This document shows, piece by piece, positions 1 to 64,000 of a stretch of DNA of 64,000 nt. The stretch is from Hydrogenophaga palleronii NBRC 102513 (GTDB taxonomy: Bacteria > Pseudomonadota > Gammaproteobacteria > Burkholderiales > Burkholderiaceae_C). Below the pieces are notes generated by a model, which saw only the letters and a program-made list of their open reading frames with translations, searched no databases and was not told where the DNA came from. The number at the start of each line of letters is the position of its first letter. Within the stretch, counting starts at the first letter, position 1. The position numbers and the translations under genes were made by a program. The stretch is from contig NZ_BCTJ01000004.1 in assembly GCF_001571225.1 (NCBI RefSeq), forward strand, positions 1-64,000. Reading direction: 5' to 3'.

Positions 1-87
1 GGCAGAGCCGGACCCTTGCTGCCCCTGGTCTGGGCTACCTCATGCGCCGCTGGTCGTGCTCCGGCAGCGTGAAAAATCGTGTGTGGA

Positions 88-1332
88 TCAGGGCCGATGC
101 GCGCGCAGTTGCGCCACCAGGCGCTGCGCGCTGCCGAACGCCAGCGTGAAGCCCAGTGCGCCGTGTCCGGTGTTGAACCAGAGGTTGCCGGGGCCGCCAC
201 GCAAGCGGCCGAGCACGGGCAGGCCGGTGGGGGTGGCGGGGCGCAGGCCGGCCCAGGGGCGCAAGTCTTCGTAGCGGCTGGCATCGGGGAACAACGCGCG
301 GGCGCTGGCCAGCAGCGAGTCGATGCGGTCGCCGGGAATCTGCGTGTTCTCGCCCACCAGCTCGGCCATGCCGGCCACACGCAGCCGCTGGCCCAGGCGC
401 GCAAACACCACCTTGCGGGCCGCGTCGGTCACGCTCACGTGTGGTGCGGCGCCTTCGGCATCGCTCACGTCCACCGTGAGGCTGTACCCCTTGAGCGGGT
501 ACACCGGCACACGCAGGCCGAGGCTGCGCGCCAGTGGATGCGAGGCGGTGCCGAGCGCGACCACGAAGGCGTCGGCCTCGATCGGGCCGTGCGGCGTTTC
601 GGCCGCCACGATGCGATCACCCGCACGCTTGAGCTGCGTGACGGGCGTGTCGAAGGCGAAGCGCACGCCCTGTGCACGCAGCAGGCGCAGCAGTTCGAGG
701 CAGACCTTGTGGCAATCCGCCGCGCATTCGCTCGGTGTGTGGATGGCGCCGGCGAAGCGTGGTGCGTAACCGGCCAGCGCGGGTTCGATGGCGACGCTTT
801 CGGCGGGTGACAGTGCGTGCTGCACGCTGCCCAGTTGCTGCTGCAGCGCCATCTGCTGGCGCGCGCTGGCGAAGCTGGCTGCGTCCTGGTACAGCACCAG
901 TTTGCCGATGGCGGAGAAGTCGCAGTCGATGGGGTTCTCGGCCCGCAGGCGCTCGAAGCCCAGGCGGCTCTCGGCCGCCAGCGCGAGCAGGCTGGCGGTG
1001 GTGCGGCGCGACACGCTGGCGCGGCAGGCGGCGAGGAACTGCAGGCCCCAGGCCCATTGATGCGGGTCGGGCTGCAGGCGCAGCTTCAGCGGCGAGTCGG
1101 CCGCGAGCAGCAGCTTGGGCAGTTGCTGCCAGATGCCCGGGTCGGCCAGGGGCTGCACGTAGGCGTAGCTCAGCTGCGCGCCGTTGGCCGCGCTGGCACC
1201 GGTGCCGGCCTGCGCACGGTCGACCACGGTGACTTCGAAGCCCTCGCGGCGCAACTGCCAGGCTGCGGCGAGGCCGACGATGCCCGCGCCGAGCACGCAC
1301 ACGTGTGCCGCCTGTGATGAGGAAGGGTTCAT
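88..1332 (-). CDS. FAD-dependent D-amino-acid dehydrogenase (DadA family)
   Basis: This 414-residue protein is a DAO-family flavoenzyme, expected to oxidise a D-amino acid to the 2-oxo acid and pass electrons to the membrane quinone pool. Residues 10-40 carry the FAD dinucleotide-binding motif GAGIVG followed by an acidic strand end (VVDRA). The C-terminus has the usual 'GLRPATPTGLPVLG' and 'NTGHGALGFT' blocks of DadA-like enzymes. Length fits the family (about 410-430). The ATG at 1332 is chosen because the fold begins there; the open frame runs on to 2751 only as a shadow of the neighbouring gene. It is divergent from the aminotransferase at 1516. Substrate is not visible; sarcosine or glycine oxidase-like activity is an alternative. 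Confidence 0.85.
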   Translation of the reverse strand: MNPSSSQAAHVCVLGAGIVGLAAAWQLRREGFEVTVVDRAQAGTGASAANGAQLSYAYVQPLADPGIWQQLPKLLLAADSPLKLRLQPDPHQWAWGLQFLAACRASVSRRTTASLLALAAESRLGFERLRAENPIDCDFSAIGKLVLYQDAASFASARQQMALQQQLGSVQHALSPAESVAIEPALAGYAPRFAGAIHTPSECAADCHKVCLELLRLLRAQGVRFAFDTPVTQLKRAGDRIVAAETPHGPIEADAFVVALGTASHPLARSLGLRVPVYPLKGYSLTVDVSDAEGAAPHVSVTDAARKVVFARLGQRLRVAGMAELVGENTQIPGDRIDSLLASARALFPDASRYEDLRPWAGLRPATPTGLPVLGRLRGGPGNLWFNTGHGALGFTLAFGSAQRLVAQLRAHRP

Positions 1333-1515
1333 GCGCTCACTGTAGGCAGGCGGAGCGCGGCAGAAAAATGCCAATCGCGCCAAGGCCCATGCCGCGAACT
1401 CATGGGTGGCCCATAACACCAGGGCATGGATCGGGGTGAAAAAGGCATTGTCCCCGTGGCGCGGGCGCTGCCTACACTGCGCCAGACCCATCCCCAAGGC
1501 CCTCTCTCTTTGCGC

Positions 1516-2847
1516 ATGAGCTCCACCCGCGTCTTCCACCGCCAACTGCACCAACCCATGCCCTTCGCCGTGAGCGGGCAGGGCATCACCCTCACCGACC
1601 AGGCGGGCAAGACCTACCTCGATGCTTCGGGCGGCGCTGCCGTGTCCTGCCTGGGCCACGGCCATCCGGACGTGGTGGCCGCGATGCACGCGCAGATCGA
1701 CCAGCTGGCCTATGCACACACCAGTTTCTTCACCACCGAGGTGGCGGAAGAACTGGCCAACGTGCTGATCGACACCGCACCCGCGGGCATGAGCCATGTG
1801 TACTTCGTGAGCGGTGGTTCCGAAGCGGTTGAGGCGGCGCTGAAGATGGCGCGGCAGTACTTCGTGGAGATCGGCCAGCCGCAGCGCCGGCACTTCATCG
1901 CACGGCGGCAGAGTTACCACGGCAACACGCTGGGCGCGCTCGCGGTGGGTGGCAATGCGTGGCGGCGCGAGCAGTTCAAGCCGCTGCTGATCGACGTGAC
2001 GCACGTGGCGCCGTGCTACGAATACCGCCACCGCCGCGCGGATGAGAGCGCCGAGCAATACGGCCAGCGTCTGGTGGCCGAACTGTCGGACGCGATAGAT
2101 CAACTGGGCGGCGAGAACGTGATGGCCTTCGTGGCCGAGACGGTGGGTGGTGCCACGGCGGGCGTGCTCACCGCGGTGCCGGGTTACTTCAAGGCGGTGC
2201 GCGAGCTGTGCGACCGGCACGGCATCCTGCTGATCCTGGACGAGGTGATGTGCGGCATGGGCCGCACCGGCACGCTGCACGCCTGCGAGCAGGAAGGTGT
2301 GGTGCCCGATCTCATGACCATCGCCAAGGGCCTCGGCGGCGGCTACCAGCCGATTGGCGCGGTGCTGGCGCAGGGCAGGGTGGTGGACGCGTTTCGCCAG
2401 GGCAGCGGGCTCTTCCAGCACGGCCATACCTACCTGGGCCACGCCATCGCGTGCGCGGCTGCGTTGGCGGTGCAGCGCGTGATCCATCGCGATGGCCTGC
2501 TGGCGCAGGTGCGTGAGCGCGGGCAGCAGTTGCAGGCCTTGCTGCATCAGGCTTTTGACGAGCACCCGCATGTGGGTGACATCCGGGGACGTGGTTTGTT
2601 CTGGGGTGTTGAACTGGTGGCCGACCGCGCCAGCAAACAGTGGTTCGACCCCGCGCGCAAGCTGCATGCCCGCATCAAGAGCGAAGCCATGGCCGGTGGC
2701 CTGATGGTCTACCCGTCGGGTGGCACGGTGGACGGCCGTAACGGCGACCACGTGCTGCTCGCGCCACCCTTCATCAGCACGCCCGCTGAGCTCGAGCAGA
2801 TCGTGTCGCGGCTCGCCGATGCCATCGACCGCGCCGTGGCGGCCTGA
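1516..2847 (+). CDS. Class III PLP-dependent aminotransferase
   Basis: A 443-residue class III aminotransferase (omega-aminotransferase group). The early segment '[16 protein letters not shown]' and the Schiff-base lysine (Lys271, in [16 protein letters not shown]) are both present, as is the pre-lysine '[14 protein letters not shown]' block that holds the conserved Asp. The start at 1516 is preferred over the upstream in-frame start at 1426 because the family N-terminus begins at [10 protein letters not shown]. The gene sits between an amino-acid dehydrogenase and a TRAP uptake system, so it probably handles an amine or amino acid brought in by that transporter. The amino donor and acceptor cannot be read from the sequence. 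Confidence 0.88.
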
Positions 2848-3001
2848 TGCATCGCCTCACAGCGGCTTCATGGGCGCGTGTTTTCGGGGTAAACCCCGTC
2901 GCCCTCGCGGCCGGTCTGCACGAAGCTTGCTAAAGGCCAACAGAAGCCTCATCGATGCACCAAGTTTGTTCAACCCCTCGAAACCTGCAGGAGCACCCAG
3001 C

Positions 3002-3979
3002 ATGAAAAGAATCCCCCTCAGCCTGAGCACCCTGGCGGCCGCCGCCGCCCTGATGGCGCCCATGGCGCCGGCCCAGGCGCAGCAGAAGTTCATGACCATC
3101 GGGACGGGGGGCGTGACGGGCGTGTACTACGCGGCCGGAGGCGCCATCTGCCGCCTGGTGAACAAGGACCGCGCCAAGCACGGTATCCGCTGCTCGGTGG
3201 AATCCACCGGTGGTTCGGTGTTCAACGTCAACACCATCAAGGCCGGTGAACTGGACCTGGGCTTCACGCAATCAGACGTGCAGTTCAACGCCTTCAAGGG
3301 CGTGGGCCAGTTCAAGGACGCGGGCGCTTACGGCGACCTGCGCGCGGTGTTCGCCGTGCACCCCGAGCCCTTCACCGTGGTGGCGCGCAAGGAAGCCAAC
3401 ATCACCAAGTTCGAAGACTTCAAGGGCAAACGCTTCAACGTCGGCAACCCGGGTTCGGGCACGCGCTCGTCCATGGAAGAACTGCTGGCCGGCATGGGCT
3501 GGAAGCTGGGCGATTTCTCGCTGGCCTCTGAACTGAAGGCCGACGAACACGGCCCGGCACTGTGCGACGGCAAGATCGACGGCTTCTACTACGCCGTGGG
3601 CCACCCGAGCGCGAACATCCAGGACCCGACCACCTCGTGCGGCGCCAAGCTGGTGTCGCTCACCGGCCCGGCGGTGGACAAGCTGGTGGCGGAGAAGCCG
3701 TACTACGCCAAGGTCACGCTGCCTGGCGGCTTGTACCCGAACAACCCGCAACCGACGCAGACCTACGGCGTGTCGGCCACCGTGGTGGCATCGAGCAAGA
3801 CCTCGCCCGACACCGTGTACCAGGTGGTCAAGGCGGTGTTCGACAACTTCGACGAGTTCAAGAAGCTGCACCCGGCGCTGGCCAACCTCACGCCCGAAGG
3901 CATGGTGAAGGATGGCCTGAGCGCACCGCTGCACGAAGGCGCGCTCAAGTTCTACAAGGAAAAGGGCTGGGTCAAGTGA
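3002..3979 (+). CDS. TAXI-family TRAP transporter solute-binding protein
   Basis: A 325-residue periplasmic binding protein with an N-terminal Sec signal (about residues 1-25, cleavage near AQAQQ). The mature start '[20 protein letters not shown]' is the TAXI signature (TRAP-associated extracytoplasmic immunogenic protein). A good ribosome site (GCAGGAG) lies 7 bases before the ATG at 3002; the longer open frame from 2720 has no support. The fused permease starts 98 bases downstream after a hairpin, so the two form one transporter unit with probable differential expression. TAXI systems import organic or amino acids using an ion gradient; the ligand here is unknown. Confidence 0.92.
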
Positions 3980-4017
3980 TGCACCGGGCCGCCTGAGCGG
4001 CGGCCCTGTCGTCACGC

Positions 4018-4048
4018 AATGGCGGAGATCTTGCTTCGCCATTTTTTT
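4018..4048 (+). terminator. Hairpin and T-run between TRAP binding protein and permease
   Basis: Arms AATGGCG (4018-4024) and CGCCATT (4037-4043) are followed by a run of T. A second GC-rich hairpin (GGGCCGCC/GGCGGCCC, near 3986-4006) precedes it. The position just after the binding-protein gene fits a partial terminator that lets the binding protein be made in excess over the permease. Confidence 0.6.
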
Positions 4049-4077
4049 ATCCTCAGCCCGAGGGTGTGGAGCGCCGC

Positions 4078-6660
4078 ATGAGTACCGACATCGAAAAAGC
4101 CCCCGAGGCCCTGCAGCAACTGGTGGCCGACAGCGACACTGGTGGCCGCAAGCCGGTGGGCCTCACGGCCCGCGTCATCTTCGGCGTGGCCCTGCTGTGG
4201 ACCCTGTTCCAGTACTGGTATGCCTCGCCGCTGCCGTTCGAGCTGGGCTTCGGCATCCTCAACGACACCGAGGCGCGCGCCATCCACCTCGCGTTCGCGC
4301 TGTTCCTGGCCTTCCTGGCCTGGCCGGCGTTCAAGCGTTCGCCGCGCAACCGCGTGCCGCTGTTCGACTGGTTGCTGGCCTTCGTGGCCGCGTTCGCCGG
4401 CGCCTACGTGATGATCTATTACGCCGAGCTCGCCATGCGCCCCGGCAGTCCGAACACGGTGGACGTGGTGGTGTCGGTGGTGGGGCTGGTGTTGCTGCTG
4501 GAGGCCACGCGCCGCGCGGTGGGCTGGCCCATGGCCGTACTGGCGCTGCTGTTCCTCGCCTACTGCATGCTCGGCCCCTGGCTGCCCGAGGTGGTGGCGC
4601 ACCGGGGTGCCTCGCTCAATCGCCTGATCTCGCACATGTGGCTGACCACCGAGGGCGTGTACGGCATTGCGCTGGGCGTGTCCGCCGGCACCATCTTTGT
4701 CTACGTGCTGTTCGGCGCGCTGCTCGACCGGGGCGGCGGTGGCAACTACATGATGCAGGTGAGCTTTGCGGCGCTGGGCCATCTGCGTGGCGGGCCGGCC
4801 AAGGTGGCGGTGGTGTCGTCGGCGCTCAACGGCACCATCTCGGGCTCGTCGGTGGCCAACGTGGTCTCGGGCGGCATCTTCACGATCCCGCTCATGAAGA
4901 AGGCGGGCTACGGCGGTGTGAAGGCTGGCGCGATCGAGACCATGTCTTCGGTGGACGGGCAGATCATGCCGCCGGTGATGGGCGCGGCGGCTTTCCTGAT
5001 GGTGGAGTACGTGGGCATTCCGTACTCGGACATCGTCAAGCACGCCTTCCTGCCGGCCATCCTCTCGTACATCGGCCTGTTCTACATCGTGCACCTGGAG
5101 GCGGTGAAGCTCGGCATGCAGCCGATCGTGAAGCGCACCCAGACACCGCTGCGCGACCGCGTCATGCGCAACGCGCTGGGCGTCACTGGCACCATCGTGC
5201 TGGTGTGCGCGGTGTACTACCTGATCCTCGGCTTCAAAGCCGTGCTCGGCCCGGTGGCACCGTATGCCGTGGGCGCGCTGGTGGTGACGCTGTACCTGGT
5301 GGCCGTGTGGCAGGCCGCGAGCTGTCCGGATCTTCAGACCGACATCGACATCGACAACCCGCGCCCGCTGCAGACCTGGCCCACGGTGCGCGCCGGCCTG
5401 CACTTCATCATGCCCATCGGCATCCTCATCTGGTGCCTGATGGTGGAAGAGATGTCGCCCGCGCTGGCGGCGTTCTGGGCCGTCACTTCGCTGGCAGTGC
5501 TCATGGCCACGCAGCATCCGCTGATCGCGCTGTTCCGCCGCGTGCCCATGGGCAACGCATGGCGCGAGAGCTTCGATTCGGTGGTGGAAGGTTTCCACAA
5601 CGGCGCGCGCAACATGATCGGCATCGGCGTGGCCACGGCCACCGCCGGCATCGTGGTGGGCGGCATCACGCTCACCGGCCTGGGCCTGCGCATGACGGAG
5701 TTCGTTGAACTCGTGTCGCAGGGCAGTGTGATCCTCATGCTGCTGTTCGTGGCCATCTCCTGCCTGGTCATCGGATTGGGTGTGCCGACCACCGCCAACT
5801 ACGTGCTGGTGGCCACGCTGATGGCGCCGGTGGTGGTGGAGCTGGGCGCGCAGTCGGGGCTGATCATTCCGCTGATCGCAGTGCACATGTTCGTCTTCTA
5901 TTACGGGATCATGGCGGACATCACACCGCCGGTGGGGCTGGCCACCTTCGCGGCCTCGGCCATCTCGGGCGAGGACTCGCTGCAAACCGGCATCCAGGGG
6001 TTCATCTACGCCTCGCGCACGCTGATCCTGCCCTTCATCTGGATCTTCAACCCGCAGATCCTGCTGATCAACGTGGACGACCTGGGCGAGACCCTGCGCG
6101 TGATCGCGGCCAGCATTCTCGCGATGCTGCTGTTTGCGGCCATCACCATGAACTGGTTCCGCGTGAAGAGCCGCTGGTGGGAGGGCGTGCTGCTCGGCAT
6201 GGCCGTGATCCTGCTGTTCCGCCCCGATGTGTTCATGGACCAGCTGGCGCCCGAGTACCGGGATGCACCGGCGGCCGAGGTGTTCGACATCGCACGCGAC
6301 AAGCCCGACGACGGCCGCGTGATCTTCGTGCTGCAGGGCACGACACTGGAAGGCAAGGACCTGACCAAGACCGTGGCCGTGCAACTCGGCGCCAAGGGCG
6401 AGGACGGGCGCAAGCGCCTGGACGAGGCCGGCCTGCGGCTGGTGGGCCTGGGCGAGCAGATGCAGGTGGCGCAGGTGCGGTTCGGTTCGCGCGCGGCCAA
6501 GTCGGGCTTCGAGCAGGGTTGGGACGTGGTCTCGGTCAAGGTGCCTTCGGGCCGTGCCTCGCCGCACTGGTTCTACCTGCCGGCGCTGCTGCTGGTGGCG
6601 TTCGTGTGGTGGAACCAGGGCCGGCGCGTGCCCGCCCCGCGAGCCTTGAAAGCGGCTTGA
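4078..6660 (+). CDS. Fused TRAP transporter permease (DctQM type, TAXI system)
   Basis: An 860-residue inner-membrane protein with many hydrophobic segments. The small (4-TM) and large (12-TM) TRAP permease subunits are fused, as is normal for TAXI systems. The large-subunit signature is seen in 'SALNGTISGSSVANVVSGG' and 'MPPVMGAAAFLM', and again in 'GLGVPTTANYVL' with 'ADITPPVGLA'. The last about 110 residues form a soluble extension (DUF3394-like) ending in one more hydrophobic stretch. The ATG at 4078 has GGAG six bases upstream and is preferred over the GTG at 4066. Works with the binding protein at 3002. Confidence 0.9.
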   Translation: MSTDIEKAPEALQQLVADSDTGGRKPVGLTARVIFGVALLWTLFQYWYASPLPFELGFGILNDTEARAIHLAFALFLAFLAWPAFKRSPRNRVPLFDWLLAFVAAFAGAYVMIYYAELAMRPGSPNTVDVVVSVVGLVLLLEATRRAVGWPMAVLALLFLAYCMLGPWLPEVVAHRGASLNRLISHMWLTTEGVYGIALGVSAGTIFVYVLFGALLDRGGGGNYMMQVSFAALGHLRGGPAKVAVVSSALNGTISGSSVANVVSGGIFTIPLMKKAGYGGVKAGAIETMSSVDGQIMPPVMGAAAFLMVEYVGIPYSDIVKHAFLPAILSYIGLFYIVHLEAVKLGMQPIVKRTQTPLRDRVMRNALGVTGTIVLVCAVYYLILGFKAVLGPVAPYAVGALVVTLYLVAVWQAASCPDLQTDIDIDNPRPLQTWPTVRAGLHFIMPIGILIWCLMVEEMSPALAAFWAVTSLAVLMATQHPLIALFRRVPMGNAWRESFDSVVEGFHNGARNMIGIGVATATAGIVVGGITLTGLGLRMTEFVELVSQGSVILMLLFVAISCLVIGLGVPTTANYVLVATLMAPVVVELGAQSGLIIPLIAVHMFVFYYGIMADITPPVGLATFAASAISGEDSLQTGIQGFIYASRTLILPFIWIFNPQILLINVDDLGETLRVIAASILAMLLFAAITMNWFRVKSRWWEGVLLGMAVILLFRPDVFMDQLAPEYRDAPAAEVFDIARDKPDDGRVIFVLQGTTLEGKDLTKTVAVQLGAKGEDGRKRLDEAGLRLVGLGEQMQVAQVRFGSRAAKSGFEQGWDVVSVKVPSGRASPHWFYLPALLLVAFVWWNQGRRVPAPRALKAA

Positions 6661-6661
6661 G

Positions 6662-7309
6662 ATGCGCATCGCACTCATCCATGCACTGGCGCATTCGGTG
6701 GCCCCCATCAACGAGGAGCTGGCGCGTGCCTGGCCGCAGGCCGAGCGCATGAACCTGCTCGACGACAGCCTGTCTGCCGACCTCGCTCGCAACGGGTGCG
6801 GCCTTGACGCCACCATGCATGAGCGCTTCGAGGCGCTTGCGGCCTACGCCGAGGGCACGGGCGCCCGGGCCATCCTGTTCACCTGCTCGGCGTTCGGCCC
6901 CTGCATCGAGGCCGTGGCCCAACGCCGGCCGCACATGCCGGTGCTCAAGCCGAACGAGGCCATGGTGGCCGAGGCGGTGGCTGCGGCGGGCGGGGGGCGC
7001 ATCGGCCTGGTGGCGTCTTTTGCACCCACCCTGGCCTCCATGCCGGCGGAGTTTCCGGCCGACACCGACCTGGCCAGCGGGCTCGCCGAGGGCGCCATGG
7101 AAGCCCTCAACCGGGGCGATGGTGTCGGCCACGACGATCTGGTCGTGGAGGCGGCGCGCCGGCTGGTGGGGCAGGGCTGCGGCGTGATCGCCCTGGCCCA
7201 GTTCAGCATGGCACGTGCGCAAGCCGCCGTGCACCGCGCCCTGGGCGTGCCGGTGCTCACCACCCCGGGCAGTGCCGTTCGCGCATTGCAGCGTCGCCTC
7301 GGGGGCTGA
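6662..7309 (+). CDS. Asp/Glu racemase-like protein
   Basis: A 215-residue protein of the aspartate/glutamate racemase (hydantoin racemase) superfamily. The cysteine in 'ILFTCSAFGPC' (about residue 78) is at the place of the first catalytic cysteine. The second half has 'GCGVIALAQFSMA', where the second cysteine of true racemases is replaced by a glutamine/phenylalanine context, so racemase activity is uncertain. It starts one base after the permease stop, so it is co-transcribed with the TRAP system. With the DadA-like and aminotransferase genes this supports an amino-acid role. Many relatives are mis-named arylsulfatase. Confidence 0.7.
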   Translation: MRIALIHALAHSVAPINEELARAWPQAERMNLLDDSLSADLARNGCGLDATMHERFEALAAYAEGTGARAILFTCSAFGPCIEAVAQRRPHMPVLKPNEAMVAEAVAAAGGGRIGLVASFAPTLASMPAEFPADTDLASGLAEGAMEALNRGDGVGHDDLVVEAARRLVGQGCGVIALAQFSMARAQAAVHRALGVPVLTTPGSAVRALQRRLGG

Positions 7310-7417
7310 ATTCGGCCGGCCGGGTCAGAGACAGCGGATAGAATCGCGGGTTGCCGTGAAGTGGACGACCGGCCGCACAGCGCCGCCAGGTGCTGCGCCG
7401 GTCACGCCCGATGAGGC

Positions 7418-7504
7418 GCGCGGGTGGCGAAATTGGTAGACGCACCAGGTTTAGGTCCTGACGCCAGCAATGGTGTGGGGGTTCGAGTCCCCCCCCGCGC
7501 ACCA
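7418..7504 (+). tRNA. tRNA-Leu (anticodon TAG)
   Basis: An 87-base gene. The acceptor stem GCGCGGG pairs with CCCGCGC, followed by discriminator A and an encoded CCA. The anticodon loop is TTTAGGT within the CAGG/CCTG stem, so the anticodon is TAG. The long variable arm and the TTCGAGT T-loop fit a class II leucine tRNA. Confidence 0.96.
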
Positions 7505-7578
7505 CACAACCGACAAACAGACAGACCCCATGGGTCGGCCAGACAGGCTGGTTGACCGACACCCTTTTGGAGAGAAAC

Positions 7579-8892
7579 ATGACCGTGACCGTTGAAACCC
7601 TGGAGAAGCTGGAGCGCAAGATCACGCTGACGCTGCCGGCCGCCGTGATCCAGAACGAGGTGTCGAACCGCCTCAAGCGCATCGCGCGCGACGTGAAGAT
7701 GGACGGTTTCCGTCCCGGCAAGGTGCCGATGAACGTCGTGGCCCAGCGCTATGGCTACTCGGTGCACTACGAAGTGATGAACGACAAGGTGGGCGAGGCT
7801 TTCAGCAGCGCCGCCAACGAAGCGCAACTGCGTGTCGCCGGCCAGCCCAAGATCACCGAAAAGGAAGGCGCGCCCGAAGGCCAGCTGTCTTTTGACGCGG
7901 TCTTCGAGGTGTACCCCGAAGTCAAGCTGGAAGACCTGTCCACCGCCACGGTGGAAAAGGTCTCGGCCGAAGTGACCGACGCCGCCATCGACCGCACGCT
8001 CGACATCCTGCGCAAGCAACGCCGCACCTTCGCGCAACGCGCGCAGGACCAGGCCGCCCAGGACGGCGACCGCGCCACCATCGACTTCGCCGGCAAGATC
8101 GACGGCGAACCCTTCGAAGGCGGCAAGGCCGAAGCCTTCCAGTTCATCGTGGGCGATGGCCAGATGCTCAAGGAATTCGAAGACGCCGTGCGCGGCATGA
8201 AGACCGGCGAGTCCAAGACCTTCCCGCTGGCTTTCCCGGCCGACTACCACGGCCAGGACGTGGCCGGCAAGACCGCCGACTTCCTGGTCACGGTCAACAA
8301 GCTCGAAGCCGCCAACCTGCCGACCGTGGACGAAGCCTTCGCCAAGTCCCTGGGCATTGCCGACGGCACGGTGGAAGGCCTGCGCGCCGACATCCGCAAG
8401 AACCTGGAGCGTGAAGTCAAGTTCCGCCTGCAGGCCCGCAACAAGCAGGCCGTGATGGACGCCCTGGTGTCCAAGGCCGAGTTGGACCTGCCCAACGCCG
8501 TGGTGCAGGCCGAGCTGGAGCGCCTGGTGGAAGGCGCGCGCGCCGACCTCAAGCAACGCGGTGTGAAGGATGCCGACAAGGCGCCGATCCCCGAAGAGCT
8601 GTTCCGCCCGCAAGCCGAGCGCCGCGTGCGCCTGGGCCTGGTGGTGGCCGAACTGGTGCGCGCCAGCGAGCTGCACGCCAAGCCCGAGCAGATCAAGGCC
8701 CACATCGAAGAGCTGGCTGCTTCCTACGAAAAGCCGGCCGACGTGGTGCGTTGGTACCAGGGCGACAACCGCCGCATGGCCGAGGTGGAAGCCATCGTGA
8801 TCGAAAACAACGTCACGGAATTCGTGCTGTCCAAGGCACAGGTCACCGAAAAGGCGGTCAGCTTCGACGAGCTGATGGCACAGCAGGCCTGA
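7579..8892 (+). CDS. tig: Trigger factor, ribosome-associated chaperone and peptidyl-prolyl isomerase
   Basis: A 437-residue trigger factor. The N-terminal ribosome-binding signature 'GFRPGKVPMNVV' lies near residue 45, with the FKBP-type domain in the middle ('GDRATIDFAGKIDGEPFEGG') and the helical C-terminal chaperone domain after it. The ATG at 7579 follows GGAGAGAAAC; the upstream start at 7552 lacks support. It binds at the ribosome exit tunnel and meets nascent chains. It heads the tig-clpP-clpX-lon protein-quality block and is followed by a strong terminator. Confidence 0.97.
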   Translation: MTVTVETLEKLERKITLTLPAAVIQNEVSNRLKRIARDVKMDGFRPGKVPMNVVAQRYGYSVHYEVMNDKVGEAFSSAANEAQLRVAGQPKITEKEGAPEGQLSFDAVFEVYPEVKLEDLSTATVEKVSAEVTDAAIDRTLDILRKQRRTFAQRAQDQAAQDGDRATIDFAGKIDGEPFEGGKAEAFQFIVGDGQMLKEFEDAVRGMKTGESKTFPLAFPADYHGQDVAGKTADFLVTVNKLEAANLPTVDEAFAKSLGIADGTVEGLRADIRKNLEREVKFRLQARNKQAVMDALVSKAELDLPNAVVQAELERLVEGARADLKQRGVKDADKAPIPEELFRPQAERRVRLGLVVAELVRASELHAKPEQIKAHIEELAASYEKPADVVRWYQGDNRRMAEVEAIVIENNVTEFVLSKAQVTEKAVSFDELMAQQA

Positions 8893-8915
8893 GGCGCTGC
8901 GTGCGCTGAATGACG

Positions 8916-8944
8916 AAGGGCGGAGCGATCCGCCCTTTCTTTTT
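8916..8944 (+). terminator. Rho-independent terminator after tig
   Basis: Stem AAGGGCGGA / TCCGCCCTT with a four-base loop, followed by a T-rich run, 23 bases after the tig stop codon. Confidence 0.85.
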
Positions 8945-9073
8945 CCGCAGTGCCCCCCATCTGTGTCCCGTCAGCCGCCCTGCGGCCGTTCCGGTCTTGT
9001 GCCGCTCGGCACGGGGGCGACGGCCGGTTGGTTACAGTAGTGGCATGGCAAGCATCAACACATGGAGAAACGC

Positions 9074-9691
9074 ATGAGCGCAATGGACATTCAAGGTTTG
9101 GGCATGGTGCCCATGGTGATCGAGCAATCGGGCCGTGGCGAGCGCGCGTACGACATCTATTCGCGCCTGCTCAAGGAACGTGTGATCTTCCTCGTGGGCC
9201 CGGTCAATGACCAGTCCGCCAACCTGGTGGTGGCACAGCTGCTGTTCCTGGAAAGCGAAAACCCGGACAAGGACATTTCCTTCTACATCAACTCGCCGGG
9301 CGGTTCGGTGAGCGCGGGCATGGCGATCTTCGACACCATGAACTTCATCAAGTCCGATGTGTCCACGCTGTGCATCGGCATGGCCGCCAGCATGGGCGCT
9401 TTCCTGCTGGCCGCGGGCGCCAAGGGCAAGCGGTTCGCGCTGCCGAACTCCAAGGTCATGATCCACCAGCCGCTGGGCGGCACGCAGGGTCAGGCGACGG
9501 AGATCGAGATCCACGCCCGCGAGATCCTCAAGACCCGCGAGCAGCTGAACAAGATCCTGGCCGAACGCACCGGCCAGCCGCTCGAGAAGATCGAGCGCGA
9601 CACCGAACGCGATTACTACCTGTCGGCGGCCGAATCGGCCGAGTACGGGCTGATCGACAAGGTCATCGAAAAGCGCCCCGGCACGGTCTGA
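9074..9691 (+). CDS. clpP: ATP-dependent Clp protease proteolytic subunit
   Basis: A 205-residue serine protease that forms the tetradecameric ClpP barrel and degrades substrates fed by ClpX or ClpA. The catalytic triad is visible as Ser106 (GMAASMGA), His131 (MIHQPLGG) and Asp180 (DTERDYYL). The start at 9074 has GGAGA six bases upstream; the ATG at 9062 would overlap that ribosome site. An N-terminal propeptide is usual in the family. It is followed by clpX, as in most Proteobacteria. Confidence 0.97.
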
Positions 9692-9830
9692 GCATCCGAC
9701 CCTGTCCGCTGAGCCCCGTGCAGGCTGCGAAACCCGGAGACGGCGCCAAAATGGGGCCTTTTCCGCCGTTTGGCCCTCGCGGGGCTTGAACTATCATTGT
9801 TGTTACTGCGTCACCTGACCTTCCACACCT

Positions 9831-11096
9831 ATGGCCGACAAAAAAGCCGCCTCCAGTGAAAAAGCGCTCTACTGCTCGTTTTGCGGCAAGAGCCAGCACG
9901 AGGTCAAGAAGCTGATCGCCGGTCCCTCGGTGTTCATCTGCGACGAATGCATCGACCTCTGCAACGACATCATCCGCGACGAGTTGCCCGGTCTTGAAGC
10001 GGTGAAGGCCTCCGGCGACGACGTGCCGACGCCGGCACAGCTCAAATCCAACCTGGACAACTACGTCATCGGCCAGCAGCCCGCCAAACGCGCGCTCGCC
10101 GTGGCGGTCTACAACCACTACAAGCGCCTGCGCCACAAGGTCAACGCCCGCAAGGACGACGTGGAGCTGGCCAAGAGCAACATCCTGCTGATCGGCCCGA
10201 CCGGTTCCGGCAAGACCCTGCTCGCGCAAACCATGGCGCGCATGCTCAACGTGCCCTTCGTGATGGCCGATGCCACCACGCTGACCGAGGCCGGCTACGT
10301 GGGTGAAGACGTGGAGAACATCGTCGCCAAGCTGCTGCAGAGCTGCAACTACGACGTCGAGCGCGCTCAGCAGGGCATCGTCTACATCGACGAGATCGAC
10401 AAGATCACCCGCAAGTCCGACAACCCGTCCATCACGCGCGACGTCTCGGGCGAGGGCGTGCAGCAGGCGCTGCTCAAGCTGATCGAGGGCACCATGGCCT
10501 CGGTGCCGCCGCAAGGGGGCCGCAAGCACCCGAACCAGGATTTCCTGCAGGTCGACACCACCAACATCCTGTTCATCTGTGGTGGCGCCTTTGCCGGCCT
10601 GGAAAAGATCATCGAGAACCGCACCGAGGCCTCGGGCATCGGTTTCGGCGCCTCGGTCAAGAGCAAGAAGCAACGCAGCCTGACCGAAGCCTTCAAGGAA
10701 ATCGAACCAGAAGACCTGATCAAGTTCGGCCTCATCCCCGAGCTGGTCGGCCGTGTGCCGGTGATCGCCGCCCTGTCCGAGCTGAGCGAAGACGCGCTGG
10801 TGGAGATCCTCACCGAGCCCAAGAACGCAGTCGTCAAGCAGTTCTCCCGCCTGCTGGCGATGGAAGGCGCCGAGCTGGAAGTGCGTCCGGCTGCGCTGAA
10901 GGCGATTGCCCGCAAGGCGCTGGTCCGCAAGACCGGTGCCCGTGGTCTGCGCTCGATACTGGAAAACGCGCTGATCGACACCATGTTCGATCTGCCGGGC
11001 ATGAGCAATGTCGAGAAAGTGGTGGTTGACGAGTCGACCATCGAAGAAAACAAGCCTCCCCTGCTGGTGTACCGCGAAGCGGCCAAGCAGGCTTGA
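9831..11096 (+). CDS. clpX: ATP-dependent Clp protease ATP-binding subunit ClpX
   Basis: A 421-residue AAA+ unfoldase. The N-terminal zinc-binding domain has the four cysteines in 'CSFCGKS' and 'CDECIDLC'. Walker A is GPTGSGKT and Walker B is '[10 protein letters not shown]'. The pore and sensor segments are all in place and the length matches the family (about 420-425). It selects tagged substrates and threads them into ClpP, encoded 140 bases upstream. Confidence 0.97.
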
Positions 11097-11195
11097 ACGA
11101 GACGGCGGGCCGGGCCAGCCCGCCGCCCCGTCCTGGATGCGCCCGGTTGAGATCGCCCGCATCGACCCCATTTACCCGTTTTTGTCGAGGTTGAA

Positions 11196-13628
<2,433 letters not shown>

Positions 13629-13642
13629 TTAAAAAATTGCGA

Positions 13643-13666
13643 TGGGCTTGAAAGAAGCCCAATTTT
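13643..13666 (+). terminator. Terminator after lon
   Basis: Stem TGGGCTT / AAGCCCA with a GAAAG loop, then ATTTT, 14 bases past the lon stop. A promoter-like pair for the tRNA (TTGAAA at 13648, TAGAAT at 13672, spacing 18) overlaps and follows it. Confidence 0.7.
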
Positions 13667-13715
13667 CAGGTTAGAATCATGGCTTACCGCGATGCAGGGG
13701 CATACGGTAAAAAAT

Positions 13716-13791
<76 letters not shown>

Positions 13792-13801
13792 ATTTACGAT
13801 C

Positions 13802-13825
13802 TACAGACATCCACGGACGTCTGTA
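13802..13825. repeat. Imperfect inverted repeat next to attL
   Basis: TACAGAC (13802-13808) and GTCTGTA (13819-13825) are perfect outer arms; an inner TCC/GGA pair adds to the symmetry. It lies ten bases inside the element from the core site, where integrase or excisionase binding would be expected. Confidence 0.6.
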
Positions 13826-13838
13826 AGTCGTTGAAAAC

Positions 13839-13859
13839 AGGGGCTTCGGCCCCTTTTTT
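13839..13859 (+). terminator. Terminator after tRNA-Gly
   Basis: GGGGC-TTCG-GCCCC stem with a UUCG-type tetraloop and six T residues. It separates the tRNA transcript from the integrase gene. Confidence 0.85.
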
Positions 13860-13872
13860 CATTCCAGGGCCG

Positions 13873-13923
13873 TCCACCGAAATCCACCGACAGCCAGCGT
13901 TTTTGAGGCCAGAATTGAGGCCA
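13873..13923. repeat. Two pairs of short direct repeats before the integrase gene
   Basis: TCCACCGA occurs at 13873 and 13883 (10-base period), and TTGAGGCCA at 13903 and 13915 (12-base period). Near-helical spacing and position suggest arm-type binding sites for the integrase or a directionality factor; this is inferred. Confidence 0.5.
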
Positions 13924-13978
13924 AAGAATGCGGGTGGATCCAGGGCCGGATTGTTGCTGGGCCAGGAGTGGAACCGTG

Positions 13979-15949
13979 ATGAGCATTGAGCCTAAGTCTC
14001 AACTTAGGAGCTCGATGATGGCACTCTCTGATCTGATCGTCCGCCAGGCCAAGACGACTGGCAAACTTCACAACCTCCCCGATCTTGATGGCCTCGGCCT
14101 GGTGGTCTCACCGGTCGGTGGCAAGTCGTGGCACTTCCGCTACTACTGGCTCGGCAAGCAAAAGCGCATCTCTCTGGGTAACTATCCCGAGATCGGCTTG
14201 CGCGATGCCCGCATCTTGCGCGACGAAGCCAGGGCCCTGCTGGCCAAGGGCATCAACCCCCACACCGATCGCAAGCAGAAGCGGCACGCCATCCAGCTTG
14301 CGGCCGAGCACACCTTCAAGGCAGTCTTCGACGCGTGGGTGGAGCATCGCCGCAAGGAGCTCAAGGAGGGTCGCCAGAGCACGCTCTCGCAGATCCTGCG
14401 GATCTTTGACCGTGATGTGCTGCCCAGCCTGGGCAAGATGTCGATTTTCGACATCCGCCGGCCCCAGCTCTTGGGCGTGCTGGTGAAGATCGAGGAACGC
14501 AAGGCCTTCACCACCGCTGAAAAGGTTCGGACCTGGTTCCGACAGATGTTCCGCTATGCCCTGGTGATCGCCGAAGGAATGGAGGTCAATCCGGCCTCGG
14601 ATCTTGACGTGGTTGCGGCCCCAAAGCCGCCGACGGCGCACAACCCCTATCTGCGGCTGCATGAGCTGCCCGCGATGCTCCTGAAGCTGCGCGACTACCG
14701 TCGGCGTGGTCTGCAGACGCAGTTGGGCATCCGTCTCTTGTTCCTGACGGGTGTGCGCACCGGCGAGCTGCGCCTGGCGACCCCCGACCAGTTTGACCTG
14801 GATCGTGGCCTCTGGATCATCCCACCCGAGTTCGTCAAGCAATTGCAGGACGAGATGCGCAAGGCTGGCAAGCGGCCACAGGATGTCCCGCCCTACGTTG
14901 TTCCGCTCTCCCTGCAGGCCATTGAGGTCGTGCGGTACCTCCTTGGTGAAATGAAGCCGGCCCAGCGCTATCTTCTGGCGCACCGCAGCGAGCTCAAGAA
15001 GCGCATCAGCGAAAACACGCTCAACAGCGCTTTGCGCCGGATGGGCTACGAAGATCAACTGACCGGCCATGGCATCCGTGGCACGTTGTCGACTGCGCTC
15101 AACGAGGTTGGCTATCCCAAAATCTGGGTGGATGCCCAGCTGTCCCATTCCGATCCGAACAAGGTCAGCTCTGCGTACAACCATGCCAAGTACGTCGAGC
15201 CGCGGCGCCGCATGATGCAGGATTGGGCCGACCGCCTGGATCTCTTGGAGCAGGGGCAGGTGGAAGCTGCAAGCGCGCATCTCACGATCCACATCGAAGG
15301 CGTGCCGGCGATGGCTGACGACGAGAAACTGGCCGAGGCTGCAATTGCGGCGGCAATGGGTGGTGCGCCAACTGCGGGTGGCGTGCCCATCGTTGTAAGT
15401 CCAGGCGGCCAAGGCGCTGGATTCCAGCGCCTGTCCCCTGTCCCGATCGTGCAGGTGCCTGCGCTGCAGGAACCTGAGGTGTCTGGCATCCAGCGCGAGC
15501 GCGAGGAGATGCTGACGATCTACGAGGCGCCGAGCAGCCTGCCTGTGCCGCTGTTCGCCAAGCTGGCGGGCAAGTCCAAGGACCAGGTCAACCGCGAATT
15601 GAAGGCGGGCAAGCTGTTGTCCATCAGCATTGGCAACCGTGGACAGCGAGTGCCTGACTGGCAGTTGGTGCCGCTCAAGCTCAAGCTTGCGCAGGTGATG
15701 TTGAACCAAGCCGCGCACGTTGAAGCGTGGGAGCTGTACCACCTGCTGACGAAGCCCCAGCCCGGGCTGGACGATCGCGCAGCCGTGGACATTGTGACGC
15801 CGACCAACCTGGATAAGGTTGTGCAGGCGTTGCTCGGTCGCCAACAGCCGGCATCGGAGGTCGTTACCGAATCACCCGAGTTCTCCGCGCCCGTTCGCGA
15901 AAGCGTGAGGCGCCTGGTGGACAGTGCTGCCGCACTGGAGGCTGTGTAA
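13979..15949 (+). CDS. ICE site-specific tyrosine integrase (P4/IntB13 type)
   Basis: A 656-residue tyrosine recombinase, close to the length of IntB13 of ICEclc (about 657). The N-terminal DUF4102 arm-binding domain (about residues 13-100) is followed by a core-binding and a catalytic domain. Catalytic residues seen are Arg260 (TGVRTGEL), His364 and Arg367 (GHGIRG), His390 (LSHSD) and Tyr400 (SSAYNHAKY). About 230 extra residues follow the catalytic domain, as in the long integrases of this family. Start at 13979 has GGAG 11 bases upstream; the internal ATGs at 14014/14017 are possible. It should catalyse integration into and excision from tRNA-Gly. Confidence 0.93.
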   Translation: MSIEPKSQLRSSMMALSDLIVRQAKTTGKLHNLPDLDGLGLVVSPVGGKSWHFRYYWLGKQKRISLGNYPEIGLRDARILRDEARALLAKGINPHTDRKQKRHAIQLAAEHTFKAVFDAWVEHRRKELKEGRQSTLSQILRIFDRDVLPSLGKMSIFDIRRPQLLGVLVKIEERKAFTTAEKVRTWFRQMFRYALVIAEGMEVNPASDLDVVAAPKPPTAHNPYLRLHELPAMLLKLRDYRRRGLQTQLGIRLLFLTGVRTGELRLATPDQFDLDRGLWIIPPEFVKQLQDEMRKAGKRPQDVPPYVVPLSLQAIEVVRYLLGEMKPAQRYLLAHRSELKKRISENTLNSALRRMGYEDQLTGHGIRGTLSTALNEVGYPKIWVDAQLSHSDPNKVSSAYNHAKYVEPRRRMMQDWADRLDLLEQGQVEAASAHLTIHIEGVPAMADDEKLAEAAIAAAMGGAPTAGGVPIVVSPGGQGAGFQRLSPVPIVQVPALQEPEVSGIQREREEMLTIYEAPSSLPVPLFAKLAGKSKDQVNRELKAGKLLSISIGNRGQRVPDWQLVPLKLKLAQVMLNQAAHVEAWELYHLLTKPQPGLDDRAAVDIVTPTNLDKVVQALLGRQQPASEVVTESPEFSAPVRESVRRLVDSAAALEAV

Positions 15950-15964
15950 CTTTGTGCTGCATCG

Positions 15965-15990
15965 AAGGGCGACGACACACCGTCGCTCTT
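15965..15990 (+). terminator. Hairpin after integrase gene
   Basis: AAGGGCGACG / CGTCGCTCTT stem with one mismatch, 15 bases past the integrase stop and between convergent genes. No clear T-run follows, so termination is not certain. Confidence 0.4.
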
Positions 15991-16059
15991 CTCCAAAGGG
16001 CGTCATCCCGACCCACATCCTTTTGACGGGCCATGGAGGCTTTGGCCGCTTGGCTCTCA

Positions 16060-18444
16060 TCAGATCCGTGGTGAAGGTTCCTCTGTATCACCCATGGCCT
16101 CCCGCAGCTTCGGAAGAATCACGGCCTTGAGTTGAGCCTTCGCCCAACCGCTTCTTGCGTGAGTCTCGAAGCCGGCCAGTACCCCAAGCGCGATATGTAC
16201 CCGGGAGAGCAAGGCAACTGAGCCCGAACTGGCCGCAGTCGCGACCCAGTTGTCCGCCTGATCCTCGGCGGCGGAAAGATAGTCGAGGATGCCGAGCGTG
16301 ACGGGTTCTATGACCCCGGCGTCCGAATGCACGATGGATACGCCATCGTGCATGTCCAGCGTCGGCAGCATCCGAAGCGATTGCGGCCCCCGATTTCCAC
16401 GCAGAGGCACACGGCACGTCCCAATCTGCAGCAGCAGGTTCGGGTCTTCTCTTACGGCCCCATGGTCCCCCATCACCTCGAAAGGCGTGGATGCCACGTG
16501 AGACAAGATCAGCCAGGGGTGGATATTCTTGTAGGTGACCTGTTCCTCATCGCCGAGGTCAATCTCGTGCTGCTCCCCATCAATGACGACAACGCCTTTG
16601 CCATCGGGCTGGAATTTGATGTCCATCATGGCGCCGTTGGGTAACACCATCGCGTAGTGACCGCCTGTATCCAACACCTCGCGTTCGGGGGGCATTGCCA
16701 CCAGGGCGCTGATGAGGCCGACGGGTAGGCCATTCGGACGCTTGGCGGCATCGACAATGGCCTGCGCTGCCACCACCTCGCCAAGCGGAAGATTGCTTGC
16801 AGCGCCGGCAATCCACGCAGCGGTTTCGTGCAGATCCTCCTTCGAGCGCTTCACAAGTTCATCGGCCAGTGCGTGCGCCATCTCGCTGGCTAGCAGCTCT
16901 GGTAGCCGAACCAGGATTGTCGCGCCCGCCACGTCGTGCATGCCAGGGCGAACGAATCCATGATCGATCAGCCATTGCAGATCATCGGGCTCAAGCTCCG
17001 CTTTGACCGCGGTGCGGCGGATGATGCCCATCTCCAGTTGCTGGAGCACGATTTCGGGCGGCCGGGATTGGTCCTGCGCATCCGCAATCATCGAGCGCGC
17101 CAGGCCCCTGAACCTTCGTCGCAGTTCATGGTCTTGCGCGAAACGCTTGCGAACGACCTCCAGCAACCGCGGCCCGAGCAGCGAAGGCAGCGAAAGCGCC
17201 CGCGTCTCGGGCTTGCCCTTGAGCGCAGCCTGGCCAGAGCCGCTGATCGCTCGCAGCACCCACGGCTCTCGATACTCGGGCGCCATCTCGGCGCCATTCA
17301 TCAAGTACAGGCGGCGCTGTCCCAAAAGGGCTCGAGCAAGCTTGAATTCGCCGTCGCGCAGGTGTCCAACGCTTACGACCTTGGATCGGCGTCCCAACGG
17401 TGAAAGCGAAAGCTGGTTTGGCGTCTTGAGCACGCTCTGCGCCACAGCGTCATCCATTGCGACCACCACCGCCAGGGAGGGGCCGAACGCATTGGAAGAG
17501 AGATCCTCGATCTCCCGCACGGATGCAGTGTCTGCTGCACGCAGGCCGTCAAATGCCAGGACGAGCCGCACGCCATCGTGGTTTGAGATCCGGTTCAGCC
17601 AGTCCCGTGCCTCTTGCGGCGATACGGGCCAGCTCAGCGAACGCGAGATGGCGTCGGCCAAAGTTTGGAGCACGCCACCGCCAACACCCGCCTCGACGTA
17701 CAGGGTGGCGAGGGCATCGCTCTGCTCCGTGCGCGCACAAAGTTCGCGAAGCACATTGCTCTTGCCGGCGAGAGGAGGACCTTGCAGCACCAGTAGCTTC
17801 TCCCCTACAACCAGGTTTCGCCATAACAGATGGGTGGCAGCGCGCGGAGCGAGAAAATCAGCGGCGAATGGCAGTGCTGGTTCATCCGAGGATGCTGTGA
17901 GCTCTTCGATCGTCTCGGTTGATACGCGGCGAACGGCTTGCATCCACACATTCGGTGTTGTGCCCATCAGGGTATCGATAGCATGCCGAATGTCTGCCCC
18001 GGCGACGCGGTTTGCCTGGGTGATGAGTTCCTTGAATGCCTCTTCTGTCGCCGTCGTTGGTTGCCAAGGATTTCCCGTAGAGGTTTCCAGGATCCTGACG
18101 TCGGTGCCGTTCGTGACCACCACGAGCGGCGCCGGGGGCTGCACCAGCCTTGCATACGAAAGGCCTTGAGCGCCATCGTCACCGGTCAGCGTGAGGCCGG
18201 GTCTCTTCAGTTCCATGATGGCCAGGGGCTTGTCGTCCTTCTCCAATAGGATGTCCAGTCGCGCCTCGATACGTGATTTCCCGGCATCGACCTCCAAGAT
18301 CTGCCTTCCGAACTTGAAGGTGAATTTGATCTGGTGCTTGATGGCGCCGTCGGGCACCCAAGGAAATGCCAGTTTGATCGCTGCTCGGGCACGCGCCTCC
18401 AGATCGGCTTCTGTCTCTTTGGTTGTTGCACGTTTGATTGGCAT
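16060..18444 (-). CDS. HsdR-N-type nuclease fused to P-loop ATPase (putative defence protein)
   Basis: A 794-residue protein. Residues about 10-125 match the N-terminal nuclease domain of type I restriction R subunits, with a PD-(D/E)xK core: Asp64 (ARLDILLEK) and Glu78-x-Lys80 (IMELKRPG). A P-loop ATPase module follows, with Walker A at 222-229 (GPPLAGKS) and Walker B near Asp299 (RLVLAFDG). No helicase motifs typical of HsdR are seen, and no HsdM or HsdS lies nearby, so this is not an ordinary restriction subunit. Residues 330-794 are not recognised. Start 18444 has AGGGAG five bases upstream. It is divergent from the RES gene at 18586, and the pair sits next to the integrase, a common place for anti-phage cargo. 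Function is inferred. Confidence 0.75.
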   Translation of the reverse strand: MPIKRATTKETEADLEARARAAIKLAFPWVPDGAIKHQIKFTFKFGRQILEVDAGKSRIEARLDILLEKDDKPLAIMELKRPGLTLTGDDGAQGLSYARLVQPPAPLVVVTNGTDVRILETSTGNPWQPTTATEEAFKELITQANRVAGADIRHAIDTLMGTTPNVWMQAVRRVSTETIEELTASSDEPALPFAADFLAPRAATHLLWRNLVVGEKLLVLQGPPLAGKSNVLRELCARTEQSDALATLYVEAGVGGGVLQTLADAISRSLSWPVSPQEARDWLNRISNHDGVRLVLAFDGLRAADTASVREIEDLSSNAFGPSLAVVVAMDDAVAQSVLKTPNQLSLSPLGRRSKVVSVGHLRDGEFKLARALLGQRRLYLMNGAEMAPEYREPWVLRAISGSGQAALKGKPETRALSLPSLLGPRLLEVVRKRFAQDHELRRRFRGLARSMIADAQDQSRPPEIVLQQLEMGIIRRTAVKAELEPDDLQWLIDHGFVRPGMHDVAGATILVRLPELLASEMAHALADELVKRSKEDLHETAAWIAGAASNLPLGEVVAAQAIVDAAKRPNGLPVGLISALVAMPPEREVLDTGGHYAMVLPNGAMMDIKFQPDGKGVVVIDGEQHEIDLGDEEQVTYKNIHPWLILSHVASTPFEVMGDHGAVREDPNLLLQIGTCRVPLRGNRGPQSLRMLPTLDMHDGVSIVHSDAGVIEPVTLGILDYLSAAEDQADNWVATAASSGSVALLSRVHIALGVLAGFETHARSGWAKAQLKAVILPKLREAMGDTEEPSPRI

Positions 18445-18585
18445 ATTGCTCCCTTGTGTGCGTGGATTCATTTCCGATGGTAGCCCGCCAAACCGATGCC
18501 AGCGGCTGTAGTTCGCCGAGGCTGAAGAACGCATGTCATAGTTCTATCAATTGATGGAAGTTGCGAACTGCTTTGAGGATTCCAC

Positions 18586-19938
18586 ATGAGTTTTATATGT
18601 GCTGATTGTGTTGGGGAGCCATACCTGCAGCGCCTTGTGCAGGACGCCGCCACTTCCGAGAACCCTTGCGAGTATTGCGATGGCGATGCATCGGCCGCAG
18701 ATCTCTGGGAGGTGGCACGGCTATGCGAGGAAGTCATCGATACATTTTTCGAGGAATCCAGCAACACGATGGCGGTGATCCACTTCGGTCGAACTCCGGC
18801 CGGAAATGATTTGCAGACAACGATTTCAGAGTTGACAGGCATGCCGCAGGAGGCCGCCGAGGTTGTCGTTGAGCATTTGGGCAATCTTTGGTACGAGGCC
18901 GGTTCTGGAGAGTCTCGCTACGGCGATGATGACCCCTGGTTCGTCCTAAAGTCGTCGATGGCGGAACCACTCGGTCACGCCTGGCGTGATATGGAAGACA
19001 GCCTGCGCTCCGACGTGCGTTACTTCAATCCCAAGGCGCTGGCGTTGCTCGACACGATTTTTGGCGAGCTCACCAATGATCGAGACAAGGAGGGGCGTCC
19101 GGTCGTCTTTGAGGCGGGTCCCGGCACATCGCTGAAGATGCTCTACCGGGGTAGGGTGTTCCAAACGGACGATGCGCTGGCCGCCGCGCTACGCTGGCCT
19201 GAACGCTTTCTGGGTTCGCCGGCGGTAGGTATCGGTGCTGCTGGACGAATGAATGGGCAGGACCAACCGGCCTTCTACGGCGCCACGGCTCCTGAAATCT
19301 GCATTGCCGAGGTGCGCCCACCGGTGGGTAGCCGGATCGCACTGGCCGCGTTTGAGGTGATTCGCCCACTGCGCCTTTTGGATCTTCGACGACTGGCTAC
19401 CGTTGAGTTGCGTCCTGATGCCAGCCTGTTTGATCCGGCTACACGCTCCGCGGCGCAGCGACGCGACTTCCTGAGGACGTTGGGTGAGCGCCTCTCGGCG
19501 CCAGTGGTCCCCGAACTGCAGGATCGCGACTACCTTGTCACTCAAGCCGTTGCTGACTATCTGGCGGCTCATGCTACGTTGAATGTCGACGGCATCATCT
19601 ATCCCTCGGCACAAAGCCGTCGCCCTGACGAGCCCCCGGTTGGTGACAACGTCGTGTTGTTTCGCAAGGCCTGCGAAGTGACCAGCGCTGACGGAAGCGA
19701 CATCACTGCCGAGATCGCTCTGTGGGAATACGAGGAAGAAGGGCCGGGCCGCTGGTTCCGCCCGTCGATCCACTTCGTGGATCGGGACGCAGCGTGGCAT
19801 GGGTACCGTGCGGTGCATCCGGCGCTGTCGTTGATGCGGGACTCGATTGTCATTCATGAAATATCCGCTGTGCGCTATTACAGCACGCCGCATCCTGTTG
19901 AAGGTGTCAGTTCTCTCAACGACCGCCACTATGGTTGA
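18586..19938 (+). CDS. HEPN/RES-type protein, probable NAD-degrading effector
   Basis: A 450-residue protein. The N-terminus has a zinc-ribbon-like pair (Cys5-x2-Cys8 and Cys28-x2-Cys31) followed by a helical region resembling the HEPN/RES N-terminal domain. From about residue 183 a RES domain follows. Its name-giving residues can be seen as Arg188/Arg190 (LYRGR), Glu242 (AEVRPP) and Ser341 (YPSAQS), with FYGA near 230. RES proteins such as MbcT and Xre-RES toxins degrade or phosphorolyse NAD. No Xre antitoxin is adjacent; instead it faces the nuclease-ATPase gene. The start has GAGG eight bases upstream. An abortive-infection effector controlled by the ATPase is the best guess. Confidence 0.75.
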   Translation: MSFICADCVGEPYLQRLVQDAATSENPCEYCDGDASAADLWEVARLCEEVIDTFFEESSNTMAVIHFGRTPAGNDLQTTISELTGMPQEAAEVVVEHLGNLWYEAGSGESRYGDDDPWFVLKSSMAEPLGHAWRDMEDSLRSDVRYFNPKALALLDTIFGELTNDRDKEGRPVVFEAGPGTSLKMLYRGRVFQTDDALAAALRWPERFLGSPAVGIGAAGRMNGQDQPAFYGATAPEICIAEVRPPVGSRIALAAFEVIRPLRLLDLRRLATVELRPDASLFDPATRSAAQRRDFLRTLGERLSAPVVPELQDRDYLVTQAVADYLAAHATLNVDGIIYPSAQSRRPDEPPVGDNVVLFRKACEVTSADGSDITAEIALWEYEEEGPGRWFRPSIHFVDRDAAWHGYRAVHPALSLMRDSIVIHEISAVRYYSTPHPVEGVSSLNDRHYG

Positions 19939-19982
19939 GGCGGTACTTTGGAAGCGATTCTGTCGGGTCGCGGGCAAGGTCA

Positions 19983-20693
19983 TTAATCATCACTTTCGCC
20001 ATTCTGAAGATAGCAAAGGGGATGTTTCAGGGGCAACTCAGCATGGATCGCTTGCGACATGAGTGATTGGGAATATGCACCAGCTACGCGCTGGATGAAG
20101 CGCTCGATGGCGCATGAATATGTGCCTGGATGCCAGAACAGCACTGTCTGTATCCAGCGCGGCCCTTCGGCAAGGGGGTGCATCATAATCTTCCACTCAG
20201 AAGCTACCGTCATATGTGAGCGGAAGGCAAATCCGACTCCATAGCCTGCAGCTACCAAGCAAGCCATTAGCGGAAATGATCTCACCGTGCGTGAGGTATC
20301 CCAGTGATCACCCACCAGTGATTTGACCTGCTGGTTCAGCAATCCGTGTGTATCCGGACACCATTGAATCAGGGGGAAGTCCTGCAGTGCAGCGACTGTA
20401 AGGGACTCATGAGTCGCCAGAACTGATCCAAGTGGTAGTGCAACAGCCAATTCGTCTCGCCATAGCGGCAATGAGCGCATGCCCATTGGAAGCATGCGGT
20501 CTCCAACAACGCCCAGATGTACCAGCCCCAACGAGACACCCTGAGCTAGTGCCTCTGGTGACATCTCTTGCACGAGCACGGGGGTAAGTGGTTCTTCTGC
20601 GCGTTGTAAAGCTAAAAGATGAGCCAACGGCGCAGCTGGTGTGTCGGTTGTTATGCCGAGCCGTATGGCTGATGCTTGAGCGATCTTGATCAT
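19983..20693 (-). CDS. Stand-alone LysR-type effector-binding domain protein
   Basis: A 236-residue protein that consists only of a LysR substrate-binding (periplasmic-binding-like) domain; the DNA-binding helix-turn-helix is absent. The ATG at 20693 comes directly after an in-frame TAG, so no N-terminal part is encoded upstream. The block 'LVAAGYGVGFAF' is shared with the complete LysR protein at 21098 (LVAAGYGVGFTS), so the two are related. It is divergent from the small XRE gene at 20799, which could supply DNA binding. It could also be a decayed LysR gene, but the domain itself is unbroken. Confidence 0.7.
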   Translation of the reverse strand: MIKIAQASAIRLGITTDTPAAPLAHLLALQRAEEPLTPVLVQEMSPEALAQGVSLGLVHLGVVGDRMLPMGMRSLPLWRDELAVALPLGSVLATHESLTVAALQDFPLIQWCPDTHGLLNQQVKSLVGDHWDTSRTVRSFPLMACLVAAGYGVGFAFRSHMTVASEWKIMMHPLAEGPRWIQTVLFWHPGTYSCAIERFIQRVAGAYSQSLMSQAIHAELPLKHPLCYLQNGESDD

Positions 20694-20798
20694 CTAGGTT
20701 CTGCTGAACGTGAGAGGCGGACTGAAAAGACCAAAAAATGCAGCAAAGAGTTAAATATAACGTGGTTTAAAGCAGCATGAAATAGGACGCTTCTGTCG

Positions 20799-21101
20799 AT
20801 GCAGAAGCGAGTCATTCAACGCGGTCGCCCTAAAGGCTCGCGAACCTTTGAGCCTGAACCTGCCCTGGCCTTCGGCCGGGCGGTTCGTGATGCCCGTATG
20901 GAGCGGGGTGTGGCGCAGGAGCAACTGGCTTCCCAAGCGGCCATTGAGCGTTCTCATATGGGAAAAATCGAGCGCGGAGAGCACATGCCGACCCTCGCTC
21001 TTATACTCAGAATCGCGGCGGCTTTGGGCTTGAGCGCTGCCGATTTGATGGCGATGACCGAACTGAATTTGCGTGCCGGTGCGCAGATCGTTTCTGACTA
21101 G
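20799..21101 (+). CDS. Small XRE-family DNA-binding regulator
   Basis: A 100-residue protein with a Cro/C1-type helix-turn-helix over about residues 25-85 (RDARMERGVAQEQLASQAAI then SHMGKIERGEHMPTLALI). There is no other domain. It is divergent from the orphan LysR effector domain and ends in a CTAG that also provides the stop codon of the convergent LysR gene. It may control the divergent promoter between 20694 and 20798, which is AT-rich. Confidence 0.8.
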   Translation: MQKRVIQRGRPKGSRTFEPEPALAFGRAVRDARMERGVAQEQLASQAAIERSHMGKIERGEHMPTLALILRIAAALGLSAADLMAMTELNLRAGAQIVSD

Positions 21102-22000
21102 CTGGCTAAATCTTCTTCTGGCTGGGCGCGCAAGCGTTCTGCAAAACGCTCGAATGGAAAATCCGCTCTAGGTTGTGCCAAACGGAGCAGGTATGTTGTG
21201 AGCACCGCATCTTTTGATGCAAGTGGGCGGGCTACGATGTCTGGATGGCGGCAAACTGAAGTCCTGACCGAAGAGGTAAATCCGACCCCGTAGCCAGCTG
21301 CGACGAGGGTTAGCATCATCTCAGGGGAGGCTACGTGTTCGACTACGGCCGGACTGCGATCTGCCAAGCCGAGAATACGAGCGAGCTCGCGGCAGTAACC
21401 ACTGCATAGTTGTGGGTCGATCATGATCAGTGGAAACCTAACCAATTCATCCAGGGGGATTTCCTTATGAACAAGGAGTGGATGGCGTGAAGGCACTGCC
21501 GCTAGCACGGCCGCTCGCCACACGGGCTCGGCAATGATGTCTTCACCTACGTCATCGGTGTGTGCAAAGCCAAGGCTGAAGTCTTCTGATCGTAAGCCTC
21601 GCAGTTGCTCCAATAGCGGCACTTCAGTGACCCGTATGTCTATCTCCGGCTCTTCTTGACGGCAGCGCGTTAGGAAATCCGAAAAGCGTGGGTCAATTGC
21701 CCCATCTGAAATTGCAATTCGTAGACTACCTCGGCGCCCTTCAACAACGGATCTAACATTTTCTCGTGCTTGATCGAGCGTCGTAAAAATCCGCCGTACA
21801 TCTTGCAGAAATACGTTTCCAGCTTCCGTCAGTTTGGTTCCACGCCGGTCGCGATGAAACAGTAATGTGCCAAGTTCCTCTTCGAGTTCCTTAATCGTCC
21901 GTGACAGGGGTGATTGCTCGATGTGAAGGCGTTCGGCAGCTCTCGTGAAATGCAATTCTTCAGCAAGAACCACGAAGCAACGCAAGTGTCGTAATTCCAT
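21098..22000 (-). CDS. LysR-family transcriptional regulator
   Basis: A 300-residue regulator with a winged helix-turn-helix at residues 1-60 (RHLRCFVVLAEELHFTRAAE) and a full effector-binding domain. It lies 102 bases downstream of, and in the same direction as, the Old Yellow Enzyme gene at 22103, so read-through is possible. Its own target is not obvious; the neighbouring orphan effector domain is a relative. The last three bases of the gene overlap the end of the XRE gene on the other strand. Confidence 0.9.
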   Translation of the reverse strand: MELRHLRCFVVLAEELHFTRAAERLHIEQSPLSRTIKELEEELGTLLFHRDRRGTKLTEAGNVFLQDVRRIFTTLDQARENVRSVVEGRRGSLRIAISDGAIDPRFSDFLTRCRQEEPEIDIRVTEVPLLEQLRGLRSEDFSLGFAHTDDVGEDIIAEPVWRAAVLAAVPSRHPLLVHKEIPLDELVRFPLIMIDPQLCSGYCRELARILGLADRSPAVVEHVASPEMMLTLVAAGYGVGFTSSVRTSVCRHPDIVARPLASKDAVLTTYLLRLAQPRADFPFERFAERLRAQPEEDLAS

Positions 22001-22102
22001 TCATTAACGTCCTCTCGGAAAGCAGATTTACCCCCGCGTAAGCACCAGCGTCGAGAATGGGGTTCACTATGCAGTGAGAATGAGATCACTTAGGGTTATT
22101 AA

Positions 22103-23191
22103 TCACCACTTTTGCAGCCAGTAGGCATATGGCACTGGCAGCACGAGGGCTGGCTGGCTGATCTTCAATTCTCTTGCCGCTTGGAATGTCCAGTGAGGAT
22201 TAGCCAGCAGGCTGCGTGCGATGCACACGAGATCGAGCTTTGCTTCGCGGACGAACGCATCGGCCTCGCTGGCGCTGGTAATCAGCCAACTGGTGCTCAC
22301 GGGCAGATGGGTTTCGACGCGAATCCGCTCCGCGTAGGGCACCATGAAGTTGGGCGCCCAGGGGACCTGTTCCGCAGGTGTGGACAACGCGAGGCCGACG
22401 TCAACCAGATCGACGCCGGCCTCCTTGAGCCAGTGCACGACCTGGATGGCTTCGTCAGCCGATTGCGCCGCACCGTCGTCGAACTCGACCACACCCAGGC
22501 GTACCGTCAGCGGCAGATGTTCCGGCCAGACTTGGCGAACGGTAGCGACCGTTTCGATCAGGAAACGAGCGCGATTCACCAATGAGCCTCCGTACTCGTC
22601 GGTTCGAGCGTTCGCATGGAGGGACAGGAAGCTCTGCGCCAGGAAGCCATGCGCGAAATGAAGCTCCAGCCACTCGAAGCCTGCTTCAGCAGCGCGGCGG
22701 GCGGCATCGGCAAAATCCTGCTGAACCCGGTGGATGTCTTGCAACGTCATCGCGCGCGGGATGTTCGGCTCGCTCGGCATGTAGGGCAGCGCGCTGGGGG
22801 CTATCGGCTCCCAGGCGCGGGGATCGTTCTTGGGCAGTGGCTTGCCGTTCTCCCACGGTGGCGTGCAACCAGCCTTGCGGCCAGCGTGCCCAAGCTGAAT
22901 TCCTGGCACAGCGCCACCTTCCTTGATCCCCTGCACGATGCGCTTGAAGCCATCGACATGCGCATCGGCCCACAGACCGGCGTCGCCTGGCGTGATGCGG
23001 CCTTCTGCCGAAACAGCGGTGGCCTCGACCACCAGAAGGCCCACGCCGCCCCGTGCAAGCATCGGGTAGTGAACGTGGTGCCAGTCATTCACAAAGCCGT
23101 CGACAGCTTGGTACTGGCACATCGGCGAGGCGACGATGCGATTGCGCAACGTGATGCCTTTGAGCTGGTAGGAAGAAAAAAGCGATGACAT
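22103..23191 (-). CDS. NADH:flavin oxidoreductase, Old Yellow Enzyme (YqjM/XenA-like)
   Basis: A 362-residue FMN-dependent ene-reductase. The start 'LRNRIVASPMCQYQA' carries the cysteine typical of the thermophilic-like/YqjM branch, and 'LHFAHGFLAQSFLS' contains the substrate-binding histidine. Such enzymes reduce activated C=C bonds, quinones and nitro compounds with NAD(P)H. A GGAG lies six bases before the ATG. It is divergent from the AraC regulator at 23371, with 179 bases between them, so AraC control is likely. Confidence 0.92.
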   Translation of the reverse strand: MSSLFSSYQLKGITLRNRIVASPMCQYQAVDGFVNDWHHVHYPMLARGGVGLLVVEATAVSAEGRITPGDAGLWADAHVDGFKRIVQGIKEGGAVPGIQLGHAGRKAGCTPPWENGKPLPKNDPRAWEPIAPSALPYMPSEPNIPRAMTLQDIHRVQQDFADAARRAAEAGFEWLELHFAHGFLAQSFLSLHANARTDEYGGSLVNRARFLIETVATVRQVWPEHLPLTVRLGVVEFDDGAAQSADEAIQVVHWLKEAGVDLVDVGLALSTPAEQVPWAPNFMVPYAERIRVETHLPVSTSWLITSASEADAFVREAKLDLVCIARSLLANPHWTFQAARELKISQPALVLPVPYAYWLQKW

Positions 23192-23370
23192 CAGGCGCTC
23201 CAGCGGAGAGTTGTGACCACTGCAACAGTTTCGCTGAATTGTCCGGTTAGCACTTGCTGGATATGGAGGGATGATTGCCTAAAATGATTAATGTGAGGAT
23301 GAAAATGAAATGTGTAATGGCCTGTAGTGATATGCTGAAACCTGTTTGATCAAAGTGAGGAGACCCAGTC

Positions 23371-24285
23371 ATGCAGAAGAATGGAGGTCCGCAGGCTAGC
23401 GAATTACCTACCGAAAATGCTTTGGCTCGCGCAGTCGCTGGGTTTGCTCGAACCGATGGTGACCACGCGACTTCAATACCTGGGCTGACATTGCATCGCC
23501 GCAACGCAATCACGCAGCCGCTGCACTGCATCTATGGTTTGGGTCTTGGCGTTGTTCTTCAGGGTGCCAAGCAGGTGACGCTTCGCGAACAGGTGGTCGG
23601 TTACCAGCAGGGCCAGTCGATGCTTACTACCATTGATCTTCCTGTTCTGGCGCGCGTCACCCAGGCCAGCATGCGGGATCCTTTTCTCGGTCTCATGTTG
23701 ACTTTGGATGTTCGATCCCTCATGCAGATCGCGTCCGAAATGGAATTGCCACTGCCTGAGAAGACGTGTTCTTGCCAACCCGTCACTATCGAGAAGCTCG
23801 ACACCGCGTTGGCCGATGCTCTGATCCGGTTGGTGAACCTGTTGGACGAGCCCGCCCTGGTGTCCAAGCTGGCACCGCTGATTCAGCAGGAAATCACGAT
23901 CCGACTGCTGACAGGCTCCCACGGACCGCAGTTGCGGCATTTGGTCACTGCAGGTGCGCCTGGTCAGAAAATTGCCAAGGCGGTCAGTTGGCTCAAGCAG
24001 CACTTTACCGAACCGTTGCACGTCGACGAACTGGCGGAGCGCTCACGCATGAGCCCGTCAACTTTTCGACAGCATTTCCGCTCCATCACCGGTATGAGCC
24101 CATTGCAGTTCCAGAAGCAGTTGCGTCTTCAGGAAGCGCGGCAACTGATGCTCAACCAGAACCTCGACGCCAGTCATGCCGGTGGACTCGTCGGATATGA
24201 AAGTGCCTCACAGTTCAACCGCGAGTACAGCCGCCTGTTCGGTGCTCCACCTCAGCGCGATGTCAAACGCATGAGAATGAATTGA
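23371..24285 (+). CDS. AraC-family regulator (AraC_N / YqhC-like architecture)
   Basis: A 304-residue regulator with an N-terminal AraC_N-type domain ('PLHCIYGLGLGVVLQGAKQV') and two C-terminal helix-turn-helix motifs (HVDELAERSRMSPSTFRQHF and the following QEARQLML region). A strong ribosome site (GTGAGGAG) precedes the ATG. The architecture is that of E. coli YqhC, which senses aldehydes and activates an alcohol dehydrogenase and an aldo/keto reductase. That similarity plus the divergent ene-reductase suggests electrophile-responsive control, which is inference. Confidence 0.9.
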   Translation: MQKNGGPQASELPTENALARAVAGFARTDGDHATSIPGLTLHRRNAITQPLHCIYGLGLGVVLQGAKQVTLREQVVGYQQGQSMLTTIDLPVLARVTQASMRDPFLGLMLTLDVRSLMQIASEMELPLPEKTCSCQPVTIEKLDTALADALIRLVNLLDEPALVSKLAPLIQQEITIRLLTGSHGPQLRHLVTAGAPGQKIAKAVSWLKQHFTEPLHVDELAERSRMSPSTFRQHFRSITGMSPLQFQKQLRLQEARQLMLNQNLDASHAGGLVGYESASQFNREYSRLFGAPPQRDVKRMRMN

Positions 24286-24463
24286 GTGGGGTCGGCGGTC
24301 CCGTCGCGTCGGTGGCGTAATGACCATCGCTCATGCTTGCGTGCTGCGAAATGGACTGAGCACGGAGAACAAGATTTAACTGAGCAACAGGAATCTACTC
24401 GCTCTAGCGGGCATGCGTGCCGGCGGGCGTTACGCCATGCTCAATAACGACATTTAGGCCGGT

Positions 24464-24877
24464 TCACCGTCTGCGGGCTTGCTCACGAATCCGCGCCAAC
24501 GCCTCATTGAAGCCATCCGGGGTGACGCTGGAGCCGGCGAGCTTGCTGATTTGCACGTCGGCGATGGGCCTGCCCTTCACCAGCGCCGGCACGGCTTCTG
24601 CAAAGCGGCGCTGGTAGTCGAGCGACGTCGGGTCTGTGGCATGGGTGCGAACCGAGACGGCCTGGATACGGTCCGCTGCGAGCGTTAGCGTTACCGTGAG
24701 CCTTGATGGCAGGCCGCCGTACAGGCCTTCAGCGGTGTAGGTGCCGTTCCGATAGCTGGCTTCTTCTTTCCGGCCCGACACAGGTGCCGCGCCTTCGGCC
24801 CCTGCCAACGCCTCGCCACACGCCGCAAGCAGGGTTGCTGCGATGGCAAGCGCTCGCGCGATGGATCTGTGGATCAT
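24464..24877 (-). CDS. FMN-binding domain lipoprotein
   Basis: A 137-residue protein with a lipoprotein-type signal (LLAAC, Cys at about residue 19) and an FMN_bind domain ('NGTYTAEGLYGGLPSRLTV' to the C-terminus). The covalent FMN acceptor threonine should be in 'LAGSSVTPDGF'. The ATG at 24877 is chosen because AGGAGG lies right before the ATG at 24883 but six bases before this one. It follows apbE, whose product attaches FMN to such domains. A periplasmic one-electron carrier is expected. Confidence 0.8.
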   Translation of the reverse strand: MIHRSIARALAIAATLLAACGEALAGAEGAAPVSGRKEEASYRNGTYTAEGLYGGLPSRLTVTLTLAADRIQAVSVRTHATDPTSLDYQRRFAEAVPALVKGRPIADVQISKLAGSSVTPDGFNEALARIREQARRR

Positions 24878-24893
24878 GGACATCCTCCTGGCA

Positions 24894-25793
24894 TCAGATA
24901 AAAACCTCACCTTCGAACCCCGCTGACCATTCGGCACGCCCGTCGGAGAACAGCCTGACGAACTCGAACGGGCCTGTGGCCGCCAGGCGTGAGGGTTCGA
25001 CAAAGAAAAGCGCCGTGGCTAGACCGTCCGCGGTCATTGCGTTGTCCGCCACGACCCATGTGGCCATGACGTGCTGGGCTGGCACACCGGTGCGCGCGTC
25101 GAGGATGTGGTGCACGCCTTCGCCCCATCGCCGCCGGTTCGTAGCGGACGCGCAGAGCGCACGCCCCTCGAGATTGGCGAGCCCGATGACGTGACCGGGC
25201 TGGCGAGGATCCTCCAGGCCGACCGCGAGTGCGCTGTCGCCGGCCTGCAGGAGGTCGCCGCTCGCATCGATAAGGTGATCCGAAAGACCCGCACCACGGA
25301 GCAGATCGCCGATCAGATCGATCAGCAGTCCCTTGCCGGCGGCGCCGACATCGATCACGAGCGGCCCATGGCAGGTCAGCACGCAGCCCTGGCGCGACAC
25401 GTCGTGCGTCCAGCGGGGTCGCCGATAGGCTGCGCGTTCGGTCATCGGGACCGGAACGAGACTGTAGTGGCGGTCATAGCCGAGCATCTCCAGGTCGCGG
25501 CCAACGAGCGGATCGACCGCGCCCGCCGTCGCTGCATGAAGACCGTCGTAAAGGTCGAACAGACGGCTGGCCTCTTCCGGAAAGAGGAAGCGCCCACCAC
25601 GTTCCGCGCGCGCGATCTCGCTGACCAGCGAGTCCTCCCGGAACCGGGACCAGGTCGCATCGAATGCCTCGGCACGGGCCAGAATGGATTGACGCAAGGG
25701 CGGGGCGATCGACCGCGGCGCCTCGATCGCCCAGCGCGTGCCGATCGCGTCGAAGACGAACCGGTCGGGGATGGTGGTCCCCGAGGCGATCAT
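24894..25793 (-). CDS. apbE: FAD:protein FMN transferase (ApbE family)
   Basis: A 299-residue ApbE-family flavin transferase. Visible blocks are 'FDATWSRFREDSLVSEI' (substrate-contact region), 'GPLVIDVGAAGKGLLIDLI' (flavin/metal site) and 'NAMTADGLATALFF' near the C-terminus. It moves FMN from FAD onto a Thr/Ser of partner proteins in the periplasm. The obvious partner is the FMN_bind lipoprotein just downstream. The start overlaps the upstream SDR stop (ATGA), so translation is coupled. No clear signal peptide is seen, so its site of action is uncertain. Confidence 0.9.
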   Translation of the reverse strand: MIASGTTIPDRFVFDAIGTRWAIEAPRSIAPPLRQSILARAEAFDATWSRFREDSLVSEIARAERGGRFLFPEEASRLFDLYDGLHAATAGAVDPLVGRDLEMLGYDRHYSLVPVPMTERAAYRRPRWTHDVSRQGCVLTCHGPLVIDVGAAGKGLLIDLIGDLLRGAGLSDHLIDASGDLLQAGDSALAVGLEDPRQPGHVIGLANLEGRALCASATNRRRWGEGVHHILDARTGVPAQHVMATWVVADNAMTADGLATALFFVEPSRLAATGPFEFVRLFSDGRAEWSAGFEGEVFI

Positions 25794-26644
25794 TGATGCG
25801 GGTAGTCCGCGGCGACACTCATCGTGCGCACCTGTTCGAGCTGAGCCAGCCGGCCGCGGCGATCGGCCAGCACCGCGTCGTACCCCCATGCACCCAGTGG
25901 CAGGTGCCGCGGCGGCGTTGCCATCTGGGCGAGTTCGATCATCACTTGGGCCGCGCGTGCCGGGTCGCCAGCCTGGGTGCCGCTCGCTGCCTTGGTGGAA
26001 TTCAGCCGCTTGCCAGCGATTTCTGCGTAGTCGGCAATGCGCGTTGGGGTCTGGCGAAGCGAGCGGCCCGCCCAATCGGTGCGGAACGGACCGGGTTCGA
26101 TGCAGGTGACGCCAATGCCCAGCGGCTCAACTTCGGCCCGCAGTGCATCCGAAAAGCCTTCCACGGCATGTTTGGAGGCCGCGTAGTAGCCCGAACCGGG
26201 ATACCCGATCAGTCCCGCCACCGACGTGATGTTGAGGACGCGCCCACTGCGTTGCGCGCGCATGACGGGCAGCACCGCGCGGGTGACGGCGAACAGGCCG
26301 AAAACATTGGCGTCGAACTGGGCGCGGATCTCCGCCTCGACGCCTTCCTCTACGGAGCTTTGGTAGCCATAGCCTGCGTTGTTGACGAGCACGTCGATCC
26401 GGCCGAATCGCGCCTGGGCTGCGGCGACGGCAGCGTCAATCTGATCGTTGCGGGTGACGTCAAGATCGAGAAGGAGAACGCGATCCTCGGCGCCTGCGGC
26501 GAGGTCCGCGAGCCGCTTCCTGTCCCGTGCTGTCGCGACCAACCGCCAGCCTTGGTCGACGATGCGTCGGGCAAGCGCGCGTCCCAACCCGGTCGAGCAG
26601 CCGGTGACGAACCAAACGGGTTTGTCGTGCGTGTCATTGGTCAT
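25790..26644 (-). CDS. Short-chain dehydrogenase/reductase
   Basis: A 284-residue classical SDR. The cofactor motif is TGCSTGLG at the N-terminus with 'ATARDRKRL' (basic residues suggest NADPH). The structural NNAG and the catalytic Ser and Tyr-x3-Lys (YYAASK) are in order. It is in the leftward operon 30,158 to 24,464 and overlaps apbE by four bases. Relatives are often annotated as oxidoreductases of unknown substrate. Confidence 0.9.
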   Translation of the reverse strand: MTNDTHDKPVWFVTGCSTGLGRALARRIVDQGWRLVATARDRKRLADLAAGAEDRVLLLDLDVTRNDQIDAAVAAAQARFGRIDVLVNNAGYGYQSSVEEGVEAEIRAQFDANVFGLFAVTRAVLPVMRAQRSGRVLNITSVAGLIGYPGSGYYAASKHAVEGFSDALRAEVEPLGIGVTCIEPGPFRTDWAGRSLRQTPTRIADYAEIAGKRLNSTKAASGTQAGDPARAAQVMIELAQMATPPRHLPLGAWGYDAVLADRRGRLAQLEQVRTMSVAADYPHQ

Positions 26645-26698
26645 GATTCATGTCTCTCCTGGCTGTCCCGGCTATCCCGGCGGGGCATTGGCCGATGC

Positions 26699-27748
26699 TT
26701 ACTGGTGTGAGAAAAGCGACGGCGCTTTGGCGAACCCCGCGGTGCGGAATACGGTTGCGCCACGCGTCTCATCGCCATCGCTGGCAACGAGATAGATTTC
26801 GTTCGTGCCTGGCTTGAACGCCATGCTGGTCGTGAGGAGGAAGCGCCCATCGTCCCGCCCGGGGACCAGGATCTGACCAATGGGCAAACCATTGCGATTG
26901 AAGACGAGGATGCGGCCTTGCTGGAAGATGGCTGCATAGACGTTGCCATCGGCATCCACACGCAGGCCATCCGGCGCGGGTCCCGTGAAGTGGTACGCGA
27001 TCGCCGTGCCCACAGGCGCGACCGTCGTGGCGCTGGCCAGGGTGACGCGGTGCAGGATATTTCGCGAGTACTCGGTGACCCACAACGTTTTTCCATCCGG
27101 CGAGAGTGCAACGCCATTCGCAGCCGCGAGGTTTCGCAGGATGGGCGTGATGCGCCCATCGGGAGCCGCGTAGTAGACGCCCCCGGTGGGTTCGGTGGAA
27201 CTGCCCTTGAGATCCGAAAAGTAGAAACCGCCCGCGCTGTCGAAGACGAGATCGTCCGGGAAGTAGCCTGCACTGGGCGCCACAATCTCCTTGCGACCGC
27301 TGCCATCGGCGCTGAACGCCACGATGCTGCCGCCCGTCGCCATGTCTCCGACCTCGGCGACGAACAGGCGTCCGTCCTTGTGAATGGCGAGGCCCGTCGG
27401 AGTGATGGCGTTCTTGTTCTTGTCCACTGCGGTCGTGATCGACTTGTCCGGAGCGACCTTGAGCACCCGGCCGCTGAACATGTCCACGAACAGCAGGTTG
27501 CCGGCCCTGTCGAAGACCGCGCCCTCCAGAAAAAGGCGTTGATCGGCCAATGCCAGCCACGGCTCGGCCGTCACCGTCTGTAGAGCGGCTTCGGAAGGCG
27601 GTATCGGGACAGGCGCCCGGTTCGCCGCGGTGTAGACAAGCGCGGCCTTCTCTTGTGGAGCGGGACTCTGCTGGGCGTAGATGACGCCGCACAGGAAGAG
27701 CGACAGGGTCGCGGCGACGGCAGAGATCTGCCTCTGATAAAGCTTCAT
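26699..27748 (-). CDS. Exported SMP-30/gluconolactonase-like beta-propeller protein
   Basis: A 349-residue protein with a Sec signal (residues 1-25, ending VIYAQQ) and a six-bladed propeller of the SMP-30/gluconolactonase/LRE-like family. Blade motifs include 'GNLLFVDMFSGRVLKV' and 'DGNVYAAIFQQGRILVF'. Such proteins are metal-dependent lactonases or related hydrolases. It sits in the same leftward operon as the SDR and the aldo/keto reductase. A periplasmic lactone or organophosphate-like ester substrate is possible but not shown. Confidence 0.85.
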   Translation of the reverse strand: MKLYQRQISAVAATLSLFLCGVIYAQQSPAPQEKAALVYTAANRAPVPIPPSEAALQTVTAEPWLALADQRLFLEGAVFDRAGNLLFVDMFSGRVLKVAPDKSITTAVDKNKNAITPTGLAIHKDGRLFVAEVGDMATGGSIVAFSADGSGRKEIVAPSAGYFPDDLVFDSAGGFYFSDLKGSSTEPTGGVYYAAPDGRITPILRNLAAANGVALSPDGKTLWVTEYSRNILHRVTLASATTVAPVGTAIAYHFTGPAPDGLRVDADGNVYAAIFQQGRILVFNRNGLPIGQILVPGRDDGRFLLTTSMAFKPGTNEIYLVASDGDETRGATVFRTAGFAKAPSLFSHQ

Positions 27749-27815
27749 CCAACAGTTTCCCTGTGTTTTTTCGAGTGGGGGTCAGGCACGTGTCGTGGCG
27801 ACCTGATTGAGCAGC

Positions 27816-28991
<1,176 letters not shown>

Positions 28992-29060
28992 TCAATCCTC
29001 CTTGTACTGCATGCGGAAATCCGTACAACGACCGCTGCCAAAGCGGCGCGGGGTCAGGCT

Positions 29061-30158
29061 TTAAGCCAGGGTGCGGCGGAAGAACGCATCGAGTTTTTCG
29101 ACAGCGGGCGTCACGTACTGCGGCTTGTCGTACATGTCGATGTGCGTGGCTCCTGGAACCAGGAAGAGCTCTTTAGGCTCATTCGCCTTCTTGATCGCGT
29201 TCTCGCTGGTGTACAGGCTGTCCGCATTGGCGCCAGCAATCATCAGAATGGGCCGTGGCGCGATCGTCTCAATCTGATCGAAGGCGAAGAACGCCATCTG
29301 CGCAGGAAGCGAGGAGAACACCGCGCGCGTGGGTGCATTGGGGTGCTGGCCCCGAGCCGTCTTGTAGTACTCGTAACCTTCGCGGTACATGACGGGCGTG
29401 CTTGCCGTGAAGTCCTTGGTGGATTCCGGCACCGTAGGCACGAGGCGGATGGGCTCGCCGCGAGCCTCGCGGCTACGCTGCGCCACCGCGTCCTGCAGCA
29501 GCTTCATGCGTTCCTCGTAGCTGCGGTTGTTGGCCAGACCGCTGCGACGGAGATCGCCGATGTCGGCGGCACTGACGGTGGCCACCGCCCGGATACGCAG
29601 TTCCGTCTGGGCCGCATTCACGACATAACCGCCGCCACCGCAAATGCCCAGGGACCCAATGCGGTTGGCATCCACCTGCGGGTGGGTGCTCAGAAAGTCG
29701 ATCGAGCTGCTGATGTCGTCTACGCGCGCGGTGGGGAGTTCCATCAGGCGGGGCAGGCCACCACTGTCGCCTTGATACGAAGCGTCATAGGCCAGAGTGA
29801 TGAAGCCCTGTTCAGCCAGACGCAAGGCATACAGACCCGATGTCTGTTCCTTGACCCCGCCAATCGGATGCGTCACGACGATCGCCGGATACTTCTTGGC
29901 GGGGTCGAAGTTGGCGGGCTTAAACAGGTTAGCCGCGATCTGGGTCTGCGTATTCCTGTTCGGATAGCTGACCCGCTCGACCACAACGCCTTTGATGTCA
30001 GGGTGGCCAATCACAGCCAGTCCCGACGGCGCAGTGGCTTGCGCTGCGGCAGGAACCGAGGCCAGCAAGCCTGATCCTGCCACCACGACACCGCCCATGG
30101 CGATTGCTGTTGTGCCCAGGAACTTGCGGCGGTGCGCATTGATTTCGATATTGTCCAT
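29061..30158 (-). CDS. Dienelactone-hydrolase-like alpha/beta hydrolase with Tat-type signal
   Basis: A 365-residue alpha/beta hydrolase. The N-terminus carries a Tat-like signal (HRRKFLG, then hydrophobic to PAAAQA). The nucleophile elbow LGICGGGG contains Cys in the serine position, as in dienelactone hydrolases. The acid and base are probably in 'GANADSLY' and 'GATHIDMY'. AAGGGG seven bases upstream supports the ATG at 30158. It is the first gene of the leftward operon to 24,464. It should hydrolyse esters or lactones outside the cytoplasm; substrate unknown. Confidence 0.82.
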   Translation of the reverse strand: MDNIEINAHRRKFLGTTAIAMGGVVVAGSGLLASVPAAAQATAPSGLAVIGHPDIKGVVVERVSYPNRNTQTQIAANLFKPANFDPAKKYPAIVVTHPIGGVKEQTSGLYALRLAEQGFITLAYDASYQGDSGGLPRLMELPTARVDDISSSIDFLSTHPQVDANRIGSLGICGGGGYVVNAAQTELRIRAVATVSAADIGDLRRSGLANNRSYEERMKLLQDAVAQRSREARGEPIRLVPTVPESTKDFTASTPVMYREGYEYYKTARGQHPNAPTRAVFSSLPAQMAFFAFDQIETIAPRPILMIAGANADSLYTSENAIKKANEPKELFLVPGATHIDMYDKPQYVTPAVEKLDAFFRRTLA

Positions 30159-30598
30159 TGCTGGCCCCTTAATCAAGGATAGAGAAAGAATGTGGCTCAT
30201 AGGAGCGTTGCGCACCTTGACCGTGAGGCGCTTGTGCAGCTCGAATCCATTGGAAGGGATCCGGGATTACGAAGTGCCAGTCAACCCAGTTGCGCAGGCA
30301 TGCGCGTACGGACGTCGACATCTGGGATGAACATGAAGACCGAGCTTCAATCCTCTCCCGCGGAGGCCGCCGTAAAAGAAGGCGCGCACGACTACTTGAC
30401 AGCTTACGGCGGAGTCTTCTCCCGCGATTGCACGATCTGCCGGATTGGTTGCCCGATGCGATGAGAAAATGCCAGGTTCGATAGCACAAAACGACAGGGC
30501 ACCACCTTTTTTGGAAAAGTCGCTCACCCAAAGGCCAATCGGAAGCATGGGCGGCGTTGCCCCTGAGATCCGAGCTGCCCACGGTTGATGTCGAACGC
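30159..30598. other. Gene-free stretch upstream of the hydrolase operon
   Basis: These 440 bases lie between two leftward genes. Several short open frames exist on both strands but none has a convincing start, domain or ribosome site. The promoter of the 30,158-24,464 operon should lie at the left side. Remains of a lost gene cannot be excluded. Confidence 0.5.
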
Positions 30599-32029
30599 TC
30601 ATTCATGTGCGGACGATGCGAGTAAGGCGTCGTCCCGCTGCAGCCAGCCGCCTCCCAGCGCCAGAATGAGCTGCACCGAAGCGCGACGCTGACGATTGTT
30701 GAGATCCAGCATGCGTCGTTGCGCCTGCAAGGCATTGGCCTGTGCTATGACGACATCCAGATAGCTTGCTGCGCCGTCGCGATAGCGACTGCTCGCCAGA
30801 TCCAGAGCACGCTGCGCCGCTTGCGTGGCGCGTTGCTCGGCCGATCCGGCCTGGCCGTATTGATTGATCAGGGAGAGCTGGTCTTCCACTTGCTGGAAGG
30901 CCGCCAGCACCACTTGCCGATAGGATTGGCCTGCTTCGTCAAGCACTGCTTCAGCGCGCCTGATTTCGGCCCTTCGGCGCCCGCCATCGAATACAGTGGT
31001 CAACAAGCTCGGTCCGATGGCCCACATTAGATTGGGTGCGGCGATCAAGTCACTGATGTCGTCACTTTGATAGCCTCCCGAGGCGCCCAGCCTGACTGAC
31101 GGAAAAAATGCGGTGCGTGCAACTCCGACACCGGCGGCGGCCGAAGACACACGTTGCCTGGCCGCGGCAATGTCCGGGCGGCGCAGCAGCAGGTCGGAAG
31201 GTAGACCGGCGGGAATCGTCGGCAGGGTCTGGGCGACCGTGGTCGGGGTGATGGAAAAGGTGGACGGATGCTCGCCAACCAAAGCGGCGATGGCATGTTC
31301 TAGCACGGCGCGCTGCGCCTGTACCTGATGCAGTTGTGAACTGGCAGCTTCCAGCTGCCCCTGTGCTTGGGCCACATCGAGCCCGGATGCGACACCGGCT
31401 TGATGCCGTTGCGCCACCATATCGAGCGCGCGCGTATAGCCCGCTTGCGCCCGCAACAGTAGCGATACGTCCTGATCGGCTCCGCGCAACGCAATCATCG
31501 TGTCCGCCAGTCGGACCTGAAGCGCAAGCTGCGCTGCCGCCAAATCAGCTTCTGCTGCCCGTTCTTGAGCCTCGCCAGCAGCAACCTGCTGGCTTATACG
31601 TCCCCATAGGTCGAGTTCGTACTCAAGATTCAGAGCCAACGTGGAACTGTCATAAAGGTCCGGCGATGTCGCGCCGCGAAGCGGTCTGCGTTCGGACTGG
31701 CGATTTCGTGCGGCGTCGAACGTGGCACCGACCGATGGCATGCGAGCGGCTCGCACGGTATCCGTTGCCGCGCTGGCCTGCTGGTAGCGTGCCAGCGCGC
31801 TGGCAAGATCGGGGCTGTTCTCCACCAACCGGCGCTGGAGAAGGTCTAGCTCTGTGTCCTCGTACAACGACCACCAGTCCGGCCGCGAAAGTGGCTCGGT
31901 TGCTTCATCCGGCGCTACACCTTTGTAAGTGGCTGCAACGGGCGTGGCCGGCAAGGAGACCGGTTCGACATGGGCGCAGCCTGCCAAAGCGCAAGCGGCC
32001 GCCAGCATTGCGATGCGAGGCCCCTTCAC
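30599..32029 (-). CDS. RND efflux outer-membrane lipoprotein (NodT/OprM family)
   Basis: A 476-residue outer-membrane factor with a lipoprotein signal (ALAGCAHVEP, lipidated Cys at about residue 18). Two repeated coiled-coil/barrel halves are seen, with the family blocks 'PDLASALARYQQA', 'LDLWGRI' and 'RPDIAAARQRV'. It starts at a GTG that overlaps the stop codon of the upstream adaptor gene (GTGA), so translation is coupled. It forms the exit duct of the tripartite pump encoded by this operon. Confidence 0.92.
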   Translation of the reverse strand: MKGPRIAMLAAACALAGCAHVEPVSLPATPVAATYKGVAPDEATEPLSRPDWWSLYEDTELDLLQRRLVENSPDLASALARYQQASAATDTVRAARMPSVGATFDAARNRQSERRPLRGATSPDLYDSSTLALNLEYELDLWGRISQQVAAGEAQERAAEADLAAAQLALQVRLADTMIALRGADQDVSLLLRAQAGYTRALDMVAQRHQAGVASGLDVAQAQGQLEAASSQLHQVQAQRAVLEHAIAALVGEHPSTFSITPTTVAQTLPTIPAGLPSDLLLRRPDIAAARQRVSSAAAGVGVARTAFFPSVRLGASGGYQSDDISDLIAAPNLMWAIGPSLLTTVFDGGRRRAEIRRAEAVLDEAGQSYRQVVLAAFQQVEDQLSLINQYGQAGSAEQRATQAAQRALDLASSRYRDGAASYLDVVIAQANALQAQRRMLDLNNRQRRASVQLILALGGGWLQRDDALLASSAHE

Positions 32030-33186
32030 TTCGCAGCCGCCCCAGGCGCGCCGGCAACACGGACCGGATCGCCGTCGGCAATGCCATCGGGCGGACTGTT
32101 GATCACACGGTCGTCCTGGTCCACGCCATCGTTCAACTCGACGATTCGCCCTAGGTCTCGGCCGATCGTGACGGTGCGCAATCGCACACGCCCTTGATCG
32201 TCGACGAGTGCGACCTGAACCCCGGCACGGCCAAGGATCAAGGCGCTGGGCGGCAACCCCAGTGCCCTGGCACTTTCCGAGGCCACAAAACGTACCCTGG
32301 CAAAGCCGCCCGGCAAGAGCTTTCCGTCCACATTGTCAGCCATGAGCTGCACACGCATGGATCCTGTGTTCACATCGATGGCTTGGGACAGCGACTGCAC
32401 CGTCGCCTCAAAGGTTTCGCCCGGCCGCTCGGGTACGGTCAGCTGAGCTTTACTGCCCAGCCGGAGCGAAGCGACCTGGCGCTGGGGGACATTCACATAG
32501 ATGCGCAGGCGCCTTATGTCGGAGACGACGAACAAGGCGGTTCCCGGGGCCTCCGCAGCGCCCCCGCTGATCAGTGAACCGACGTCCGTGTTGCGTGCGG
32601 TGATGACGCCGTCGAAAGGCGCAGTGAGCTGCTTGAATTGCTGCAGTGTCTGCATCCGTTGGACATTGGCTTGCAGTGCATCGACGACGGCACGTCTGGC
32701 CGCGCTGTCGGCCACTCGCTCTTCGACATCCTGTCGCGAAACTGCGTCGCTGGCCAACAACGATTGCCAGCGCTTCGCCGTCGTATCTGCCAGCGCAGCT
32801 TCGCCGCGAGCGCGTGCCAGTTCGGCGCGGGCTTGCAGCAACGCCTGATCTGAATCCGGAGTGTCGATCTCGGCCAGGATCTCGCCGGCTTTGACCGGCG
32901 TGCCAATGTCATGTATCCAGCGCTTCAGGTAACCGTTGACCCGCGCGTGGATGGGGGCACGCGACCATGCTTCGATGCGTGCGGGAAGTTCCAGAGTGGC
33001 ACTGTCCAGTGGCGCTGGCGAGATCACTCCTACCGAACGTATGGCTTGCGATTCTGCGTTGTCGCGCAGTTGTTCTGCGCGCGACCAACGGGTCACCGTG
33101 CCGGTGATTACGATGGCGGCCGCGATGGTCACCAGGACCAAAGCGGGTCCCACTCGGCGACGCTTGCCGGATGGCTGATCGGTCAT
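32026..33186 (-). CDS. RND efflux periplasmic adaptor (membrane fusion protein)
   Basis: A 386-residue adaptor. One N-terminal membrane anchor (about residues 12-35) is followed by the lipoyl, helical hairpin and beta-barrel domains ('ARVNGYLKRWIHDIGTPVKA', 'LTAPFDGVITARN'). The ATG at 33186 has GGAG nine bases upstream and lies two bases past the RND pump stop. It connects the inner-membrane pump to the outer-membrane factor. Confidence 0.93.
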   Translation of the reverse strand: MTDQPSGKRRRVGPALVLVTIAAAIVITGTVTRWSRAEQLRDNAESQAIRSVGVISPAPLDSATLELPARIEAWSRAPIHARVNGYLKRWIHDIGTPVKAGEILAEIDTPDSDQALLQARAELARARGEAALADTTAKRWQSLLASDAVSRQDVEERVADSAARRAVVDALQANVQRMQTLQQFKQLTAPFDGVITARNTDVGSLISGGAAEAPGTALFVVSDIRRLRIYVNVPQRQVASLRLGSKAQLTVPERPGETFEATVQSLSQAIDVNTGSMRVQLMADNVDGKLLPGGFARVRFVASESARALGLPPSALILGRAGVQVALVDDQGRVRLRTVTIGRDLGRIVELNDGVDQDDRVINSPPDGIADGDPVRVAGAPGAAAK

Positions 33187-33187
33187 G

Positions 33188-36100
33188 TCAAGAAGCTCCA
33201 ATGGCGGGTTGTGGCACGTGCTTGGCTTGGCCGGACGAGCGGCCGTGTACCAGGCTGAACAGCACGGGCACAAAGATCAGGGTGGCGACGGTTGAGAACA
33301 GCAATCCGCCAATGACCGCGCGGCCCAGCGGCGCGTTCTGCTCACCGCCTTCGCCAACGCCCAGAGCCATCGGCAACATGCCGATCATCATTGCCAGGGC
33401 CGTCATCAACACCGGACGAAAGCGCACGAAGCCTGCATCGAGTGCCGCAGCCGTGGCATCTCCCAGTTCAACAAGCCGTTCACGCGCAAAGCTGACAACC
33501 AACACGCTGTTTGCAGTCGCTACTCCCATGCACATGATTGCGCCGGTAAGCGCCGGTACTGAGAGCGTTGTGTCGGTGGCAAAGAGCATCCACACGATGC
33601 CGGCCAGAGCCGCTGAGAGTGCCGAGACGATCACAGCCGGATCCAGCCAAGACTGGAAGTTCACGACGATCAAAAGGTAGATCAGTACGATGGCGCCGAG
33701 GAGGCCAACGAACAGGCCTGAGAACGCGCGCTCCATCGTGTCAACCTGGCCCAGCAGCTGCACCTGGGTGCCACGCGGCACATCGCCAGCAGTTTCTTCC
33801 AAGACCCTCCGGATGTCCTTGGCTACGGCGGCGAGATCCCGATCTTGGGTCGCTGCATGGATCTGCACCATCGGCTGGATGTTGTACTGGCTGACCAGCG
33901 CATTGGAATTGCTTCGGGTCAGCGTCGCGACACCGCCCAATGTGGTGTCTGCTGGCGACGTGCCATTGCCCACTGGCAGGTTGGACAAGGCCGACAGCGA
34001 GTCGATGTCACGTTGTGGGGTCTGGATCACGATCGGATAGCTAATGCCATTTGCCGGATTCAGCCAGTAGTTGGGCGCGACTTGACTGCTGCCTGCCAAG
34101 TTGGTCACCAGGCTGTTGGTCACGTCGCGCGTGGTCAGGCCAAGCTGCTGGGCCTGGGTGCGGTCAAGGGTGACGTCGAACTTGTGAGCCTGATTGGACT
34201 GTTGGATGCGTGCGTCCACAACACCCGGGATCGCACGCAGGCGTTTGAGCAGTTGCTGTGCGTACGCGAAGTTGCTGTCCAGATTCGCGCCGCGAATCTG
34301 GATGTCAATGGGCGCAGGTGCCCCGAAGTTGAGGATCTGGCTGACGATATCCGCGGGTGGAAAGGAGAAGGTCGCATCCGGGAACTGGGAGGGCAGCACC
34401 TCTCGGAGCTGTTTGACGTAGGTCGCCGTCGGAGCATGGCCATCGCGAAGGGCGATCTGGAAATCACCATCCTGGGAGCCCATGACGCCGGTGTTGTTGT
34501 AGGTCAGGTTGATATTGCTGGGTGGAAGGCCAATGTTGTCCACCAGCGTTTCGATCTCGTCGGCCGGAATGACCTGACGAACCGCTCGCTCGATCTGCGC
34601 GAAACGCGAGGCGGTTTCCTCGACGCGCGTTCCCACGGGCAGGCGCACGTGCATGAGCACCTGGCCGGAGTCGACCGAGGGAAAGAAGTTGGAGCCGAGA
34701 TGCGGAACGAGTGCGGACGATGCCACGATCACAGCGACGAAGCCGATGAGGAATCGCTTGCGATTCGCCAGGGCGGCCTGCAACGAATCGCGGTAGCGGT
34801 TCCGAAAGCGCTCGAAACGCGCTTCGAAACCCCGTTGAATCCGCACGAGGGGGTTGCGCGAGCGGGGCAGTGCCTGGTCGTTGCCATGCATGTCCGTGTG
34901 CGGCGCATGTGGCCTGAGCAGGTACTTGGCCATCGTCGGCACCAGGGTGCGGGAGAGAATGAATGAGCACACCATGGCAAAGATCACCGACAAGGCCATC
35001 GGGACGAACAAGAAGCGCGACACACCATCGAGGAAGAACATCGGCACGAAGGCGATGCAGATGCACAGGAGCGAGACGAAGGCCGGGGTGACGATCTGTC
35101 GCGCTCCATCGAGGATCGCAGCCTCCACGTCCTTGCCTTGTTCGAGGTGCCAATTGACGTTTTCGATGGTCACGGTGGCGTCGTCCACCAGAATCCCGAT
35201 GGCCAGCGCCAAGCCACCCAAAGTCATCAGATTCATCGTCTGCCCCATCGCCGCGAGTGCCATGATGGAGCCCAGGACGGAGAGCGGAATCGAAACCGCG
35301 ATGATGACCGTTGACCGCCAACTGCCCAGGAACAGCAGGATCATCAGGCTGGTCATGGCAGCGGCGATCACACCCTCAAGTGCCACTCCCTTCACTGCCG
35401 CCCGGACGAACACCGATTGGTCGTTGATCGGTACCACCCGCAATGCTTCGGGCAGGGCCGCGCGCATGTTGTCCAGCATTCCTCGAATGCCATCGACGAT
35501 GGCGAGCGTGGATGCAGAGCCGCTCTTGAGCACGGTCATCAGCACCGATCGGTTGCCATCGACATGCACGATGTTCGACTGTGGTGCATTGCCGTCGCGC
35601 ACGTCGGCAACATCCCGCAGGTAGATGGTCGTATCACCGACCACTTTCACAGGAATGCTGCCCATGTCCTCGATGGCGGCCAAGGCGCTGTTGAGCTGCA
35701 GCGGGTACTCGCGGTCGTCGATCTTCTGCGTGCCGATCGGGGTCAGCACATTGTGCGCGGCCAACGCTGACGACACATCCTGCGCCGACAAGCCGCGCGC
35801 TTGTAGCGCCTGGGGCTTGAGATCGATCTGGACCTGCCGCTGCACGCCCCCGTAGGGCAGCGGAATGACGGCGCCGGGTACGGTAATCAATGGCGTTCGC
35901 ACGGTGTTCATGCCCAGGTCGAACAATTCCTGTTCGGACATGCCCTCGCCGGAGAGCGCGAGTTGAACAATGGGGACTGTAGCGGCGTTGTAGTTGAGGA
36001 TGACGGGGGGCTGTGTGCCGGCCGGCATCAGCCGCAAGGCGACTTGCGCGGCAGCGGTGATCTGGGCATTGGCGGTGGCGATGTCCACGCCCGGCTGGAA

Positions 36101-36391
36101 GAAGATCTTGACGATACCCACGCCGGTGTATGTGTTGGCTTCGATCCGTTCGATGTCGTTGACCGAGGCGCTGAGGATCCGTTGGAAGGTCGAGGTGATT
36201 CGACCTGCCATTTCGTCGGGCGGCAGACCGGTGTATTGCCAAGCGGTGGCGACAACCGGTATGCGGATTTCTGGAAAGATGTCGGTCGGCGTGCGCAGAG
36301 CCGTCAGCACGCCGCCAATCAGCAGCAGCAGCGCCATGACGACGAAGGTGTAGGGGCGTCGCAGGGCGACCTGGACCACTTGCATGAACAC
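33188..36391 (-). CDS. RND efflux pump, inner-membrane transporter (AcrB/HAE1 family)
   Basis: A 1067-residue proton-driven pump with the full RND plan: TM1 at the N-terminus ('RRPYTFVVMALLLLIGGVL'), a large periplasmic loop, a central membrane bundle including 'LALAIGILVDDATVTIENV' with the proton-relay acidic pair, a second loop and the C-terminal bundle. The GTG at 36391 is preferred, as GGAG lies seven bases before it; the ATG at 36385 is an alternative. First gene of the three-gene pump operon. No regulator is next to it. Drugs, solvents or biocides are typical substrates. Confidence 0.95.
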   Translation of the reverse strand: MFMQVVQVALRRPYTFVVMALLLLIGGVLTALRTPTDIFPEIRIPVVATAWQYTGLPPDEMAGRITSTFQRILSASVNDIERIEANTYTGVGIVKIFFQPGVDIATANAQITAAAQVALRLMPAGTQPPVILNYNAATVPIVQLALSGEGMSEQELFDLGMNTVRTPLITVPGAVIPLPYGGVQRQVQIDLKPQALQARGLSAQDVSSALAAHNVLTPIGTQKIDDREYPLQLNSALAAIEDMGSIPVKVVGDTTIYLRDVADVRDGNAPQSNIVHVDGNRSVLMTVLKSGSASTLAIVDGIRGMLDNMRAALPEALRVVPINDQSVFVRAAVKGVALEGVIAAAMTSLMILLFLGSWRSTVIIAVSIPLSVLGSIMALAAMGQTMNLMTLGGLALAIGILVDDATVTIENVNWHLEQGKDVEAAILDGARQIVTPAFVSLLCICIAFVPMFFLDGVSRFLFVPMALSVIFAMVCSFILSRTLVPTMAKYLLRPHAPHTDMHGNDQALPRSRNPLVRIQRGFEARFERFRNRYRDSLQAALANRKRFLIGFVAVIVASSALVPHLGSNFFPSVDSGQVLMHVRLPVGTRVEETASRFAQIERAVRQVIPADEIETLVDNIGLPPSNINLTYNNTGVMGSQDGDFQIALRDGHAPTATYVKQLREVLPSQFPDATFSFPPADIVSQILNFGAPAPIDIQIRGANLDSNFAYAQQLLKRLRAIPGVVDARIQQSNQAHKFDVTLDRTQAQQLGLTTRDVTNSLVTNLAGSSQVAPNYWLNPANGISYPIVIQTPQRDIDSLSALSNLPVGNGTSPADTTLGGVATLTRSNSNALVSQYNIQPMVQIHAATQDRDLAAVAKDIRRVLEETAGDVPRGTQVQLLGQVDTMERAFSGLFVGLLGAIVLIYLLIVVNFQSWLDPAVIVSALSAALAGIVWMLFATDTTLSVPALTGAIMCMGVATANSVLVVSFARERLVELGDATAAALDAGFVRFRPVLMTALAMMIGMLPMALGVGEGGEQNAPLGRAVIGGLLFSTVATLIFVPVLFSLVHGRSSGQAKHVPQPAIGAS

Positions 36392-36798
36392 GGCGAAACT
36401 CCGGTGGGTTGGCCAAGGGGGTGTCGCGGTTCAGCGCAATCGCAGAACGACGAGCGATGAATGAAGACGTTGCGTAGGACGCCTGTGAGCCTCTTCTATG
36501 CAGGTCTGTGACCGCAGCGGGCTCGGCCATCCAGACGCCTTGGATGCTCTTCATCATCTTGTCCGGGCGTACTTCCAAACAAGGCGACTTCTGAGCTTCA
36601 TCGAACTCTACGTGGGTTAAGCTTTATTGATAAGCTGGTAAAATCGGCATAGCTAAAGAAGCTATGCTTATGAATTGATTCGGCGCTACTGCCTGATCTC
36701 AACTATGGGGCATCAGCTTCTGCCGAACGAAGGCGTGGTCTTTTCCTAAGCCACGCAAGAGCGGCGTGCGATGTCCTTCGATAAAGGCGGCCCCCAAA
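36392..36798. other. Divergent intergenic region upstream of the RND operon
   Basis: About 400 bases with visibly lower GC around 36600-36680. It holds the inverted repeat described at 36647 and a weaker one (AGCTT/AAGCT, 36620-36636). A leftward open frame over 36699-36992 (97 codons) has no domain and mostly opposes the nucleotidyltransferase gene. Confidence 0.5.
36647..36667. promoter_or_regulatory. Inverted repeat, candidate operator for the RND operon
   Basis: Perfect 8-base arms GCATAGCT and AGCTATGC with an AAAGA spacer, about 255 bases upstream of the pump start. The regulator that would bind it is not adjacent. Confidence 0.4.
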
Positions 36799-37488
36799 AT
36801 GATGAGCTCGCCCCATGCAGTCCAGAACAGCAGCGTTGCCTGCTCTGCAACCATCCTCGCTGCCGGCCTGGGTCGGCGTCTTGGCAATCGCCCCAAAGCA
36901 GCATTGCGGATTGGGGGCAGCAGCCTGCTTGAGCGTCTAACCCGCGCGCTACGTGAAGCTGGCTGCGATAAGGTCAACGTAGTGGTTGGCACTCATGCCT
37001 CTGTCCTAGCCCCTCTTGCGATGCGCTGCGGCGCAGAGGTCCTGCGGCATTCGCTCGAGAATCCTGAACTCATCGACTCTCAGCGTCTGGCGATCGAGAG
37101 ACATGCTGGCATTTGTCCTGGGCAGGATATGTTGCTCTTGGTCGCTGACCTACCGTTGCTTACGGAGCAGGATATCGTGGCATTGTTGGAGGCTTGGCGG
37201 GCGCGAAAATATGCGACGATGGCTCAAGTCCCCGTGGTCAATGGCGTCCGGGGCCATCCGGTCATCCTTGCCTGGGATGTCATACGGCAAATCCAGCGTG
37301 CACCGGCCCACGTGGGGGTTCGCGAGTGGATGCAAGCGCATTCCGAATCGGTAGCATTCATTGAGAGTGATCGCACAGGCTTTGTGACGGATCTGGACAC
37401 GCCCGAAGACTTCGTTGCTCTTAGGGCCCGCATGCATCCGATCGAGGTGACATTGCCACCAAATGCAAACGACACGAACGAGCACTAG
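36799..37488 (+). CDS. MobA/MocA-like nucleotidyltransferase
   Basis: A 229-residue NTP transferase. The nucleotide-binding start 'ILAAGLGRRLGNRPKAAL' matches LAAGxGxRxG...K, and 'LLLVADLPLLTEQDI' supplies the metal-binding Asp. Family members include molybdenum-cofactor cytidylyl- and guanylyltransferases. Together with the molybdenum hydroxylase and XdhC at 44,992-48,804 this suggests cofactor maturation for that enzyme, most likely as molybdopterin cytosine dinucleotide. The start is uncertain between 36766, 36799 and 36802. Confidence 0.78.
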   Translation: MMSSPHAVQNSSVACSATILAAGLGRRLGNRPKAALRIGGSSLLERLTRALREAGCDKVNVVVGTHASVLAPLAMRCGAEVLRHSLENPELIDSQRLAIERHAGICPGQDMLLLVADLPLLTEQDIVALLEAWRARKYATMAQVPVVNGVRGHPVILAWDVIRQIQRAPAHVGVREWMQAHSESVAFIESDRTGFVTDLDTPEDFVALRARMHPIEVTLPPNANDTNEH

Positions 37489-37514
37489 CTGCGGTCGTGT
37501 GTGACAGTGGTCAA

Positions 37515-37537
37515 CGCCGCCCAACTGGTGGGCGGCG
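37515..37537. terminator. Hairpin between convergent genes
   Basis: CGCCGCCCA / TGGGCGGCG, nine perfect base pairs with an ACTGG loop, 27 bases past the nucleotidyltransferase stop. It has no T-run, but its place between converging genes suits bidirectional termination. Confidence 0.5.
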
Positions 37538-37690
37538 AGTTGGGTCATGCAGCAAGTGCGTAGCCTCTCGCTCTCAGCCAAAGTGCAGAGTCACCCGCCA
37601 CAGACAGGCATATCGCTGTGGAATGGCTGCTGCGTGCAGCAGCCATCTCGGAGCGTGCACGACTGATCTCGTTTGAGCAACGCGCTTGCT

Positions 37691-39412
37691 TCAATTGCCA
37701 CTTGTCGAAGCAAGGTGAGACGGAAGCGCTCGTTCCATGATTCCCACGACATCGATCCCGCGAGGCAGTGCGCCGTACTGGTGATGACCGCGGCTGTCGA
37801 GGCGAGATCTGCAGAACGCCTCCGCTACGAAACTCGGCGATGTCTTGAGAAGTTGGGCTGCCTGGAATGCGATTGCCATGCGATCCACGATATCGCGGGC
37901 CCTGTATTCGATGTCGCTCAAGTCGATCAGGTCGTTTTTCAGCGCATCAACATAGCGATCAAGCAGCACGTTCAGGCCCTTGGCTGAGTTGACCTCGTCG
38001 AAGAATGCGGCCACCGTCTCGGGCTCCTTCTTGAAGACACGGATCACATCAAGGCACTGCACGTTCCCACACCCCTCCCAGATGGCATTCAGGGGCGCCT
38101 CGCGGTAGAGCCTGGGCATCGGGCCGTCTTCCATGAAGCCGCTTCCACCAATGCATTCCATGGCCTCAACAGCATGTTGCGCCGTGCGTTTGCAGATCCA
38201 GTATTTTCCCAGCGCTGTGCCCAGACGGGCCATGTGATCTTCATGCGCATTCCCAGATTGATCCAATGCGCGTGCGATGCGCAAAGTCATCGACAGCGAG
38301 GCTTCGCTTTCTAAAGCAAGGTCAGCCAGCACGTTCTGCATCAGCGGTTGATCACTGAGGCGTTTGCCGAACGCAAGGCGGCTTCGGCAGTGGTAGAGGG
38401 CCTGGACAAGGGCCATCCGCATGCCACCCGATGAGAGGATCATGCAGTCGAAACGGGTCATCGCAACCATTTCGATGATGGTCGAAACGCCCCTTCCTTC
38501 CGGTCCAACCATCCAGGCAAGTGCGCCGCGCAATTCTGTTTCGCCGGCAGCGTTGGAGATGTTCCCCAGCTTCTTCTTCAGACGCTGCACTTGCATCGGA
38601 TTCTTGCTACCGTCCGGCTTCCAGCGAGGCATGAGAAAGCAGGACAGGCCACCAGGCGCTTGCGCGAGCACCAAGAAGGCGTCGCACATCGGGGCGGACA
38701 CGAAAAACTTGTGACCGACCAGCTCATAGGCTTGCCCCGGACCTTCGATTCCGACTGGAATGGCGCGCGTTGCGTTCGCCCGCACGTCCGAACCGCCTTG
38801 CTTCTCGGTCATGGCCATGCCAATGGTCAGGGCTTGCTTCTGTTCGGCAGGAATGTTTCGAGGGTCGTAGTTCCAGGCCGTGATTTTCGGCAACCACTGT
38901 GCTGCAAGATCAGGTTGCATCTGGATCGCACGCGTCGCCGCAAAGGTCATCGCGATGGGGCAGCCATGTCCGGCTTCGACCTGGCATTGGAGGTAGAACT
39001 TCGCGGCCCGCGCCACATGTGCTCCGGCTTTGGGATCTGTCCAGGGAGAAGAATGCATGCCTTCTTCGAACGCCACCTTCAACAACGCGTGGTAAGAGGG
39101 GTGAAAGCGCACTTGGTCAATGCGACGCCCGTGTCTATCATGCGTATCGAACTCGGGCTGGAACTTGTTGGCAAGATGGCCTTGTTCAAGGTACTCGGCG
39201 GAGCCTACGAGTGCGCCAAAGCGTTCAAGATCGGAGATCGCCCACTCTGCACCCGCCAGCGCTACGTTCTCTCGCAGCGCAAGATCAGCATCAAAGAGGT
39301 TGTAGTCGACTAAATCCGTTGGCTGGTTCTCGACAATGTGGGTCACCGCGCCGAAGGCATCGGGCCTTGCGGTAGTGTTCTGGAAGAGTTCTGCTTTCTC
39401 GACGACAGACAT
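37691..39412 (-). CDS. Acyl-CoA dehydrogenase family protein, AidB-like
   Basis: A 573-residue flavoprotein of the acyl-CoA dehydrogenase superfamily, with the length and layout of the AidB/IBR branch. Visible blocks include 'GMAMTEKQGGSDVRAN' (FAD and substrate contact) and 'AVEAMECIGGSGFMEDGPMPRLYREA' split around the usual catalytic helix. AGGAG seven bases upstream supports the ATG at 39412 rather than 39445. AidB protects DNA from alkylating agents in E. coli; a plain acyl-CoA dehydrogenase role is also possible. It is divergent from the TetR gene at 39529. Confidence 0.85.
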   Translation of the reverse strand: MSVVEKAELFQNTTARPDAFGAVTHIVENQPTDLVDYNLFDADLALRENVALAGAEWAISDLERFGALVGSAEYLEQGHLANKFQPEFDTHDRHGRRIDQVRFHPSYHALLKVAFEEGMHSSPWTDPKAGAHVARAAKFYLQCQVEAGHGCPIAMTFAATRAIQMQPDLAAQWLPKITAWNYDPRNIPAEQKQALTIGMAMTEKQGGSDVRANATRAIPVGIEGPGQAYELVGHKFFVSAPMCDAFLVLAQAPGGLSCFLMPRWKPDGSKNPMQVQRLKKKLGNISNAAGETELRGALAWMVGPEGRGVSTIIEMVAMTRFDCMILSSGGMRMALVQALYHCRSRLAFGKRLSDQPLMQNVLADLALESEASLSMTLRIARALDQSGNAHEDHMARLGTALGKYWICKRTAQHAVEAMECIGGSGFMEDGPMPRLYREAPLNAIWEGCGNVQCLDVIRVFKKEPETVAAFFDEVNSAKGLNVLLDRYVDALKNDLIDLSDIEYRARDIVDRMAIAFQAAQLLKTSPSFVAEAFCRSRLDSRGHHQYGALPRGIDVVGIMERALPSHLASTSGN

Positions 39413-39528
39413 GTTTTTGCTCCTAGTGACGACTGGATGAGTCATGATCGCGAGAGCCGAAATAAGCGACCTCGCTCCAGATAATTCTAGAAAGTTGGTT
39501 CAACTGTCATGTCCGGATTTCAGAAAGC

Positions 39529-40185
39529 ATGATCGAGCGAAAGACAACCGTTGCCAGGCCTCGTCGAAAGCCTGTTCAGTCGCGCTCATGGCAGACATCG
39601 TTAGCGATTCAAGACGCCTTTGTTCAGCTTTTGGTGGAGGGTGAATACGATCAGATCACAATTCGTGACATCGTGATGGTGGCCGGCGTCGCGCTTGGAA
39701 GCTTTTATGAGTACTTCACAAGCAAGGAGGAGCTTGCGCGAACCTGCGTTCACTTTCGCTCGAAACGAATACTGAAAACGTTGGAGAAGTGTCGAGCTGA
39801 GGCGGTCGGACAGCCGATGGCGCAGAGTGCTGAGAGAACGGTACTGACACTGCTGGACATGGTCATGGATGACCATGCGCGTTGGGGGCAGCACTTTCTG
39901 CTTGAACGCCTCCACAGCCCATTGCCGCAGTACCGCGCTGACTATGCACGGTTTACTCTTCGGTGGAAGCTGTTACTGGAGGCTTCCTCAGATTGGCCGG
40001 TCGGCCAAGACGCCCATGGACCCGCCCTGACGCTTTCCATGATGGTGTATGGAGCGCTTGCGCATACCGCACTGTCTGGTGAAGAGAGCTTCGATAAGGG
40101 CGACGTGCGCCAGCAATTGCGACTTGCTGCGACAAGCTATCTGGCAGCTTTGCGGTCCTCGCCCGTGCTCGATAGGCGTTATTGA
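39529..40185 (+). CDS. TetR-family transcriptional regulator
   Basis: A 218-residue regulator with the N-terminal TetR helix-turn-helix ('ITIRDIVMVAGVALGSFYEYF', about residues 43-63) and a variable ligand domain. It is 116 bases from and divergent to the AidB-like gene, so that gene is the likely target. No strong ribosome site precedes the ATG. Confidence 0.9.
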   Translation: MIERKTTVARPRRKPVQSRSWQTSLAIQDAFVQLLVEGEYDQITIRDIVMVAGVALGSFYEYFTSKEELARTCVHFRSKRILKTLEKCRAEAVGQPMAQSAERTVLTLLDMVMDDHARWGQHFLLERLHSPLPQYRADYARFTLRWKLLLEASSDWPVGQDAHGPALTLSMMVYGALAHTALSGEESFDKGDVRQQLRLAATSYLAALRSSPVLDRRY

Positions 40186-40367
40186 GCGTTTGCTGTTGGG
40201 TCGGCGTACACGCTTCTGTATCCAGAACAGGCACTGCTGACACAGCTTCATCAGCTTTTCGAACGTTAGGCGGCGTACCGGAGGCCCACTTCAATAGTTT
40301 GCAGGGACACGATTGTTTTAGGTCAATCGCCAGTCTCGCGCGGATCGCAGACGGCCTCTTCGCGTGG

Positions 40368-41714
40368 CTATTGGTTGTGCATAGCAGGTGCCAAGCGACT
40401 TGGAGGCGTGCCGTCACTGCTTGTGGCCATCTGCTTCTCGTGTCGCAGCCCCAGCCAGACGCTTAGCAGCAGCCATCCCACCGACAACGGTATGGCCACG
40501 ATGGCGATGCCGCTTAAGCTTAGTCCAAGGCCCAGCATGGCGGCATACGACCAACTTCCTACCTGGTCGCCTGCGCGGTAAACCACGGTGTCGATGAAGT
40601 TTTTGGCCTTGTACCGATCTTCCCTCGTCACCGACGTGAAGAGTACTTCTCGGGTAGGCCGGGCCAGTGCAAAGTTACTGACGCGCCGAGCGACTTGCAC
40701 AGCGACGAAAACGGCCACCGTCGAAGACAGGGACAAGGATGAAAACCCGATCACGCTGCACAGAGGCAGCGCGCAGAGTATGACGGTGACTCCCAGCCGT
40801 TTTAGCAGTCTGCCGGTGAGGAACAACTGAAAGACCAGCGTCAGGACGTTCACCCAGAAGTCGATGTCTGCGAAGAAGGCCGTTCGGGCAGCGCGGTCGG
40901 AGAAATTGGCTTCTGCGATGGCCGCTTGCTGAAAGTACAGCACTGTTGAAGTGATCGAGTACAGCAGGATGAACGATGCGATGCCGAGCAGGTACGGGGA
41001 GCGCAGCGTGTGGCTCATTCCAGCGAATACGCCGCCCCCCATCGCGTTTTGGGTTTCCCTGTCTTCCTCGGTACGCTCGAAGTCCTGGCCCATGCGCACC
41101 AGACGACGAGATGCGAAGACCGCCACCTCGAGCAGCAGGATGGCCACCACCATTAGCCACGCCTGTCCCAACGTCGCCACCAGGCCGGAAGTCAGGCTGG
41201 AGCCGGCGATTCCGCCAATGGTCGCGCCTGCGGCCAGAAAACCAAACAACCGCTTGCCTTGTTCAGCATTGAAGACATCCACCATCAACGACCAGAAGAC
41301 AGAGACGACGAAGAGGTTGAAGACGGATACCCAGATGAAAAACGCGCGACCTACCCAGACCTGGTGGGACGGCTCCGCAAGCTTCAGAAGAAGGAGGAAG
41401 ACCACCAGATTCGCCATGAAAAAGCGGTACGTGATGGCGATGAAGCGCTCCCGCGGCCAGTTCCGTACGACGTAGGCAAAGAGCGGATTGATGGCGAGCA
41501 TCGCCACAAGCGTGCCGGTGAACAACCAAGGCAAGTTGCGCACGCCGCCAGCGACCCCGAGTTCATCGCGAATGGGGCGCAGCACATAGTAGGCGAGGAA
41601 GAGAACAAAGACGTACAAGCACGCCCATGCGAGGGCCTTCGCCTCCGATGCGCGGACATCGCCCATGCGTTGTAAGCCACGAAGGAAAAGCGGGCGGGGA
41701 TCGAACTGGGTCAT
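40368..41714 (-). CDS. Membrane carrier of the Npt1/ATP-ADP translocase-like MFS group
   Basis: A 448-residue inner-membrane protein with about 12 hydrophobic segments. The N-terminal block 'LAYYVLRPIRDELGVAGG' and the middle 'FFIWVSVFNLFVVSVFW' are typical of the Npt1/NTT-like carriers found in many free-living Proteobacteria, often annotated simply as MFS transporters. True nucleotide exchange is known mainly from intracellular bacteria, so the substrate here is open. The ATG at 41714 begins the conserved part; the frame is open for 55 further codons upstream. Single-gene unit. Confidence 0.78.
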   Translation of the reverse strand: MTQFDPRPLFLRGLQRMGDVRASEAKALAWACLYVFVLFLAYYVLRPIRDELGVAGGVRNLPWLFTGTLVAMLAINPLFAYVVRNWPRERFIAITYRFFMANLVVFLLLLKLAEPSHQVWVGRAFFIWVSVFNLFVVSVFWSLMVDVFNAEQGKRLFGFLAAGATIGGIAGSSLTSGLVATLGQAWLMVVAILLLEVAVFASRRLVRMGQDFERTEEDRETQNAMGGGVFAGMSHTLRSPYLLGIASFILLYSITSTVLYFQQAAIAEANFSDRAARTAFFADIDFWVNVLTLVFQLFLTGRLLKRLGVTVILCALPLCSVIGFSSLSLSSTVAVFVAVQVARRVSNFALARPTREVLFTSVTREDRYKAKNFIDTVVYRAGDQVGSWSYAAMLGLGLSLSGIAIVAIPLSVGWLLLSVWLGLRHEKQMATSSDGTPPSRLAPAMHNQ

Positions 41715-42115
41715 GGTACTCAGGTGCCTAGGATATGCGCCACACCTGCAGTGTCTTTTACGGTTTTGCTTGCAGGGTGACGTTCCGAGCGGCACGTACC
41801 ACGAACGAAGATCCGAGCAGACGCTGCAGTCGGCGGGGCTCGCTAAACCGAAACAAGCCGGTCGAAATGGCGCCCGCAACGCAGAAATGGTTCAAGGAGA
41901 GGAGCACGAAACGTCAGCAACGTGACCACCGCGATGCCTTTGATGTGCACCTCGGGGACGTCGATCCTCTCCGTATATCATTAAGAATGTACAGGTAATT
42001 GCGGACGATAACTCATTAGATTCGCTAATGAAGGCATGCGGGATTTGGTCGTTATTTTCCAATCGCAGTTCGTGTTAAATCTCAAACGATTGACCATTAC
42101 GAAAGGACTGCAGTC
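41715..42115. other. Divergent promoter region
   Basis: About 400 bases between the carrier gene and the reductase-like gene at 42116. The right half is AT-rich and holds the inverted repeat at 42013. No coding potential is recognised. Confidence 0.5.
42013..42031. promoter_or_regulatory. Inverted repeat, candidate regulator site
   Basis: Arms TCATTAG and CTAATGA with an ATTCG spacer, 85 bases before the ATG at 42116. Its size and T...A symmetry suit a LysR-type site; a LysR gene lies downstream at 42887. Confidence 0.4.
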
Positions 42116-42838
42116 ATGTCAACAACTCGTCGTTCTGTCTTGCTCGCCCTAGGAGCACTGTCCGCTTTCGCGCTCATGCCCAGCATCGGTAGTGCAGCAG
42201 AAAAAATGCGCATTGGCATCATTGGGGCGGGATCCCATGGAGGAACCATTGGGCGTTTGTGGGTGCAAGCGGGCCACGAGGTCATGTTCTCCACGCGTAA
42301 TCCCTCCGAACTGCAAGCGATGGCGACTGAACTGGGTCCACGTGCTTCCGTAGGCACTTCAAAGCAGGCTGCGGAGTTCGGCACCGTCGTGCTATTCGCT
42401 ACGCCTTACAACGCATTGCCCGAGTTAGGGCGTGATTTGGCGCCCGCCCTGCGTGGAAAAATCGTACTGGATGCGACCAATCCGCCACCGGACGAGGGCA
42501 ATCCGTTGTCCCGCGAAGCCTACGCCAACGGTGTTGGCGAGACGTCCGCCAAGTACTTGCCGGGTACACGCTTGGTGCGTGCCTTCAGCGCAACCGATGC
42601 GACGTCAATCAGTGCGTCTTCACGTCGCGAGGGCGAGAAGCTGGGCGTGCCCATTGCCAGTAACGATGCACAGGCCCTTAAAGTTGCTGCGCAGCTGGTA
42701 CGCGATGCTGGCAGCGAACCCGTGATTACCGGCGACCTGCCCACTGCGCGTACCTTCCAGCGAGGTGGTGCCGGATTCAGGGCCAATACCGATGCCGCAG
42801 CCCTGCGCAAGCTGCTGAGTTTGCCGCCTGGCGCATGA
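42116..42838 (+). CDS. NADP-binding F420-dependent-oxidoreductase-like protein with Tat signal
   Basis: A 240-residue protein. The first about 28 residues form a twin-arginine signal (TTRRSVLLALG, ending GSAAE). A Rossmann domain follows (IGIIGAGSHGGTIG, then STRNPSEL with an Arg that suggests NADP). The rest matches the 'NADPH-dependent F420 reductase-like' family (DATNPPPDEG). AAGGA precedes the ATG by nine bases. Export of such an enzyme is unusual. It is convergent with the LysR gene. Confidence 0.8.
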   Translation: MSTTRRSVLLALGALSAFALMPSIGSAAEKMRIGIIGAGSHGGTIGRLWVQAGHEVMFSTRNPSELQAMATELGPRASVGTSKQAAEFGTVVLFATPYNALPELGRDLAPALRGKIVLDATNPPPDEGNPLSREAYANGVGETSAKYLPGTRLVRAFSATDATSISASSRREGEKLGVPIASNDAQALKVAAQLVRDAGSEPVITGDLPTARTFQRGGAGFRANTDAAALRKLLSLPPGA

Positions 42839-42886
42839 GCCTCTCGCAAACTACCTTTGATCTTAAGGATCGAAAGTGACCATCGA

Positions 42887-43768
42887 TCACTGTTCCTTCA
42901 GCGCCTGGACGACAAGCATCAGTGCTGGCGAGGCGCTACGGCTTGCGTAGTAGAGATGGTGGCCGGGATAGACCATGGCCCAGGTGTCGAGAACGGTGAC
43001 CAACTCGCCCCTGGCAAGGTGATCTTTGACAAAGTTGACAGAGGCCCAAGCCAGTCCTTGGCCGCCCACGGCGGCCATGACGGCAAGCGCCGTCGTGTTG
43101 AACACGAGTTGACCACTGGGGTGAACATTGATGGTCTTGCCGCGACGCTGGAATTCCCAGGCTAACACGCCTCCATGTGTGGGAAGGCGCAATGCGATGC
43201 AGTCATGTTTTGTGAGGTCTTCTGGTGTCCGAGGCGTGCTCCGGGACGTCAGATACTCAGGGCTTGCAACAACAGCCATGCGAAGTTCGGGTGCCATGCG
43301 CACCGCGATCATGTCCTTGGCGACGTCGTTTCCGAGACGGACCCCGATGTCGAAGCGTTCCGCCACGATATCGATAAAGCGGTTGTCGCTGCTGATTTCG
43401 ACCTTGATGTCGGGATGGCTTGGCAGCCAGGGCTGAAGACGTGGCCAGACCAATGTCTGCACGGCACTTTCGGTGGCGCTGATACGCACTGTGCCGGCGG
43501 GCTTGCCGCGCAGGTCCCCGAGCACGGCCAGCTCAGCCTCGATGTCCGCGAAGCGGGGAGCGACTGTCTGATACAGCCGTTCACCCGCTTCGGTTGGTGA
43601 GACGCTACGCGTCGTGCGATTCAGCAGTTTGAGCTCCAGGCGGGTTTCCAGGGCGCGGATGGTCTGGCTGAGCGCGGATTGCGATACGCCCATCTGCGCC
43701 GCAGCGCGGGTGAAGCTGCGCTCGCGTACAACTGTCGCGAAGGCCGCCAGTTCATCAAATCTCGCCAT
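42887..43768 (-). CDS. LysR-family transcriptional regulator
   Basis: A 293-residue LysR protein: helix-turn-helix at residues 1-60 (SFTRAAAQMGVSQSALSQTI) and a C-terminal effector domain. It is divergent from the aldo/keto reductase gene at 43887 and so probably controls the operon 43,887-49,187. The 118-base gap carries a spaced inverted repeat that may be its binding region. Confidence 0.92.
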   Translation of the reverse strand: MARFDELAAFATVVRERSFTRAAAQMGVSQSALSQTIRALETRLELKLLNRTTRSVSPTEAGERLYQTVAPRFADIEAELAVLGDLRGKPAGTVRISATESAVQTLVWPRLQPWLPSHPDIKVEISSDNRFIDIVAERFDIGVRLGNDVAKDMIAVRMAPELRMAVVASPEYLTSRSTPRTPEDLTKHDCIALRLPTHGGVLAWEFQRRGKTINVHPSGQLVFNTTALAVMAAVGGQGLAWASVNFVKDHLARGELVTVLDTWAMVYPGHHLYYASRSASPALMLVVQALKEQ

Positions 43769-43776
43769 GGATTCGT

Positions 43777-43839
43777 CGTCCTGATTGATTAGATTGGATT
43801 ATGAGTTTATCCCGATTTAGCAGTCTATTCATCAGGACG
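43777..43839. promoter_or_regulatory. Spaced inverted repeat in the LysR/AKR divergent promoter
   Basis: CGTCCTGAT (43777-43785) and ATCAGGACG (43831-43839), perfect 9-base arms 45 bases apart, flank the AT-rich centre of the divergent promoter. This could be a pair of half-sites for a LysR tetramer. Confidence 0.4.
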
Positions 43840-43874
43840 AAGGAGGTTTAAATTTGAACACCTCTGCAATTTAG

Positions 43875-44870
<996 letters not shown>

Positions 44871-44991
44871 ATACAGCAGAAATCGCTGGTCATTGGAAGG
44901 TGCCACGGGATTTCTCGTGGCTTTTCATTGGGCTTCGACGGACATCGTCGCGAAATGCAGGCGCAACCTTATTGCGGAGAACTAACCCACC

Positions 44992-45465
44992 ATGAGCACT
45001 CTGAACATCAATGGCCGTTCACAAACGGTCGACGTCGATCCCAGCACGCCGATCCTTTGGGCGCTGCGCGACACGCTGGGGCTAACCGGCACCAAGTTCG
45101 GCTGTGGCGCAGCGCTTTGCGGCGCCTGTACCGTGCACCTGGATGGGCAGGCTATCCGCTCCTGCATCACGCCCCTGTCGGCGGCAGAGGGCAAGGCCAT
45201 CACGACGATCGAGGCAGCGACTGATGGCAGCGATCCGGTCGGCGCCGCCGTGCATGCGGCGTGGGTCAAGCACGACGTGGCGCAGTGCGGTTACTGCCAG
45301 AGCGGCCAGATCATGAGTGCGACGGCCTTTCTCAAGGCGCAACCCAAAGGTAAAGCTCCCACGGCCTCCGAAATCGATTCGGCCATGGCGGGCAACATCT
45401 GTCGCTGCGGCACCTACGCCCGCATCCGCACCGCAGTGGCCGATGCAGCCCAAACCCTGGTCTGA
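44992..45465 (+). CDS. [2Fe-2S] subunit of a xanthine-oxidase-type molybdenum hydroxylase (IorA-like)
   Basis: A 157-residue iron-sulfur subunit with two clusters: the plant-ferredoxin-type site (Cys residues in 'KFGCGAALCGACTV' and 'RSCITPL') and the second site ('AQCGYCQSGQ' and 'NICRCGTYAR'). It passes electrons from the molybdenum subunit at 45479. It has no signal, so it is presumably co-exported with the Tat-signal-bearing partner. Similar pairs are called isoquinoline 1-oxidoreductase or aldehyde dehydrogenase. Confidence 0.93.
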   Translation: MSTLNINGRSQTVDVDPSTPILWALRDTLGLTGTKFGCGAALCGACTVHLDGQAIRSCITPLSAAEGKAITTIEAATDGSDPVGAAVHAAWVKHDVAQCGYCQSGQIMSATAFLKAQPKGKAPTASEIDSAMAGNICRCGTYARIRTAVADAAQTLV

Positions 45466-45478
45466 TCGGAGCGCCATC

Positions 45479-47719
45479 ATGTTGAACGAATGCTTTCCAA
45501 GCGAACTCCCGCGCGCATTGCAGCACCTGCTGGAGCGTGACGAGCCTGCGGGGTCTGCCACTTACCCACGCCGCAGCTTTCTGAAGATGCTCGGCGTCGG
45601 TGGGTTGGCACTAGGTGCATTTCCCCACCTGGCCATGGCGCAAGCGACCGGCGATGTCGTCGCCACGGCGCTCAAGCCGCAAGAGCAGCCCAGCGCGTTC
45701 GTACAGATCGCGCCCAACGGCGAGGTCACGGTGACCATCAACCGGCTGGAGTTCGGCCAGGGCGTCCAAACCGGCCTGCCAATGATTCTGGCCGAAGAGC
45801 TTGATGCCGACTGGAGCCTCGTGCGCAGCCGCAACGGCACTGAGTCGGCCGCCTACCACGACCCGCGTGCCGGCATGCATCTCACGGGCGGCTCCAACTC
45901 GATCAAGAACAGCTACACGCAGTACCGCGAGCTCGGCGCTCGCGCACGTGCCATGCTGCTAGCGGCTGCCGCCACTCGCTGGAACGTGGACGTGTCTAGC
46001 CTTCGCACGCAGGCCGGCATGGTGATGGGCCCGGATGGCCGCCAAGCGAGCTATGGCGACCTGGCCGAGGCTGCGATGGCGCTGCCAGTTCCCGAGAAGG
46101 TGACGCTCAAGGACCCCAAGGCGTTTCGCATCATCGGCAAGGCCACTACCCGCATCGATGCCAAGGCCAAGAGCAGCGGGCAGCAAGATTTCGGCATCGA
46201 CATGCGCTTGCCAGGCCAAGTCACAGCCGTGGTGGCCCGACCGCCGGTGTTCGGTGCGAAGCTGGTGTCGATCGACGACAGCGCGGCCCGCGCTCTCAAA
46301 GGCGTCAAGGCAGTGCTGCGCGTGCCCTTCGATGGTGGCACAGAGGGCGTTGCCGTCATAGCCGACGGTTACTGGCCGGCCAAACAGGGGCGCGACGCGC
46401 TCAAGCTGGAGTGGGACACCGACAGCGTTGAGAAGGTGGACAGCGACAAGCAGCTGGTGCAGTACCGCGAGCTGGCAGAACGTCCGGGTCCTCGGCACTT
46501 CGACGCCGACATGGCGCCATTGGCGACAGCTCCGCATCAAATCGAAGCCGAGTTCGTGTTCCCGTACCTTGCGCATGCTCCCATGGAACCGCTGAACTGC
46601 ACGGTCCAGCTGTCGGAAGGACGCGCCGATCTCTGGGTAGGCACACAATTCGCAGGCGTTGACGCTGCTGCTGCGGCGCGCGTCCTCGGACTCAAACCGG
46701 AACAGGTGCAGGTCAAGGTGCAGACGGCGGGTGGCGGTTTCGGCCGGCGGGGCCAAGGCAGCAGCGACATCGTGGTTCTCGCGTGCGAAGTCGCCAAGGC
46801 CGCACGGTCGGCCGGGCTCAACGTTCCGGTGCGCACCCTGTGGAGCCGCGAGGATGACATCAAGGGCGGCTACTACCGACCCATGCACCTGCACCGCGCA
46901 CGCATCGGCTTTGACGACAAAGGCAAGGTGCTGGCGTGGGATCACGTGCTTGTCGGGCAGTCCATCATCACAGGCACCATGTTCGCGTCTGGCGTGAAGA
47001 ACGGCATCGACCGCACGGCGGTGGAAGGCATGCGCAGTCCCTATCCGCTGCCGATGCGCCTGACGGTGCACCACCCCAAAGTTAACGTACCGGTGCTGTG
47101 GTGGCGCAGCGTGGGCTCCACGCACACGGCTTTTGTCATGGAAACGCTGCTCGACGACATCGCGCGGACGACCAAACAAGATCCGGTCGCCTACCGCATG
47201 GCGCTGTTCGGTGATCAGAACCCGCGTCACCGCGCTGCGCTGCAATTGGCCGTCGACCAAAGCGGCTATGGCAAAACCAAACTGCCTGAGGGCCGTGCCT
47301 GGGGCGTGGCAGTGCACGAGTCTTTCAGTTCGGTGGTGGCCTACGTAGTCGAAGCTTCGGTCCGGGACGGCCAGCCCGTGCTGAACCGCGTCACGGCCGG
47401 CGTGCACTGCAATCTGGCGGTGAATCCACGCAGTGTGGAAGCCCAGGTCCAAGGCGCCGCCGTAATGGGGCTGTCGATGTGCTTGCCGGGAGGCGCCATC
47501 ACCCTGAAGGACGGCGAGGTGCAGCAAAGCAACTTCGGCGACTTCAGCGTTCCGCGCATCACCGACATGCCGGAATTCGCCGTGCATATCGTGCCGAGCG
47601 CCGAGCCACCAACCGGGATGGGTGAGCCGGGTCTGCCGCCGTTGGCGCCAGCCTTCGCGAACGCCATCGCCCAACTGACAGGCAAGCCACTGCGCACGCT
47701 GCCCTTCAAGTTGACCTGA
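45479..47719 (+). CDS. Molybdopterin-binding subunit of molybdenum hydroxylase, Tat-exported (IorB-like)
   Basis: A 746-residue large subunit. A Tat signal lies at about residues 30-58 (YPRRSFLKMLGVGG, ending LAMAQA). Cofactor-binding blocks follow, including 'AGGGFGRRGQGSSD', and the catalytic glutamate is in 'GMGEPGLPPLAP' near the C-terminus. GGAG eight bases upstream supports the ATG at 45479. There is no FAD subunit gene; electrons probably leave via the cytochrome c at 48816, as in IorAB-type enzymes. It should oxidise an aldehyde or N-heterocycle in the periplasm. Confidence 0.93.
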   Translation: MLNECFPSELPRALQHLLERDEPAGSATYPRRSFLKMLGVGGLALGAFPHLAMAQATGDVVATALKPQEQPSAFVQIAPNGEVTVTINRLEFGQGVQTGLPMILAEELDADWSLVRSRNGTESAAYHDPRAGMHLTGGSNSIKNSYTQYRELGARARAMLLAAAATRWNVDVSSLRTQAGMVMGPDGRQASYGDLAEAAMALPVPEKVTLKDPKAFRIIGKATTRIDAKAKSSGQQDFGIDMRLPGQVTAVVARPPVFGAKLVSIDDSAARALKGVKAVLRVPFDGGTEGVAVIADGYWPAKQGRDALKLEWDTDSVEKVDSDKQLVQYRELAERPGPRHFDADMAPLATAPHQIEAEFVFPYLAHAPMEPLNCTVQLSEGRADLWVGTQFAGVDAAAAARVLGLKPEQVQVKVQTAGGGFGRRGQGSSDIVVLACEVAKAARSAGLNVPVRTLWSREDDIKGGYYRPMHLHRARIGFDDKGKVLAWDHVLVGQSIITGTMFASGVKNGIDRTAVEGMRSPYPLPMRLTVHHPKVNVPVLWWRSVGSTHTAFVMETLLDDIARTTKQDPVAYRMALFGDQNPRHRAALQLAVDQSGYGKTKLPEGRAWGVAVHESFSSVVAYVVEASVRDGQPVLNRVTAGVHCNLAVNPRSVEAQVQGAAVMGLSMCLPGGAITLKDGEVQQSNFGDFSVPRITDMPEFAVHIVPSAEPPTGMGEPGLPPLAPAFANAIAQLTGKPLRTLPFKLT

Positions 47720-48804
47720 TGGGTGAGGCGATGGAGGACCTCGACACCCTGGTGCTACGCATGGTGCAGGACTGGCAACTTGGCGGTATTCCCGTGGTGC
47801 TCGTGACCGTGGCACGCACCTGGGGCTCTTCCCCACGACCGCCGGGATCGCTCATGGCGATCAACGATCAGGGAGTGACCGTCGGATCGGTGTCAGGCGG
47901 TTGCATCGAGGACGATCTGATCGACAAGGTGAGGCAGGACGGCATCCAGGCCCTGTGCGCAGCCTCTCGACCATCCGTCCTGCGCTATGGCATTTCGGCT
48001 GACGAGGCCCACCGCTTTGGTCTGCCCTGTGGCGGAACCATCGAGCTGGTGCTGGAGGCGGTCTCTACGCTCAGTCGCATCGACGATCTTCTGGTTGCCT
48101 GCCGGCGTAGACGCTCGACGCGACGCGTGCTCGACCTGCAGACGGGCGAGGTCACGCTCGACGATGGAGATCGCGATGGCGTGCCCAGCCTCGACGCGCA
48201 TTCTTTGACGACCTTTCTCGGGCCGCAGATCCGACTGATCATCATTGGTGCTGGCGATCTTCCCAGATATGTCTGCCAGATCGCCTTGAGCCTGGGGTTC
48301 GAGGTGATCGTCTGCGATCCACGCGAGCAGCACGAGACCTGGGACCTGGACGGTGTGACCATGAGCCGGGAGATGCCGGATGACCTGGTGCGTCGCCTGC
48401 AGCCTGATTCGCGCACGGCGGTGGTCACCTTGACCCATGACCCAAAGATGGATGATCTCGCCCTGCTCGAAGCCCTCGATTCGAGCGCGTTCTATATCGG
48501 AGCGATCGGCTCGCGCCGCAACACGCAGAGCCGTCGATCCCGGCTCAAGGAACACTTTGGGTTTTCGGACGCGGCACTCAGCAAGCTACGCGGCCCGGCC
48601 GGCCTCTACATCGGAAGCAAAACCCCAGCCGAAATCGCGCTGTCCATCATGGCCGAGATCGTGGCCGCCAAGAATGGCGTGGAGCTCGGTGAATCCGTGC
48701 AAACGGCGAAGGACAAAGCGCAGAGTGTGGCTCGTCCACCAAGAGCTGCTATCAGCGAAACCACACCAGTGATGCCTCCGATTCTCTATCTCAACCTGTC
48801 TTAA
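47719..48804 (+). CDS. xdhC: XdhC/CoxF-family molybdenum-cofactor insertion protein
   Basis: A 361-residue XdhC-family protein. The N-terminal part has 'VGSVSGGCIEDDLIDKV', and the Rossmann part 'RLIIIGAGDLPRYVCQIAL' binds a nucleotide. The family sulfurates the molybdenum cofactor and loads it onto the hydroxylase. Its start shares one base with the stop of the large subunit, so they are co-translated. A C-terminal tail of about 40 residues is variable. Confidence 0.9.
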   Translation: MGEAMEDLDTLVLRMVQDWQLGGIPVVLVTVARTWGSSPRPPGSLMAINDQGVTVGSVSGGCIEDDLIDKVRQDGIQALCAASRPSVLRYGISADEAHRFGLPCGGTIELVLEAVSTLSRIDDLLVACRRRRSTRRVLDLQTGEVTLDDGDRDGVPSLDAHSLTTFLGPQIRLIIIGAGDLPRYVCQIALSLGFEVIVCDPREQHETWDLDGVTMSREMPDDLVRRLQPDSRTAVVTLTHDPKMDDLALLEALDSSAFYIGAIGSRRNTQSRRSRLKEHFGFSDAALSKLRGPAGLYIGSKTPAEIALSIMAEIVAAKNGVELGESVQTAKDKAQSVARPPRAAISETTPVMPPILYLNLS

Positions 48805-48815
48805 AGAGAAAAACA

Positions 48816-49187
48816 ATGAAGATCCCCACAAGCTCGTGCAAAGCCACATGGCTTACGCCATTCACGTGCCGCGCAGCAATCGCCTCATTCGCCATGGTCT
48901 TGACGGCGGGTGCCCTGTGGCCGGGTCATGCCATAGCGAACCAGGCCCTGGTGCAGAAGAACGCCTGCATTGCCTGTCACCAGCCCGCGACGCGGGTCGT
49001 TGGCCCCTCTTGGAAAGAGATCACTGAAAAGTACAGCGACGGCAAAATCACCGCCGAGCAACTTGCCGCGAACATCAAGGGAGGTAGTTCTGGCAAGTGG
49101 GGAGCGATGCCTATGCCGCCTCAGCTGCAGGTGTCCGAAGCGGACCTGAAGACGATCGCACAGTGGTTGCTCGACGGCGCGAAGTGA
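48816..49187 (+). CDS. Class I cytochrome c
   Basis: A 123-residue protein with an N-terminal signal (hydrophobic about residues 20-40, ending HAIAN). The haem motif is CIACH (near residue 51) and the axial Met is probably in 'GAMPMPPQ'. It lies 11 bases after xdhC. It is the likely electron acceptor for the exported molybdenum hydroxylase, linking it to the respiratory chain. Confidence 0.93.
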   Translation: MKIPTSSCKATWLTPFTCRAAIASFAMVLTAGALWPGHAIANQALVQKNACIACHQPATRVVGPSWKEITEKYSDGKITAEQLAANIKGGSSGKWGAMPMPPQLQVSEADLKTIAQWLLDGAK

Positions 49188-49365
49188 TCGCACGGGCGAA
49201 GCGCCTGACCTCTTTCGAGACCTTGAGGGTGGGACGTCGCTTCACCCAATGCGACAGCAAGGGCGTTTAGATAGTGCCACTGCGTGACCTGGGCCAAGAG
49301 AGTTGGTGGTCCGGCGTCCACGCGATAAAGAAGCTCTGCCATCCGCGACGGCAGAGCCGGCCGCA

Positions 49366-50436
49366 TCAGACGCGCGCCGCGAGCCAGTCCAGCACGAGCT
49401 TCGGATTCTTTCCAAAGTAGTTGTACCCCTCGAAGCGCTTGTCCGTTCCTTCGATCCAGAACAGCGTCTTGTCCTTGGCCGAGATCGTGTCATAGATCTC
49501 CTGCACGTTCGAAGGTTTGGTCAGGAAGTCCTCGCGCACCTGGGCAACCAGGGTCGGTAGCTTTACGGCTTTCGCGTACTCCATGGGCCACACGTCGGCC
49601 AGGTGGTAGCCCGTGCGTCGGTGAAGCGCCGCGTCGAACAGCGCCACACCATTGGCGATCTTCTGGTTCTCGACGGCCGTTGCCACGAATACGGCCGGCG
49701 ATACCGGCTGCAGCGCGATCATGGCCTTGATGTGTGCGAACTCCTCCGGGTGCTTGTGCATGCCCACAATGCTAGCGTTGGCCCCCAGGCAGCGGCTGTA
49801 GAGCGCGGTGCGCATGTTGCGGGTGTCGGTTCGCGACTTTGCATAGCGCATGGAACCGATCACATCCCGGTACTCCAGCACGCCATGGCCGTTGATACCG
49901 CCGCTGCCCGTGCCGCTGCGTCCGTGATTACGCATGTCGTAGGTGAGGATGTTGTAGCCGGCGTCGTGCAGGATCTTGTACTCCGGCAGAAAGTTCACTT
50001 CAAAGCCACCGAAGTCCTGCCACGGAGCCAGATGCCCCGGATAGCCGTAGCGGTTGCACGGCATTGGATGGTTGAAGATCAGCAGCTTGTCCGAATTGGC
50101 GGGAATGAACCAGCCCTCGATCGGCACGCCATCCATGGCCGGGAAAAAGATCTCCTCAAACTCAAGGCCGTACTCATGTGGCCAGCGCAGGATGGGCGTG
50201 CGCGTCGAATGGGCCATGAGGTCAGCCATGCCGTTGATGAAGGCCTCCGACTTCGCATCCGCTGCCACGGGGGCGTTGACTGCAGCGGTCTGTCCGATGC
50301 CAGCGGCTCTGGCGCCGGATGCGGCCATCGCCATCAGGGGCAGTGCAGCCAGTGATGCACTTGCCTTCAGCACTTGGCGGCGGCTGTGTGAACTTGCGCC
50401 GTCGCCTGAGGCGAGGCCGTCGATGTCATTGCTCAT
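49366..50436 (-). CDS. Alpha/beta hydrolase with Tat signal
   Basis: A 356-residue hydrolase. A clear twin-arginine signal is present (SHSRRQVLKASAS, ending GARAAG). The fold is supported by 'LIFNHPMPCNRYGYPGH' (oxyanion region) and 'YDMRNHGRSGTG'. The nucleophile position appears to be Cys in 'LYSRCLGANASI', similar to the hydrolase at 29061. Its start overlaps the stop of the azoreductase gene (ATGA). Last gene of the leftward group from 55,977. Confidence 0.8.
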   Translation of the reverse strand: MSNDIDGLASGDGASSHSRRQVLKASASLAALPLMAMAASGARAAGIGQTAAVNAPVAADAKSEAFINGMADLMAHSTRTPILRWPHEYGLEFEEIFFPAMDGVPIEGWFIPANSDKLLIFNHPMPCNRYGYPGHLAPWQDFGGFEVNFLPEYKILHDAGYNILTYDMRNHGRSGTGSGGINGHGVLEYRDVIGSMRYAKSRTDTRNMRTALYSRCLGANASIVGMHKHPEEFAHIKAMIALQPVSPAVFVATAVENQKIANGVALFDAALHRRTGYHLADVWPMEYAKAVKLPTLVAQVREDFLTKPSNVQEIYDTISAKDKTLFWIEGTDKRFEGYNYFGKNPKLVLDWLAARV

Positions 50437-51133
50437 GCGAAACTCCTGGAGTCGGTTGAAGCGTGTGTACGAAGGAGATCGTCGACCAGCCTGGTCGTGG
50501 CGGACAGTGAGCTGCGCACGGACTGGGCCAGGGGCTCGCCGCCTTGGGACTGGTGCTCGACAGCGATGCTGCGGATGTCGTGCAAGCCGATGAAACCCAG
50601 CGCTGTCGCGATGGCGGGATCGAGATGGTTCATGTGCGCATATATGCCGCCAGGGTCCATGCCGTGGTCGCCGCGTGAGGAGAGCACCACGACCGGGACA
50701 TTCCGATCGGCGAAGGCACCGGTGAAGGGGTGATCCTTGACCTCAGGCGTGTAGTGCAGCGTGCGTCCCAATCGAACGATATGATCGATCCATGCCTTGA
50801 GGCTCGACGGCATGCCGAAGTTGTACATGGACACACCCAGCACCAGGACGTCTGCCCAGAGCAGTTCGTCCGACAGTTCGTTGCTATGTGCCAGAACTTC
50901 CGCTGCCCACGGCGCATCGCGTTCAGTACCGAATGCCGCCTCGATCCAGCGATGGTCGATATGGGCGGGAGGCTGCCTACCCACGTCGCGGTAGCGGACT
51001 TGGGCGTCGGGTTGTTGGGACAGCCAATGGCGCTGACGAAGGTGCCGCTCAACCGGCGGCTGTACGATCCGTGCGCATCAATGCCGCCCAGGCCGGGCCG
51101 GGCGCTGGCATCGATGTGAAGAATCTTCGTCAT
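50433..51133 (-). pseudogene. azoR: FMN-dependent NADH:quinone/azo reductase (AzoR type), frameshifted
   Basis: The N-terminal part (MTKILHIDASARPG, phosphate-binding loop region) reads from 51133 but leaves frame near 51028-51030. The rest continues one frame over to 50433, with 'VLGVSMYNFGMPSSLKAWID' and 'LSSRGDHG' of AzoR. Insertion of one base (GCCAT back to GCCCAT) would restore a normal protein of about 233 residues. It could be a real inactivating deletion or a sequencing error in a C-run. An intact AzoR would reduce quinones and azo dyes. Confidence 0.85.
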
Positions 51134-51182
51134 GGTGCGCTCCCCTTGATGACGTGGTGAATCGCCGTCAGCCGGCCGGATG

Positions 51183-51560
51183 TCATTGCTTGGGCGGCAC
51201 GAACCCTTCGGTGATCACGACCGATCCCTTGGTCGACGCCACTCGGAATTTGCGAGCAGCGGTGTATTCCGGGGAGCCATAGAAGCGCTGGGCATCGGCC
51301 AGGCTGGGGAACTCGGCGATGGCCATGACGGACTCCGGTTTGCCCTCCACGGCGGTCGCATTCAAGTTGAAGACGATGATCTTGCCGCCGTACTGGGCTG
51401 CGAGCGAGCCTGCCGCGTCCATGTAGCGCTGGAAGCCGGCCTGATCGGTGATCGTGTAGTTGGCGATCATGTAGCCAGGCGCTTTCGTCTCCTGGGCGTA
51501 CACGCCTGACGAGAGGGTCAACGCGATCGCGGCGAGCACGCCCATCATTTGCTTTTTCAT
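51183..51560 (-). CDS. Secreted DUF1330-family protein
   Basis: A 125-residue protein with a Sec signal (about 1-22, ending GVYAQ) and a DUF1330 dimeric alpha-beta barrel domain ('YMIANYTITDQAGFQRYMDA', 'VMAIAEFPSLADAQRFYGS'). DUF1330 proteins are of unknown function; most are cytosolic. AAGGA nine bases upstream favours the ATG at 51560 over 51569. It is in the leftward redox operon. Confidence 0.85.
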   Translation of the reverse strand: MKKQMMGVLAAIALTLSSGVYAQETKAPGYMIANYTITDQAGFQRYMDAAGSLAAQYGGKIIVFNLNATAVEGKPESVMAIAEFPSLADAQRFYGSPEYTAARKFRVASTKGSVVITEGFVPPKQ

Positions 51561-51624
51561 ACTGTTCATTCCTTGTGCATGATTTGAAGAGAAGCCCGCA
51601 GAGACAGGCCGTGAACGCCAACCT

Positions 51625-52374
51625 TCAAAGACTCGCCAAACGTTGCTTGAGGCGGTCGGTGTCGCGTTGGATCTGAGGCGCGCGCATGACGTCGAAGGCG
51701 CCGAAGGTCGGCAAGATCGCGATGCCGCAGAATTTGTAGACCGAGGTCGTGGCCCAGAACAGGTCGTCCAATGACCGGCCCTCGTGCAGCTTCTGGCTGC
51801 GGTCGTCGAACACTCCTTGGGGGGCATTCATGGTCAGCGAGAGCAGAAACTGCTTGCCCTGCAGCTTGCCGCCGGTACCGTACTGCCGCGCCGGGTCATC
51901 CGCCGTTCGGCCGTCGCCTGAGATGAAGCTCTGCTGGACCATGCCGGCCGTGAAGACCTCATCGATGTACTTCTTGTAGATCCAGGGCGCGCCGAACCAG
52001 AACACCGGCGACTGGGTGATGATGATGTCGGCCCAGAGATGCTTCTGGACTTCCTCGTCGACGGTGTATCCCTGCTCGATGGCAGTCAGCCGAACCTGAT
52101 GGCCCTTCTTTTCCAGTTCATCCTTCATCAACGCGACCAGGGTGCGGTTGAGCCGGCCTTCGCTGATGCCCGGATAGTTCTGGTGCGCGTTGATGATCAG
52201 CACCTTTTTCTCGACGCCCGCATTGCGAGTACCCGCGGCAGCGGATGCCGCAGAGGCGATGCCCGGCATCATGGCGGCCGCCGTGACGACCAGCCCGGCC
52301 TTGATGAAATCCCTGCGCTCGCGCGCGGCGGCGGAGTCGTCGGTGTCGATGTCGTGGATGGGGGGCATGTTCAT
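51625..52374 (-). CDS. Flavodoxin-fold NAD(P)H:quinone reductase (MdaB/KefF-like) with Tat signal
   Basis: A 249-residue protein. Residues 1-48 form a twin-arginine signal (RERRDFIKAG, ending ASAASA). The flavodoxin-like fold follows (VLIINAHQNYPGISEG, then 'SPVFWFGAPWIYKKYID'), typical of MdaB/KefF/NQO1-like reductases. AGGAG eight bases upstream fits the ATG at 52374. An exported quinone reductase of this type is unusual, since NAD(P)H is not available in the periplasm. Confidence 0.87.
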   Translation of the reverse strand: MNMPPIHDIDTDDSAAARERRDFIKAGLVVTAAAMMPGIASAASAAAGTRNAGVEKKVLIINAHQNYPGISEGRLNRTLVALMKDELEKKGHQVRLTAIEQGYTVDEEVQKHLWADIIITQSPVFWFGAPWIYKKYIDEVFTAGMVQQSFISGDGRTADDPARQYGTGGKLQGKQFLLSLTMNAPQGVFDDRSQKLHEGRSLDDLFWATTSVYKFCGIAILPTFGAFDVMRAPQIQRDTDRLKQRLASL

Positions 52375-52412
52375 GCGGAAACTCCTTGAGAAATCGGCTG
52401 GTCCAAAGACGA

Positions 52413-53174
52413 CTAGGCCTGGTCGGTGGGCATGATCCACAGCTCGCTGATGGAGGCGTGGCGCGGGCGGGTGACCATGTAGGCCACGCCATCGGCGATG
52501 TCTTCGGCCTGCAGTACCTCGGTCGTGTCGTAGAAAGCATCGATGCCTTCGCGCATCACACCGGCGTTGTGCGAGCCCAGCTCCGTCGCGACACCACCGG
52601 GCTCGAGCACACCGACGCGCACGTGCTTCTTGGTGATTTCCTGCCGCAGCGATTCGGTGAACCCATTCACCCCGAACTTCGTCATGTTGTAGGCGCCATA
52701 GTTCGCCCAGGCCACACGGCCGGCGATCGACGAAATGTTGACGATGTCGGCCACCCGGCGCGGATCGTCCTCCGCAGCGGCGAGCAGATGGGGCAGCGCG
52801 GCGTGCGTCATGTAGAGCAGGCCTTGCTGGTTGATGGCGATCATCCGATTCCATTCGTCGGGGTCACCGCCCACGATGGGGCCGAGCAGCATCAGGCCGG
52901 CGTTGTTGACCAGAATGTCCAGCCTCCCGAAGCGCTCGACGGTGGCCTGGACGGCGGCTTCGGCCTGGGTGCGATCGGTAATGTCTGCGGGTATGGCAAA
53001 GGCGGTGCCGTCGGCCTCATGGATCTGCGCGGCGAGTGCGTCCAGGCGGTCCTGGCGGCGGGCGACCAGGGCGACGGAAGCGCCCCGTGCCGCCAGCGCA
53101 CGCGCGGTGGCGTGGCCGATGCCGCTGCTGGTGCCAGTTACCAGCGCAACGGTGCCGCTGAGAGGGAGTGTCAT
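52413..53174 (-). CDS. Short-chain dehydrogenase/reductase
   Basis: A 253-residue classical SDR, with TGTSSGIG for cofactor binding, 'ALVARRQDRL' (NADP-type basic residues), NNAG, and the catalytic Tyr-x3-Lys in 'YGAYNMTKFG'. The ATG at 53174 begins the family N-terminus. It resembles YdfG/ serine-dehydrogenase-like SDRs. Fourth gene of the leftward operon from 55,977; substrate unknown. Confidence 0.92.
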   Translation of the reverse strand: MTLPLSGTVALVTGTSSGIGHATARALAARGASVALVARRQDRLDALAAQIHEADGTAFAIPADITDRTQAEAAVQATVERFGRLDILVNNAGLMLLGPIVGGDPDEWNRMIAINQQGLLYMTHAALPHLLAAAEDDPRRVADIVNISSIAGRVAWANYGAYNMTKFGVNGFTESLRQEITKKHVRVGVLEPGGVATELGSHNAGVMREGIDAFYDTTEVLQAEDIADGVAYMVTRPRHASISELWIMPTDQA

Positions 53175-53208
53175 GGCAGTGTCCTGTTGGTATTGGGGTC
53201 TGGCAGGG

Positions 53209-54051
53209 TCACGCATCGTCTCGGGCAAGCGAGGACGACAGTTCACGATGGGCATCGGCCTGTGCGAGCAGGGTGTTGGCTTTCGTCTCGAAGGTCTGCA
53301 CGGCATCGGCGCCGGCGGCGAAACGTGCGGGCGGCGCATCAAGACCGGCGAGCTGCACGATGGCGTCGGCGAGCTTGCCCGGGTCGCCACCCTGTTTGCC
53401 GTCCATGCCGCTCCAGGCCTCGACGGTTTGGCGGGTGCGCTCGGCATAGTCGTCGATCGCTGGCTTCGCGTAGGTGGTCGACTCGGCGGTGAGCAACTCG
53501 GTGCGGAAGAAGCCGGGCTCGACCAGCATCGTGCGGATGCCGAAAGGCTCGATCTCCGGCGCTAGCGATTCGATCCAACCTTCTACGCCGAACTTGGCGG
53601 CGGCATAGGCGGTGCAGAACATGCCACCTGCGATACCCGCGGTTGAGGAGATGGTGAGCAGCAGGCCCGAGCGCTGCCTGCGCATCACGGGCAGCACGGC
53701 ACGGGCGACATTCATCGGGCCGAACAGCAACGTTTCGATCTGGCTGCGGACCTGCTCGGCGCTCAGCTCCTCGAAGAAGCCGGCGTAGAAGTTGCCGGCG
53801 TTGTTGACCAGCACGTCGATACGCCCAAACCGGGTAACAGCAACCTCGACCGCAGCTTTCGCTTCATCGGGGCGGGTCACATCGAGGTTGATCGCCAGAA
53901 GATCGTCGTGCACTCCGAGCGCGGCCGCCACCTTCGCTGCGTCGCGGCCTGTGGCAACGACCGCGTGGCCGGCGGCCAAGGCAGCCTTGGCAATGTCCAC
54001 GCCGAGTCCGCGACCTGCGCCGGTGATGAGCCAAACTTGTTTGTCAGACAT
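53209..54051 (-). CDS. Short-chain dehydrogenase/reductase
   Basis: A 280-residue SDR with TGAGRGLG, NNAG and Tyr-x3-Lys in 'CTAYAAAKFGVEGW'. It is of the same subgroup as the SDR at 25790 (shared 'RAVLPVMRRQRSG' and 'VEPGFFRT'-type blocks), which suggests duplication inside the island. AAGGA eight bases upstream supports the ATG. Confidence 0.92.
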   Translation of the reverse strand: MSDKQVWLITGAGRGLGVDIAKAALAAGHAVVATGRDAAKVAAALGVHDDLLAINLDVTRPDEAKAAVEVAVTRFGRIDVLVNNAGNFYAGFFEELSAEQVRSQIETLLFGPMNVARAVLPVMRRQRSGLLLTISSTAGIAGGMFCTAYAAAKFGVEGWIESLAPEIEPFGIRTMLVEPGFFRTELLTAESTTYAKPAIDDYAERTRQTVEAWSGMDGKQGGDPGKLADAIVQLAGLDAPPARFAAGADAVQTFETKANTLLAQADAHRELSSSLARDDA

Positions 54052-54243
54052 GATGATGTTCCTTCTTCAATGTCTGCAAATTGTGCGCGCCCAACCAAAA
54101 AACAGGCTGCACGGACTGGCGCATTTCTTGCCTGAAATGACGGATCGTCGTTTTTCTTGTATCCGCAAATCGCTGAACAGGGAGCAGATGAGACCGCCGA
54201 CCGGCGTCGGCGGGCCACAGCGGCTGCGACGGCGTTCAGTGCC

Positions 54244-54882
54244 TTATGGTTTGAGGGCTGGTGCGCGCTCGCTCAGGTGTATCCTGGCTTCCTGCAGGAG
54301 TGCTTCGCGGCTTTTCTGCCAAAAAATGCGGCCACGACGCAGGAACACGTGCTGGACAAGGTGACCACCGCGGGCCTCGACCGCTCTGGCGAACGCGTCC
54401 GTCTCCGATTGCTCGAATCGACTGTTGCCCGTGGTGACGAGCACGACTTCCTTGCCCGTCAGATCGGTTTGCGCCACATAGGCCCACAGCGGCGTAGCGG
54501 GGCGGAACATCCAGGTGGGGGAGACCAGGTAGAGGCGGCGGACGGGGCTGAGATCGACTGGTTCGACCGTGATGTGGGGTAGCTTCTCCGCCTTCGCATC
54601 GGAGGCCGCCCGGCGTTGTCCGGTCATGTCACGCGGATAGTCCGCCTCGATCCTGGCGATGGGAGCATTGAACAGTCGGGCCGCCTCGCGCGCGACGGCC
54701 TCGGAATGCCCCGAGCGGGAATAGTAGACGACGGCCACAGCCCCGTTAGGCTCGGCCGTCAGCGTGTAGGCGGGGCTAGTCACATAGGTCCGGTCCTTCA
54801 CGACCATGAGCGTGAAGGCTGCGATCCCGACGGCGACTGCCGCAGCGGCACCAAAGAGCAGGCGCCTTTTCCAGGTCACCAT
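54244..54882 (-). CDS. Membrane-anchored flavodoxin-like protein
   Basis: A 212-residue protein with one N-terminal membrane segment (about 8-28) and a flavodoxin fold ('VVYYSRSGHSEAVAREAA' for FMN phosphate binding, 'YLVSPTWMFRPATPLW'). The anchor puts the flavin domain most likely in the periplasm. No strong ribosome site is seen; a GTG at 54888 is an alternative start. Second gene of the leftward operon. Confidence 0.8.
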   Translation of the reverse strand: MVTWKRRLLFGAAAAVAVGIAAFTLMVVKDRTYVTSPAYTLTAEPNGAVAVVYYSRSGHSEAVAREAARLFNAPIARIEADYPRDMTGQRRAASDAKAEKLPHITVEPVDLSPVRRLYLVSPTWMFRPATPLWAYVAQTDLTGKEVVLVTTGNSRFEQSETDAFARAVEARGGHLVQHVFLRRGRIFWQKSREALLQEARIHLSERAPALKP

Positions 54883-54963
54883 GCCCACCTAGTAAGCAGT
54901 GAACTCAGCCGATGATCTGTTCCGACCAAGCTGTTGCTGCGGCCGCCATCGTGGCTCCCGGCC

Positions 54964-55977
54964 TTAAGCACAGCGGATGACCACCTTGCCGAAGTGCGCG
55001 CCGCTGTCGAGATGGGCGAACGCCGCTCGCGCGTCAGCGAAGTCGAAGACGCGGTCGATCACGGGTTTGATGCCGGCGACGTCGATCGCCTGGGCGACGT
55101 CCATGAGCGACTCGCGGCTGCCGACCGTGATGTGCCGGAAGGTCGCGCCGCTCATGAACAGATCGAGGTAGTTGATGTGGCCGCCCTCCGGACTCACAAA
55201 CCCGATGAGTGCGATCTCGCCGCCCGGTCGCACGGCGCGCAGGCTCTGCGCCAGTGTTCCAGGCCCGCCGACCTCCACGATCCGCTCCACACCCAGGTCC
55301 TGGGCCAAAGCGCGCACGCGATCGCCCCACTGCGGCTCCTCCCGGTAGTTCACCACCGCGTCGGCGCCGAGCTCCCGCAGCCGTTCGGCCTTCTGTGCGC
55401 TGGAGGTGGTGGCGATCACGGTCGCGCCCACGGCCTTGGCCAACTGCAGAGCGAAGATGGAGACGCCACCGCTGCCCTGGACGAGCACGGTGCCGCCGGC
55501 GCGCACCGGTGCGCCTTCGTTCAAGGCACTCCAGGCGGTCACTGCCGCGCAAGGCAGCGTGGCGGCCTCTTCGTAGGACAGGGAGTCTGGCACTCGCACG
55601 AGTGCCTCTTGGCTGACGACCTTCTGTTCGACCAGCCAGCCATCGATGGCGGCACCATAGCCGTACTGGAACAGATTGATCGGCCTGCGCCCGGCGTACC
55701 AACGTGGATGGAACGTGCTCATGACCCGATCGCCTACTTTGAAACTGTCTACCCCCTCACCGATCGCCAGCACCTCGCCGGCGCCATCGCTGGTGGGGAT
55801 CAGTCCCTTGGCATGTGGCACGGGATACTGATTGCGAACCATGGCGATGTCCCGGAAATTGAGGGACACGGCATGAATGCGTACCAGCACCTCGCCACGC
55901 TGTGGCTCGGGCGGAAGCTCGTCGTGCAGGTGCAGATCGTCGACGCTTGTGAAGTCATCCAGGCGGTAGGCTTTCAT
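54964..55977 (-). CDS. Zinc-independent medium-chain alcohol dehydrogenase/quinone oxidoreductase
   Basis: A 337-residue MDR protein. It has the GroES-like domain ('LVRIHAVSLNFRDIAMVRNQ') and a Rossmann domain ('GSGGVSIFALQLAKAVGATV'). The zinc ligands of true alcohol dehydrogenases are missing at the usual places (NFRD instead of C-x-x-D), so it fits the NAD(P)H:quinone reductase/enoyl-reductase-like group. First gene of the leftward operon to 49,366. A palindrome lies 36 bases upstream of the start. Confidence 0.92.
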   Translation of the reverse strand: MKAYRLDDFTSVDDLHLHDELPPEPQRGEVLVRIHAVSLNFRDIAMVRNQYPVPHAKGLIPTSDGAGEVLAIGEGVDSFKVGDRVMSTFHPRWYAGRRPINLFQYGYGAAIDGWLVEQKVVSQEALVRVPDSLSYEEAATLPCAAVTAWSALNEGAPVRAGGTVLVQGSGGVSIFALQLAKAVGATVIATTSSAQKAERLRELGADAVVNYREEPQWGDRVRALAQDLGVERIVEVGGPGTLAQSLRAVRPGGEIALIGFVSPEGGHINYLDLFMSGATFRHITVGSRESLMDVAQAIDVAGIKPVIDRVFDFADARAAFAHLDSGAHFGKVVIRCA

Positions 55978-56360
55978 GATTCTGTCTCGTCCTCTTCAGT
56001 AAAGGCACCGAATGCCGATTTTTGAATCGGCAGATCTGTCCAATCTCAAAGTATGTGAGGCCCACCGACCTTTCGGTTGCTTGATCTGCCTCCTTTATTG
56101 CCTGATTCAACGCCCTGCTAGCGTTTCCATCGTTCCTGAATCGACCCGGAGCGCTCCGGAGCTGACGATAATTTGTAAGCCAAAGAGCTCGACAGCGGAT
56201 GCGTGGGCAAGCCCTTGGCTGCCCAGAACGGCAGGGGCGCTTAGGCCAGAGTGCCTGCTGCACAATCCGCAGCCCATGCTGGGGCAAGAGGAATCAGGAC
56301 CACGGATCCTTGGGCGGCCCTAGAGATCCCGTGATCGAATGGAGCAACGGAGTCGGATCA
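55978..56360. other. Boundary between cargo and transfer module
   Basis: These 383 bases separate the redox operon from the relaxase gene. The inverted repeat at 56013 is the only structure seen; no gene is recognised. Confidence 0.5.
56013..56032. promoter_or_regulatory. Inverted repeat, candidate operator of the redox operon
   Basis: TGCCGATT and AATCGGCA, perfect 8-base arms with a TTTG centre, 36 bases upstream of the dehydrogenase start. No regulator gene is adjacent, so control would come from elsewhere in the cell or element. Confidence 0.5.
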
Positions 56361-58190
56361 TCAAGGTGGGCAGATGGCAAGATAAGGATTGTTGGGCGGG
56401 ATCTCGTCGAACACCTGCTCAGGATGCAATAGTAAATAGCCGTGCAGCCGCCTTGATTTGCGCGGCCCCGTCACCTCACAGTTCCAGATGTTGAGGCCGT
56501 TGGGCTGTTTCCGGTGTCGCTGAAGCCTCTCAAACCGCTTTTGAACCCATTGCCAGTCCTGTTGCTGGTCTGTCTTGGCCAGCGCACCGACTTGTGGGTG
56601 TTCCTGCGCGTAGCGCTGGAATACCCCAGGGCTGACGAGGTAAGCCGTATCACCCACCGTATGCACTAGTGCACGAGCGTCGTTGATGACGAGCTTGCGC
56701 GTCCGGATTGCGTGCTTTACCCACGCCATGAAGTGCTCGCCGGATGGCTGCTCCGTAGTGGGAGTTGGCGCAGCCGATGGCGATGATGTGGCCGTCGCTG
56801 GGGTCGGCGCTTCGGATGGTGCGGCGTCGGCCTCATGCGAAACGGCCTCCGCATCCTGCTGCATGCCGGACGAATCGCTCATACCGACCATCGCCAGCAT
56901 GTCCTCCAGGACATCGGGCACCACCTGAGTCGTGGGCGACGGGACCAGGGCGCTCCTGCTTTCCCATGGCAGTGCCTCATGGCCTTCCGGGGTCGGCTCC
57001 GCGATGACTGCCGGCTGGGAGACCAACGCATCGGTCAGTGCGGCGTCGATCGCCACCATCCCAGCGAAAGGGGTTGGCCGTTCGCCTGATTCCCAGATTA
57101 GCGCGGGAGCGAGACGTAAAAGGGTGAACGGGTGCGACCAGCCGGTAGCGCTGGTTACGGTCGCGCGCCAGACTGCTTTGCCCTCTGACGTGGGCTGCAG
57201 CATGCCGTGATCCTGCAGCACGTTGAACACGGCGGTGTTGTTCGCCGGGATGCCGTCGATGCCCTGGGACAGCAGATGGGCGCGCAGCTTGTCGGAGACG
57301 GTCTTGCTCACCAGCCACAGCGCATCCTCGGTGAGCCAGCCATCGGAGGCCTCGGGCTGGTTCAACTTCAGTTCTTCCTTGAGCAGATAGCGCAACCCAT
57401 CGAGCAGCTTGCGTTGCAGCGCATGCTTGGGCGCGGCCATGGCGCGGGCCGGATCACCGCCCAGTTCCTGCGCGACCGAAGCGCGGTCAGCCTGCACGAC
57501 CAGTTCGCCCAACACTCCGGCGTGCTCGTACTGGCCAGCCAGGACGTAGAGCAGCGGTGCCCAGAGCGCCGGATAGCCACTGAGCCAGTCCAGGACATGG
57601 GGGGCAAGCACTTGGCGGTAGAGCAAGCCTGTCGCGGCACTGTGCAGACGGTACTCGCGGTCCTCGCGATAGCGGAAGCGGTACGGTTGGTGCAGTGGGC
57701 CGTGCCAGGGATGCCAGGTGTCGCCGTTGGCCAGTTCGACGTGCAGATCGACGGCGATCTTGCCGATGTCGTGCAGCAGCGCGGCGTAGGCGACAGCGGC
57801 GGTCCAGGCTTCGGCTTGCGCCGACTGATCCTCGGGGCTGGCGCCAATGGGCAGCAGGTGGGACTGCCGCAGCTTGAGAGCGTAGGCGACGATTTCCAGG
57901 CCGTGGTCCAGCATGCCGCCCGGGTAAGCGTGGTGGTGACTTTCGGAAGCGGGAAACTGCTGGACCAGCTCGGCATAGCGTTCCAGCGGCGTGCCGTACA
58001 GGGTGGCGAACTGCTTGCGCGAGAGTGAGGTGCGCTGCCAGATGTGGTCCAACAGCTTCTGCCGGCGCGGTGTAGCCAGCAGCGATGCGACCGACTCGGG
58101 CCGCAGCAGCCCTTTCGGGAGGTCGGTGGCAGTTGCTGACGACGGAGCGGCAGCGACCGGAGGCCGTTTTCGCTGGAACAGTGAGAGCAT
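56361..58190 (-). CDS. MobH-family relaxase (TraI_2 domain)
   Basis: A 609-residue relaxase of the type used by ICEclc/PAGI-2 and SXT-like elements. The N-terminal TraI_2 domain has the histidine cluster His85-87 (ESHHHAYPGGMLDHG) and the HD pair His140-Asp141 (LLHDIGK), which bind metal. A Pro/Ala/Ser/Thr-rich linker (about 440-490) leads to the C-terminal TraI_2_C winged-helix domain ('HFMAWVKHAIRTRKLVIND'). It nicks and pilots the element's DNA during conjugation. AGGA eight bases upstream supports the start. Confidence 0.92.
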   Translation of the reverse strand: MLSLFQRKRPPVAAAPSSATATDLPKGLLRPESVASLLATPRRQKLLDHIWQRTSLSRKQFATLYGTPLERYAELVQQFPASESHHHAYPGGMLDHGLEIVAYALKLRQSHLLPIGASPEDQSAQAEAWTAAVAYAALLHDIGKIAVDLHVELANGDTWHPWHGPLHQPYRFRYREDREYRLHSAATGLLYRQVLAPHVLDWLSGYPALWAPLLYVLAGQYEHAGVLGELVVQADRASVAQELGGDPARAMAAPKHALQRKLLDGLRYLLKEELKLNQPEASDGWLTEDALWLVSKTVSDKLRAHLLSQGIDGIPANNTAVFNVLQDHGMLQPTSEGKAVWRATVTSATGWSHPFTLLRLAPALIWESGERPTPFAGMVAIDAALTDALVSQPAVIAEPTPEGHEALPWESRSALVPSPTTQVVPDVLEDMLAMVGMSDSSGMQQDAEAVSHEADAAPSEAPTPATATSSPSAAPTPTTEQPSGEHFMAWVKHAIRTRKLVINDARALVHTVGDTAYLVSPGVFQRYAQEHPQVGALAKTDQQQDWQWVQKRFERLQRHRKQPNGLNIWNCEVTGPRKSRRLHGYLLLHPEQVFDEIPPNNPYLAICPP

Positions 58191-58497
58191 GTAGGTGTCC
58201 TGGGGGCGGGCCGACCGGGAGGCCTTTTAGCCTTTTCAAGATAGGGCCTTTCCCCTTGCACCCCCATTCCCTTGCCCTTTCGGCCCTTTTGCCGTTAACC
58301 ATTTGGGTATAGGGCTGGGAGCATTGACCGTCCACCGCCAATACGGGGTTCAGCGGTTCGGATTGATGCGTGAAGGCTCCCTGTTCCCGCCCTACGATTG
58401 GGCCGATTATTTGACGCGGGAGGACGCCATGAGACCCCATATTGACATGGTAAGGAATATTCCTTACCATGAGGGCATCGCTATCAGGAGAACGGCT
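58191..58497. other. Divergent region between relaxase and toxin-antitoxin genes
   Basis: About 300 bases. The part near the relaxase is very pyrimidine-rich on this strand, with five C-tracts between 58252 and 58286; the part near prlF contains the 26-base palindrome. No gene is seen. Confidence 0.6.
58446..58471. promoter_or_regulatory. 26-bp perfect palindrome, prlF-yhaV operator
   Basis: CATGGTAAGGAAT is followed directly by its reverse complement, ending 26 bases before the prlF ATG. AbrB-type antitoxins with their toxin bind such sites to repress their own operon. Confidence 0.75.
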
Positions 58498-58815
58498 ATG
58501 CCTGCCATTCATGAAATTGCCACACTGACCTCCAAAGGTCAGATCACGCTGCCCAAGCCCATCCGGCAGGCGCTCGGCGTGGATACCGGCGGGAAGCTCG
58601 CGTTCGATCTGCGAGGCAGCGAAGTCGTCGTCACCCGGGTCGATGTCGAGCATGAGGACCCCGCGATCAGCGCGTTCCTGAGCCTGCTGGCCCGAGACAT
58701 TGAAGCTGGCCGGAACGTCCAGGGCCTGCCCGAGGACTTGGCCCGCGCCATGCTGGAACACGCGGGTCACAGCGTGAAGCTGGACGATGAAATCGACGGG
58801 GAAGTGGCGCTCTGA
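58498..58815 (+). CDS. prlF: Antitoxin PrlF (AbrB/SpoVT fold)
   Basis: A 105-residue protein with a swapped-hairpin AbrB domain ('LTSKGQITLPKPIRQALGV', residues 10-28) and a helical C-terminus that should bind the toxin. CAGGAG seven bases upstream marks the start at 58498. It overlaps yhaV by one base. It neutralises YhaV and represses the operon at the palindrome just upstream. Confidence 0.9.
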   Translation: MPAIHEIATLTSKGQITLPKPIRQALGVDTGGKLAFDLRGSEVVVTRVDVEHEDPAISAFLSLLARDIEAGRNVQGLPEDLARAMLEHAGHSVKLDDEIDGEVAL

Positions 58816-59273
58816 TGCAAAGGCACGGCTGGACGCTGCTCTTCCACGACTGCGTAATCGAGCAGTTGCAGAGGCTGCAAGCAGCCGCGGCGCGCGCGCA
58901 GGAGAACGACCCGGAGGGATTCGAGTCCAACGCCAACGTCAAGCTCTTCCGGGCATTGAGCCAGTTGATGCTGGATGTGGTTCCGAGTGATCCGGCACGC
59001 GATGAATACCGCCAGGGTAATACCCTGGGGCCGGCCCACCGCCACTGGCGTCGGGCCAAAATCGGAAGGCGGTTTCGGCTCTTCTTCCGGTACGACTCGA
59101 AGGCGAAGGTCATCGTGTACGCCTGGGTCAACGACGAGCAGACTTTGCGGTCGGCGGGGAGCAAGTCAGATCCCTACGCTGTTTTTGAGAAGATGTTGGG
59201 GCGGGGAAATCCGCCCGACGACTGGAACGCATTGGTACTGGCCAGCAAGCAGGATTGGAGCAAACTGAAGTAG
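58815..59273 (+). CDS. yhaV: Toxin YhaV (RelE-superfamily ribonuclease)
   Basis: A 152-residue YhaV toxin with family blocks 'HGWTLLFHDCVIEQL', 'HRHWRRAKIGRRFRLFFRY' and 'DDWNALVLAS'. The basic and aromatic residues of the middle block belong to the RNA-cleaving site. YhaV cuts mRNA on ribosomes. The pair probably stabilises the ICE by killing cells that lose it; such pairs occur at this position in related elements. Confidence 0.93.
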   Translation: MQRHGWTLLFHDCVIEQLQRLQAAAARAQENDPEGFESNANVKLFRALSQLMLDVVPSDPARDEYRQGNTLGPAHRHWRRAKIGRRFRLFFRYDSKAKVIVYAWVNDEQTLRSAGSKSDPYAVFEKMLGRGNPPDDWNALVLASKQDWSKLK

Positions 59274-59300
59274 GCATTCCTCATGTAGCAGGAGACGACC

Positions 59301-59663
59301 ATGAACACGACAACCCGCATCAGCATCGCAGAGCGCCTCGGCCGCAGCTTCGGTCGTGGATGGCGCGCCTATGTGCGCGGCGAGCGACGGTTGTCGAGCT
59401 GGCTCGCCTCTAAGGGAGTGCCGGTGATGGGTGCCACGGCGCTGCTGTGGGTGGTCAAGTTGGTCGTACTCGGTATGCTGCTGTACACCATGTCTTGGCT
59501 AGCGCTGCTGCTGGTGCTTGCGGTGGTGGCCGCGTGGGTGGCGCGCAACGCCGGGCTGAACGACGACCCTCCCGAATCGGAATGGCGCAACGGGCCTGCC
59601 GGCTTCGGTCTGTACACCTACGATGGATTTCGCATCGATCCGCACGTCGAGGACGAAGAGTAG
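59301..59663 (+). CDS. DUF3742-family ICE membrane protein
   Basis: A 120-residue protein with two hydrophobic segments (about 43-62 and 65-82) and a soluble C-terminus ('WRNGPAGFGLYTYDGFRIDP') that is characteristic of DUF3742, a family found in ICEclc-like elements. AGGAGACGACC precedes the ATG. It faces the leftward transfer operon. Role in transfer is assumed from context only. Confidence 0.88.
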   Translation: MNTTTRISIAERLGRSFGRGWRAYVRGERRLSSWLASKGVPVMGATALLWVVKLVVLGMLLYTMSWLALLLVLAVVAAWVARNAGLNDDPPESEWRNGPAGFGLYTYDGFRIDPHVEDEE

Positions 59664-59669
59664 CAGTCC

Positions 59670-61193
59670 TCACTTCTTTGACATGGCATTGATTGCAATG
59701 CCACTGCCCTTGCCTCCGGCAGCCTTGGCATCTCCCGTTGCGCCGGCTAGGCCTTGCAAGACGTTGCCGGCGCGAATGCCTGCCCACGCCAAGGACATGA
59801 TCCAGAACGTTGGCAACACGATGAACATCGCTCCCATGACGAAGTTCAGGAGCATGTCACCAAACGCATTGTTCAGACCCATCACCGGATCGAAGTTCGA
59901 GTGCGGCCGGTTCCAGCCCCACCCCCAGCCGTAGAGGGCGTCGAGGATCGTGCTGTCGATCCAGCGGGCGAGCTGGAACCAGAAGTCCACGAAGAACAGC
60001 GAGAACTGCACCACGCTGACCGTCACCACTGTCTTCAGGTCGTAGGTCCCGACCACGAGCACCAGCGGGATGCAGATGACCAAGGCCATCTTCAGCAGTG
60101 ACAGCACCATAGGGAGCGCCTGGCGCACCACGTCCATGGCCGGGAAGAAGCCCAGCGAGCCCACCGCCAGACCCACGTCGCCGGCAGCGCGGGTGACGAT
60201 GTTCGGCAGGGTCTTGTCGATCTGACCGCCGTAGTCGGAGTAGACGGCGCCCTGGTTGAGCTTCTGCTGGCGCGGCGAGGCAATCGCACGGATCACCGAG
60301 TCGTCAACCTGGGCGCGGCTCAAGAAGCCGGCCCAGCCGGCCAGCCGATTCATCAGCGTGGGGTCGACTTCAGCAAGCAGCCGCGCACGCAGGCCATTGC
60401 CGCCATCGCTCCACCACTGGCGGCAGGTCGGGTAGCCGGCGCCGCTGGGCACCTGCGTCAGGCCTGCATCGCGGTTGCTGTCGTAGGCCCAACCATCGCG
60501 AGGTGCTTTGGCGCGGTACGTGTCGTAGTAGCCGCCGGTGTTGACGAAGTAGTTGGAGCCGATCCAGGTGACATCGTGCATCTGGGATTCGTCCAGGCTC
60601 GGGCGATTCATGAAGAGCTTGGCCCGTGCCGGGCCATAGCAATCATGGGTGAAGTCCGCGACCTCCTGGGCCAGCACCGGATCGTCGATGCGGGTGGCGT
60701 CGATCTCCATCCGCATCTGCCGCAGATCCGTGCCGCACGGAATGGCGGCCACCGACGCGCCGGTGACCGCGCGCGAGAGCGCATGGATGAAGGCCCACCA
60801 GACGGGCACTTTGGCACTCTGGTTGTTGAGGGTCGTGAAGGACTGGCTCCAGCCCGTGTCCGAGGGCTGGGGTACGCTCACCTGGCACTGCTGGGAGCGC
60901 GAATCGTCCATTCGGATCATGTTGAGATCCACGTCGATGAACGGAATGCCGGCGAACATCACCACGACGATCGCCACCCAGACGCGGTTCTCGATGCGCA
61001 TCGACGACAACACACCCTTGTTGCCTTCGTCAGCGCCCTCGGCGCGGGCCTTCAGCCATTCCTGGACGATGATGGCCACGAAGGGAATGGCGAACACGCC
61101 GCTGGAGACCAGGACGGACCAGATACCGTTGTGCACGATCCAGCCCACCAGGGTCAGGTAGTACTCGAGGTAGTCGGTGGTGAAGAGTGTCAT
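59670..61193 (-). CDS. Conjugal transfer protein, TraG N-terminal domain
   Basis: A 507-residue inner-membrane protein of the TraG_N family used in type G ICE mating systems. Hydrophobic segments lie near residues 15-45 and 70-90, and a group of segments is at 345-400 and 445-470. The periplasmic middle part has 'GYPTCRQWWSDGGNGLR'. It belongs to the mating-pair stabilisation machinery. It is the last gene of a leftward operon that enters from beyond the window end. Confidence 0.9.
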   Translation of the reverse strand: MTLFTTDYLEYYLTLVGWIVHNGIWSVLVSSGVFAIPFVAIIVQEWLKARAEGADEGNKGVLSSMRIENRVWVAIVVVMFAGIPFIDVDLNMIRMDDSRSQQCQVSVPQPSDTGWSQSFTTLNNQSAKVPVWWAFIHALSRAVTGASVAAIPCGTDLRQMRMEIDATRIDDPVLAQEVADFTHDCYGPARAKLFMNRPSLDESQMHDVTWIGSNYFVNTGGYYDTYRAKAPRDGWAYDSNRDAGLTQVPSGAGYPTCRQWWSDGGNGLRARLLAEVDPTLMNRLAGWAGFLSRAQVDDSVIRAIASPRQQKLNQGAVYSDYGGQIDKTLPNIVTRAAGDVGLAVGSLGFFPAMDVVRQALPMVLSLLKMALVICIPLVLVVGTYDLKTVVTVSVVQFSLFFVDFWFQLARWIDSTILDALYGWGWGWNRPHSNFDPVMGLNNAFGDMLLNFVMGAMFIVLPTFWIMSLAWAGIRAGNVLQGLAGATGDAKAAGGKGSGIAINAMSKK

Positions 61194-61208
61194 GTTCTGG
61201 ATCCCTCG

Positions 61209-61556
61209 CTACGCCTGCAGCAGCAGGCTGGCTTCCAGGGCAACGATGGCGATCGCGCCTGCGATCTCCGCGCGCACCAGGCGGCGACGCGCGTCGGGCG
61301 CAGACTCGCGTGCAAGCAGGCGCCGACGCATCCACAGCCAGCCATAGACAGTGGCCGCATAGAGGCAAATCCGCCACGCCAGGAAGTAGCCGGCGGACGC
61401 CGACATCCAGCGTTCCCAGCCGGCCACGCTCCCGACCAGGTAAATGCCGGCCACATTGGCGGCCACCGCCAGGCTCAGCAACACCACGGCCCATGCCAGC
61501 GCCCTCGCGTTGCGCCGGTTGAACAGCCACCTCAGACGCAGCCACTGCGTACTCAT
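61209..61556 (-). CDS. Small ICE membrane protein
   Basis: A 115-residue protein with about three hydrophobic segments ('ALAWAVVLLSLAVAANVAGI', one near 55-75, one at the C-terminus). No named family is recognised with confidence. It overlaps the upstream gene by four bases (ATGA) and precedes TraG-N by 15 bases, so it is part of the transfer operon. Confidence 0.75.
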   Translation of the reverse strand: MSTQWLRLRWLFNRRNARALAWAVVLLSLAVAANVAGIYLVGSVAGWERWMSASAGYFLAWRICLYAATVYGWLWMRRRLLARESAPDARRRLVRAEIAGAIAIVALEASLLLQA

Positions 61557-62947
61557 GGCGTGCCACTCGGTGCGGGCCGTTGCAGACGGTTGAGACGGTC
61601 GGGCGTGGGGTCACCCTCGAAGACACCGCGTGAACCCGAGGCCCGGGTGCCATGGCGCTGGATGATGGCCATCGGCGAGTTGTTTGCTAGCTCGCGGCGC
61701 AGTTCGAGTTCGGTCTTGAGATTCAGGATCTCCCGATCGAGGGTGTCGCTCTCGTGGTTCACCGCTTCGGTGGCCAACTGGTTGGTCGCGACGTTCGGCT
61801 CCTTCTTGCCCGTGAGCAGGGTGCGCTGCAGCAGCAGCGCCTTCTCCAGCACAGAGGCCAGAGCTACCTCGGATGCGAGGCGGCGCGCGAGGATGTCTTG
61901 GTCCGGTTCGTCACGCAGCGCCTCGACCACGCCACGGGTGATCGGCAGCGAGGTGCTGCCGGCCGCCCGCAGGTTTTCCACGGTGGTGTTCCGGGTGCGG
62001 CTGATCAGCTCCTGCAGCACCTCCAGCTTGGTCTCGTATTCCTCCTGGATCAGCGGCGTCAACCCGACGCCCGGGACGGTCTGGGTCTTGGTGCAGCTCT
62101 CGCAGGTGCGCTGCTCTTTCTCACCCAGGACACGCGTCGCCCAGTCCGCCGCAGCTTGAGGTGTCGACCAGGTCGCGCAGGCGAGGCTGTTGCAGTTGGC
62201 GGTGGCGATCGACGACGTGTCGGTCACGCTGCGGCCGTTGACGAGGTTGTAGCCCGCGCGGGTCACGTCGCCGACCACCTTGATGGAGGCTTGACCGGAG
62301 CCGCCAGCGTTGTTGCCTCCCACCCACGGCACACCGTCGTTGCCGCGGCGGCTCTCCGCCTGCTCGATGGCCGAGACCGCATCGGTGCTGGCAACCGCCT
62401 GGCGCAGCGCCATGCCTTCTGCGATCTGGTTCCAGCCGAGCTGGCCGCCGGCTGCGTCCGCCATCCGTTCTGCCATGGCACGGCAGGTCAGCTTGGAACG
62501 GTCGAAGTCCAGCCGTGCCTGCAGAACACCGTTGGTCAGAAGGTTGTACAGGCCCGGGTCGGCACGCTGGATGATCAGCGCGGGCAGCGACGCGACTGCG
62601 CTGGTCGCGCTCTGGATCACATTGCTCATGATGTTCTGGAAGCCGTTCGTGAGCCCGTTGAGCTGGTTCTGGATCGTCGTGCTGATGCTCATGTCGCCGC
62701 AGATCAGATTGCTGTTCCAACCCACGCCCACACCGATCGAGCGCATACCGGCGGCACCGCTCATCGAGACGGCATTGCCGCCGCCGATCGAGTACATGAC
62801 CTCATCACCGATCACGCTGCCGCTGTTCTGAAACCCGGCTTGCGCCCAGGTCAGCCCGGTTGCCAATACCAGGGCGCCGGCGAGCAGCGAAGGTTGCCAG
62901 CGCACAGGAAAATGGCGAGGCGGACGGACGTTGTCGTGGCGGTTCAT
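61553..62947 (-). CDS. ICE conjugation protein, PFL_4711 family (TraH-like)
   Basis: A 464-residue protein with a signal peptide (about 1-37, ending TWAQA). It matches the integrating-conjugative-element family known as PFL_4711/TIGR03755, with 'GVGVGWNSNLICGDM' and the cysteine motif 'CESCTKTQTVPG'. It is the periplasmic or outer-membrane mating-pair component comparable to TraH. The ATG at 62947 is preceded by GAGG; the upstream frame to 62980 is not needed. Confidence 0.87.
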   Translation of the reverse strand: MNRHDNVRPPRHFPVRWQPSLLAGALVLATGLTWAQAGFQNSGSVIGDEVMYSIGGGNAVSMSGAAGMRSIGVGVGWNSNLICGDMSISTTIQNQLNGLTNGFQNIMSNVIQSATSAVASLPALIIQRADPGLYNLLTNGVLQARLDFDRSKLTCRAMAERMADAAGGQLGWNQIAEGMALRQAVASTDAVSAIEQAESRRGNDGVPWVGGNNAGGSGQASIKVVGDVTRAGYNLVNGRSVTDTSSIATANCNSLACATWSTPQAAADWATRVLGEKEQRTCESCTKTQTVPGVGLTPLIQEEYETKLEVLQELISRTRNTTVENLRAAGSTSLPITRGVVEALRDEPDQDILARRLASEVALASVLEKALLLQRTLLTGKKEPNVATNQLATEAVNHESDTLDREILNLKTELELRRELANNSPMAIIQRHGTRASGSRGVFEGDPTPDRLNRLQRPAPSGTP

Positions 62948-62957
62948 GGTGGTGACC

Positions 62958-63899
62958 TCAGTTGAAATCGACGCTGCCAAGGAAGACCTGGCCCCGACGC
63001 TGGCAGCAGCTATAGGGGCGCCACAGCGCCCAGGCGTAGTCGCCTTGCTGGGCTTGGGTCAGCGGACCGTTGTTCGGAAACACCGCGCAGGACGACGACA
63101 GCCGGGGGGTGAGCTCCTGCCACTTGCCGGTCGACGCGTCACTTTCCACCAACGCGCCGGCCGGCCAGTAGCCGTCGCGGCTGTTGGCGAGGAGGGGCTG
63201 ATAGACATGCAACTGGCCACGGCGGGTGACGACATCACCTGCGCGTTGTGCGACCACGGCACCGGACTTGTGGTCGTCGGTCTGGTGCAGGAAGCCACCG
63301 CGGGGATAGACCGCGCCCCACAGGTTCAGGCTGGTGCGTGCGCCGATCTCGCGCATGCCGGGGATCAGCGCTTCGGGATACACGGCTTCCGGCACGTTGT
63401 AGCGCCATGCGATCGTGTCCAGCGTGCTGAGCAGGTAGGGCATGAATGCCGTGCCCGCGCCCTCACACGCATAGCCCGACGAGCTCGCGAACTGGCTGAA
63501 CAACTGGCCGCCGGGATGGCCGATGACATCGGCGTTTTTGAACTTGGCCAGGTTGTTCTCGTTGTCATGGTTGGTCGTGCCATCCCCGCCGGCCTGCGCC
63601 GTCGGGTTGGACGTGCTCATAGCGCGCACTTCCGTCCAGGGGTTCTCGCCAGTGTTGGAATAGCTGGACACCACGGCGTCCGGGATGTAGTGCCGCACCT
63701 TGATCGAGGTGCGCACCGTGCACCCGGTCCAGGTGCAGTAGAGCCAGTAGCAGATGCCGACCACCCGGTACTCCAGGCAGTCGGGCGAGAGCGTGGAGGA
63801 GACGATGGTTGCGGTGTTGAGCGCGAACGTCGAGGTGGCGCCACACAGCAGCGCAGCCGCGGCGCCGATCCGCAGTCGGCGTGGGACACGGGTCATCAT
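62958..63899 (-). CDS. ICE conjugation protein, PFL_4710 family (TraU-like)
   Basis: A 313-residue secreted protein, with a signal about 1-26 ending STFA. The cysteine-rich start of the mature part (CLEYRVVGICYWLYCTWTGC) and the ending 'WRPYSCCQRR' are typical of TraU/PFL_4710 (TIGR03756). Disulfides suggest periplasmic folding. It overlaps the upstream gene by a few bases (ATGATG/TGA). Confidence 0.88.
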   Translation of the reverse strand: MMTRVPRRLRIGAAAALLCGATSTFALNTATIVSSTLSPDCLEYRVVGICYWLYCTWTGCTVRTSIKVRHYIPDAVVSSYSNTGENPWTEVRAMSTSNPTAQAGGDGTTNHDNENNLAKFKNADVIGHPGGQLFSQFASSSGYACEGAGTAFMPYLLSTLDTIAWRYNVPEAVYPEALIPGMREIGARTSLNLWGAVYPRGGFLHQTDDHKSGAVVAQRAGDVVTRRGQLHVYQPLLANSRDGYWPAGALVESDASTGKWQELTPRLSSSCAVFPNNGPLTQAQQGDYAWALWRPYSCCQRRGQVFLGSVDFN

Positions 63900-64000
63900 G
63901 GCTTGTCCTTGCGGTGTTGTGCGACGCGCGCCAAGGCTTTGTCGAGATCGGACTCGCCGTAGACCACGTAGCGTTGGTCCACGACGACGGCCGGGAGTGT
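63896..64000 (-). CDS. ICE conjugation protein, PFL_4709 family (3' part only)
   Basis: The window ends inside this gene; only the last 34 residues are seen. The segment 'LPAVVVDQRYVVYGESDLDKALA' is the C-terminal end of the thioredoxin-like PFL_4709 family (TIGR03757, TrbC/DsbC-like), which precedes PFL_4710 in related elements. Confidence 0.8.
   Translation of the reverse strand, partial: TLPAVVVDQRYVVYGESDLDKALARVAQHRKDKP

Follow-up and report, generated by a model that had tools for sequence, protein, structure and literature searches.

Gene Organization of the Locus

The window analyzed here, a stretch of 64,000 nucleotides from Hydrogenophaga palleronii NBRC 102513, carries on its minus strand six genes arranged head to tail. 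In order of transcription these encode a dienelactone-hydrolase-like protein (29061-30215), an aldo/keto reductase (27816-28988), an SMP-30/gluconolactonase-like protein (26699-27748), a short-chain dehydrogenase/reductase (SDR; 25790-26644), the FAD:protein FMN transferase ApbE (24894-25793, 299 residues, assigned by Pfam) and a small exported FMN_bind-type protein, here termed FMNb (24464-24877, 137 residues). The stop codon of the SDR gene overlaps the ATG of ApbE in a shared ATGA, and FMNb lies directly 3' of ApbE with an AGGAGG 6 nt ahead of its ATG. FMNb has a hydrophobic N-terminal stretch and the lipobox LAAC at Cys20. Export signals were also recognized by eye on three of the neighboring enzymes, a Sec-type signal on the SMP-30-like protein, a twin-arginine signal (MSRRDLL) on the aldo/keto reductase and a twin-arginine-type signal (NAHRRKFLG) on the dienelactone-hydrolase-like protein, and by the same inspection the SDR and ApbE carry none. 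The arrangement given in a preliminary description of this DNA, in which ApbE adjoins an exported FMN_bind protein and is coupled to an SDR gene, is thus confirmed by the gene order, the Pfam assignment, the family evidence for FMNb and the ATGA overlap, and the claim of exported enzymes nearby is supported by the signals.

Convergent with FMNb is a gene for an AraC-type regulator with an AraC_N domain (PF06719; 23371-24285, plus strand), from which an old-yellow-enzyme-type flavin oxidoreductase gene (22103-23191, minus strand) diverges. An RND efflux set comprising outer membrane channel, adaptor and pump (30599-36391) lies upstream on the minus strand. A scan for promoters and terminators was uninformative, with 2 and 2 sites found against 1.2 and 5.3 expected. 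At 19983-20693 a LysR substrate-binding domain occurs without its DNA-binding domain and looks truncated.

The genes are cargo of an integrative and conjugative element (ICE), as had been proposed. A tRNA-Gly gene is located at 13716-13791, and its 18-bp 3' end (13774-13791, plus strand), which forms one end of the element, recurs as a direct repeat at 116610-116627 of contig C4. A tyrosine integrase gene sits beside the tRNA (13928-15949, plus strand), and the repeats, 102.8 kb apart, enclose the conjugation genes TraI_2, TraG_N and TraU with other frames between them (56361-63899, minus strand). With an integrase at a tRNA, a flanking repeat and conjugation genes, the element is an ICE; it resembles the ICEclc family in its tRNA-Gly target, 18-bp repeat, length of ∼102.8 kb and three conjugation genes, and carries different cargo. 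FMNb was found in one of 200 genomes of the host's family, the window's own, and in four of 398 genomes of the phylum (its own, one strong match and two weak ones). The DNA of 20000-44000 matched nine plasmid records, each over at most 5% of the query.

Three further regions of the element were noted. The segment 43887-49187 encodes an aldo/keto reductase, a [2Fe-2S] subunit, a molybdopterin large subunit, XdhC and a cytochrome c, and resembles a periplasmic aldehyde oxidoreductase set. At 51625-52854 a Flavodoxin_2-type protein with a twin-arginine signal match lies within a long open frame and looks like an exported quinone-reductase-like flavoprotein. Directly after the integrase, 16060-19938 holds a borderline HSDR_N protein and a RES-domain protein, possible defense or toxin-antitoxin genes.

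Family Evidence Places FMNb with the FMN_bind Proteins

Taken alone, FMNb scored 15.1-15.8 bits against Pfam FMN_bind (PF04205), below the cut-off of 22, with an E value of 0.036 at 15.1 bits, and no protein of the genome matched PF04205 at E ≤ 0.001, so that the label could have been a chance one. The family alignment is more telling: of its 39 rows, one of which is the window, 32 give FMN_bind matches at E ≤ 0.1, the best at 1e-6, and the family profile found the FMN-binding domain of 8p2a in the PDB with an E value of 0.008. An AlphaFold2 model of FMNb (pLDDT 76, pTM 0.63) was most similar in VIA-align to 8p2a (Z 10.2), followed by 8p2b (9.3) and NqrC (4xhf, 9.1). Unrelated folds came close behind, namely part of a lipoate ligase (3r07, Z 9.0) and IscU (8.8), so the fold by itself would not have decided the matter, and Foldseek gave no match for the model at E ≤ 0.001. 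Family evidence supports the classification of FMNb as an FMN_bind kind of protein.

By the Lol rule, lipoproteins with Gly after the lipobox Cys are expected on the periplasmic face of the outer membrane. The location at the outer surface that had been suggested for FMNb is unsupported, since Gly follows Cys20 and 13 of the 16 FMNb proteins of the window's own group have no lipobox. The motif is present in the remaining three, the window's among them, as against 62 of 64 measurable proteins outside that group.

Relatives and Their Gene Neighborhoods

No relatives were returned from the genome collection when the single FMNb protein was used as the query. A five-row FMNb alignment returned 108, of which 80 were examined; together with four plasmid loci these make up the set of 84 relatives. 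ApbE was found at 78 of the 84 loci, the six others being L018, L021, L023, L052 (which ends at a contig edge), L056 and L060.

Proteins resembling the membrane-NAD fusion (NqrB/RnfD-like) of locus L006 are encoded at 63 of the 78 ApbE loci, mainly in Actinobacteria and in two candidate-phyla genomes. In their combination of FMN_bind protein, ApbE and membrane-NAD fusion, these 63 of the 84 relatives resemble the Nqr/Rnf-like systems that PMC8238504 and PMC11334425 report mainly from Actinobacteria plus candidate phyla. Eight of the fusions were scanned with Pfam: the NAD-binding domain exceeded its cut-off in five and the NqrB/RnfD domain in none, with weak matches to the latter in four. The L006 fusion itself matched nothing, and that of L046 matches flavohemoprotein and ferredoxin-reductase structures.

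The other 15 ApbE loci have no fusion and come from rhizobia (including Agrobacterium plasmids), Microvirga, an acetobacterium, a sphingomonad and two cyanobacteria. An aldo/keto reductase is encoded at all 15, compared with 3 of the 63 loci that bear the fusion. Unlike the Nqr/Rnf-like systems, then, the loci of the window and these 15 relatives contain aldo/keto reductases and no fusion; in the main text of PMC8238504 and PMC11334425, as far as available, the string "aldo" does not occur. LysR regulators are present at 12 of the 15 loci and exported-looking hydrolases are frequent. Six of the 15 encode a DUF4405 protein beside a P460 cytochrome, and Pfam cut-offs were passed by all three DUF4405 and both P460 proteins scanned. 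This recalls the DUF4405-associated clusters of PMC11334425, with the differences that the companions of DUF4405 are here a P460 cytochrome and an FMN_bind protein, where that paper names Flavodoxin_4, and that the window has no DUF4405. Although it belongs to the fusion-less branch, the window is without both cytochromes.

The fusion-less group was set by gene context before any tree was built. In the ApbE tree, from which row L079 was left out by a score limit, the window and the 15 fusion-less relatives form one branch (support 100/98) inside the actinobacterial rows. Its neighbors, placed less firmly (94/90), are three Microbacteriaceae loci, the same 3 of 63 that have an aldo/keto reductase, there as weak matches. 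The FMNb tree, which has few columns and omits five rows without the core pattern, gave a branch of 17 rows (100/99) comprising these 16 and L018 of Cellulomonas hominis; the 16 on their own received 67/0. Because the window's branch falls within actinobacterial rows, the Gram-negative form most likely descended from an actinobacterial one.

Two of the loci merit separate mention. At L018 (4249-9288), C. hominis encodes an FMNb of the window's branch by an aldo/keto reductase and an SDR, with no ApbE match in the locus. The plasmid record of Pseudomonas sp. DR48 (L006, 6965-9948) contains an Arthrobacter-like module that groups with L039 and L046, and the record may be mislabeled or contaminated.

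Catalytic Residues of ApbE and the Putative Flavin Acceptor of FMNb

The product of 24894-25793 matches Pfam ApbE with an E value of 4.6e-40 and 138.3 bits, against a cut-off of 25.6, and is the only ApbE match in its genome. Against solved ApbE structures the best E value was 2.8e-14. The catalytic triad of the Vibrio enzyme is Asp285-Ser241-His257 (PMC12052999), and its equivalents in the window, as we read them from alignments to the structures, are Asp256, Ser216 and His229. Among 79 ApbE proteins Ser216 and His229 are invariant and Asp256 is kept in 78, the single exception being a gap in L003, where the gene is split over two frames. Split genes of this type, either broken genes or sequencing errors, are ApbE at L003 (5973-6891) and L012 (7579-8834) and an alpha/beta hydrolase at L009 (12024-13157).

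Flavinylation motifs have been described as [S/T]GA[S/T]-like, with the last residue modified (PMC11334425), and as D-x-x-[S/T]-G-A-[S/T] (PMC12052999). The corresponding region of FMNb reads S-K-L-A-G-S-S-V-T and departs from the longer motif at three positions, with Ser for Asp, Ala for Ser/Thr and Ser for Ala. In the family-profile alignment to 8p2a, the GSS of the FMNb family falls on GAT, which makes Ser117 (codon 24527-24529, minus strand) the putative acceptor, at the position that bears the flavin in [S/T]GA[S/T]. This residue is Ser in all 85 FMNb proteins (84 relatives and the window). AGSSxT is found in 72 of them, SGSSxT in 11, and AGASxC and SGASxT in one each; that is, 83 have [A/S]GSS, the window with AGSS among them, and two have [A/S]GAS, so the Ala position of the published motif is Ser in 83 of 85. 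The Thr of GSSVT, previously put forward as the flavin carrier, is Thr119 (codon 24521-24523, minus strand); it is kept in 84 of 85 proteins and was rejected on the alignment, in which it is not the acceptor. According to PMC12052999, Ser also serves as an acceptor, though not as efficiently as Thr, and substitution of the leading Asp has little effect. The departures of FMNb from the motif are thus compatible with flavinylation. FMNb probably bears a permanently attached flavin, with Ser117 as the putative site.

ApbE Appears to Remain Inside the Cell

A lipoprotein or other export signal, usual for ApbE if not universal, was not seen on the window's enzyme. Export was judged across the family from hydropathy and motifs, a crude measure. 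For each ApbE, the 40 or fewer residues before the first conserved motif were scanned, and the 12-residue stretch of highest hydropathy was recorded. For the 79 ApbE proteins of the clade (78 loci and the window), 67 were measurable, with seven having fewer than 12 residues before the anchor and five having no anchor motif; the maximum was 1.44, which denotes no hydrophobic N-terminal stretch. FMNb gave 1.58-3.4 in 80 of 85 rows, the other five yielding no value. As controls, the 30 best-scoring ApbE loci were drawn from the host's phylum, in which 291 of 398 genomes have ApbE; they are biased toward classical ApbE by that choice, and one (L118) gave no ApbE. All 29 measured controls lay between 1.97 and 3.42, and a lipobox is present in 26 of them. 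As the ranges of clade ApbE and FMNb do not overlap, the transferase seems to stay in the cell while its partner leaves it.

A different explanation is that flavinylation is periplasmic as in known systems, with ApbE exported by a route that simple sequence features miss. In PMC12052999, ApbE proteins that serve exported substrates are described as periplasmic lipoproteins, and in a thiamine test a cytosolic ApbE was unable to substitute for the periplasmic enzyme. On the other side, a hydrophobic N-terminal stretch occurs in none of the 67 clade members and in 29 of 29 controls, and the genome has no second ApbE match. We consider this explanation unlikely, though it is the best of the alternatives. 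A cytosolic ApbE does have a parallel in Klebsiella, whose enzyme likewise has no signal peptide; that ApbE modifies a soluble fumarate reductase in the cytoplasm (PMC12052999), and the substrate in the window, by contrast, has an export signal. Among the titles and opening lines of abstracts surveyed, there was no cytosolic ApbE with an exported substrate and no precedent for flavinylation before export.

Search for an Electron-Transfer Partner

A membrane reductase partner, for which a search of the rest of the ICE had been suggested, was not found there among the families and membrane proteins checked. The host genome has no match to NqrB/RnfD (PF03116), a weak test for fusions of this type because none of the eight scanned passes its cut-off, and the L006 fusion used as a query recovered only its NAD half, on other contigs (best E 5.7e-8). 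All seven DUF4405 matches in the genome were below the cut-off, with none on contig C4; a DUF4405-group profile, run without a positive control genome, found no relative in the genome; and tblastn with DUF4405 and P460 proteins on the contig gave nothing better than E 0.16. In a hydropathy scan that missed one of six DUF4405 controls, the frames of the ICE with at least four predicted spans were the RND pump, two MFS transporters, TraG_N and DUF4400. Any partner of FMNb is therefore likely to be unlinked to the ICE. Elsewhere in the genome there are one Ferric_reduct protein (on C7) and three PepSY_TM proteins (on C9, C26 and C72), which could serve.

These searches bear on another explanation, that the module left its membrane component behind on transfer and is of no use to its present host. 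It agrees with the lack of NqrB/RnfD matches and DUF4405-group relatives in the genome (the latter search being the one without a positive control), with the lack of any known electron-transfer protein among the ICE membrane proteins that were checked, and with the restriction of FMNb to one genome in 200 of the family. Neither gene is broken, however, and the residues of the active site and the acceptor have been conserved across long branches; nine of the 15 fusion-less relatives also have no DUF4405 in the stretch examined, and the Ferric_reduct and PepSY_TM proteins are available as substitutes. An idle module is accordingly improbable, somewhat more so than an exported ApbE. That FMNb is instead a flavin reservoir or scavenger, or that ApbE mainly hydrolyzes FAD like treponemal Ftp, has a model in the ApbE relative with FAD pyrophosphatase activity of PMC4767422 and is quite unlikely, given an NAD fusion or an aldo/keto reductase at 78 of 78 ApbE loci.

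Proposed Mechanism

The reading we favor, with a probability of roughly 0.55, is that ApbE and FMNb constitute a transferable module in which flavinylation probably precedes export and the flavoprotein serves periplasmic carbonyl chemistry through an electron route of the host. In the first step ApbE would transfer FMN from FAD to Ser117 of FMNb, as the motif, the fold and the kept catalytic residues suggest. With ApbE having no visible export signal and FMNb having one, the FMNb precursor would most likely receive its FMN in the cytosol, perhaps while still being translated, since the two genes abut. The flavin-bearing protein would then be exported by Sec and, in the window's copy, lipidated.

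Once in the periplasm, FMNb may carry electrons, as a tethered flavoprotein, for the co-encoded exported carbonyl-handling enzymes, a role suggested by linkage, and by the same token the aldo/keto reductase with its Tat signal would be the first client. Against this pairing, linkage is the sole tie between the two proteins, and the gene beside ApbE in the window is the SDR. Redox potentials make electron flow from NADPH to flavin easier than the reverse. FMNb would thus be likelier to take electrons from an exported NADP-holding reductase than to give them, the reverse of the role of missing electron donor in which the lipoprotein was originally cast. The entry or exit of electrons would depend on a membrane component. 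Actinobacterial relatives would use the NqrB/RnfD-like NAD fusion, some Gram-negative ones possibly the DUF4405 and P460 cytochromes, and the window's host an unlinked membrane protein.

A wider proposal, offered tentatively and held with distinctly less confidence, is that the ApbE enzymes of the whole clade are cytosolic and load FMN onto preproteins ahead of Sec, and that one branch exchanged a membrane NADH reductase for exported aldo/keto reductases. If so, covalent flavoproteins would cross the membrane with the cofactor already on, and a new periplasmic pairing would exist between a covalent flavin and NADP-dependent carbonyl enzymes. Flavinylation of exported proteins has been described as extracytosolic, which raises the question of how FAD reaches that side of the membrane; a transferase inside the cell with a substrate that leaves it would be a second solution to the FAD supply, and one that is easy to test. 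The locus is also a case of a module for a probable covalent-flavin protein that travels on a mobile element within a carbonyl-handling gene set.
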